31,833 nt of DNA from a virus, in the IMG/VR virus record IMGVR_UViG_3300034104_006991, positions 1-31,833 of that record, one strand, 5' to 3'. The position numbers and the translations under genes are program-made. Shown one piece after another: positions 1-31,833 of the stretch. The notes beneath the pieces are model-generated. The model did not search any database. It was not told the DNA's origin and saw nothing but the letters and a program-made list of their open reading frames with translations. How positions within the stretch are numbered: position 1 is the stretch's first letter; the number at the start of each line of letters is the position of its first letter.

Positions 1-278
1 CCGGCGGCGAGTACAAGCCGCATCAGGATGTGTTCTGGATGACTCCGAACGACCGACATCGCAAACTGTCGTGCGTCATTCAGTTGTCTTCGCCTGAGGC
101 ATATACCGGCGGCGACCTTACCTTCACTGGGGTCGATGCGCATCCGAACGCCGAGCACCTTCGAGCGCGCGGCACCGCGGCGTTCTTCCCTGCTTTTACC
201 TATCACGCTGCGCAACCTGTTACATCCGGCGTGCGCTACAGCCTTGCTGCGTGGTTCGAGGGCCCGAAGTGGCGCTAA
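1..278 (+). CDS. 2-oxoglutarate/Fe(II) dioxygenase, PKHD/prolyl-hydroxylase type (5' truncated)
   Basis: This frame is open from the left edge, so the N-terminus lies outside the window; about 91 codons remain before TAA (276-278). The visible part carries the full double-stranded beta-helix signature: the iron-binding H-x-D (His at 21-23, Asp at 27-29), the strand with YTGGDL, the distal iron-binding His (204-206) in YHAAQPVTSG, and the 2-oxoglutarate-binding Arg (234-236) in VRYSLAAW. This pattern matches PiuC/PKHD-type hydroxylases, which oxidise their target (often prolyl residues) using O2 and 2-oxoglutarate. Phages, notably cyanophages, often carry such enzymes. It is the only supported plus-strand gene and converges on the fibre operon. 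The substrate is unknown; the collagen-like fibre 0.5 kb away is an attractive guess. The GTG at 30 is internal, because homology continues upstream of it. Confidence 0.88.
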   Translation, partial: GGEYKPHQDVFWMTPNDRHRKLSCVIQLSSPEAYTGGDLTFTGVDAHPNAEHLRARGTAAFFPAFTYHAAQPVTSGVRYSLAAWFEGPKWR

Positions 279-793
279 GGGGCGCTGTCCACCTCGAAGG
301 TGATGGTTGCCGAAGCGATGACGAGAGATGTCGCTGCGATGCGGATTTCCATCAAAACATCTCTGTCACCGGCATTGTTGGTGACGGTAAGCGACCAATC
401 TCTGGTGGTGCCCAAGTTATGCCATCCGGCGCCGGGCCCTGAGAAACTGCCTCCAGAGCCACTAAGGACAGTGGCGCGAACTTCATAGTCAGAAGTGGTG
501 CCGCTTCCGACAAGCCATTCGCCGCTGATGTTCGTGAGCGTGCCTGCCGCGTTTGTCGCAGACGCTTGCCCAGAGGAAGCAAACCGATAGGTTGCGGCCG
601 CGGTTCCGCCGACGCCAGATTTGGATAAATTCAGCGCCGTGTTGTCGCTCACCTTCACTGCCGGAAAAAACTTTGCCCATGCCGAGCCGTTCCACGCGGA
701 TGCGTTGACGACGGGCACCCACGACGACCCGTTCCAGACCGACAGTTTTCCAACCTCGGTCCACGCGGACCCATCCCACACTTTTACCGGCAC
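275..793 (-). CDS. Trp-repeat tail/fibre tip protein
   Basis: A 172-aa protein starting with GTG. A GAGG ribosome site lies 8 nt upstream, and the start is 9 nt after the stop of the collagen-like fibre gene. Residues about 3-44 are three 14-residue repeats of the form VKVWDGSAWTEVGK, LSVWNGSSWVPVVN and ASAWNGSAWAKFFP. The rest is a Ser/Thr/Gly/Ala-rich beta-type region with no cysteine. Phage fibre and baseplate-decoration proteins often use WNGSxW repeats, so a distal fibre or tip role is inferred from composition and from being the last gene of the fibre operon. No enzymatic motif is seen. Its TAG overlaps the stop codon of the convergent dioxygenase gene. Confidence 0.8.
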   Translation of the reverse strand: MPVKVWDGSAWTEVGKLSVWNGSSWVPVVNASAWNGSAWAKFFPAVKVSDNTALNLSKSGVGGTAAATYRFASSGQASATNAAGTLTNISGEWLVGSGTTSDYEVRATVLSGSGGSFSGPGAGWHNLGTTRDWSLTVTNNAGDRDVLMEIRIAATSLVIASATITFEVDSAP

Positions 794-802
794 GAGGGCA
801 CC

Positions 803-2290
803 TCAGATTTGGAACCACATGTCGCCGGATGCGGACGCGGTCGGCGTCGCGCTCTGCACGAAGACCTGCCCGCCGCCGTTGTATGGCGAGACGACATTGC
901 GCAGGTAGTTCGCACCCGTCGGACCTGTCGGACCCGGAGGACCGGTTGGCCCGGTGGGCCCGGTCGGACCTGCCGAGCCCGTAGGCCCGTTGGGCCCCGT
1001 CGGTCCCGGCGGGCCCGGGGACCCGGTGGCGCCCGGCGGCCCGGCAACGGTCGAGCCCGGGCCGGTTGGACCGGTCGGACCGGTGGGGCCGGAAGGGCCG
1101 GAAGGACCGGAAGGACCGGGAGGGCCGGCCGGACCGGTAGCGCCCGTGGCACCCGCGGCGCCCGCGGACCCCGGAGGGCCTGTCGGACCCGGGGGGCCGG
1201 CAACGGTTGAGGCAGCGCCGGCCGGTCCAGTGGGTCCGGGTGCGCCGGTTGCGCCCGCGGTGCCCGGAGGCCCTGCAGCCCCCGCAGAGCCCGTGGCGCC
1301 CGTTGGGCCGGTCGGCCCGGTGGGGCCGGCAGGGCCCGGGGGGCCGGCGGCTCCGGGCGGCCCTGCGGGGCCCGTGGTGGAGGACACCCACTCAGTGTCC
1401 GTGCCGCTGCCGTTCACAGCGAGGATGCGCGTGGCGTTGCCGGAGTAGGACGGCAGGATGGCCGCTCGAGCCCCGGAGGCGGTCGTGGCGCCGGTTCCGC
1501 CGTTGGTCAGGGCCAGAGTGCCGCTCAAGGTCACGGCGCCCGTGGTGGCTCCTGAAGGCGTCAGGCCGGTGGTGCCGCCGCTGAACGAGGACACCCCGGA
1601 GGCAACGGTCGTCCACGACAAGGCGCCCGACCCGTTGGTCGAAAGCAACTGACCGTTGGTGCCGTCTGCCGAGGGCAGGGTGTAGGTCGTGCCGCCGGCC
1701 GCCGCCGGCACCGTCAGGCCGACGAAGCCGGAGGTCGAACCCAACAGCCGCAGGGTGCTGCGCAGGTCGAGTCTCGAGTTCGGGCCGAGGGCAACATTGG
1801 TGCCGTCGAAGGTGAACAGCGCAGACCCTGCAAAGAGCCCGCCGCTGTTGAACTGAATCTGGGTGTTGGCGCCGCCGGGGTTCGACGGCGTCGTGAACCC
1901 GAGGGCGACATTGGTGCCGTCGCAGTAGATGAGCGACCGGTAACTCTGCGGAATCTGCACCGTAGTGCCGCCGACCGCAGCCGACGAGATGGTCACCGTG
2001 AACGCACCGGTCGTGTTGTTGAAAACCACCCACTGCCCGCCGACGCCCGCCGGCAACTGGTAGTTCACATTCGCGGTCAGCGCGCCGGTGACGATGATGG
2101 TCGGCGGACGATACTGCGACACCGACAGCGCGACGATGCCAGATGCTCCGACCGCGTTCAGCGTCGTCGTACCGCCAAGCGACGCGTCAATCGCATCCCA
2201 GTCCGTGTTGACCGGGACATCCCATGTGTTCACGAACGAGCCGTTGGGCGGCTTTTCAATGTTCTTGTTGGTCGTGTAGGAACTCGTCAT
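803..2290 (-). CDS. Collagen-like tail fibre protein
   Basis: A 495-aa fibre protein. Residues 1-60 ([27 protein letters not shown]) look like the virion-anchoring N-terminus of phage fibres. Residues about 60-300 are beta-rich repeats, including [11 protein letters not shown] and [16 protein letters not shown], a module also found in the fibre at 19905-21716. Residues 307-461 are 49 Gly-X-Y triplets in three blocks (18, 16 and 15) separated by two identical STVA breaks. The 34-residue tail ends SGDMWFQI. Y positions hold many Thr (about 20) and 11 Pro. Collagen-like phage proteins are known to form rigid trimeric stalks. The ribosome site AGGAG overlaps the TAG of the upstream gene. The nearby prolyl-hydroxylase-type enzyme is notable. 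Confidence 0.93.
908..1372 (-). repeat. Collagen Gly-X-Y coding repeat (49 triplets)
   Basis: Degenerate 9-bp repeats encode [12 protein letters not shown] and similar triplets. Two identical 4-residue interruptions (STVA, each followed by GPPG) split the array into 18, 16 and 15 triplets. The GGN/CCN codons make the opposite strand also read as Gly/Pro-rich, which creates spurious antisense reading frames. Confidence 0.93.
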
Positions 2291-2298
2291 GGCCTCTC

Positions 2299-4932
2299 CT
2301 AAATCGCTTGCTGCGCGATGTCGAGCGCCTTCACCACCGCTTCGTCGGGATGGTTCAGCAGCGGCTCGGTATGTTTGTCGGTCTCGCGACGAACGGTCTT
2401 GGTAAGCGACATCAACTCATTCACGATGGATTGTACTGAATCCACGCGGCCACCAGACTTGCGCTGCGCGCGCGGCTGCATCTTCATCTCGGTCCATGCG
2501 ATGACATCGCCAACCGTCTTGCCCCTCATCACTTCCGGATTGGAGTTGATGACGATTGGCTTGAATGCATCAGCGGTTGGCATCGATGGGTCCAATCGAA
2601 GAGCCCGCATCGCCCCTTGCAATCCAAGGAAGTGCGACAGATACAGATTTGCCGGCGTTGCCTCAAATCCGTTTCTGCGCAGCCCCTCTGCGTTTTCGTT
2701 GATATAAATCGGACCAAGAACCTTCGCCATCTCCACGCCTTGAGCGGTCTTCTTCAGCGCGTTGAGTTCTGCGTTCGACATGTTGCTTGTCACTTCCGGA
2801 TAGTGACGACGCGCCATGTCGCGCCATGTCTCGTTGATGAATTGATACGGACCATACGCAGAGCCTCGAGGATTCTGCGCGGTTCCTTCGTTGCCAAAGA
2901 TTTGACTGATGGTTTGCTGCTCGACAGGTCGCTCAAATTGAGTCAGAGCCTGCTGCAGTTTTTCGCGGGACTCTTCTGTCAAATCGGATTTCGAGATTTC
3001 CTGAATGGCCGACTCTCGTTGCTTGTCGTTCTTGGGCTCGGGCGGCAGCGCGCTGCCCTCCCATCCAACGGGGGGCTTCGCGTACTCCGGCTCCTGAGGT
3101 TTCGCGCTCGGGTCTTCTTGACCAAGCAGGTATTCGTCGCGAACGACCCCGGCATACCCCGCGGCGCGCGTGGCTGCGGGCGGCGTTACCTTGTCGCCAA
3201 CTCGCTCCAAGTCGCCTGCCCACTTCTGAATCTTGCCCTGCGCCTTGGGAGACGCCGCTATGAATCCGGCCACGGCGTGCGGCGCGCTGCCGGCAAACCA
3301 CCCGAGCATTCCAGACACGGCTCCTCGAGAGCCTTCCGGCATGAACTTCGATGTCGCAGCGCCGGCAATTGCAGGCTTGAGGTTAGGGCTGTATTGCGCA
3401 ATCTCCGATAGAACTTGCTGCTGCTGCGGAGATGTTGCCTTGAGCAACCTCTTCACGATTTGGTCGTCACTCAACTTGCCGGTTCTTCCAAACATCGACC
3501 GAACGGCATCGATGGTGTTTGACGCGTCTTCGTACTCGCCCATGATTTTTACATAGTCGGCGTCAGCGTCCGCGATTGCATCCCAAATGGATTGACGAAC
3601 CTCTTGCGCGGCACGATACGCTTGAGTATCGCCCGTGTAGGTCTCGCCAAGACTTCCGATGGAACGCTTCAACTTGTCGGCACCAATCACATTTCGAGCG
3701 GGAGAGTTTAGCGGCTCCGACGCTACGGCGATGGTTCGCTGCTCAGCATCATCCAAGAATCTCAGCGCGGCATCTGACACCGGGACTGCGCCGTTCTGCG
3801 TGTTAATCGTCAACTGCTGACGAAGGTCTTGGATTTTCTGGCCGACTCTTGCGAAGTTGACAGGATTGGCTCGACCACCCATCTCCGCAACATACGCCGC
3901 CTGACGAGCATCCTTTGCGCCCTGCAGACCTTCCTCCGCGTACCTGACGATTTTGGAGTGGTCAGCGCCAGAGCGTTGCATCTCGGCAAGCACCGCGCGT
4001 TGCTCTGGGGTGCCGCTTTTCGCAATCTCGTTGACTTCTTTCAAAATCGGCATTGGAACGCCGGCCAACTGACTTCCAACTGCTCGTGACGCGCCGAGCA
4101 AGTTAGGGGTCTTCTTTCCACCAATTACGGGCACAGCGTCGGGAATCCGCGTGCCAACAAGCGGCGTTTTTGCCACTTTTATGGATGCTTGAATCGGGTC
4201 AAGGTAATTCGCCGCATCTCGCGCTTTGGTCGCTGCCTTCGCAACGCCTGCAAACCTTTCAGCGCGTGCGACATTGCCTGCGGCCTCCGCGCCTTTGGCT
4301 ACTTTTGACGCCGCTCCGGCCGTGGCTGACGCGCCGCCGGTGAGCAACGCAGAGGCATCCATAAGGATGGTTGCCGGGTCTTTCGCAAGAGCCCTGAGGA
4401 ATCCCTGCTTCGACCCATACCTCGTGGAATAGTCGTCGATGAGCGCATTGATGACGCGTTCGTCTTCAGGGTCTACATCAAGACCAATCGCGCCTTTTGC
4501 CTTTGAGAGCGCGCCAGTGCCAAGTTGCTTCAGGCCTTCAGCGGTTTGGCTTGGATTTGCGATGGCGCCGGCCACCGATTTGACAACGCCCCATGTGCTT
4601 GAGGGCAGGTTGGTTGCGCCCTCTCTAAGGGCCTCGCCAACCGTGTAATCCTTTTCGGATTCCGCTGCGGGCGCACGCAATTGCTGCCTGACCGTCAGTT
4701 CTCGAGCGGGAACCTTCGGCGCACCGGCAGGAATCGGCTGACCCTCGACTGTCCTGACCGCGGCGGAACGAGAGTCTCCCTCACTCGGTTGCAAGATAGA
4801 CTTCTCGAAATCACTGGGCCTATCGCCTGAAGCGGGCGCGGCAACACGGCCAGAAGAAGCCACAGGCGCTGCAGCCGCTCTCGGGTCGTAGTCGTCTTTC
4901 AGGTCAAGTGCTGCTTCAAAATCGCTTGCCAT
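2299..4932 (-). CDS. Virion lytic transglycosylase / DNA-ejection type protein
   Basis: An 877-aa protein. Residues 1-650 are Ala-rich and mostly helical, with an Ala/Gly-rich apolar stretch near 185-205 and charged helical segments; no domain is recognised there. Near residues 675-800 is a lysozyme-like transglycosylase (SLT) region: catalytic-type Glu682 in GNEGTAQNP, then SAYGPYQFI and a W-x-D-x-A-R-R stretch. Virion transglycosylases of this kind (T7 gp16, P22-type ejection proteins) ride in the head or tail and open a local hole in peptidoglycan during genome entry. A KSGGRV motif near residue 820 recurs in other virion proteins here. AAGG of the ribosome site overlaps the TAA of the upstream 1657-aa gene, so the two are probably co-translated. 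The transglycosylase call rests on motif reading; the N-terminal role is inferred. Confidence 0.82.
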
Positions 4933-4941
4933 TGACAGACC

Positions 4942-7900
4942 TTACTGGTTCCAGATGATGTTGGAGATACCCGGCAGAATAGGGCCATTCGGCTCGGGGT
5001 CGCCATTCGCGTCACGGACAATTTGACCTTCCGCGGTTCGCTTTGGGCCGTAATGCAGGAACGCCGCGTATTTGTTGATGCGCTCCGGAGTCTGACCGTT
5101 CTTCCGCAACCAGTCGAATGCGGACTCTCCCGGCTTGGAAGACTTCGTCCGAAGAAGACGCTCAATCATCTCCTGCCGAGTCTTGTATGCGTTGTCGTTG
5201 AACAGTGCTTCGTTGCGGAACGCTGTGCGCAGATTGTCCATGGAAACGAAGTCGCTCATGCCCGTTGGCACCATTGACTGCGATTCACGCATGTAGTTCT
5301 GCATGTCGATAGCACGCTGTTTATCGACCATCATCTGAGCAAGGAGCGTCTGCATCGACGCCTTGTCCAATTTCATGTTAGGAACGGACGCCGACGCCTC
5401 TCGCAATGCAGCAAGAGAGTTTTGGTCCGCGCCGCTCGACTGCAGGAAGGTCAAAGCAGTCGTCAATTTGTCGATGGCATTACCAGTCGTCAAATCCTCT
5501 GCCGCAATAAGTCTCTCCGGCGGGACAGGCTGACCAATGGTTCCAAATGCCGTGGTGATGATGTCGTTGTACGCTTTCGCAAAATATCGACGCGGCTCAT
5601 TCAAAACGCCTGCCGCAGCGACGCCGCCATCAGGCAGTTTGCTGACATCCTTCGCAATCATGTTGATGATGCTGCCGCGGCCATACGCATCGGCTGCCGC
5701 GTCTGAAACTTCTTTCAGCACGGTTTGATTCTCTTGCAATCGCAGCGCGCGTCGTGCGTTGTCGTCGCCCGCGAAAGTGCGAAGGTCAGTGCGAATGGAG
5801 TTCTGGCCCTGCTGACCGACCCAGTTTCGAGTGCCAGAGAGCGGCGCGTTCTGGCTCATCTCTGAGGCTTGCGCGGCCAGAGACCCTTCGGGAGGGGGCG
5901 CCTCTTCCACTTCGCCATCTGCAGCCTCTCCCTGCACGGAGCGAGTCATGGGAGTGGCCACGGCTTCCGGCGCTTTGCCGCGCAGAAGGTTAGTCATCTC
6001 GTCCTGCGCGATGAGCGGAAGTTTTGCTTGGTCCTGCGGAGTCAACTGCATGTACTGACCCAACAGCATGCGAGAGCCGTCCTTGAAATAGACCCACTGG
6101 CGACCGGCTTGGTCTCGAATCTGCGCCGACTGAACCTGCGCGCCGGTCTCAACGCGAGTCTGCTCCGTCGATGCTCTCGCCTGCTCGGTCTGCGCGCGAA
6201 CCTGTTGCAACTCGGCCTGACGACGCTGCACATCCTGATACGAACGACCGGCCGCACCGGCGCCAACGAGCAGCGCAGAGATTCGGTTCTCGGTTGGCGT
6301 GGCGGCTGCCGCTGCGGCGCCGGTCAACACCGGGAACAACAGGTCCTTGTTCCTTTCGAGCCATCCTCGAGCACGGTCCGCCATGCCCGGCGATTTCTTC
6401 GCCTGCAGGTTGATGGTGCCAAGATTCGGTTCCGGCGGCGGAGCAAGCCCCGAGGATTGCGGGGCAGCATTCGTCGCGGGCGCAAGCCCTGCCGGCGGCG
6501 GCGCGCTTTCACGCTCTCGCTCCATCTCCGGGTCTTCGCTTTCGGCCGCTCCACCGGCTGCCATCTGACCAACGCGCTTCGACTTGATTTTGACTTCCTG
6601 CAGGTCTTCCGGCTTCGGTGCGGTCGCGCCCTTGTACATCCCGTAGACCTGAGCCCCGGTGTCCACGATGTCCTTCAAGTCGTCCATTGTCGAGCGCGCG
6701 GCAGGCAGGTCGCCCGCAGTCTGCAGTTCGGGGATGTCCATCGAAGTCGGGATGGCGATTCCGTTCACGGGCTCGTAGGGCATCACCTGCCCACCGCCGG
6801 CCTTCATGAACTTCGGCGCAAGACCGTTGGCGTCTTCGGTCGCATCATAAGGCAGCACAGGGCCGCCATCCGCACGCGCGAGGCCGCCACGATATGTCGC
6901 TTTGCGGCCCGTGACCATTTCGTCCATGCCCGTGGCCACGCTTCCCGGCTGAGTCGTGGTTGTCGTCGTCGGCGCAGGCGCGGGAGGCGTCGCGGGTGCT
7001 GAGGGCGCTGAGGGTGCCGGCGTTCCCATGACTTTGCCGCTCAGGTCGTACAGACTGCTTGCGGTGTTGGTCAACTGCTCCAAGTCGTCTGCAGAAGACG
7101 GGCGAGGGGCCAGTCCCGGCGCGACCGTAAGTTGCCCCACAGGCAGCGTCGCGTTCGGCACATATCCGGCGCCACCCGGCACTCCGGACATGCTGCGACC
7201 GGCCGCGGCGTGCGGCCCGTACATCTGCGCCTGCGCGGCAATCAACTGCGCGAGGTCGAGGCCGCCCATGACAGGTGTGCCACCATCGGCAAACTTGGCG
7301 CGACCAACAGCCTCGGGATGCTTCTTCTCGACCTCATCCGCCATGAGACCAATCTGCGTCGCCGGTTCGCCCTTGATGTTGTACGAGTAGATTTTCTGCC
7401 CGTCGTAGGTGTGCCCGATGTGCTTGATGTTTTCTTTGACGCGACGGTCAGACATCATTGCTGCCATCTGGACAATTGCCTGCAAATCTTTTGAGCGAGG
7501 GTCTTCGCTGTACAAGTTGCTCTGAGCGACGGCAAGTTCGGGGGTTTTCGCAGGCTCATCTGGAATGCCAGACTGCGCCTTGGGAACATCCACGGTTTGC
7601 GGAGGCTTGAGCCCGGCCTCCTGCGTCATGTCGTCGTTCTTGGTCTTGATGTCTTCCGCTTCTTTCTGGCGGCGCAATTCATCGGCCTGACGCTGCGCGA
7701 CCATCGGGTCCGGACCCGCGAGTCCGCCGTTTGCAAAGCCCATGCCGGCATGCTGCGGCTTGACGCGGCCGCCTTCCATAGCCTTGCCCATCTCGGCAGC
7801 GTCTTGCGTGGCCGTGTCGTAGTTGACGGTCTTCAGGCCGCCCGCGAGGCCGACCGCTTCGGGGTGGTCTTTCTCGACTTCCTGTGCCATGAGACCCATC

Positions 7901-9915
7901 TGGGTCTGAGGCTGCCCCTTGTAACGGAACGAGTAGATGGGCTGACCATCGAAGGTCTCACCGACCTTTCGCACATCCTCTTTCGCGCGGACATCCGACA
8001 GGATGGAGCCCGGCTGCCGAGTGGTCGTCGTCGAACCCGAGAGCGCACCGGTGCCCATCGCGATGTTCGCGAGGAACTGGCTGACTTGGAACGGGTACGC
8101 GACCGACTGCAGGAACTGGTTGTACAGCGCCTGCAGGCCTGCCTGCCCGGTCTGCTGCTGAATCTGACCTGCAGCCATCTGAGCCTGCCCGCCCTGCAGC
8201 GCCGCCTGCTGCGCGCCAGAGCCAAGGCCTGCCATGGCCTGCGAGGTGCCCGCTCCCATGCCGTAAAGGCCCTGTCCAAGCCCCTGCCGCGCCTGCGCGG
8301 CGGCGAGGTCCTGACCGAAGGCCTGCTGACCGATGGCGGCCTGCTGCTGAGAGCCGGTGACGCCTTGACCGAACAACTGCTGCCCGAGTCCCTGCATGGC
8401 CTGACCACCAGAGATGCCCTGCCCGAACAACTGCTGCGCGAGAGCGGCCTGCTGCTGCGCGGCGCCCGTGCCCTGCCCGTAGAGCAACTGGCTGAGCGCG
8501 GCTTCCTGCTGAGCCTGCGACATGCCTTGGCCGAAAATCTGCTGCGCAAGCGCGGCCTGCTGACCGGCCGTCGTCGCGCCCTGCCCGAACAGAGCCTGCG
8601 CGGCAGCCTGCTGCTGCTGAGCGGCAGTTGCACCCTGTCCGAAGATTTGCTGCCCGAGCCCGGCGGCCGCCTGCCCCGTTCCCAACTGCTGACCGAAAAT
8701 CTGCTGCGCCAGTGCAGACTGCGCCTGCGCCGAGGCCATGTCCTGTCCGAAGCCCGCCTGCCCGATGCCAAGCAACTGCTGCGCAGCCGCGGCCTGCGCC
8801 GCACGGTTCGCCTGCTCGGCCCCGAGCCCGACGCCCTGCTGCTGCTGCGCGGCGCCGAGCGCCTGCCCGTAGCCCTGCTGCAGGAGGTCTCCAAGGACCT
8901 TGCCCTGCGCCAACTGCTGCTGCTGATTCAGGTTCGCAGCGACGATGCCGGCTCGGTCACCGCCGAAAGCCCCCGAGCGGATGGCGTTGCCCAACTGCTC
9001 GGACTGCGCCTGCTGCGCCTGCTGATTCAGGAGCGCCGCGGTCGGCGCCACCACGCTCGAGAGGAACGGGCTCATGTACCTGTTGATAGCCGCCGAGTCG
9101 AGTTCGGACGGATTGACCCCGCGCGCGCCGGCAAGGCCGAGCGCGGTCGAGACGGCCTGATACGGGGAAGCCCCCGCTCGAGCGCCTCCAATGGTGTCTG
9201 CGGCGGCCCCCTGCAAGGGTGCAGCAGCCCCGGGGGCGCCGGCAATCGACGCCCCTGCGAGGCCGTAGAAGGGCGCAGCGGCCATCTGGCCGGCCTGCAA
9301 CTGCTCGAGGGCCGACTGAGTCAACCCCTGCCCCTGCTGCTGTCCTGCCGCGAGGTTCTGCAAGGCCGCCGTCTGGACCGGCGCGGCGCCGGCACTGGCG
9401 TCCGCCTGCGAGGAAAGGGAGGCCGCCGCCAACTGGCCGCCAATGTCCTGCGCCGCGCCGATGTTCTGGACCGCCTGAGCCTGCAAAGGGTTCGCGTAGT
9501 CGCCGGCGCCCTGATACGCCGCACCGGCCATGAGGTTGTACGGCGTCGCACCCGCAAGGCCGCCGTAGTACGACTGCATGGCCATCCGGTTGTAGATGTC
9601 GCCGACATCCTGTCCCTGCGAGATGTCGTTGGCCGCCTGCTGATAGAACGGCACCGATGCCATCTGGCCGCCCATCAACTGGTTGGTGGCTTCGTCGTAG
9701 TAGGGCTGCGCCTGCCCCGTCGCGTAGTTGATGTTCTGCATGCCCGCCAACTGCGTCGGCGTCATGGGCGCTACGAATGCGTTCGGGTCGTCCGAATAGG
9801 ACTGAAACGGCGTCCCCGCGGTCTGCTGCGCCTGTTGGTTGACGGCGTTGTACCGCGCCAGAACCTCTGGCGGAATCTGAACTGATTGCGTGGATGTCGA
9901 GGATTTGCCGCCCAT
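4942..9915 (-). CDS. Giant Ala/Gln-rich virion protein with two internal S74-type auto-cleavage motifs
   Basis: A 1657-aa protein, the largest gene in the window. Residues 1-620 are Ala/Gln/Gly-rich and contain ten exact 18-residue repeats (387-566). Two segments match the short S74 intramolecular chaperone domain. The first begins at Ser640 (SDVRAKEDV, then GQPIYSFRYKG, GLMAQEVEKDHPEAV). The second begins at Ser822 (SDRRVKENI, then GQKIYSYNIKG, GLMADEVEKKHPEAV). Both keep the Ser...Lys pair five residues apart (S640/K645, S822/K827) used for self-cleavage in endosialidase-type tails. Further on are Gly-Gly motifs (ADGGP, KAGGGQV), an apolar stretch near 1192-1208, a coiled coil near 1226-1270 and a helical C-terminus. 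The position before the ejection-type transglycosylase suggests an internal or ejected virion protein. GGAG lies 6 nt before the ATG. Confidence 0.88.
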   Translation of the reverse strand: MGGKSSTSTQSVQIPPEVLARYNAVNQQAQQTAGTPFQSYSDDPNAFVAPMTPTQLAGMQNINYATGQAQPYYDEATNQLMGGQMASVPFYQQAANDISQGQDVGDIYNRMAMQSYYGGLAGATPYNLMAGAAYQGAGDYANPLQAQAVQNIGAAQDIGGQLAAASLSSQADASAGAAPVQTAALQNLAAGQQQGQGLTQSALEQLQAGQMAAAPFYGLAGASIAGAPGAAAPLQGAAADTIGGARAGASPYQAVSTALGLAGARGVNPSELDSAAINRYMSPFLSSVVAPTAALLNQQAQQAQSEQLGNAIRSGAFGGDRAGIVAANLNQQQQLAQGKVLGDLLQQGYGQALGAAQQQQGVGLGAEQANRAAQAAAAQQLLGIGQAGFGQDMASAQAQSALAQQIFGQQLGTGQAAAGLGQQIFGQGATAAQQQQAAAQALFGQGATTAGQQAALAQQIFGQGMSQAQQEAALSQLLYGQGTGAAQQQAALAQQLFGQGISGGQAMQGLGQQLFGQGVTGSQQQAAIGQQAFGQDLAAAQARQGLGQGLYGMGAGTSQAMAGLGSGAQQAALQGGQAQMAAGQIQQQTGQAGLQALYNQFLQSVAYPFQVSQFLANIAMGTGALSGSTTTTRQPGSILSDVRAKEDVRKVGETFDGQPIYSFRYKGQPQTQMGLMAQEVEKDHPEAVGLAGGLKTVNYDTATQDAAEMGKAMEGGRVKPQHAGMGFANGGLAGPDPMVAQRQADELRRQKEAEDIKTKNDDMTQEAGLKPPQTVDVPKAQSGIPDEPAKTPELAVAQSNLYSEDPRSKDLQAIVQMAAMMSDRRVKENIKHIGHTYDGQKIYSYNIKGEPATQIGLMADEVEKKHPEAVGRAKFADGGTPVMGGLDLAQLIAAQAQMYGPHAAAGRSMSGVPGGAGYVPNATLPVGQLTVAPGLAPRPSSADDLEQLTNTASSLYDLSGKVMGTPAPSAPSAPATPPAPAPTTTTTTQPGSVATGMDEMVTGRKATYRGGLARADGGPVLPYDATEDANGLAPKFMKAGGGQVMPYEPVNGIAIPTSMDIPELQTAGDLPAARSTMDDLKDIVDTGAQVYGMYKGATAPKPEDLQEVKIKSKRVGQMAAGGAAESEDPEMERERESAPPPAGLAPATNAAPQSSGLAPPPEPNLGTINLQAKKSPGMADRARGWLERNKDLLFPVLTGAAAAAATPTENRISALLVGAGAAGRSYQDVQRRQAELQQVRAQTEQARASTEQTRVETGAQVQSAQIRDQAGRQWVYFKDGSRMLLGQYMQLTPQDQAKLPLIAQDEMTNLLRGKAPEAVATPMTRSVQGEAADGEVEEAPPPEGSLAAQASEMSQNAPLSGTRNWVGQQGQNSIRTDLRTFAGDDNARRALRLQENQTVLKEVSDAAADAYGRGSIINMIAKDVSKLPDGGVAAAGVLNEPRRYFAKAYNDIITTAFGTIGQPVPPERLIAAEDLTTGNAIDKLTTALTFLQSSGADQNSLAALREASASVPNMKLDKASMQTLLAQMMVDKQRAIDMQNYMRESQSMVPTGMSDFVSMDNLRTAFRNEALFNDNAYKTRQEMIERLLRTKSSKPGESAFDWLRKNGQTPERINKYAAFLHYGPKRTAEGQIVRDANGDPEPNGPILPGISNIIWNQ
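8218..8757 (-). repeat. Ten tandem 54-bp repeats encoding an 18-residue unit
   Basis: The region encodes ten consecutive units of exactly 18 residues (residues 387-566 of the 1657-aa protein). The consensus is roughly Q-x-F-G-Q-G-x-x-x-A-Q-Q-Q-A-A-L-x-Q; example units are QIFGQGATAAQQQQAAAQ and QLFGQGVTGSQQQAAIGQ. The aromatic-Gly pair is kept in all ten, and no unit changes length. One more unit-like segment (QGYGQALGAAQQQQ) lies upstream but out of phase. Confidence 0.9.
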
Positions 9916-9916
9916 C

Positions 9917-10405
9917 TTATGCTCCGTTCATCCACGCTCCAGTCCGCGCGCCATAGAGGAAGAAAGCCCCGCTAGGTTTCCCGAACTGGCGCTCGTACAA
10001 GCGCACCTTCGCTTCGGTGCGATGGTTGGATAGTACGCCGATGATGAGAGGGATTCCAAGGTCATCGGCTACCTTTTTGCTGAACTCGCAGAGTTTTCGC
10101 GCGCGACCGCCTTTGGCGCTGCGATATTCGGGATGCGTGAACACGGCGCGCTCCTCAACCACGAGAGTGTCGGAGTACCACATCTGACCGATGCGCAGCA
10201 GCACGCACGCCTCTATCAACTTGCCGGGCTCACCAATGACGCCGACGATGCCATGGTCCTGATGCAGTGCCGGCCAGATTTCCGCGGCCAGTTTTCCCGG
10301 GTTCGGATTTAGGAAACCGTTCTCCTCGACGGCCACCATCGCAATCTTCATGATTTCGTCGAGGTCTTCCGGAGTGCCAACTCGAACCTTGATGTCATTC
10401 GTCAT
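9917..10405 (-). CDS. GNAT-family N-acetyltransferase-like protein
   Basis: A 162-aa protein using the ATG at 10405. AAGGA (10412-10416) sits 6 nt upstream, and the alternative TTG at 10411 would overlap that site. The layout is GNAT-like: an N-terminal VRVGTPEDLDEIMKIA helix, central strands, a FTHPEYRSAKGGRARKLCEF segment standing where the acetyl-CoA-binding loop and helix lie, and a C-terminal YERQFGKPSGAFFLYG strand. Acetyltransferase-like proteins are common between head-tail and ejection genes of short-tailed phages, where their substrate is generally unknown. Modification of a virion or host protein is possible. It begins 2 nt after the upstream gene's TGA. Confidence 0.78.
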   Translation of the reverse strand: MTNDIKVRVGTPEDLDEIMKIAMVAVEENGFLNPNPGKLAAEIWPALHQDHGIVGVIGEPGKLIEACVLLRIGQMWYSDTLVVEERAVFTHPEYRSAKGGRARKLCEFSKKVADDLGIPLIIGVLSNHRTEAKVRLYERQFGKPSGAFFLYGARTGAWMNGA

Positions 10406-10407
10406 GG

Positions 10408-11007
10408 TCAATCCTTTTTCGGGGGAGGAAGTTTCTGCAGGGTCTTGATGGTCTCAGCGCGGAACCGCTTGATGAACTCGTCGAGCGCGCGATGCCCGAG
10501 GTCCATATCGCCCTTGCCGACCTTGCGAACCTCATCGGGAGAGAGAACATACTCACCGCCCGCGGCTACGATGGGAACGGAGCCTGTCTCCCCGCCTGAT
10601 GCGCGGCCGGGCAACGGCATGTCGTATGGCGCGCTACCTTTCGAGTACGGCGCGGGGCCTTGCTCGTAGGGCGTGCCGCCGAACATGCGCTTGATGCGCT
10701 TGAAGCCGGCCATCGTGTTGCCCTCGCCCATGGCCGAGACGATGTCGGCGGGGATGACATAGGAGCCCGACGGGACATGCATCGGCAAATGGTCTGTGCG
10801 GCCGGCAACGGCGCTGTGAATCGGGCCCGTGTGCAACTTCTTGCCACCAGACTTCGGCGATGACGGCATGTGCAAACCGCCTCGAGCGGATTCGCGCGCA
10901 GTCTGCAACGCTGCGGCAACGGCTTGGGTCTGCGGATGACCGGCGTGCGTCATTTCGCTGATGTTGCCGCTGATAATTTCTTGAGACTTACCCTTGTGCA
11001 GTGGCAT
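10408..11007 (-). CDS. Conserved phage protein with Gly-Gly motifs
   Basis: A 199-aa protein of unknown function. It contains SYVIPADIVSAMGEGNTMAGF and EYVLSPDEVRKVGKGDMDLGH, two similar elements that both place a Tyr-Val-(Ile/Leu) strand ahead of a (Pro)-Ala/Asp-(Glu/Ile)-Val helix, suggesting an internal duplication. Several Gly-Gly motifs (SARGGLH, KSGGKK, RASGGETG, VAAGGEY) resemble those in other virion proteins of this operon. The C-terminus is basic. It sits between beta-rich tail proteins and the acetyltransferase. The ribosome site is a G-run 6-7 nt before the ATG. A structural or assembly role is inferred from context only. Confidence 0.75.
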   Translation of the reverse strand: MPLHKGKSQEIISGNISEMTHAGHPQTQAVAAALQTARESARGGLHMPSSPKSGGKKLHTGPIHSAVAGRTDHLPMHVPSGSYVIPADIVSAMGEGNTMAGFKRIKRMFGGTPYEQGPAPYSKGSAPYDMPLPGRASGGETGSVPIVAAGGEYVLSPDEVRKVGKGDMDLGHRALDEFIKRFRAETIKTLQKLPPPKKD

Positions 11008-11008
11008 G

Positions 11009-12259
11009 TCAGCCCCCCCTCGTCAAGTCGTAGAAAGCGATGGAACCGATAGCATCACCGCTAGAGCCGGAGAGCACACGCACTCCGAGCGTATATATGT
11101 CGCTCGTACCCCCAACCGTCGCGCCCAACTGCAAGTCGTAGTTGTACCCTGTTGGGCCAGTAACAGCGGCTGCGCTTTGATTGCTCGACGACACAAAATC
11201 CGACTGCACAATTGTGCCGCCCGTCATCGAAGTAGAAGCCACATCAAACTCGACATTTGGAGACGAGGTGTTGTTCCACGACGCAGATGTCAGCGTTGCG
11301 TTCTTCACCAACGCAAATTCGTAATTAGCCGTTGAAGTCGGAAGGCAGTTTATTAGATACGGAAGCACTACAGCGCCTGTGCGACTAGCCTTTAGGCGTA
11401 TCGACACCAGTGGAACAAATGTCGTTCCTATCGAACTCAAAATAGTCGTGCGCCGCGCAAGCGACGGAGCGACTACCGCGGAGTATCCGCCTTCGGACAT
11501 AACGCTTGAGCAAATCTGCTTCATGCTCGAGGCCGAAGCCGTCGCGCCCGTGTTCTCGATTTCATATCGAATGGGAAGCGTTGCGGTTGTCATGTACACA
11601 TTCGCAATCTGGTTTGCGTTCTCGAATGTGTGACAGATAATGTACTGGCCATTGATGACAAAGCCGCAGCGCACGCTTCCAACGCCAAGCCATTCAAAAT
11701 CCATAAACAGAATCTGAGCCTTCGATACATCTAGCGTCAGTCCGCTCGGCCCAGTGCCATTCAATTTGTCGCCGTTCCAGTTGGCTTGCGTAACCGTTCT
11801 TGCATCGCTCGCAGAGCCTGTGACTGACGACCTAAGAACAAATGACCTGCTCGTGCCATCCTGCTGAAAAAACACTCCGTTCTGCGTGTTGAAATAGCCA
11901 ACGCGCTGACGAAGTCCAGTCTTGCCGGCGTTCATCACGAAGGTGGCTAGCACAAGCAGACTCTTGCCCGGCTGATACGCGAACGACCGATATGACTGCC
12001 GATACGCGAACGAACCGCTTGTCGTCGTAACTGACATCTGCACCGACGACTCGTCAGTCAGCGCAGTTGTGCTGCCTCCAGTGCCGGTCGAGGTGTCAAA
12101 TTGCGTGTCTGCGCCATAACGGTTCTGGCTGTCAAACAGCGTATCCGGCTGACTAACGCGCAGGCGGCCGAACGAGTCAAGTTGCGCCCCCGCGTACTGC
12201 ACCGTTGCCGGCGCGCTCGAGGAAGCACCAATGGGAGGGAAAAGCGAAATGGTGCTCAT
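11009..12259 (-). CDS. Beta-rich virion structural protein (FGRLRVS-type)
   Basis: A 416-aa protein. The start is the ATG at 12257-12259, with GGAG 8 nt upstream and a 4-nt ATGA overlap with the upstream gene; the frame stays open further upstream, but only as a shadow of that gene. Near the N-terminus is DSFGRLRVSQPDTLFDSQNRY written here as two parts, DSFGRLRVSQ and PDTLFDSQNR, a motif I associate with structural proteins of environmental phages. The rest is strand-rich with Ser/Thr (RQSYRSFAYQPGKS, FDFEWLG-like segments). It is probably a tail or fibre-base component. Base composition looks less GC-rich than the flanking genes, hinting at a different history. Confidence 0.8.
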   Translation of the reverse strand: MSTISLFPPIGASSSAPATVQYAGAQLDSFGRLRVSQPDTLFDSQNRYGADTQFDTSTGTGGSTTALTDESSVQMSVTTTSGSFAYRQSYRSFAYQPGKSLLVLATFVMNAGKTGLRQRVGYFNTQNGVFFQQDGTSRSFVLRSSVTGSASDARTVTQANWNGDKLNGTGPSGLTLDVSKAQILFMDFEWLGVGSVRCGFVINGQYIICHTFENANQIANVYMTTATLPIRYEIENTGATASASSMKQICSSVMSEGGYSAVVAPSLARRTTILSSIGTTFVPLVSIRLKASRTGAVVLPYLINCLPTSTANYEFALVKNATLTSASWNNTSSPNVEFDVASTSMTGGTIVQSDFVSSSNQSAAAVTGPTGYNYDLQLGATVGGTSDIYTLGVRVLSGSSGDAIGSIAFYDLTRGG

Positions 12260-12684
12260 GACGCCGCTCCGCCCGACGCTGTGATGGTGCAGCCGGCCGC
12301 CGACGCCTGAACCTGCAAAGTGTCTCCCGCGGCCATGGCAACAGAACCGGTCCACTGCATCGTGCTGTACGCAGGCAGCGACGCGTTGAAGAAGATAGCG
12401 TTCGACGCTCCTGCAGTGCCTCCAGACGGAACCACGGACACATAAATTCCGATGGCCGCTGCGGTGGTGTTGCAGATGTTCATGTCTACGATGCATGCGC
12501 GCTGACCAAGCGGGCAGGTATAAAGCGTTGCCCAACTGGTCGTCATCGCCGCCTGACCAATCTTCGACAATCCACCAAAAATAGCCAACAGATTCGCAAT
12601 CGCCTGCGTGTAGCGGCTGATGTCACCAAGAGCGACGACGCCATTCTTCTGCGTGGTAAGAATATCGCCAAGAGAAGTAGACAT
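12256..12684 (-). CDS. Small beta-sandwich virion protein
   Basis: A 142-aa protein whose start codon overlaps the upstream stop (TGATG); its own TGA overlaps the next ATG. Residues 1-40 form a helical N-terminus (ALGDISRYTQAIANLLAIFG). The remaining residues form strands ending GDTLQVQASAAGCTITASGG, a pattern seen in small phage tail or fibre proteins. It lies between the tail-hub gene and the FGRLRVS-type protein and is translationally coupled to both, which suggests they are made in matched amounts. Function beyond a virion role is not visible. The reading frame extends further upstream inside the tail-hub gene, but only as an overlap artefact. Confidence 0.78.
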   Translation of the reverse strand: MSTSLGDILTTQKNGVVALGDISRYTQAIANLLAIFGGLSKIGQAAMTTSWATLYTCPLGQRACIVDMNICNTTAAAIGIYVSVVPSGGTAGASNAIFFNASLPAYSTMQWTGSVAMAAGDTLQVQASAAGCTITASGGAAS

Positions 12685-14768
12685 CAGAACTTCCCATCCG
12701 GTTTGATTCGATAGCGGATGTTGCCGATACGCCAGAAACTGCCGACATCGTTGCTCGAGAGTTGAATTGACATCAGGCGACCGCGAAACCGCGGAGAGAT
12801 GTATTGCGTCGCTTGCGTGACCGGATACGGTCCGTACACCTTCGGGGTTTGCCCGGGGTAATCTGCGACATAGAAGGTAATGTTGACCGTTGCGTTCTGG
12901 ACTCCACCAAAGTAGCCCCACTTCATGTCCGGCCACACTTGGTCCACATAGGTCATCTGGTCGCCTTCCGCGATGGCGAACCATCCTGTGCGCACCGCCG
13001 GCAGCATTGCTTGACCGTCCGCATCCGGAGAGGTCTCGTGCTGATAGATGTAACCTGTGTTCGGGTCTGCTCCGATGGGCGGCCCGAGAACCGACTGGTC
13101 TAACCACGCGGAGCGCGACAATGACCCGTAGTCCCACGCTTGCAGCAGCGTGTTGTATTTCACATACGCGTTGATTTCGCCACCATTGCCGGTGGTCGGG
13201 TAGTACCACGCCACCTCCCCGAATCGAGAATTGGTAGCGATGCGAACCTTGTCGATGTTGTTCTGGTCGATGTCCTGAAAAATCACATCCCACAGCGGGC
13301 ACGGAAGCGGCGTTACACCCTCTCCCGACAGCATGTAGAACTGACTTTGAGACATCCAGTACACCACACCGCCCAAAGACGCCGCCGCCTTCTGCGCAAT
13401 GAGGCCGCAGCCGGTGCCAAGTTCGTTGAACGAATAGACATACGGAGCGCCGGTGTACTGCATCGCCCACACGCCGAGGTCTGTCCAGATAAGGCCCTGT
13501 TGCGGACCTTGAATGCATCCAACAATCTTCGAGCCTTTTGGAATGCGATACGAGCCCGCCTGATTGGTGATTGACGCAACCCACTCGTTGTAGTTGTTGA
13601 CATCGCACCAACGAATCAACAGCGGGTCTTCAATGCCAGTAAAAGTAGAGCCCCACGCGACAATCTGCCTCTGCGGCATCGCAACAAACGCGCCCATGTT
13701 CTTTGCGGGCGAAGTAGGAATAGCCTCTGCAATTGGCGCACCGCTTGTCGGGTCCCACAGATAAACTGGTGCAAAAATATCGTTGTTGCGCGGGACTGCG
13801 ACAAGGATTTGACCCCAGTTGTCTAGCGTCCAATCGTATGCGTCAATCGGGTCGCCATAAAGCGTTGCCGTCGCAGGTCCTGTGCCGTATCCGCCAGAGC
13901 CATATCCACCAACGCCGTATCCGCTGCCGATAGGAATCGCGCCGACGCCGTAACTGTATCGAAACCTGACATTTCCGCCGTTGATGAATCCGGACGCCGA
14001 AGAAGTTGCAACCGTGCTTGCAAAAATAGTGAAGTTGTCGGCGTCCACGATTGTGCGAATCGTGTAATTGCCAAAGATAGTTACGCCGCCGACCGTGGTT
14101 GCAACAAGACACGGATAGGTATCGCCAACCTGATAGCCGTGATTTGCCAGTTCCACATTGACGGTGTATTGACTTGAAACCGTGGTGAACTCCGCAACCA
14201 AGCCGCCCGCTGTAACGGTCGAAGAAGCGAGAAACGGCTCTCCAAGCACATTGATAGCCGTGATGTTGTACTCGGTTGCAGACACATACACCATCGGGTA
14301 AAGACCAAAAAGAATGACGCCGCCGACTGAGACATGAGTCTCGATGTAAACCGTGTTGAACCCGATGAGGCCAACTGTGGTGGCGTCCGTGACCTTGACT
14401 ACCGGACTGCCGGCAGTCGTGTCAAAATCTTCCGCAATGTCCGTCTGCTCCGAGCGCGGAGTGATGAATATTTGCACGCCATTCGTGAGGACTGACAGTA
14501 CAGACTCATCGGTGAGAGGGTCAGATTCCTGACCGATAGCGAGATGCGACTGGGAGTTCGTGTCTTCCCACCCCCACAAAGCGCGCACTGGCGTTGCGAA
14601 AGTGTCGTTGAAGAATTTCACCCATCCGCCCAGTTTCTGGACAAGGCCAAGACCGTTCCTGTCCGGGATGAAGCGAACAAGGTTGGAGGTCGAAAGACCA
14701 GTCTCGTTGAGCGCCGGCGTTTCGTTCTGGTCGATGCCCGGCTTGACCTTGAGCGAGGCGTGCGGCAC
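12684..14768 (-). CDS. Tail hub / P22 gp10-like stabilisation protein
   Basis: A 694-aa protein with a GTG start 3 nt after the upstream TAA. The opening (SLKVKPGIDQNETPALNETG, then NLVRFIPDRNGLGLVQKLGGW) is typical of short-tailed-phage tail proteins that wrap the portal-adaptor exit. Repeated strand-turn blades follow (LWDPTSGAP, VAWGSTFTGIEDPLLIRWCD, WTDLGVWAMQYTG, VYWMSQSQFYMLSGEG), consistent with a beta-propeller nozzle such as P22 gp10 or T7 gp12. A Gly/Tyr-rich segment (GYGVGGYGSGGYGTG) lies near residues 265-285. The preceding adaptor-like gene supports a tail-hub role. No strong ribosome site precedes the GTG, so coupling to the adaptor gene is likely. The specific subfamily is inferred. 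Confidence 0.82.
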   Translation of the reverse strand: MPHASLKVKPGIDQNETPALNETGLSTSNLVRFIPDRNGLGLVQKLGGWVKFFNDTFATPVRALWGWEDTNSQSHLAIGQESDPLTDESVLSVLTNGVQIFITPRSEQTDIAEDFDTTAGSPVVKVTDATTVGLIGFNTVYIETHVSVGGVILFGLYPMVYVSATEYNITAINVLGEPFLASSTVTAGGLVAEFTTVSSQYTVNVELANHGYQVGDTYPCLVATTVGGVTIFGNYTIRTIVDADNFTIFASTVATSSASGFINGGNVRFRYSYGVGAIPIGSGYGVGGYGSGGYGTGPATATLYGDPIDAYDWTLDNWGQILVAVPRNNDIFAPVYLWDPTSGAPIAEAIPTSPAKNMGAFVAMPQRQIVAWGSTFTGIEDPLLIRWCDVNNYNEWVASITNQAGSYRIPKGSKIVGCIQGPQQGLIWTDLGVWAMQYTGAPYVYSFNELGTGCGLIAQKAAASLGGVVYWMSQSQFYMLSGEGVTPLPCPLWDVIFQDIDQNNIDKVRIATNSRFGEVAWYYPTTGNGGEINAYVKYNTLLQAWDYGSLSRSAWLDQSVLGPPIGADPNTGYIYQHETSPDADGQAMLPAVRTGWFAIAEGDQMTYVDQVWPDMKWGYFGGVQNATVNITFYVADYPGQTPKVYGPYPVTQATQYISPRFRGRLMSIQLSSNDVGSFWRIGNIRYRIKPDGKF

Positions 14769-14771
14769 GGA

Positions 14772-15542
14772 TTAGCGTCCCGGCGAGGCGGCCACAGCGG
14801 GCGACGCGGATGACCACGACGACGCTTGGAACTTCTTGCGCGCTTCCTCGACGAATGCCGACTTTAGCAGAGCCTGATACTGCGACTCGTAGGTGAAGCC
14901 CATTTCAGGGTCGTTCGCTGCGGCGCCGAAATTGCGTTGGAACATGCTGATGTAAATCATCGACGCCAACATCAGCAGGTCCGGAAGGTAAGTGCTGATG
15001 AAAGTGTATTGCGTGTCAGCGTCACCGACGACCGCGAACTTGTAGAGCGACGGCAGACGCTTCGTGCCCTTGACCGTCACCGGATACGCGGCGTTCGGAG
15101 TGGGCCCGAACAGGATGTAGTTGTACAGGTTGCCGCCCGGAGAGTCGCCTCCGTACATGGCAAAGAACTTTGGCATGCCGGTGAACGCCGTGTCGTTGTA
15201 GACATTCTGCAGGTACTCTTTCGTCACCGGCAGAAGCGGAATCTTCGCGGTGCCGGAAGTCACCTGCATCGTCTCAATCGCGACGAAGTCGTCTACATCA
15301 ATCTCGAGGATGGGATTGCTCGGCGTGAGCGTGAAGGTTCCGGTCTGCTGAGACGGAAGAAGGTCGAGGTCTCTCTGGATGCGCAACTCTGCGTAGTTGA
15401 GCATCTGTGGGATGATGGCAGTGAACGGGGGGTCCACCCCCTGAACAACCCCGCCTACGCTCTGCGTGGCCACAACGGCCATCACGCCGATTTGCGTGAC
15501 ATAGGCGTTATAGGACAGGGGGTTTGTCTGAGGGTTGCTCAT
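14772..15542 (-). CDS. Head-tail adaptor-like protein (phage adaptor family)
   Basis: A 256-aa protein. The segment IIPQMLNYAELRIQRDLDLL (residues about 44-63), followed by a strand-rich core, matches the usual phage adaptor pattern in which an early helix carries AE-x-R-I-x-R-D-L. The C-terminal third is helical (YESQYQALLKSAFVEEARKKF). Such proteins sit as a ring under the portal and receive the tail hub, as P22 gp4 or T7 gp11 do, and the next gene is the tail-hub protein. A second adaptor-like gene lies at 22457-23146. No clear Shine-Dalgarno sequence is visible before the ATG (the region reads CCACCCCT), which is unusual in this operon. Confidence 0.82.
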   Translation of the reverse strand: MSNPQTNPLSYNAYVTQIGVMAVVATQSVGGVVQGVDPPFTAIIPQMLNYAELRIQRDLDLLPSQQTGTFTLTPSNPILEIDVDDFVAIETMQVTSGTAKIPLLPVTKEYLQNVYNDTAFTGMPKFFAMYGGDSPGGNLYNYILFGPTPNAAYPVTVKGTKRLPSLYKFAVVGDADTQYTFISTYLPDLLMLASMIYISMFQRNFGAAANDPEMGFTYESQYQALLKSAFVEEARKKFQASSWSSASPAVAASPGR

Positions 15543-15558
15543 AGGGGTGGACTGTTCG

Positions 15559-15735
15559 TTACGGTTCCTGCGTCGGCTCCACCGGCGTGTTGACTGCAGT
15601 CATCTGCGCATCGCCCTGTCCCTTGATAGCCATCATCAGGGGGTACGAGTGAGACGCGTTGGGCGCGTTGCCCAACAGACTGAGAAGCAGGTTGACCTGC
15701 GACACCGGCAGACGAAAGACGATTTCGCGTTCCAT
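15559..15735 (-). CDS. Small 58-aa phage protein downstream of holin
   Basis: A 58-aa protein that starts EREIVFRLPVSQVNLLLSLLGNAPN when read as EREIVFRLPV followed by SQVNLLLSLLGNAPN. The strong ribosome site AAGGAGG (15740-15746) lies 4 nt before the ATG. It resembles a widespread class of tiny phage proteins with the pattern L-P-x-x-x-V-N-x-x-L-x-x-L-G, usually found beside lysis or tail genes; their function is unknown. It lies between the holin and the adaptor-like gene, after a strong hairpin. The excellent ribosome site and the family-like pattern support a real gene despite the short length. Confidence 0.72.
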   Translation of the reverse strand: MEREIVFRLPVSQVNLLLSLLGNAPNASHSYPLMMAIKGQGDAQMTAVNTPVEPTQEP

Positions 15736-15739
15736 GGGG

Positions 15740-15746
15740 CCTCCTT
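15740..15746 (-). promoter_or_regulatory. Strong Shine-Dalgarno site for the 58-aa gene
   Basis: AAGGAGG on the minus strand, complementary to the 16S rRNA 3' end, 4 nt before the ATG at 15735. It supports the small gene as translated and is among the best ribosome sites in the window. Confidence 0.75.
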
Positions 15747-15773
15747 TGGCGTTGTAGACCTGCCCATGATACG

Positions 15774-15806
15774 GCGCCGGGGGTGCGGTTGCATCCCCCT
15801 AGCGCC
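15774..15806 (-). other. Strong GC-rich hairpin between holin and 58-aa gene
   Basis: GGCGC (15774-15778) pairs with GCGCC (15802-15806), and inside it GGGGTGC pairs with GCATCCCC through one G-T wobble, closing a GGTT loop. No T-run follows on either strand, so this is not a classical intrinsic terminator. It may stabilise mRNA ends or modulate read-through from the lysis genes into the tail genes. Confidence 0.55.
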
Positions 15807-15818
15807 GGCCGAAACTGC

Positions 15819-16043
15819 CTACTTCATGGGCAGCGGCGCGCGGGTAACCATCCGCAGGGCCATGATGCCAAGGCCAACGACCTGCCCGACGAGCGGACCG
15901 TACTTGCCGAAGAGCGGCTCCCATGCCGGCTGCAACTGAGCAGCCGTGGACAGAGCGGCCAGAGCCGTGCCGAACCACATGGTCTTGCTCTTCAGGCTTC
16001 CGCGGGCCCAATCCGCGGTGGTGATGGGCGATTCGTCAGTCAT
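15819..16043 (-). CDS. Putative holin
   Basis: A 74-aa protein with two apolar segments (about residues 22-38, MWFGTALAALSTAAQL, and 48-66, YGPLVGQVVGLGIMALRM), a charged N-terminus and a short basic C-terminus. This size and topology fit small two-helix holins, which form holes in the inner membrane and release the endolysin. Its ATG overlaps the TGA of the amidase gene by 4 nt (ATGA), and a GGAG ribosome site lies upstream inside that gene. Position beside an amidase strengthens the call; the exact holin family cannot be fixed by eye. Confidence 0.75.
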   Translation of the reverse strand: MTDESPITTADWARGSLKSKTMWFGTALAALSTAAQLQPAWEPLFGKYGPLVGQVVGLGIMALRMVTRAPLPMK

Positions 16044-16546
16044 GCGAGTCTCCTAAGTTCAGACGCTAATGCCGCGCAGCACGCGTTGCGCTGCGACCGG
16101 ATGAGTTCGGCGTTGTAAACGAACTCCGGTTCGATGATGACAGAAGTGCATCTTGTTCGCGCGAGAAGCGCCAAGGGGCCTCTCCGGGGGTTTTGCTGAT
16201 ACCACCCCTCCTTGACCCCGCGGCCGACGAAGAACCGCTCCAGAACGCTCTGAAGTCTTTCTGCAACGGCCCGGCCAGACGAGGACTTCGGAGCGTACAG
16301 AGTCTCGCATCCCCGGGCTCCCGGAGCGGCGGCATTGAAATGCACCTCGACCAACAGGTCCGAGGCGGAGGCGCGCTTGTTCACCCACGCAATCTTTCGG
16401 CTCAGTTCAACAGACGGGACGATGACGGCCTCTGGCAGAGAGGCAAGAATCTGCCAAACCCACAACTTGGCCTCGGCATGCTCTACGAAGCCTTTCCAAG
16501 AGGCTCCCGGCGCTGACGGAAAATGACCCGCTGAGAGGTAAATCAT
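16040..16546 (-). CDS. Endolysin: N-acetylmuramoyl-L-alanine amidase (Amidase_3 type)
   Basis: A 168-aa protein that cuts the bond between MurNAc and the stem peptide. The zinc-site pattern of AmiC-like amidases is visible: His8 in LSAGHFPSAPGA, Glu22 in VEHAEAK, His69 in VEVHFNAA, and a catalytic-type Glu at 139/141 in IIEPEFVYN. There is no cell-wall-binding domain and no signal peptide, as expected for a Gram-negative-phage endolysin released by a holin. It starts 1 nt inside the stop of the XhlA-like gene and overlaps the holin gene by 4 nt, giving a compact co-translated lysis unit. Confidence 0.88.
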   Translation of the reverse strand: MIYLSAGHFPSAPGASWKGFVEHAEAKLWVWQILASLPEAVIVPSVELSRKIAWVNKRASASDLLVEVHFNAAAPGARGCETLYAPKSSSGRAVAERLQSVLERFFVGRGVKEGWYQQNPRRGPLALLARTRCTSVIIEPEFVYNAELIRSQRNACCAALASELRRLA

Positions 16547-16833
16547 CAGCCGAACAACTGAGCCGCGAGAATGCCGGCCATGCCAATCAGCAAAGCGAAC
16601 GCCACCTTCACGATGGTGCTTGTGACTTGGTCCACCCGCTTTCCGAGGTAGTCGCGGTACAACGCAATGTCACTTCTCAACTGAAGGTGGTCATCCCGAA
16701 GTCGAGTGTATCGCTCTGCACACACATCTTCGTGCGAACGAAGTCGCGACTCAACCTCTCGCATGCGAATGCTGAAATCGCGAGGGGTAGTTGTTGCACC
16801 TTCATCAAAATCTGGCATTTTTGCACTCTCCAT
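16546..16833 (-). CDS. XhlA-like coiled-coil membrane protein of the lysis cassette
   Basis: A 95-aa protein starting at ATG 16831-16833, 14 nt after the upstream stop, with AAGGG as a modest ribosome site. Residues about 22-65 form a charged coiled coil (RMREVESRLRSHEDVCAERY), and residues 74-94 a single C-terminal membrane helix (KVAFALLIGMAGILAAQLFG). Short proteins with this coiled coil plus terminal membrane anchor (XhlA type) commonly precede phage endolysins and help membrane disruption or act as holin partners. The reading frame stays open 63 nt further upstream, but that overlaps the previous gene and lacks a better ribosome site. Confidence 0.74.
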   Translation of the reverse strand: MESAKMPDFDEGATTTPRDFSIRMREVESRLRSHEDVCAERYTRLRDDHLQLRSDIALYRDYLGKRVDQVTSTIVKVAFALLIGMAGILAAQLFG

Positions 16834-16847
16834 TTTTGCGCCCTTGA

Positions 16848-17087
16848 TTATTTCCAAGTGCCGCCGTCGTTGAACCAGACTGTGGCAATCTTCCAAGTGC
16901 CGCCGTCGTTAATCCATGTCGTAGCCTGCTTCCAAGTTCCTGCGTCGTTAATCCAAAGCACAGACGGCGCCGAAGGACCGCTCGGAGTGACAAGCAGACT
17001 TTCATCGAACCAACCCTCCGACCTCGCGTTGACATCGAACCACGAGCGAGGGTCAAGTTGCGGGTCGAATGTGCCTATTCTCGCCAT
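16848..17087 (-). CDS. Small protein with three WxNDGGTWK repeats
   Basis: A 79-aa protein. The C-terminal half is three 13-residue repeats: LWINDAGTWKQAT, TWINDGGTWKIAT and VWFNDGGTWK. The N-terminal part (GTFDPQLDPRSWFDVNAR) is acidic and Trp-rich. The repeats recall the WNGSxW units of the protein at 275-793, so both may be fibre-tip or fibre-decoration pieces. It follows two glycine-rich adhesins and a small fibre-associated protein, which supports that reading. Each repeat probably forms a beta-hairpin. It ends 14 nt before the lysis-cassette gene. Confidence 0.74.
   Translation of the reverse strand: MARIGTFDPQLDPRSWFDVNARSEGWFDESLLVTPSGPSAPSVLWINDAGTWKQATTWINDGGTWKIATVWFNDGGTWK
16852..16965 (-). 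repeat. Three tandem 39-bp repeats (WxNDGGTWK units)
   Basis: Units begin at 16852, 16891 and 16930, each exactly 39 bp apart. The first two share a near-identical TTCCAAGTGCCGCCGTCGTT core on the plus strand, and the third is slightly diverged. The high identity suggests recent expansion by slippage or unequal recombination. Confidence 0.88.
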
Positions 17088-17089
17088 TG

Positions 17090-17281
17090 TTAGTCGCCTT
17101 CAGGCGGACTCGGAGCAATCCACTCGCCGTCGATGTAAAACCAACCCGGGCCGACATCGCTTGGACACTCGATATCCACAATGCCCTCAGGAAGGTCGTT
17201 CCACGGAGACACGCTGTCCCATACGCAAACATTCACAACGAGACCGTCGGCTTCAAACACAAGCGCGAATCTTTTTACCAT
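17090..17281 (-). CDS. Small fibre-associated protein
   Basis: A 63-aa protein beginning KRFALVFEADGLVVNVCVWD with an acidic, Pro-rich end (GWFYIDGEWIAPSPPEGD). It resembles short proteins encoded beside phage tail fibres: a strand pair F-A-x-V-x-x-x-G-x-V-V-N, a central P-E-G, and a G-W-x-Y-x-x-G-x-x-x-x-P-x-P-P-E end. Its start overlaps the stop of the glycine-rich adhesin by 7 nt, so the two are coupled, which fits a fibre chaperone or cap. A direct function is not established. Confidence 0.72.
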   Translation of the reverse strand: MVKRFALVFEADGLVVNVCVWDSVSPWNDLPEGIVDIECPSDVGPGWFYIDGEWIAPSPPEGD

Positions 17282-18591
17282 GTGACCATCACCACATATC
17301 CGTGACCACCTTGACCACCAACGCCACCAAGCCCGGGATTCATGCCGCAGCCGCCGCCGCCGCCGCCACCACCGCCAAGCCCGCCTCGGCCGCCATTTGC
17401 TCCCGCCGTGCTTGCTGCGACGGTAGTGCCACCACCGCCGCCGCCTGTGCCGCCCGACACGCCGTTACTGGCTATCCCGTCTGCGCCCGCCGTAGGAGTT
17501 GCGCCAGATGTGCCCGCGGCGCCGCCACCACCGGACGGCGACGCGCCAACATTTCCAGTGTTTCCCCCGTCTGCCGCAGCAACAACATTAGGGACCGCAT
17601 CATGCAACCCGCCGCAGCCGCCGCCGCCGCCGCCCCGAACCGATGTTCCGCCGGCATAAGCCAACGCCCCCGTAGGATTTCCACCGCCGGCCGCGCCGCC
17701 TTCCCACGCCGGGCCCCATGTTGCTCCGTTTCCTCCGGCTATTCCTTGCATGCTCACGCCAAAGTTGGCGGAAAGAGTCGAAGCAGAGTTCGAGTGGGCC
17801 GATGCGCCGGACCCGCCAACTGTTGCTGCTGATGTAATTGGGCCGCCAAGGCCACCGCCGCCACCGCCCGCAAAGATAAGAGCAGTGGAACTTGCAACGG
17901 TCGTTATATTGTTCGTCAAAACGGCAGAAGGCTGCCCAGAAAACCCGGCACCTCCCGCGGCGCCCGCCGCTCCCGGGTTACCACCAAGACCTCCAAATCC
18001 AACCTGAATCGATAATTTATTTGGAAGCAAGTTTGCAGGAACGATAACGGACGCTACTGCCCCGCCTCCGCCTCCAGAGCCTCCTTTTGCAACGACTGCG
18101 GTTGCAAGGCTTGCCCCCGCGCCGCCACCGCCGCCGCCACCCCATACGCGCATAAGCACGCATGTCGGAGTAAAAGAAGTTGGCTTCGTCCATACCCCAA
18201 GACCGGGATTGCTAAATGTTTGAATGTCAGCGGGAGTCTCTGGGTTGCAAGACTTCCAACCGCACACTTCGTCAAACAAAATTCCGGACTGCGCAGGAAC
18301 GCTGCCGCTCCATATATCAACCTCAGTGGTTCCGTCGGTGTGAATAATGGTGATTGTCTGAGGGGTGGATGCGTCGTTGTTCCACACTGACAAAAACTTT
18401 ACATTTCGTTGAGTTGACGCGGCAGGCGACGCGACGACATCGGTTGTCGTTGCTGAGGAAATGCTTGTGTTTGCCCTATCAGGTGTAACAGTGGTTCCTG
18501 AAATATCTACCCACGATGCATGAACAAGAACCGATGTTGCTGCGCTTGTGGTTACCCTGATTTTGTCAGAAGTTGATGTAAGAAGAATCAC
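17275..18591 (-). CDS. Glycine-rich tail adhesin, copy 2
   Basis: A 438-aa protein with a GTG start. Residues 1-140 form a Ser/Thr-rich head module (ILLTSTSDKIRVTTSAATS, ISGTTVTPDRANTSI, ASPAASTQRNVKF). Residues about 145-438 are a glycine-rich domain with many GGGGGG runs and an aromatic end (GHGYVVMVTW). Such domains resemble receptor-binding tips built on polyglycine helices, as in S16-type gp38 adhesins, where loops between Gly stretches contact the host. Upstream gene 18596-19897 is a clear paralogue: same start, same head module, different loops. The Gly runs make frame slippage during replication plausible. Confidence 0.85.
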   Translation of the reverse strand: MILLTSTSDKIRVTTSAATSVLVHASWVDISGTTVTPDRANTSISSATTTDVVASPAASTQRNVKFLSVWNNDASTPQTITIIHTDGTTEVDIWSGSVPAQSGILFDEVCGWKSCNPETPADIQTFSNPGLGVWTKPTSFTPTCVLMRVWGGGGGGGAGASLATAVVAKGGSGGGGGAVASVIVPANLLPNKLSIQVGFGGLGGNPGAAGAAGGAGFSGQPSAVLTNNITTVASSTALIFAGGGGGGLGGPITSAATVGGSGASAHSNSASTLSANFGVSMQGIAGGNGATWGPAWEGGAAGGGNPTGALAYAGGTSVRGGGGGGCGGLHDAVPNVVAAADGGNTGNVGASPSGGGGAAGTSGATPTAGADGIASNGVSGGTGGGGGGTTVAASTAGANGGRGGLGGGGGGGGGCGMNPGLGGVGGQGGHGYVVMVTW

Positions 18592-18595
18592 GGGC

Positions 18596-19897
18596 TCACC
18601 AAGAGATTACGATGCAATATCCATCGCCACCAACACCGCCCGCGCCGCCCAAGCCGGGGTTGTTGCCGGCGCCGCCACCGCCGCCACCACCGCCGCCAAG
18701 CCCACCTGCTCCGCCCGCGGCCCCGCTTGTGGATGCGGTGACTGTAGAGCCTCCACCGCCACCACCTTGGCCGCCAGAAACGCCGTTTGTTGCAGCACCT
18801 ACGCCGCCTTGGCCCGGAGTTGCGCCGGCTGACCCTGCGGCGCCTCCGCCACCTATGCCGGAAATGTTCCCTCCGCCCGCTGAGCCTATCAAAACCGCGG
18901 GAGCCGAAGAGCGCGCGCCTCCAGAACCGCCGCCGCCGCCGCCCCAGACAGACCCTCCGCCGGCAACCATGACTGCGGAAGCACTAGAACTTCCGCCGCC
19001 GCCGCCACCTTCCCATGCATAGTGATTAGCATTGCTGCCGGCTGAGCCGGTCATTCCTTGCATGCTAATTCCCAAGCCACTTGCGCCCGGATTTCCGCCG
19101 GTTCCCGCACCAGTTCCACTTGCGCTTTGCCCGGCGCCATACCCACCGCCACCACCACCGCCGCCGGTGATTAAACCTGAAATTTGCCCTCCCCTTCCAC
19201 CGCCGCCGCCATACGCAGTCAAAAAAGAGCCGAATGTGGTGTTGCCGCCTATTCCTCCATCGCCGCCCGGGCCGCCCGCGGCGCCCGCGGCGCCCGCAGC
19301 ACCTCCTGCGCCAATAGTCACCGATACGGGATTTGACAAAACCGAGGTGAGAAAAAGTTGTTCGATGCGAACTCCGCCGCCGGCGCCACCGCCGCCTTTG
19401 GTCACTGTCGCAGTGTTGAGAGAGCCTCCGCCACCGCCGCCACCGCCGGCGCCAAATGCGCGGACAAGAGACATTTTTGCATTGAACGAAGTTGGCTTGT
19501 TCCAGTTTCCGTTAGCGCTAAAAGTTTGAATGTTAAGCGGCCGCGTAGCGCCGTATGTAGTCCACCCTTGCCCATCGGTGTACGCAATACCTGACTGAGC
19601 AGGAAGCGCAATCTGAAATAGAGTGACGACCGTCGTGCCGTTGGTGTGCTGAACGGTAACGGTGTTGGCGTTGTTTGCAGCGTTGTTAAAAATGCTGACA
19701 AATTTTGCGTTTCTTTGAGTAGATGCAGCAGGAGACGCAATGACCGTGGTCGTCGTGGCAGTGGTAATGAGAGTGTTGAGGCGCCCCGGCGTGACCGTTG
19801 TTCCAGACAGGTCAACATAAGATGACTGCACCTGAACATCGCCGGCATCGCTCGTGATGACACGAAGAAGGTCAGAGGTTGAGGTAAGAAGAATCAT
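18596..19897 (-). CDS. Glycine-rich tail adhesin, copy 1
   Basis: A 433-aa protein with GAGG 6 nt before its ATG. Its head module (ILLTSTSDLLRVITSDAG, LSGTTVTPGRLNTLI, ASPAASTQRNAKF) matches that of the next gene almost residue for residue at key positions. A glycine-rich domain with GGGGGGGG runs and an end GDGYCIVISW follows. The last 60 residues of both copies share GVSGGxGGGGGG and AAGGxGGLGGGGGGGGG. Four nucleotides separate the two genes. Tandem duplication with diverged loops suggests a phage carrying two receptor specificities or a mixed tip. Molecular role inferred from composition and location. Confidence 0.85.
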   Translation of the reverse strand: MILLTSTSDLLRVITSDAGDVQVQSSYVDLSGTTVTPGRLNTLITTATTTTVIASPAASTQRNAKFVSIFNNAANNANTVTVQHTNGTTVVTLFQIALPAQSGIAYTDGQGWTTYGATRPLNIQTFSANGNWNKPTSFNAKMSLVRAFGAGGGGGGGGSLNTATVTKGGGGAGGGVRIEQLFLTSVLSNPVSVTIGAGGAAGAAGAAGGPGGDGGIGGNTTFGSFLTAYGGGGGRGGQISGLITGGGGGGGGYGAGQSASGTGAGTGGNPGASGLGISMQGMTGSAGSNANHYAWEGGGGGGSSSASAVMVAGGGSVWGGGGGGSGGARSSAPAVLIGSAGGGNISGIGGGGAAGSAGATPGQGGVGAATNGVSGGQGGGGGGSTVTASTSGAAGGAGGLGGGGGGGGGAGNNPGLGGAGGVGGDGYCIVISW

Positions 19898-19904
19898 AGG
19901 TGCC

Positions 19905-21716
19905 TCAAGTGTACTGCAGGTAAATGTCGCCGCTCACACCGCCTGTCGGAGTGGCAGTGCCAGAGGTGATGGTCTTCTGCGCCGTCAAGTTCGACCGCGC
20001 CGTCGCGGCGTCCGTCGCGCCAGTGCCGCCGTTCGCCACGGCCAAAGTGCCGCCCAAAGTGATGGTGCCCGAGCCGGTTACCGGACCGCCAGAAGTGGTC
20101 AGGCCGGTTGTGCCGCCTGACACATCGACTGAAGTGACGGTGCCGTTTCCGGTTCCTGCTCCAATCGCAGTGCGGAAAGTTGACGCGTCAAGAGTTGAAA
20201 CGGTGTTGTCCGCGTTGAAGCGAGGGAAAGTGACGGCAGACGGGTTTGCCAGTGTGAAGAGATTGCCGCCGACCGTGGTCGCGCCGAGATTGGTTCTCGC
20301 GGCGGGCGCTGCAGTGGCGCCGGTACCGCCGTTGGCCACAGCAAGGGTGCCGGCAAGGGTGATGGTACCCGAGCCGGTGATTGGACCGCCCGAAGTTGTG
20401 AGGCCTGTGGTGCCCCCAGAAACCGCAACGCTTGTGACCGAACCAGAACCGGTGCCTGCGCCAATCGCGGTGCGGAAGGTTGCAGCGTCCAAAGCCGACA
20501 CTGTGTTGTCGGCGTTGAAGCGAGGGAAGGTGACAGCGGACGGGTTCGTCAGCGTGAAGAGGTTGCCGCCGACCGTGGTCGCGCCGAGGTTGGTGCGCGC
20601 AGCAGGCGCCGCGGTGGCGCCGGTGCCGCCGTTGGCAACGGCAAGGGTGCCGGCAAGGGTGATGGTGCCAGAGGTCGTAACCGGGCCGCCCGAGAAGGTA
20701 AGGCCTGTGGTGCCCCCAGAGACATCGATAGAGGTCACGGTGCCGGACCCGCCACCACCGCCGCCGGTGGCGTTCAAGACGCCCCCAGAGAGCGTCAGAT
20801 TGGTCCCTATGGTGATTTCCTCGATGGCCCCCGTGCCTGCCGTAGAGCGGCCCAGAAGCCGCGCCGTGGCCATCGTGATGCCGGAACTGCCCACCGCCCC
20901 CGAGGCCGCTGCGCCAAGGTTCGAGCGCGCGCCGGGCGCCGTGGTAGCGCCAGTGCCGCCATAAGCAACGCCGACAGCCGTGCCGAGCCATGTTCCGGCC
21001 AGAATGTTCGTGAACGAGGCCGCCGCCGGGGCTCCGCCGCCGATGACCACGCCGTTCATCGTGCCGCCCGTGATGGCGACCGCAGTCGCGTTCTGGGTGG
21101 CCATGGTGCCGAGGCCGGTCACCTGCGAGGTCGAAATCTGAATCGAGACATTCCCGGCCGCCGACAACTGGCCGCTTGCCAGAACCGTGAACTGAGGGAT
21201 GCTGCTTGCCGAGCCGTAAGTGCCGGCGGAAACGCCCGTCGGGGTCAGGTCGCTCGGCCCGACGGACAGGGTGCCCCACTGCGGAACTGCGCCGGAAGTG
21301 CTGAGGTACTGACCGGAGGTCCCGGGCGGGACGAGCGTCCATGCGCCGGCGCCCCGGTAAAGCATCGAGCCCGGAGTCGCTCCGATGGAGTCAAGGACGG
21401 CGTTGACCGTCACATCCTGCGGGTCCGCGGTCAAACCAGTGAGGTTGGCCTTCAGCGTCCCCGGGCCCATCGGCGCGAGGTAGGCGTTCGTGATGGCGTT
21501 GGCAGGCAGCGAGATGGTGCCGCTGCCAGTGATTGGGCCGCCGGTCAAGGCACCGGCAGTGTTGATAAGCGTGACCGTGCCCGAACCTGTAGACGCGAGA
21601 TTGACGAGTTGCTGCGTCGTCGCGCGACGCGATACGCCGTTCTGCACCAACTCCCACAACTCGGTGCCATCAAGCGAGATGGCCGGCGGCAGGTTCGGAA
21701 TCGTGGTGTTCGCCAT
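19905..21716 (-). CDS. Tail fibre with tandem 100-residue repeats
   Basis: A 603-aa protein. Its N-terminus (NTTIPNLPPAISLDGTELWE, then QNGVSRRATTQQLVNL) is a familiar phage fibre start. The C-terminal half contains two full 100-residue repeats and half of a third, each with [32 protein letters not shown] and, in the full units, FPRFNADNTVS and FRTAIGAGTG. It ends ATPTGGVSGDIYLQYT, close to the [15 protein letters not shown] end of the collagen-like fibre, and both share the GGTTGL/NGGTGAT module. It is probably a trimeric beta-rich stalk. It starts 3 nt after the stop of the zinc-ribbon gene. Confidence 0.88.
   Translation of the reverse strand: MANTTIPNLPPAISLDGTELWELVQNGVSRRATTQQLVNLASTGSGTVTLINTAGALTGGPITGSGTISLPANAITNAYLAPMGPGTLKANLTGLTADPQDVTVNAVLDSIGATPGSMLYRGAGAWTLVPPGTSGQYLSTSGAVPQWGTLSVGPSDLTPTGVSAGTYGSASSIPQFTVLASGQLSAAGNVSIQISTSQVTGLGTMATQNATAVAITGGTMNGVVIGGGAPAAASFTNILAGTWLGTAVGVAYGGTGATTAPGARSNLGAAASGAVGSSGITMATARLLGRSTAGTGAIEEITIGTNLTLSGGVLNATGGGGGGSGTVTSIDVSGGTTGLTFSGGPVTTSGTITLAGTLAVANGGTGATAAPAARTNLGATTVGGNLFTLTNPSAVTFPRFNADNTVSALDAATFRTAIGAGTGSGSVTSVAVSGGTTGLTTSGGPITGSGTITLAGTLAVANGGTGATAAPAARTNLGATTVGGNLFTLANPSAVTFPRFNADNTVSTLDASTFRTAIGAGTGNGTVTSVDVSGGTTGLTTSGGPVTGSGTITLGGTLAVANGGTGATDAATARSNLTAQKTITSGTATPTGGVSGDIYLQYT
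19995..20744 (-). repeat. Tandem 300-bp repeats in the fibre gene
   Basis: Two full 300-bp units (20445-20744 and 20145-20444) and half a unit (19995-20144). Nucleotide identity is clearly high: for example CCAATCGC at 20161 and 20461 starts long matching stretches exactly 300 bp apart. In-frame loss or gain of a unit would change stalk length by 100 residues. Confidence 0.88.
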
Positions 21717-21719
21717 GTC

Positions 21720-22454
21720 TTAAATCCCTGTCTGCGGTATCTGCGTGTAGCCGTATGGCAGTCCGACGGATGCCGTAATGATGCGCGATGTCGAATCCAG
21801 AAGCGACCCGGCGGCGATGGGTTTTGCAACCGTGTACGAGAAGGCCGTAGCCGATGTGACAACGACGCTGTAAAACCCGCAGGCGCCCTTGTTGGAAAGC
21901 CCCTCGGCTGAAATCTGACTGTCTGTCTGCAGGCCATGCGCGCTCGAGCAGGTCACCGCAATGTCGCAGGTGCCGTTTGCCGTAACCGACAAAAGCGGCA
22001 GTTTCACCGCATATTGAGTCGTCCCCTTCAGTGGCATGACCGCCGCCTGCGTGAGCCCCACGGGCGGCCCGATAGGTTGCGTCGTCAACTGCTGTCCGTC
22101 CTCGGTGTCCAAGGTCGTCGTCCCGGGGATGGGGATGCCTGTCGTCGGGTCTATCGTCGGAGGCTGCGTGATGGTTTGGTAGTCGGTCGAGGCCGCCACG
22201 AAGTCTTGCGTGCGGGCGTTCATGATAGGCGTCGGGTCTGCCGGAACCACGATTGACCGCTGCTGCTGTTGAGGATTGTCCGTGCAGGACTTGCACACGA
22301 GGATGCGCAAGTTCTGCAGCATCGCACCGCGCCAGTCGTACTGCCAACGCAGGTCAACATGGTTGTAGCGGAACCCGCACCGGTCGCAGATGGCATGCGC
22401 CTGCGGATTCGATGAACTGGTTCGCGCTCGACCGACTCGCGATGCGTAGCCCAT
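21720..22454 (-). CDS. Zinc-ribbon virion-associated protein
   Basis: A 244-aa protein. Near the N-terminus are two Cys pairs, Cys23/Cys26 (CDRCGF) and Cys54/Cys57 (CKSC), separated by an aromatic/Arg segment (HVDLRWQYDWRG), a layout that suggests a zinc ribbon. A Pro/Thr-rich linker follows, then a beta-rich C-terminal domain. I recognise the N-terminal pattern from short-tailed environmental phages, where this gene follows the P22-gp4-like adaptor as it does here. The start has no obvious ribosome site and lies 2 nt after the adaptor's stop, so coupled translation is likely. It may be a tail accessory factor; biochemical role unknown. Confidence 0.8.
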   Translation of the reverse strand: MGYASRVGRARTSSSNPQAHAICDRCGFRYNHVDLRWQYDWRGAMLQNLRILVCKSCTDNPQQQQRSIVVPADPTPIMNARTQDFVAASTDYQTITQPPTIDPTTGIPIPGTTTLDTEDGQQLTTQPIGPPVGLTQAAVMPLKGTTQYAVKLPLLSVTANGTCDIAVTCSSAHGLQTDSQISAEGLSNKGACGFYSVVVTSATAFSYTVAKPIAAGSLLDSTSRIITASVGLPYGYTQIPQTGI

Positions 22455-22456
22455 GG

Positions 22457-23146
22457 TCAGGGACTGAAGTAGCCGGAGATGAGCGGAGAGATGTACTGCG
22501 AGGCAGTCTCGATGTTCTGCGCCGCGGCGATGTCGTAAGCCTCATCGGCCAACGGCTTGAGGATTTGGATTTTCTCCGGCGCCCATATCATCGCCAGACG
22601 CTGCGCGAGGCCGTATGCGAATGCCTCCATGAAGTAGTAGGGCACCTCAACATTCTTTCCGTTCGACAGGTCCGCATCTTGAATCTGGCGCACCCGGTAA
22701 TAGTCGAACGAGGCCTGCGTTCCATCAGGGACCGGCCAGAGCGTCACCTGCGGCGAGAGAAGGCGGTCGAACCAATAGGTCGTCGGGAACCCGCGCTGTT
22801 GCGGATTCGGATACGAGGCGTACTCCGAACGCGAGATGGGCAGGATGAGACGGTTGATGGAGGTGCCGCCAGAGGTCTGCACGACATACGCGTCGAGCAT
22901 GACGATGGTATTCGAGGGCACCGAATAGGTTGCCTGCCCCGCGATGAGCGGGACAGACTGCAGGTCAACGCACCAAAGATTTACGCCTTGACTGCTCCAA
23001 CGCCCAAGAAGCAGGTTCGACGCCATGCGCGCCGACTCCATGTGCTCTTGAAGGAGTGCAGTGTTCCTGATGCCGCAGAGGTTGAATGCGTATAGCGTCA
23101 ACTCTCCTAGCGACGGATTGTAGGCATAGGTGCCACTTGTGGCCAT
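22457..23146 (-). CDS. P22 gp4-like head-tail adaptor / DNA-stabilisation protein
   Basis: A 229-aa protein with GGAGG 6 nt upstream. The opening (NPSLGELTLYAFNLCGIRNT) leads to a helix ESARMASNLLLGRWSSQGVN followed by LWCVDLQSVPLIAGQATYSV and a strand-rich core (ISRSEYASYPNP, TYWFDRLLSPQVTLWPVPDG). This order matches tail accessory factors such as P22 gp4, which plug the portal after packaging. The C-terminus is helical. It lies upstream of the zinc-ribbon and fibre genes. Together with the adaptor-like gene at 14772-15542 the phage has two proteins of this general type. Confidence 0.83.
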   Translation of the reverse strand: MATSGTYAYNPSLGELTLYAFNLCGIRNTALLQEHMESARMASNLLLGRWSSQGVNLWCVDLQSVPLIAGQATYSVPSNTIVMLDAYVVQTSGGTSINRLILPISRSEYASYPNPQQRGFPTTYWFDRLLSPQVTLWPVPDGTQASFDYYRVRQIQDADLSNGKNVEVPYYFMEAFAYGLAQRLAMIWAPEKIQILKPLADEAYDIAAAQNIETASQYISPLISGYFSP

Positions 23147-23164
23147 GAAGCCTCCAGACCGTCG

Positions 23165-23815
23165 TTAGAGGGGCACATTGCTCGACTGCAGGAAGACAGA
23201 ACGCACCGAGCCGGTGCCGCTGTTCAGCACCACGCGCGCGTACATCGGCGCGTATTGCAGGCCCTCGTTGCGGCTTACAGTCTGCGCCACAAGGTTTGCG
23301 ACGCTCGAGTTCTGCCACGCCATTGAGCCAACCGCCACCGGAATGGACGGGTCGTTCGGGTCGTCGAGAGTCGTCTGCACGGTGTAGTTGACCGTGCCAG
23401 TTGCCACACAGTTGACCGAGATGTAGTTCGGAGCCCAGTCATCAAAGCGAACCCACGGCGAGTCGGCAACGCCGTTGGTGCCGACCGTGATGGCGCCCGC
23501 AGCGTTGCCAGAAATCGTGATGGAGGTCACCGTCTTGAAACTGGTGTTGGTCGCAACGGTGCTGATGTTCGGACCGGTCACCGTCTCGCTGATGGCGTTG
23601 CCTTGCCAGTTCGTGCCCGTGATGGTGAGCGTGCGCGTGGATTCGTTGGCCGCTGTGGTGACCAAAACCCTGCGCTGCACATCGAGAACAGCGACACCAT
23701 CGACGACCGATGCTCCGTTCAGAGTCAGAGGGCCGGCTACCGGAGTCTGCGAGAGGCAGATGGCGTTTGCGCTTGCAGCGGCGATGGCACCGACTGTGAC
23801 TTGGGCTTTCTTCAT
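23165..23815 (-). CDS. Beta-rich virion structural protein
   Basis: A 216-aa protein with AAGGAG 9 nt before its ATG. The sequence is strand-rich with many Thr/Val/Asn repeats (TRTLTITGTNWQGNAISETV, TSITISGNAAGAITVGTNG) and ends VRSVFLQSSNVPL. The N-terminal KKAQVTVGAIAAASANAI is not a convincing signal peptide; it looks like a strand-helix opening. It sits between capsid-region genes and the adaptor, where head-completion or decoration proteins often lie. The family is not identified. Confidence 0.75.
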   Translation of the reverse strand: MKKAQVTVGAIAAASANAICLSQTPVAGPLTLNGASVVDGVAVLDVQRRVLVTTAANESTRTLTITGTNWQGNAISETVTGPNISTVATNTSFKTVTSITISGNAAGAITVGTNGVADSPWVRFDDWAPNYISVNCVATGTVNYTVQTTLDDPNDPSIPVAVGSMAWQNSSVANLVAQTVSRNEGLQYAPMYARVVLNSGTGSVRSVFLQSSNVPL

Positions 23816-23839
23816 GTGACGCTCTCCTTCAGATTCATC

Positions 23840-24109
23840 TTAGCACTTCACATCCCATCGCTTGAGGGCAAGATTGATGCGACTGTTCGGGTCATGCGCG
23901 GTCTTGGCAGAGGTCAACTTGTCCTTCATGCCGCAGAATCGAGAACGGAAGTTGTCACGCCGTTGCGCGGCTTTCGGGCTGCGCTTCGCCTCTTCTTTCG
24001 TCACCGGAGGCTTGATGTCATGCCCCTGCGCGCGCAGAGATGCTCGACCGCGCTCGTTCAGGCCGCCAGAGGGCGACTTGCCTTCTTTCTTCTGCCACGC
24101 TCCGCTCAT
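23840..24109 (-). CDS. Small basic conserved phage protein (DUF6321-like)
   Basis: An 89-aa, strongly basic protein. The pattern GGLNERGRASLRAQGHDIKPP, read as GGLNERGRAS then a short linker and DIKPPVT, followed by SPKAAQRRDNFRSRFCGM and a C-terminal NLALKRWDVKC, matches a common small phage protein family (G-L-N-x-x-G-R..., R-R-x-x-F-x-x-R-x-x-G-M, A-L-x-x-W-x-C). The family's role is unknown. It is located just after a terminator, so it may be expressed by read-through from the capsid operon. The family assignment is by pattern memory. Confidence 0.72.
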   Translation of the reverse strand: MSGAWQKKEGKSPSGGLNERGRASLRAQGHDIKPPVTKEEAKRSPKAAQRRDNFRSRFCGMKDKLTSAKTAHDPNSRINLALKRWDVKC

Positions 24110-24124
24110 GCGTATCCCCCATGG

Positions 24125-24151
24125 AAAAACGGGGGCACAGAGGCCCCCGTT
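24125..24151 (-). terminator. Rho-independent terminator after the capsid operon
   Basis: AACGGGGGC (24128-24136) pairs perfectly with GCCCCCGTT (24143-24151), giving a 9-bp stem and a 6-nt loop. On the minus strand the stem runs into TTTTT. It lies 24 nt after the stop of the basic gene at 24175-24471 and just before the next start. Confidence 0.8.
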
Positions 24152-24174
24152 GTTCCCGCTGTTGCGCTCCCCGA

Positions 24175-24471
24175 TTACTTCGGGGAGTTGCCGCTCACAT
24201 TGCGGCCCTTCGGCGGCGTGCCGCCGTGGGCCGAGGTGAACGGGCTCTTCTCGCAGCCGGCGCGGCCACCGCTCTTTCGGGCCTTGCGACCCGCGTGATG
24301 AGCAGCCTTGCCTTCCACCGTGCCGGCGTGCTTCTTGGCTCGGCCGCCGCGCTTGCGCTCCTCGGCCTCGTCCTGCACATTCGACTGGTAGGTGTAGCGC
24401 AGGTTCTTCTTGGAAGAGTCCTGCGCCGCCTCGTTTACGCCACCACTGGCGCGATGCTTGCGACCTTTCAT
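24175..24471 (-). CDS. Small Lys/Arg-rich protein with Gly-Gly motifs
   Basis: A 98-aa, extremely basic protein (KGRKHRASGGVNEAAQD, KRGGRAKKHAG, RKSGGRAGCEKSPFTSAHGG). AGGGGA lies 8 nt before the ATG. The repeated basic-Gly-Gly-Arg/Lys motif also occurs in the 524-aa basic protein and in several tail proteins here. It is encoded directly after the major capsid gene, so a DNA-binding or internal capsid role is possible but not shown. The stop codon lies inside the loop of an 8-bp hairpin (24167-24187). Function unknown. Confidence 0.76.
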   Translation of the reverse strand: MKGRKHRASGGVNEAAQDSSKKNLRYTYQSNVQDEAEERKRGGRAKKHAGTVEGKAAHHAGRKARKSGGRAGCEKSPFTSAHGGTPPKGRNVSGNSPK

Positions 24472-24487
24472 GTGTGTTCCCCTGAGG

Positions 24488-25399
24488 TTACGACGGGAAG
24501 GACCCGAAGATGCTGCGCCAGTTGTAGTAGCCGAACGAGTACCGCTCGTAGCCCTTCACGAGCAGGTTGTCCGTGACGAAATCGACCTGCATGTCCGTCT
24601 CGAACTTGACGCGCTCCATGTAGGAGAGACCGTCGATGTTCGTGAGCAGGAACCACGCGGACGCTGAGGTCAGGAAGTCGTTGACCATGTAGCCCTCCGG
24701 CAGGCCGCCGGCGGTGGTCAGGATGGCGTTCACATCGTTGTCCGCGGTGCCCGGGCGAAGTTCCGTCTTCGTCAGACGGATGGCCGTGGGCTCGAGCGCC
24801 GGCGGAACGACCAACTTGCGGCCGCGCGCGAAGACCTTGAGCCCGGCTTGGTCGCGGAAGTTGGTGCGGATGGAAATCATCGCGTTCAGCAGCGTGGCTT
24901 CGTTGAGTTCCACATCAACCGCGGGACGGTTCGAGACCGTGCCGCCATCGATGGGATGGTTCGTCGCGATGAGCGCGACGCCGTCACCACCGAACGACGC
25001 GTTGTAGGTCGTGGCGGTGTTCAGGATGTTCGCGCCGTAGATTTCCTTGGTCTGCTGAAACGACTCGATGAGGCCGAGGTTCGACGGGTGGAACTGCGTC
25101 TTGTACAGGTTGTCGTCGATGGCCTTGCGGGTGATGGCGTAGCCAAGAGCGATTTCGTTGTGCTCTTGGTTGTACACGAACCGCTGACCCGAGTTGTTGT
25201 CGAACGAGGTCTGCGCACCCTCGGTCTTCAACTGCGCGAGTCCGAGGTACCGCATCTCCGCCGTGCGCTCGAGAGCGAGTTTCGAGTCGTGCTTGGTGAA
25301 GATTTTGTCGTACTGAGACGGAATCATCTCGTACTTGCCTTCGATTCCACGGAGACCGGGGAGCAGAAGGTCCTTGATTGCACTCAGATTGACTGCCAT
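24488..25399 (-). CDS. Major capsid protein (Mu gpT-like)
   Basis: A 303-aa protein with overlapping GGAG and AAAGGA sites before its ATG. The layout resembles Mu gpT-type HK97-fold capsid proteins: an N-terminal LSAIKDLLLPGLRG and MIPSQYDKIFTKHDS, then NEIALGYAITRKAIDDNLY, a central domain with ARGRKLVVPPALEPTAIRL, and a C-terminal VKGYERYSFGYYNWRSIFGS. About 300 residues is normal for this class. Its neighbours, a scaffold-like gene, a decoration-like gene and a GroES-like gene upstream, fit a capsid module. It is transcribed from its own promoter region together with the decoration-like gene and is probably the most abundant virion protein. Confidence 0.88.
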   Translation of the reverse strand: MAVNLSAIKDLLLPGLRGIEGKYEMIPSQYDKIFTKHDSKLALERTAEMRYLGLAQLKTEGAQTSFDNNSGQRFVYNQEHNEIALGYAITRKAIDDNLYKTQFHPSNLGLIESFQQTKEIYGANILNTATTYNASFGGDGVALIATNHPIDGGTVSNRPAVDVELNEATLLNAMISIRTNFRDQAGLKVFARGRKLVVPPALEPTAIRLTKTELRPGTADNDVNAILTTAGGLPEGYMVNDFLTSASAWFLLTNIDGLSYMERVKFETDMQVDFVTDNLLVKGYERYSFGYYNWRSIFGSFPS

Positions 25400-25412
25400 G
25401 GTCCTTTACTCC

Positions 25413-26012
25413 TTAGGCAACGCCCGTGAGGGTCTTGGTTTCGACATTGTTGAAGGCGACGATACCGTAGTTGTACGCGCCGGCGTCGGTGCCGTTCGCA
25501 CCCGGGGGATTCGTCACGAGGCCGACGACCTTGAACGGCAGCGTGGCCGTTGCCGCAGGGGTCACGGAGATGTCGATGAACGCGCCAGAGATGCCGGTGT
25601 TCTGGTTGCCGGTACCGTAGGCGAACTGGACATTGGCGCCAATGTCAGCGGCAACGAGGCCGACCGAAGAGGAGCCGCCGACCTGCGCGATGAACTGCGC
25701 GTTCGGGTCGTTGACGATGTAGCACTCGACCAACTGGTTGGAGGCGACATCGGAGCCGGGCCACCAGTTGCTCCACACGGTGCGACGCTGCGACACCGAG
25801 AGGTACTTGCAGCCGTTGAATACACCGGCAAGGATGCCGGCGCCCGGAGTCGTCGGCTGAATGCCGCCGGTGGTGCCGTTGCGGAAGACAGGGTCGCCGT
25901 TGTACATGGCGGCCGTGTTGTGGGCGCAGAAAGTGGTGACCTGCTCGTAGGTCGGCGCCGAACCATTACCTCGAGCCTGACTGAATCCGAAAGGTGCCTG
26001 AATGTTGGGCAT
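25413..26012 (-). CDS. Capsid decoration-like structural protein
   Basis: A 199-aa protein. The start is the ATG at 26010-26012, with AGGAG (26021-26025) 8 nt upstream; an in-frame ATG 30 nt earlier lacks this spacing. The opening PNIQAPFGFSQARGNGSAPT belongs to a class I recognise immediately upstream of phage major capsid genes. Strand-rich segments follow (GAGILAGVFNGCKYLSVSQR, FKVVGLVTNPPG). It is probably a head-decoration or stabilising protein made in amounts similar to the coat protein. It is first in the transcription unit that starts at the predicted promoter. Confidence 0.8.
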   Translation of the reverse strand: MPNIQAPFGFSQARGNGSAPTYEQVTTFCAHNTAAMYNGDPVFRNGTTGGIQPTTPGAGILAGVFNGCKYLSVSQRRTVWSNWWPGSDVASNQLVECYIVNDPNAQFIAQVGGSSSVGLVAADIGANVQFAYGTGNQNTGISGAFIDISVTPAATATLPFKVVGLVTNPPGANGTDAGAYNYGIVAFNNVETKTLTGVA

Positions 26013-26020
26013 GACGGAGT

Positions 26021-26025
26021 CTCCT
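26021..26025 (-). promoter_or_regulatory. Shine-Dalgarno site fixing the decoration gene start
   Basis: AGGAG on the minus strand lies 8 nt before the ATG at 26012. It selects this start over the in-frame ATG at 26042, which would add 10 residues absent from the usual family opening. Confidence 0.75.
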
Positions 26026-26108
26026 GAAGGAGAGGCCATCATCGCGCACCGAGGCGACTCAGACCAAGTTTTCTCGAAACCGCTCCGCCGGGGAACGGGA
26101 ATGATGCT

Positions 26109-26137
26109 TTTTTACGCCGACATGCAAGGCGTGTCAA
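26109..26137 (-). promoter_or_regulatory. Sigma70-like promoter for decoration and major capsid genes
   Basis: The minus strand reads a perfect TTGACA (26132-26137), a 17-nt spacer and TAAAAA (26109-26114; 4 of 6 with TATAAT). It lies directly after a terminator and about 100 nt before the decoration-like gene, the position expected for a dedicated capsid promoter read by host RNA polymerase. Confidence 0.68.
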
Positions 26138-26146
26138 CAGGTGCGC

Positions 26147-26189
26147 AAAAAAGAAAAAGGCAGGAACCCCTCTGAGGAAGTTCCTGCCT
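26147..26189 (-). terminator. Rho-independent terminator upstream of the capsid promoter
   Basis: AGGCAGGAAC (26158-26167) pairs perfectly with GTTCCTGCCT (26180-26189), a 10-bp stem with a 12-nt loop. On the minus strand a T-rich run (TTTTTCTTTTTT) follows. It lies just after the stop of the gene at 26207-26668 and 10 nt before the -35 box. Confidence 0.85.
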
Positions 26190-26206
26190 CTTCTAGGCGC
26201 CGTCAA

Positions 26207-26668
26207 TTACGGCGTGAGTCCGCGCGCCTGCAAGTAAGTCACCGTCACCGTCGCGGCTCCGGTCGTGCCGTTTCCGTTCTGCGCCGTGAAGTTCGCAACG
26301 ACCTGAAGGTCGTCCGTGCCAACATTCGTCGCAGCAGCGTTCGTGAGCGTGCCTCGAGTGGTGGCCAACGCCTTCACATTGGTCGCCGGCTTGAACGCTG
26401 TGCCCGCCGCAACCGTGCCGACAGACACGGTCGCCGTGCCAGTGTCGTTGTTCACGGTCGTGACATTCAAGATGACATCGACGATTTGAGAGCCCGCCGG
26501 CACCGTCGCAACGACCTGATTAGCCGCGCTTGCGCCGATGATGTCGATGACGCTCGACTGCGCCATCAGGGCCCAACCGACATTCGACACATCCTGACCA
26601 ACGGTGTTGCCGCTCGTGTTGAGGATGTTGCCGGCCTTAACCGGACCCGTAAAAGTAGTAGTACCCAT
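26207..26668 (-). CDS. Small beta-rich structural protein of the capsid module
   Basis: A 153-aa protein with GAGGAA 7 nt before the ATG. It begins GTTTFTGPVKAGNILNTSG and ends TVTVTYLQARGLTP, a strand-rich sequence (VVATVPAGSQIVDVILNVTT) typical of head-fibre or decoration components. It forms a one-gene transcription unit: one terminator 70 nt upstream and another right after its stop. That isolation suggests its own dosage control. The family is not named with certainty; similar GPVKAG-type proteins neighbour capsid genes in other phages. Confidence 0.78.
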   Translation of the reverse strand: MGTTTFTGPVKAGNILNTSGNTVGQDVSNVGWALMAQSSVIDIIGASAANQVVATVPAGSQIVDVILNVTTVNNDTGTATVSVGTVAAGTAFKPATNVKALATTRGTLTNAAATNVGTDDLQVVANFTAQNGNGTTGAATVTVTYLQARGLTP

Positions 26669-26699
26669 AAAAGATTCCTCGCAAGTGAGAAAGGCGCGT

Positions 26700-26729
26700 C
26701 AGTCTACTTGCAGTCTGCCGGGTCAGTCT
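26700..26729 (-). repeat. Three CAGTCT direct repeats in the leader of the 26207-26668 gene
   Basis: CAGTCT on the plus strand (AGACTG on the minus strand) occurs at 26700-26705, 26711-26716 and 26724-26729, 11 and 13 bp apart. The first and third are preceded by GT. They lie between a terminator and an isolated gene, where a promoter is expected, although no good sigma70 match is seen. Confidence 0.5.
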
Positions 26730-26738
26730 GATGCGCCC

Positions 26739-26775
26739 AAAAAAAACCCCGGAGGCCCTTTATAGACCTCCGGGG
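26739..26775 (-). terminator. Rho-independent terminator after the scaffold-region operon
   Basis: CCCCGGAGG (26747-26755) pairs perfectly with CCTCCGGGG (26767-26775), a 9-bp stem with an 11-nt loop, followed on the minus strand by eight T residues. It is 17 nt past the stop of the gene at 26793 and is the strongest terminator in the window. Confidence 0.92.
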
Positions 26776-26792
26776 CAATCATCGTCAACCGC

Positions 26793-27404
26793 TCATTTCT
26801 CGGGGACGGGAATCGACTCGTAGGAACGGCCAACCTTCACGAGGCTGTCGGCCTTGTTGGAACGCTCGAACTGGCCCGCCGGAGCAGCGGTCAACTGCTC
26901 CTCCTTCTGCCGCACCTGAAGACGCGCGCGGCGAAGTTCGACGGCTCTGGCTTCGTTGGTGATTTCCACGGGCCGCTCCATCAGAATCATGCCCTTGCGC
27001 TCGATGACGGCATGCTTGCCGCCGTCAGGCATGAACGACGGATGACGCGAGGCCGGCACCGGCTCCCATCCGAGGCGCGCGAGGGCCACCTGATGGGCGG
27101 CATCTTCCTGCCCAAGGACGCTTCTGCGCTTCCACTCGTAGGTCCACCCCTCCGGGATGGCTTCGAGCGGGATGTAGAACTCGTCGGTGCCCTCGTCGAG
27201 CCCGCCGATGTGGTTGCGAATCTCCGCAGCGCGGCGCGCGGCGCGCGTTCGGGGGTCCTCCTCACGAAGCGGCGGCCGAATGCTGTCGCGAATCTCTTCC
27301 GGAGCCGGCGCAACGGCGTGCTCCGCGGCCACCTCCTTCGCGGCTTCCTTGAACGGGCTCACCTTTGGCTTGCGCTGTCTGCGCGATGTGATTTCAGATT
27401 CCAT
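26793..27404 (-). CDS. Head-region conserved phage protein
   Basis: A 203-aa protein. The ATG at 27402-27404 is preferred because GAGGA (27412-27416) lies 7 nt upstream; the ATG at 27410 would be only 1 nt away. The N-terminus is basic and charged (ITSRRQRKPKVSPFKEAAKE). A central region reads DEFYIPLEAIPEGWTYEWKR and LARLGWEPVPASRHPSF, followed by MPDGGKHAVIERKGMILMER and a C-terminal coiled region (LRRARLQVRQKEEQLTAAP). I recognise the central pattern as one found near scaffold and capsid genes; the function is unknown. The ribosome site overlaps the end of the scaffold-like gene. Confidence 0.77.
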   Translation of the reverse strand: MESEITSRRQRKPKVSPFKEAAKEVAAEHAVAPAPEEIRDSIRPPLREEDPRTRAARRAAEIRNHIGGLDEGTDEFYIPLEAIPEGWTYEWKRRSVLGQEDAAHQVALARLGWEPVPASRHPSFMPDGGKHAVIERKGMILMERPVEITNEARAVELRRARLQVRQKEEQLTAAPAGQFERSNKADSLVKVGRSYESIPVPEK

Positions 27405-27411
27405 GGTCATT

Positions 27412-27416
27412 TCCTC
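27412..27416 (-). promoter_or_regulatory. Shine-Dalgarno site that decides the start of the 203-aa gene
   Basis: GAGGA on the minus strand is 7 nt from the ATG at 27404 but only 1 nt from the ATG at 27410, so the downstream ATG is favoured. It overlaps the TGA (27415-27417) of the scaffold-like gene. Confidence 0.7.
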
Positions 27417-28293
27417 AGTTGAGTTTGCCTTCACGCTGCAGCGCAAGTTTGTTCCTCGCGTACTCTTGGTCGCTCATTCCCATCATCTGAGCCATTTCGC
27501 GTTCGGCTGAGGTCAGTCGAACGACATTCGGACGCGCTCCGGGAGTGTTGTTGCGAGATACCGGAGCCACGGCGGGCGCCGAGCGGCGCGCGACGGGCTT
27601 GGCGGCGTCCGACATCGGGTCCGAATCGCGGCTGACCGGCGCTTCGCGGCGCATCTTCAGCGTGTCCTCGACGGCCTCGAAGTACTCGTCGGTGTCCGCA
27701 GACAACCCATCTGCAACAGCGAGGTTGTGCGCCGCAATCATCTTCGCGTACAGCCTGCTGTCTCGCGCAAACTGCGGATTGGCGCGCACCCACGCCGCAG
27801 AGCGCGGCGACAACTGCGACGCAAGGGCCTCGACAGGGTCCGCAGGTGCAGCCGCAGGGGTTTGCTGCGTTTTCGGAGCGTTCTCGAGCGCGGTTTTGCC
27901 CTGTTCCAACTGCAGCAACTTTGCCGAGTTGGTGGACATGGCTGCCTGCACCTCTGCAGCGCGGTCATAGTCGCCCGCCGACATCGCTTCGGAATAGGAT
28001 TTCTTCAGCACCGACTCGTTCTGCTTCAGCGTGTCGATGGCGTTGGTCACGAGCGCCAGATTCGAGTCCGCCACCTCGGTTCGAGCAGAGGCGGCGGCCT
28101 GCGCGGCGGCTTGTGCGCGACGCTCCGCATCAAGACGAGAGTTCCGCTCCTGTTCCAACTTCGCACGCAGCGTCTCGACGCCTTCTTCGGGCTCGATTGC
28201 GCGCGAAACAGGCTCCTTTTTCCCTTCCGCAGCAGATGCGGGGGTATCGCCTTCGTCTACCGGGACAAGAATGTCATTGTTGTCGTTCGACAT
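27415..28293 (-). CDS. Scaffold-like coiled-coil protein
   Basis: A 292-aa protein starting at ATG 28291-28293, where AAGGAG overlaps the upstream TAA (TAAGGAG) 6 nt away. The acidic N-terminus (DNNDILVPVDEGD) leads to a long coiled coil (ETLRAKLEQERNSRLDAERR and later LVTNAIDTLKQNESVLKKSY), an Ala/Pro linker, then WVRANPQFARDSRLYAKMIA and a C-terminal helix with LTSAEREMAQMMGMSDQEYA. Phage scaffolds share this acidic, helical, low-hydrophobic build and the position just upstream of the coat module. Frame extension further upstream (to 28584) overlaps the GroES-like gene and is rejected. Confidence 0.83.
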   Translation of the reverse strand: MSNDNNDILVPVDEGDTPASAAEGKKEPVSRAIEPEEGVETLRAKLEQERNSRLDAERRAQAAAQAAASARTEVADSNLALVTNAIDTLKQNESVLKKSYSEAMSAGDYDRAAEVQAAMSTNSAKLLQLEQGKTALENAPKTQQTPAAAPADPVEALASQLSPRSAAWVRANPQFARDSRLYAKMIAAHNLAVADGLSADTDEYFEAVEDTLKMRREAPVSRDSDPMSDAAKPVARRSAPAVAPVSRNNTPGARPNVVRLTSAEREMAQMMGMSDQEYARNKLALQREGKLN

Positions 28294-28303
28294 GGTGTTC
28301 TCC

Positions 28304-28696
28304 TTACCAGATTTGGTCGGGGTGAGCGACTTTTCCGCGCACATAGGTGTCGTCGAGGACACGGCAGCGCACGCCGTTGATAGTGACGGCCCATCCGTCG
28401 CTCGGACGGAACAGAATCCAGTCGTGAAGGCTGATTTCCGCGCCTGCAAACCACTGTTTCTGCTCCTCCACGAATGCAAGCGGGCCCTTCTTGATGAGAA
28501 GGCCGATTTTGCCTTGGTTTCGGTCCTCGTCGCGATGCTTGTCAGGCAGCACGATGCCGCCCGCGGTCTTCTCGGGACGAACATAGACGGCCACGAGGAC
28601 CTGATTGTTGAAGATTTCGATGCCGTTCAGGTTGCCGACCTGCTTCATCAATTCCTTCTTCGGGTCCGCCTCGTGCGCCATGGCGTACTGGGTCAT
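28304..28696 (-). CDS. GroES-like co-chaperonin
   Basis: A 130-aa protein with AGAGGAG before its ATG. Residues 24-75 match GroES: a strand NQVLVAVYV, the mobile-loop region RPEKTAGGIVLPDK with the Ile48-Val49-Leu50 tripeptide that docks into GroEL, then GKIGLLIKKGP. The C-terminal strand (ISLHDWILFRPSDGW, then CRVLDDTYV) matches the end of the beta-barrel. GroES is about 95 aa; the extra length is an N-terminal extension and a middle insertion. Phage GroES homologues (T4 gp31, RB49 CocO) replace host GroES for coat-protein folding, and the coat gene lies 3 kb downstream. Confidence 0.87.
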   Translation of the reverse strand: MTQYAMAHEADPKKELMKQVGNLNGIEIFNNQVLVAVYVRPEKTAGGIVLPDKHRDEDRNQGKIGLLIKKGPLAFVEEQKQWFAGAEISLHDWILFRPSDGWAVTINGVRCRVLDDTYVRGKVAHPDQIW

Positions 28697-28710
28697 GCTC
28701 TCTCCTCTGG

Positions 28711-28911
28711 TTAGCGTTTTGCAATCGAACTGTTCACTTCGTCACACATCTCGAGAGCCCATCTCAGGCCCCCGATGCGTCCAACTGTCTGCTTGTACTG
28801 CTCGAAGGTATCAATCCCGTGACCGGTCGAGACCTGCATCTCCATGTCTTCGATGGCGGCCTCGATTTTTTTCTTCAGTTCCTGCTCAAACAGCGTGTTC
28901 AGGGTTTGCAT
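28711..28911 (-). CDS. Small helical phage protein
   Basis: A 66-aa, almost fully helical protein (QTLNTLFEQELKKKIEAAIE, then TFEQYKQTVGRIGGLRWALE). It resembles small proteins found between portal-side genes and scaffold genes of other phages, with the pattern Y-x-x-x-V-G-R-I-x-G-L-x-x-A-L. Function unknown. It is the first gene after the terminator at 28937-28969, so its expression needs read-through or an unrecognised promoter. The ribosome site is weak (TAGG). Confidence 0.73.
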   Translation of the reverse strand: MQTLNTLFEQELKKKIEAAIEDMEMQVSTGHGIDTFEQYKQTVGRIGGLRWALEMCDEVNSSIAKR

Positions 28912-28936
28912 GTTAGCCTAAGTAAATGTCGTTGGG

Positions 28937-28969
28937 AAAAGAAAGGGCGGTCGGAGTCACCCGCCGCCC
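28937..28969 (-). terminator. Rho-independent terminator after the 524-aa basic gene
   Basis: GGGCGG (28945-28950) pairs with CCGCCC (28964-28969), and CGG (28952-28954) with CCG (28961-28963) past one bulged base, around a 6-nt loop. On the minus strand TTTCTTTT follows. It lies 5 nt beyond the stop of the basic protein gene. Confidence 0.78.
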
Positions 28970-28974
28970 CTTGG

Positions 28975-30549
28975 TCAGCCCTTGCGCTTCTGGATTTCGG
29001 TCTTCTCGAGACGACCGAGGCCACTGCCGGCGCCTGCATCCATATCCGCGGCCGACCGGTACGACCGATGGCCCGGCTTGCCCACAGTGCGGCCGCCGCG
29101 CTTGCGAGGCATCGGCATGCCCGGAGGACCGCCCATGCCCGGAGGACCGCCCATCAGCCCCGGCGGCGGACCGCCCATGGGGCCCGGAGGAGGCGGCATA
29201 GGCCCGCCCGGGGGGAGGCCCGGGGGTGGCATGCCGGCGCCCGGAGGCGGCCCCATCATGGCCGGAGGAGGCGCTCCGATGGGGGGCTTCTTGGGCTCGG
29301 TGTTGATGATGACATTCACATGGGTGCCCTTCGTGCGACCGCCAGTCTTGCGCGCAAGACGCCCGCCAGTCGGCCGGGTGCCCTGCATCGTGCCGTCGAG
29401 GGCCTTGCCGCCCGTCTTGCGCATCAGGCGCTCGTCGTCAGGGTTTTCCATGGCGAGGCGCGCAAGGCGGGAGGCTGCCATACGGGCCGGCCGCGCGCCG
29501 ATGTCACCCGGCATCGTGTCCATGTCTTCCTCGCGGCGGAACGGGTTCTTCCGGTCGCCCTTGCGGCGGGACCGCATCACGCGCGAATCCTTCATGCCGG
29601 CGGGGATGCCGCCGGTCGCAAGTTTTGTCGGCTTGGCGCCGGGATGCTTCGCCCTTTCGTGCTTGTGGACCGCCGCGCTGACGAGCGCCTTGCCGCCGCG
29701 GCGCCACCCCTTGCGGTTGAGTTCCGCCTTCGCAGTGCTGTGCGCGTCGTCAACATCGTCCGTGTGATGGTCCGAATCGCTTCCCAACGGGCTGCCATCG
29801 GCGCGGTAAAACTTCACGCGATACTCACCCCAGTCACGGTCTTTGTAGACCTTGGCTTGGCGGCCATTCTCATCCGTGTGCGTGCGAATCAATCGCAGAG
29901 ACGGCTTCGGCTCATCGCTGCGGCCACCAGACGCGCGCGCGGCGCGGCCGCCGCGCTTCAGGCCGCCGGTGTGTTTCTTGCCTTCGCGCTGCTTGTTCGC
30001 CTCCTTCTGATTGAGGTTGGCAAGGCCATCGGCGCTCAGCGCCTTGCCGCCGGAGTTGTAGCCGCCGCGAAGAAGGCGATGGATTTTCGCCGCCTCACCC
30101 TTGCTGATTTTCCGTCCGCTGCGATTCGACGAGTCGATGGCCTTGTCCACAGCCTCCTTGCCGTAGCGCGGATTCGAGCCCTTGCCGTAACCCATCTTGT
30201 CGGCCATGTCGAAGATGGAGTTCATCAGGTTCTTCGGGCCGCCGGCCTGCTTGACCTCGTCTCGCTCCATGCGGTCTTCCGGAGAGTTGTCCGTCTGCCC
30301 GCCCGTCGCCAACTTGATTGGCTTCTTGCGCGGCTTTCGACCCATGTGGGATACCTTATCGCCGTGGACCTTGCCGCCGCGCTTGTAGGCTCGACGCGAG
30401 ACAGGGCGCATGCCCGTCTTCACATGAGCGTCGAGCGGGTCAGAGCCCTCGACAGGGTAACCCGAGGCATCGACGCTCTTCGGCGACTTCATCAGCCGCG
30501 CGATTTTGTCCTTCATGCCCTTGCGGGCTTTCTTTGCAGTTTCGTACAT
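28975..30549 (-). CDS. Very basic Gly-Gly-motif protein with Pro/Met/Gly-rich tail
   Basis: A 524-aa protein with AGAGGAAC 7 nt before its ATG. About nine short motifs of the form (K/R)-x-G-G-(K/R) or T-G-G occur (YKRGGKVHG, KLATGGQTD, LKRGGRAARA, WRRGGKALV, RKTGGKALDG, RKTGGRTKG, RKRGGRTVG). Between them are positively charged loops. A Pro/Gly/Met stretch of roughly 60 residues precedes the end, which closes ADMDAGAGSGLGRLEKTEIQ. I recognise the GAGSGxGRLEK ending from phage proteins near portal genes. The high positive charge would allow DNA binding inside the head, but the role is unknown. No enzyme motif is visible. Confidence 0.78.
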   Translation of the reverse strand: MYETAKKARKGMKDKIARLMKSPKSVDASGYPVEGSDPLDAHVKTGMRPVSRRAYKRGGKVHGDKVSHMGRKPRKKPIKLATGGQTDNSPEDRMERDEVKQAGGPKNLMNSIFDMADKMGYGKGSNPRYGKEAVDKAIDSSNRSGRKISKGEAAKIHRLLRGGYNSGGKALSADGLANLNQKEANKQREGKKHTGGLKRGGRAARASGGRSDEPKPSLRLIRTHTDENGRQAKVYKDRDWGEYRVKFYRADGSPLGSDSDHHTDDVDDAHSTAKAELNRKGWRRGGKALVSAAVHKHERAKHPGAKPTKLATGGIPAGMKDSRVMRSRRKGDRKNPFRREEDMDTMPGDIGARPARMAASRLARLAMENPDDERLMRKTGGKALDGTMQGTRPTGGRLARKTGGRTKGTHVNVIINTEPKKPPIGAPPPAMMGPPPGAGMPPPGLPPGGPMPPPPGPMGGPPPGLMGGPPGMGGPPGMPMPRKRGGRTVGKPGHRSYRSAADMDAGAGSGLGRLEKTEIQKRKG

Positions 30550-30567
30550 GGTCTGTTCCTCTAAAAC

Positions 30568-31578
30568 TCAGGGCTCGTTAAAGCCGTCAGAAAGATTTGC
30601 CAATGAACCGCTAGGTTGAATTCTAGCGGGTTCTTCGTAACCAACAGTCAATGCCCTAGAAGGTAACATTTTCCCAAAATCCCCAAAAATTCCGGCCTGC
30701 GAATTCACAGGGACTCCCGTCGCTTCCTGAGGCCCTCGCGCAGCCTCCTCTTGCCATCTTTTTTCCATCGCCGCCCGCTCATCAGCGGGGAGAGCATGCA
30801 TGTCGATAGGACCCTGACCACCAAGTTGGTAGCGCCCGCTCATGCGCTCTTCTTCGGTCAGCGGCGGCCGACTGTCAACCGGCGACGGGAACGGTGACGG
30901 GTTATAGTTGGCCAACGATTGCTGCGCCATCTGTTCGGATTTGTTGCCCCGGTACATGTGGTCCGTCACCGGCATAATCGTATCCCGCGGCTCGGCCTCT
31001 TCTTGAGGCATCAAGTCCGAGTCGAGGGGCCTGACGGCCGGCCGTCTATGAAGCGCATCCGTCGGCCCCAACTCGACCCTCTGCGGAGACCGTCCGCCGG
31101 GCATGAATGGCTGCGGCCCGCCGCCCGGGCTCGGCGGACCGATTGGCAACGGCCTTGGGCCCGTAGGCATCGGCTGCCGTTGATTGCCGGGGTTCATGGG
31201 CATCGGTTGGAAGCCCTTTCCACCGCCAGACACAGGCGGTTGGAACGCCGGAAACTGATAGGAGGGCCGCGCCATTGGGGTCGGCATTTGGCCGGCCATC
31301 TGGCCCTGAATACTCGGGTAGAAGAACTGCGGGCGCGCAAATTGCGCCGGCATGAAATTCATCGGCGCGTACTGAGCCTGATGACGCTGAGGGGGCATTG
31401 ACTGGAAGCCCTTGCCGCTGCCGGCCTGCGAGTACCCGGGGGAGTAACCGCCTCCGAATCCGCCGAACCCTCCAAAGCCACCCAACCCGCCGCCATAGCC
31501 GCCCATGCTGCCGCCATAGCCGCCAAACTGGCTGCCGGGCATGTAGGTTGTGGTCGGAAATGTGGTTGAGCCGCCCAT
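30568..31578 (-). CDS. Gly/Pro/Met-rich low-complexity virion protein
   Basis: A 336-aa protein starting at ATG 31576-31578, with AGGAG (31585-31589) 6 nt upstream and the previous stop 2 nt before. The N-terminus has a Gly-aromatic stretch (GGYGGGLGGFGGFGGFGGGY). The GKGFQSMPPQ and GKGFQPMPMN segments are a clear internal repeat. The middle is Pro/Met/Gln-rich and probably disordered. The C-terminal 120 residues are more ordered (LTEEERMSGRYQLGGQGPID, LPADERAAMEKRWQEEAARG). The frame extends to 31704, but that part overlaps the upstream gene. Function unknown. Confidence 0.72.
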   Translation of the reverse strand: MGGSTTFPTTTYMPGSQFGGYGGSMGGYGGGLGGFGGFGGFGGGYSPGYSQAGSGKGFQSMPPQRHQAQYAPMNFMPAQFARPQFFYPSIQGQMAGQMPTPMARPSYQFPAFQPPVSGGGKGFQPMPMNPGNQRQPMPTGPRPLPIGPPSPGGGPQPFMPGGRSPQRVELGPTDALHRRPAVRPLDSDLMPQEEAEPRDTIMPVTDHMYRGNKSEQMAQQSLANYNPSPFPSPVDSRPPLTEEERMSGRYQLGGQGPIDMHALPADERAAMEKRWQEEAARGPQEATGVPVNSQAGIFGDFGKMLPSRALTVGYEEPARIQPSGSLANLSDGFNEP

Positions 31579-31580
31579 GG

Positions 31581-31833
31581 CTATCTCCTGCGGGCCGAGC
31601 CCATCATAGCCGGAACTGTGCCGAGTCCACCGGTTATTTGCAAGGCGCGCTGCACGGCTCGATTGGACGGCGCTCGAGCCGCGTTGGTCTCCGCCTCCTC
31701 CCAAGTCTCCGGCCGGTGGGCGTAGTGCATCTGCACCGCAAGGCTCTGCGACGGCATGCCATCGTGCGCCTCGTCTAGCACGCCGTGTCCAACCGCGCCT
31801 CCGTAGGCTCGGAACTTGACCGTCTGCGGGGCG
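31581..31833 (-). CDS. Unidentified phage protein, C-terminal part (cut by window edge)
   Basis: The frame is open to the right edge, so the 5' end is outside the window; about 83 codons remain before TAG (31581-31583). Visible segments are TVKFRAYGGAVGHGVLDEAH, LAVQMHYAHRPETWEEAETN and VQRALQITGGLGTVPAMMGS, with a basic end ARRR. I do not recognise the family. The GTG at 31779-31781 is internal to the open frame and is probably not the start. Its stop overlaps the ribosome-site region of the next gene, so it belongs to the same operon. Position suggests a head or portal-side protein. Confidence 0.62.
   Translation of the reverse strand, partial: APQTVKFRAYGGAVGHGVLDEAHDGMPSQSLAVQMHYAHRPETWEEAETNAARAPSNRAVQRALQITGGLGTVPAMMGSARRR

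Follow-up and report, generated by a model that had tools for sequence, protein, structure and literature searches.

Self-cleavage by peptidase S74 domains is known to serve the shedding of the fibre chaperone and, in the case of MYRF, the freeing of a transcription factor. Their Ser-Lys dyad is spaced five residues apart, as exemplified by S911/K916 and S587/K592 (PMC8326128). In MyRF the chain is cut between P586 and S587, and either of the substitutions S587A and K592A stops the cutting (PMC8326128). Trimers are needed for this reaction, with the coiled coil being the main driver of trimerisation, and abnormal cut sites arise from point mutations at F666, at residue 667 and at V669, all close to where the last helix begins (PMC8326128). 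Among phage proteins, the phiGT1 record remarks that the structural protein of this phage carries a C-terminal S74 domain, and UniProt holds entries of 1300-1500 aa from uncultured phages under the name "Intramolecular chaperone auto-processing domain containing protein". Hence, S74 domains in long proteins of uncultured phages have already been annotated but, as far as we found, not discussed; in the literature searched, we found neither an ejection protein described as having S74 nor a protein described with two such domains.

The window analysed here, a 31,833-nucleotide stretch of viral DNA (IMG/VR record IMGVR_UViG_3300034104_006991), contains an open reading frame for a 1657-aa protein with an ATG start (4942..9915; the coordinates of this protein, its parts and its two flanking genes all refer to the (-) strand). 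It is matched twice by the Peptidase_S74 profile PF13884, at residues 640-688 (copy 1; 7852-7998) and 822-870 (copy 2; 7306-7452), with each match covering profile positions 1-57/58 and with scores of 37.5 and 32.2 bits, respectively, both above the curated cut-off of 22 bits. The dyads are S640/K645, within the segment S640-D-V-R-A-K645, and S822/K827, within S822-D-R-R-V-K827. Thus, the original prediction of two S74 motifs with intact Ser-Lys dyads is borne out, and its positions, the spacing of 182 residues between S640 and S822, and the products of 639, 182 and 836 residues expected from cuts before each Ser are exact.

The first of the segments so delimited, residues 1-639 (7999..9915), is identified by its sequence profile as an N-terminal ejection-protein domain and would be the first product if S640 were cut. 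This part is rich in Gln and Ala and shows no evident triple beta-helix. It includes a tandem repeat of 54 bases, or 18 aa, of the form "..AAxAQQLFGQGxx.." (8415..8625; TRF period 54, 3.9 copies); the repeat is Gln-rich, and changes in repeat number may partly explain why the start of S74 varies between residues 189 and 640 among relatives. Copy 1 comprises residues 640-704 (7804..7998), and in it S640 (codon 7996..7998) is, from the conservation of the Ser, the predicted nucleophile, with the cut falling before it, and K645 (codon 7981..7983) is, from the conservation of the Lys, the predicted general base. It is separated by a variable linker, residues 705-821 (7453..7803), from copy 2, residues 822-870 (7306..7452), which bears S822 (codon 7450..7452) and K827 (codon 7435..7437). 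Further towards the C-terminus, profile matches define a domain termed C2, residues 1213-1594 (5134..6279), which is a separate gene of 535-555 aa in some relatives. A Pfam profile search found no wall hydrolase inside the window protein.

Both copies belong to a short S74 type, the layout of which consists of an SDxRxK motif, a hairpin, the segment xIGxMADEVEKxxPEAV, and a YKTVDY strand followed by a short helix. Two elements set apart the tail-fibre S74 domains encoded in these loci, namely an additional helix and a C-terminal coiled coil; the ejection type lacks both. The trimerising C-terminal coiled-coil helix is absent from both window copies, copy 1 having just a 16-residue helix, and for this reason we file the window S74 as a variant and not as a canonical ICA domain. 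Single-sequence searches found no solved structure of the short type, and canonical ICA structures were found by profile only: the short-S74 sequence profile recovers 6f45 (a fibre; 1e-5), MyRF 7dc3 (8e-5) and the GA-1 neck appendage 3gud (0.016). In a single-chain AlphaFold2 model, the fold of copy 1 is complete, with the last strand and the 16-residue helix present and a mean pLDDT of 86.5. A Foldseek search of the PDB with this model ranks three MyRF ICA chains (7dc3) first, at an E of 0.054, and VIA-align 2 gives Z 4.7 and an rmsd of 2.5 over 63 residues, in a range that begins after the dyad, with the next rows at or below 2.7. The model thus points to a modest structural match of copy 1 to the MyRF ICA domain.

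What argues most strongly against taking cleavage for granted is the lack of the coiled coil; the absence of an evident triple beta-helix from the N-terminal part also counts against it. The lack of the coiled coil underlies the main rival explanation, rather doubtful in our estimate, according to which the short S74 would fold and hold oligomers but not cut, would have been carried along in gene fusions, and the full-length protein would be packaged. The absence of the tail-fibre-type helix is likewise in keeping with such a role, as is the existence of podovirus ejection proteins that are long single chains, for instance T7 gp16 of 1318 aa (PMC8954989); moreover, the literature searched yielded no report of cleavage by this type of S74.

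Conservation across the family bears directly on this alternative. Searching IMG/VR with the entire window protein as query yielded 80 loci, most of which encode long proteins (1000-2000 aa) that have S74 deep in the chain. An S74 alignment run against GTDB genomes brought in 80 further prophage or phage loci, mainly from Alphaproteobacteria; the short-S74 ejection family is common in environmental phages and alphaproteobacterial prophages. The dyad is invariant: the Ser and the Lys at +5 are kept in all 152 unique S74 copies, drawn from 246 loci, and in all 76 of the non-redundant copies (<85% identity), with Thr never replacing the Ser or Arg the Lys. Across these 76 copies, the mean column identity is 39%, and the columns free of variation are S, D, K, G, A and V. 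Since G, A and V lie inside the peptide pattern used in the genome scan, their invariance is partly by construction, and outside this pattern the invariant columns are S, D and K alone. The strict retention of Ser over Thr and of Lys over Arg suggests that chemistry, rather than packing, is being preserved, and an S74 domain that never cuts leaves it unexplained in a domain where most other columns vary.

The same collection shows that an internal S74 is common in the short-S74 ejection-protein family: about 47 of the 121 non-redundant S74 ORFs sampled extend for more than 150 residues beyond their last S74, and of the remaining 74 the majority stop shortly after it. This, taken together with MYRF, whose S74 domain is internal and cuts (PMC8326128), makes the premise that S74 normally occurs once, at the C-terminus, too strong. 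Two S74 domains are present in 13 distinct ORF sequences of the sample. In a tree of 114 copies, built on 63 columns and informative for shallow forks only, the second copies require at least three label changes and fall into groups formed by the window protein with its closest homologue L167, by L026/L034/L036/L037/L048/L052/L081, and by L065/L071/L074. Second copies therefore arose at least three times, and the window protein is not unique in having two. That copy 2 arose from copy 1 by recent tandem duplication within the window phage was considered and rejected, as the tree, on few columns, pairs each copy with the corresponding copy of L167. In some fused ejection proteins a DUF4214 domain lies behind the first S74 (L065:7001-12631, L176:4951-10437).

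Comparison with L167, a protein of 1767 aa with S74 at residues 640 and 850, reveals that the two copies of the window protein are not equivalent. Loss of the dyad in close homologues had been named in the original prediction as evidence that would speak against it; both dyads are intact in L167. Copy 2 of L167 carries GSVNGFKTVDYDRATEVAANA after PDAV, and these 21 residues are lacking in window copy 2, which breaks off after PEAV and so has lost the last "K-T-V-D/N-Y" strand and the helix behind it. Among the 76 copies the V of this strand is present in 74 and the Y in 73, and the only other copy seen without it is that of L076, in a similar loss. The AlphaFold2 model of copy 2 has a pLDDT of 71 and loses strands and the end of the fold. 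(L167 itself lies on a 54-kb contig, JASGCE010000001.1, in a Candidatus Paceibacterota MAG; the contig is probably phage, and may be mis-binned or reflect a real host link.)

This truncation makes the predicted cutting at S822 doubtful, and two products are consequently more likely than three clean ones. Cleavage at both copies, with release of the 639-, 182- and 836-residue pieces, is thus in our view unlikely, even with both dyads intact in the window protein and L167. In its favour, no segment is better conserved between these two proteins than copy 2, with 82% identity, as against 70% for copy 1, 41% for the linker (residues 701-800) and 37-46% for the C-terminal part; the rough dN/dS, with synonymous sites near saturation, is 0.09 for copy 2 and 0.14 for copy 1. 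The independently arisen second copies also have an intact dyad in every case. Against these observations stand the absence of a VNY strand and helix found in nearly all other copies, the loss of the fold end in the model, and the finding that abnormal cut sites already result from the above-named MyRF point mutations at F666, residue 667 and V669 (PMC8326128).

The origin of the fused architecture can be read from relatives in which the N-terminal domain and S74 together make up a complete gene of about 330-620 residues. Residues 4-385 of PHROG 4287, a 392-aa DNA ejection protein, align with residues 1-331 of the 1318-aa fused protein L013, ending where its S74 ends, and PHROG 6121 aligns with L013 residues 90-337; the window protein itself matched PHROG 6121 and 4287 mainly at S74. 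A profile of the fused N-domain, built without S74, detects four unfused proteins in matches that span almost the entire profile, namely L188 (384 aa; 5.7e-39), L186 (9e-38), L217 (1.8e-35) and gp27 of Sinorhizobium phage phiM5 (1.3e-23), all of which have S74 at the C-end. The N-parts of the other unfused proteins gave no significant match to this profile. The annotation of phiM5 gp27 lists it among the proteins detected in the phage particle by proteomics.

Where the proteins are unfused, the S74 gene and the one after it share 4 bases in 14 of 66 cases and 1 base in 10, and abut in 4; a few of these cases are tail-fibre S74 genes. In several of the relatives the gene that follows carries a cell-wall transglycosylase. 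In L217 this gene, which overlaps by 4 bases, codes for an SLT transglycosylase domain and shows homology to the segment following S74 in the fused L003 (blastp, 46% over 119 aa, 1e-23). By eye, the fused L039 and the separate next gene of ppBeUSDA76-2 terminate in the same peptide, GYRxKGGxPxxxxSWExV, of which a close variant stands at the end of the next gene of EBPR podovirus 2. A scan of 35 fused proteins gave 15 matches to wall-hydrolase families (SLT 6, Hydrolase_2 4, lysozymes 3, GH108 1, amidase 1), which lie behind S74 in every case placed. The link between fused parts and downstream genes rests on blastp and Pfam matches, chiefly to the wall-hydrolase part, and C2/C1 profiles, used to look for homology of C2 or of the region following S74, gave no significant match to the proteins encoded downstream in phiM5, phiGT1 or EBPR podovirus 2. 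The PHROG, profile and next-gene evidence together indicate that S74 marks, in the fused proteins, the place where a gene once ended.

A cut at this former border would restore the ejection-protein piece, which makes the polyprotein idea plausible for copy 1. The terminal position of S74 in the unfused relatives suggests in turn that polyprotein processing was not its original task; the predicted cut would shed merely about 65-80 residues there, and the retention of the domain in proteins where cutting changes so little is a further point for a structural, uncut S74. The family is also split or fused at a second place, given that C2 is elsewhere encoded on its own, by a gene of about 540 aa whose start lies 4 bases ahead of the upstream stop (L046:10786-12426, L053:11686-13317, L058:11605-13215, L068:11830-13437). 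As this place is unrelated to S74, it might be taken to suggest that S74 is just the C-terminal assembly chaperone of the ejection domain, with the C-terminal part processed elsewhere or not at all and copy 2 a decaying relic, as its truncation and the similar loss in L076 would allow. The strong conservation of copy 2 relative to L167 and the coincidence of the fusion border with S74 in other relatives run counter to this, and we hold it to be highly improbable.

The gene for the window protein belongs to the structural module. Directly upstream lies a gene for a GNAT-like protein (9917..10411; Acetyltransf_7 8.8e-4, below cut-off; phrog_1249 2e-7), and the order of a GNAT-like gene followed by an S74 ejection protein is common to the window, phiGT1, EBPR podovirus 2, RHph_N2 and MW202675. 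A GNAT-like gene likewise directly precedes the S74 ejection protein in Sulfitobacter pCB2047-C, and the phiGT1 record ties its GNAT-like protein to P22 gp14 and T7 IVPA. Downstream, a gene for an 877-aa protein with a transglycosylase-like C-terminal part (2299..4932; phrog_4067 7.5e-18) is likely to encode the next internal virion protein; in both the window and L167 the wall hydrolase is in the next gene and not in the S74 protein. The window protein is itself probably carried inside the virion. Elsewhere in the window, two genes (14772-15542 and 22457-23146) match PF24175 SU10_adaptor (2e-14 and 4e-11), a possible dual tail adaptor comparable to the dual tubeA of the phiGT1 family, and the protein encoded at 12684-14768, which otherwise matches a virion structural PHROG, has a weak match to End_beta_barrel, an endosialidase beta-barrel (5e-5, below cut-off).

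On the whole, we lean slightly towards a fused ejection protein in which copy 1 serves as an autocatalytic joint and copy 2 is probably impaired, giving two main products. Under this proposal, an ejection-protein gene would have fused with further internal-virion domains behind its S74 and gained a second S74, the first 700 residues being a DNA-ejection protein with copy 1 as its C-terminal domain. The N-terminal part would assemble or oligomerise first, with assembly as the presumed trigger, whereupon the S640/K645 dyad would cut before S640 and free the 639-residue ejection protein. The remaining 1018 residues would stay in one piece on account of the damage to copy 2. The domain identity, the invariance of the dyad, the fusion border in relatives and the truncation of copy 2 are computed results; the cutting, the oligomer trigger and the virion location are what we infer from them. 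The polyprotein route originally proposed is supported for copy 1, for which the fusion border, the invariant dyad and MYRF as the best solved match speak, and is weaker for copy 2, which has lost its last strand and helix.

More generally, we tentatively suggest that the short S74 might be a reusable self-cleaving joint at the borders of fused ejection and wall-hydrolase genes, with extra copies adding cuts, and that it might constitute a polyprotein system in the virions of tailed phages that dispenses with a separate protease. If so, tailed phages would have an assembly-coupled polyprotein route to internal virion proteins that needs no separate protease, and the freeing of wall-cutting enzymes from a larger chain could be timed. 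The prediction, namely chains beginning at a defined Ser, is accessible to ordinary virion mass spectrometry.

The window copies share with the canonical fibre S74 the Pfam match over positions 1-57/58, the Ser and Lys five apart and a profile that finds 3gud and 6f45, but they are not at a fibre C-terminus, occur as two in one chain, have an ejection protein as N-terminal partner, and lack two helices, the long one of the coiled coil and one between strands 1 and 2. The MYRF ICA domain resembles them in its position in mid-protein, in the conserved Ser-Lys dyad and as the best structural match (7dc3), and differs in its coiled coil, beta-helical stalk, membrane anchor and proven cleavage (PMC8326128). 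The S74-terminated podovirus structural or ejection proteins (PHROG 6121 and 4287, phiGT1_17, phiM5 gp27, EBPR podovirus 2 gp27) have the same short S74, its Ser lying at about residue 277 of 342 in phiGT1_17 and at about residue 391 of 468 in phiM5 gp27; the N-domain type of the fused proteins is shared by phiM5 gp27, L188 and L217, and the place of the S74 protein after the GNAT gene by phiGT1 and EBPR podovirus 2. Unlike the window protein, these end 4-18 residues after S74 and have the downstream parts as separate genes. Finally, the internal virion proteins of T7 and P22 are comparable, judged by position and domains, in their place in the structural module and their link to wall-cutting domains, and differ in that S74 is not mentioned for them in a review of ejection proteins (PMC8954989).

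Follow-up and report, generated by a model that had tools for sequence, protein, structure and literature searches.

The 18-residue repeat encoded in the viral DNA studied here very probably makes up one arm of a long antiparallel helical hairpin, the other arm of which precedes a conserved tip motif and varies in length with the repeat; such a partner arm was absent from the preliminary description of this DNA. The full reading that we favor, namely that the repeat forms one arm of such a hairpin within a virion protein of the ejection-protein slot and is part of a conduit, is on balance probable; taken by itself, the conduit role is proposed by analogy and is best regarded as tentative. The DNA analyzed (hereafter the window) is an entire IMG/VR virus record, IMGVR_UViG_3300034104_006991, 31,833 bases long, the relevant features of which are collected in Table 1.

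Table 1 Features of the window discussed in the text.
Feature	Position	Strand	Basis
Repeat-bearing gene P0001, 1657-aa virion/ejection-type protein	4942..9915	-	ORF, PF13884 E 1.5e-15, PHROG, synteny
Proposed hairpin: N-arm, residues 14-314 (length 301), weak 18-residue Pro-Phe/Tyr units	8974..9876	-	Periodicity z 5.7, length tracking, AlphaFold2
GAFGGDR, putative hairpin tip, residues 315-321	8953..8973	-	Alignment invariance, AlphaFold2 loop
C-arm, residues 315-606 (292 residues), to the YPFQ anchor	8098..8973	-	Family length series
Ten aromatic-Gly 18-residue units, residues 387-566	8218..8757	-	Self-identity, unit analysis
First Peptidase_S74 (intramolecular chaperone) domain, residues 640-688, SDVRAK	7852..7998	-	Pfam, AlphaFold2
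Second S74 domain, residues 818-872 (about 818-873), SDRRVK	7300..7464	-	Pfam, PHROG
Following gene: 877-aa product matching transglycosylase	2299..4932	-	phrog_4067 E 7.5e-18
Preceding gene: acetyltransferase-like protein	9917..10411	-	Profile matches; same neighbor in PhiGT1, pCB2047-A and MW202675.1
gp10-like hub / 'phage stabilization' slot protein	12684..14768	-	phrog_3287 E 2.4e-61; slot by comparison with MW202675.1
SU10-type adaptor protein	14772..15542	-	PF24175 E 2.1e-14

The array consists of ten consecutive 18-mers with no insertion, all ten carrying FG or YG at positions 3-4 (residues 389, 407, 425, 443, 461, 479, 497, 515, 533 and 551). At lags of 18, 36 and 54 residues it matches itself with an identity of 0.47-0.53, which 500 composition shuffles place at z 10.9-12.0, and periodicity by chance is excluded. 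The initial observation of ten gap-free units sharing an aromatic-Gly pair was thus borne out. Identity between units averages 47% for protein and 56% for DNA, indicating that the array is old and accounting for the merely weak 54-bp array detected by TRF. The 18-residue register reaches past the ten units to cover all of residues 315-606, and a separate 18-residue periodicity is found over residues 14-314 (z 5.7; weaker in another self-identity test). The unit consensus reads Q-L-F/Y-G-Q-G-L-G-A-A-Q-Q-Q/L-A-A-L-G-Q, with Gln contributing 48 of the 180 residues of the window array; on a helical wheel, bulky positions fall at 60-240 degrees and five Gln-rich positions at 260-40 degrees. The hydrophobic moment of the unit at 100 degrees was not significant (p 0.3-0.57; L198, whose frame differs, was omitted from the family unit set). 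Hydrophobicity was maximal at 80 degrees (p 0.024 in the window), and the Gly signal at 160 degrees (p 0.001). A simple amphipathic helix, of which the expected 100-degree hydrophobic stripe is absent, is therefore unsupported. Thus, of the long helix with an aromatic-Gly face suggested earlier, the five-turn helical phase is supported and the simple amphipathic form is not.

The product of the repeat-bearing gene, P0001, matches PF13884 over two stretches with 57.7 bits (gathering cut-off 22; E 1.5e-15), identifying it as a Peptidase_S74 protein. Both SDVRAK and SDRRVK are present, and the Ser-Lys pair of these motifs is the putative catalytic pair of the S74 domains. The two domains (window 7300-7998, minus strand) lie ~180 residues apart with ~780 residues beyond the second; two SD.R.K motifs also occur in relatives L074, L027, L029, L031 and L059. 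The PHROG classes retrieved with P0001 are virion structural protein (head and packaging) and DNA ejection protein, these matches resting on S74; the best match, to PHROG 6121/4287, falls in the S74 part, and some weaker ones are to tail-fiber families. A short relative, L032, aligns weakly with phrog_4287 over residues 3-262 (E 0.3). Tape-measure families were missing from the PHROG matches of both P0001 and the array (E up to 10).

The module of the window runs in the order adaptor, gp10-like hub, acetyltransferase, P0001 gene and transglycosylase, an order common to MW202675.1, Sulfitobacter phages pCB2047-A and PhiGT1, and EBPR podovirus 2. The counterpart of P0001 in MW202675.1 is annotated 'internal virion protein D', and the two genes after the S74 gene of PhiGT1 carry the annotation of a putative internal virion/injection protein. 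Because these relatives keep the same neighbor order, the P0001 gene is assigned, by synteny, to the ejection-protein slot of a short-tailed-phage module; the 877-aa protein with the transglycosylase match is likely its partner ejection protein. The S74 proteins of PhiGT1 (gp17), pCB2047-A and EBPR podovirus 2 (gp27) occupy the same slot, preceded by an acetyltransferase-type gene and followed, where shown, by a peptidoglycan hydrolase or injection protein. They differ from P0001 in their size of about 326-342 aa, in that their S74 domain is C-terminal, and in having no visible 18-residue array. In L039, L046, L050, L051 and L061, the C-terminal part of P0001 (about residues 1137-1621) corresponds to an ORF of its own, 543-568 aa long and located downstream, so that some phages have one long fused protein where others have it in two pieces. 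The PhiGT1 injection protein 3′ of the S74 gene (L294:8201-10165) contains a segment, 146-270, that matches a tape-measure PHROG (E 3.5e-9). Elsewhere in the window, positions 803-2290 (minus strand) encode a collagen-like, Gly-Pro-rich protein that is probably a tail-fiber component; two adjacent Gly-rich proteins (17275-18591 and 18596-19897, minus strand) share the start MILLTSTSD..RV and resemble a tandem gene duplication; and a 300-bp period (2.4 copies, 79% match) occupies 20017-20724 within a 603-aa ORF at 19905-21716.

Scanning viral contigs with proteins and alignments, together with one scan of genome contigs and named records, gave relatives at 293 loci; one scan yielded at least 546 confirmed relatives among at least 599 matching stretches. 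A GAFGGDR-type anchor was found in 254 ORFs, 12 of which had no second anchor and were left out (four being another protein and two apparently ended by contig ends); the number of unique segments extending to the YPFQ anchor is 124. The C-arm was measured from GAFGGDR to YPFQ, its count by definition taking in the tip motif, and the N-arm from IPPEV to GAFGGDR. The 124 C-arms fall into 23 distinct lengths (69, 83, 94, 101, 105, 108, 112, 126, 130, 141, 152, 159, 166, 172, 177, 184, 202, 220, 242, 256, 274, 292 and 400 residues), the commonest being 112; a length of 292 is shared by the window protein and two others. Differences from 112 are sums of 18, 11, 7 and 4. Ten of the 22 differences are multiples of 18 and, reckoning helical phase at 100 degrees per residue, 11 of the remaining 12 lie within 40 degrees of it, such that alpha-helical phase is kept in 21 of 22, the sole break being length 172 (L257/L014). 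A periodogram of C-arm lengths over 2.5-40 residues peaked at 3.60 (R 0.87); none of 20,000 random length sets attained this R(3.6), and none of 2,000 attained the maximum when all periods were allowed. Taken separately, the 12 lengths outside the multiples of 18 gave a maximum at 3.61 (R 0.78), and the 3.6 signal in N-arm lengths alone was weak (R 0.35). On a flanking-sequence tree of 122 tips, at least 39 length changes are required, as are at least 19 changes of class modulo 18. The 11-residue step is directly visible as GAGQNLYNMGL-like units in L206-type proteins, and it also separates L213 from L207 in both arms.

These data bear on three points raised in the preliminary description. Selection on helical register is supported by the near-integral number of turns in steps of 18, 11, 7 and 4, by the best period of 3.60 and by the long flanking helices predicted below. 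The whole-unit copy changes to be looked for in relatives account for ten of the 22 differences, the others proceeding by steps of 11, 7 and 4. Homologues with broken register, which were to count against the idea, are confined to the one L257/L014 lineage, both arms of which changed by 71. That lineage has an internal period of 39 residues, and its 71-residue change breaks helical phase yet is matched in both arms. C-arm length was not correlated with the length of the next gene (rho 0.16, p 0.35, 35 loci), nor was array length with that of the C-terminal part of the protein (35 loci).

The longer the repeat arm, the longer the part of the protein before GAFGGDR (rho 0.71 at 35 loci), a correlation that gave rise to the hairpin idea. 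Both arms could be measured in 114 of the 124 segments, the other ten lacking the N anchor and several of these being recovered with other anchors. N- and C-arm lengths are correlated with r 0.997 across the 114 proteins, and with r 0.9988 and a slope of 0.995 in the 33 whose C-arm exceeds 112; the two arms differ by 3-19 residues, and by exactly 9 in 37 proteins. Independent contrasts yielded r 0.9992 and a slope of 0.996, compared to at most 0.39 with permuted tips (200 permutations), and the use of different anchors yielded r 0.997 (99 unique proteins). The motif between the arms is almost invariant, with G, A, F, G, G and R constant in the 14-sequence alignment A1 and in A2. Among 54 disjoint nearest pairs of unequal length, the change was identical in both arms in 14, within 3 residues in 34 and different by more than 3 in 20; in the 29 nearest pairs changing by 14 residues or more, the arm changes are correlated with r 0.9988. 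Exactly equal changes include 65, 36, 18, 71, 11, 108, 180, 7 and 162 residues (from 27 of 57 pairs, taken among the best 32; both arms are available in 54 pairs).

Insertion sites are likewise paired. In 11 pairs preselected for equal change, the gap in one arm mirrors that in the other in its distance from the tip (r 0.98), the C-arm gap being 9 residues further from it than the N-arm gap, and random gap placement came as close in 0 of 20,000 trials. From L195 to L212, six units are gained after about nine units on either side of the tip. In L205, the most similar neighboring units are near-identical duplicates located at -6 to -8 in the N-arm (0.91, 0.91) and 6 to 8 in the C-arm (0.89, 1.00). 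Joint arm change, mirrored sites and a conserved tip are thus found together, as symmetric indels in a hairpin would have them, with the exception of L277. This protein, the only clear arm mismatch, has arms of 298 (N) and 256 (C) residues as counted by eye, its N-arm carrying two extra units, or 36 residues over expectation, in the form of tandem NNAQNVGNQFAGQSS-like units; it is possibly an intermediate in hairpin growth. N-arms in the clades with C-arms of 101 and 83 are 10-13 residues above expectation. Assembly errors are not expected to produce mirrored insertions, and mirrored growth of both arms is not explicable by one tandem duplication. Comparison of the aligned proteins thus establishes phase-keeping lengths, near 1:1 arm matching and mirrored insertion sites.

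The matched growth of the two arms weighs on the proposal that the array is a neutral 54-bp tandem duplication in an Ala/Gln/Gly low-complexity linker, its exact period reflecting the duplication mechanism and no structure. We hold this to be very improbable: recent near-identical duplicates do occur in L205 and L230, and low AlphaFold2 confidence over the array would fit, but one tandem duplication cannot extend both arms, the N-arm tracks the C-arm despite being a separate stretch across the tip, the 11-, 7- and 4-residue classes keep phase, and dN/dS is about 0.2 with no indels. The last figures come from comparison of the window with L195 (73.6% identical over 292 residues), the array having a dN of 0.26 and a dS of 1.34. 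Array self-similarity by length class is highest for 0, followed by 11, 13, 7, 5 and 2. Classes 11 and 7 occur, whereas 13, 5 and 2 are unused though nearly as similar, and 4 and 14 occur despite dissimilarity. Unequal recombination at similar sites may feed or favor some length steps; judging from these sequences, the surviving variants look selected for helical phase. A beta-solenoid of 18-residue coils, each with three six-residue sides, would replace the helix altogether and strikes us as scarcely credible. The coil of a left-handed beta-helix is 18 residues long, and the alternation of Gly, significant at 160 degrees, would suit it; such coils would, however, be disrupted by the 11-, 7- and 4-residue changes, an antiparallel arm of matched length would be unexpected, and AlphaFold2 predicts helix both in the flanks and in the short relative L032 (residues 180-259).

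From the family patterns we infer helix and hairpin as the physical form. In L032 (48-sequence alignment), AlphaFold2 predicted helices (92-127, 133-175 and 180-259) and placed a loop at GAFGG; the mean pLDDT was 67. In the window protein (43 sequences), predicted helices 274-313 and 319-359 flank a tip loop at 314-318, further helices span 53-136 (block pLDDT 68-87 over residues 61-130) and 520-625, and residues 641-710, containing the first S74 domain, have block pLDDT values of 87-95. The pTM of the two monomers was 0.29-0.30, the window protein having 0.29. Residues 405-527 of the window protein fall below a pLDDT of 50 and the array is partly non-helical in the model, leaving the array itself without a confident model. 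The structure prediction called for earlier thus returned no confident disorder, but low confidence only. A Foldseek search of the PDB with the short L032 model returned no match at E ≤0.001, chemoreceptor chains appearing merely at E 1.3-2.8, and the matches of the window model in BFVD were like proteins of uncultured phages and S74 domains. Searching PDB sequences with the A2 profile retrieved recA fusion chains (E 0.0004-0.004, profile positions 254-300) and weak S74-type matches.

The same hairpin might serve elsewhere in the virion. S74 domains usually terminate tail fibers and spikes, and several of the weaker PHROG matches are to tail-fiber families; length-matched trimeric hairpins would also be suitable for a trimeric, S74-chaperoned tail-side stalk, needle or fiber outside the head, its length setting the reach towards a receptor. 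We nonetheless find this unlikely, given that the gene sits between an acetyltransferase/IVPA-type gene and a transglycosylase ejection gene, that a distinct gene of collagen-like tail-fiber type is present at 803-2290, and that S74 is internal in P0001, ~780 residues following the second copy. Quite unlikely, too, is a hairpin forming an internal core on the portal within the capsid, with its length fitted to the head or portal and not to the host envelope. Arms of 69-400 residues, up to ~60 nm if straight, argue against such a core, in spite of the PHROG class 'virion structural, head and packaging' and of T7-type ejection proteins, which, in the part of the source available, stack as a core on the portal (PMC8954989).

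In the hairpin reading that we favor, the N-arm would extend to the GAFGGDR tip and the C-arm would return to a base beside the S74 chaperone domain, with five turns of helix to each 18-residue unit. A lengthened or shortened arm would persist mainly if the change kept helical phase (18, 11, 7 or 4 residues), and if the other arm changed about equally at the same distance from the tip. An alpha-helix rises 1.5 Å per residue; if fully helical, a unit would span ~2.7 nm, the 292 residues of the window protein ~44 nm, and the family 10-60 nm. S74 domains are trimeric in known fibers, and several hairpins might pack side by side to yield a strut or the wall of a channel carrying DNA across the envelope, the number of units then setting channel length. 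That the protein acts as a molecular ruler of the ejection machinery, the number of five-turn units being tuned to host envelope thickness by pairwise insertions in the two arms, much as a tape measure fixes the length of a tail, is a more speculative idea that we regard as doubtful.

As far as the portions of the published sources available to us go, the closest pattern to the matched arms is the cytoplasmic hairpin of bacterial chemoreceptors (classes such as 36H and 40H), a long antiparallel hairpin with a conserved tip whose length varies by symmetric heptad insertions and deletions (PMC5907407). Its unit is seven residues as opposed to mainly 18 (also 11, 7 and 4) here, it belongs to a membrane receptor and not a virion protein, and no sequence relation of P0001 to chemoreceptors was found. 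Tape measure proteins of long-tailed phages, as far as the accessible part of the report describes them, resemble P0001 in being phage proteins with aromatic-marked units of 11 and 18 residues (Phe/Trp units of 11 and 11-11-18) that vary in copy number (Belcaid et al. 2011, PMC3271669). In contrast, no tape-measure profile matches P0001, the module of the window is of short-tailed type, the virus is known from metagenomic sequence only, and paired-arm matching is not described in that part of PMC3271669. The pilot protein H of phiX174, according to the sections available, assembles as a decamer into a helical tube for DNA, 170 Å long, lined with Gln and made up of hendecads and heptads (PMC7354561); it is Gln-rich like the window array but contributes one helix per subunit to the solved tube and belongs to an ssDNA phage. 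T7 gp14 is reported to form a helical channel as a hexamer, and gp15, once ejected, an assembly ~200 Å tall (PMC8954989). The periplasmic adaptor (membrane fusion) protein EmrA is reported to have a helical hairpin with a 127 Å coiled coil but is a host efflux component. A full-text search judged by titles and opening abstracts, in which few subscription papers were covered, returned no published description of matched arms in a phage protein. By analogy with these systems, we propose that the hairpin may be a length-adjustable strut or wall of a DNA conduit.

Envelope crossing by podophage ejection proteins is understood in few phages. Here, sequence alone yields a strong structural constraint, that of a folded-back rod built of counted units, on a very common uncharacterized family, and the question of a ruler can be put to the test in a group of phages that lack tape measures. 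The joint lengthening of two separated segments of one gene poses a genetic puzzle, and the growth of both arms suggests an adjustable-length part of the viral DNA delivery machinery.
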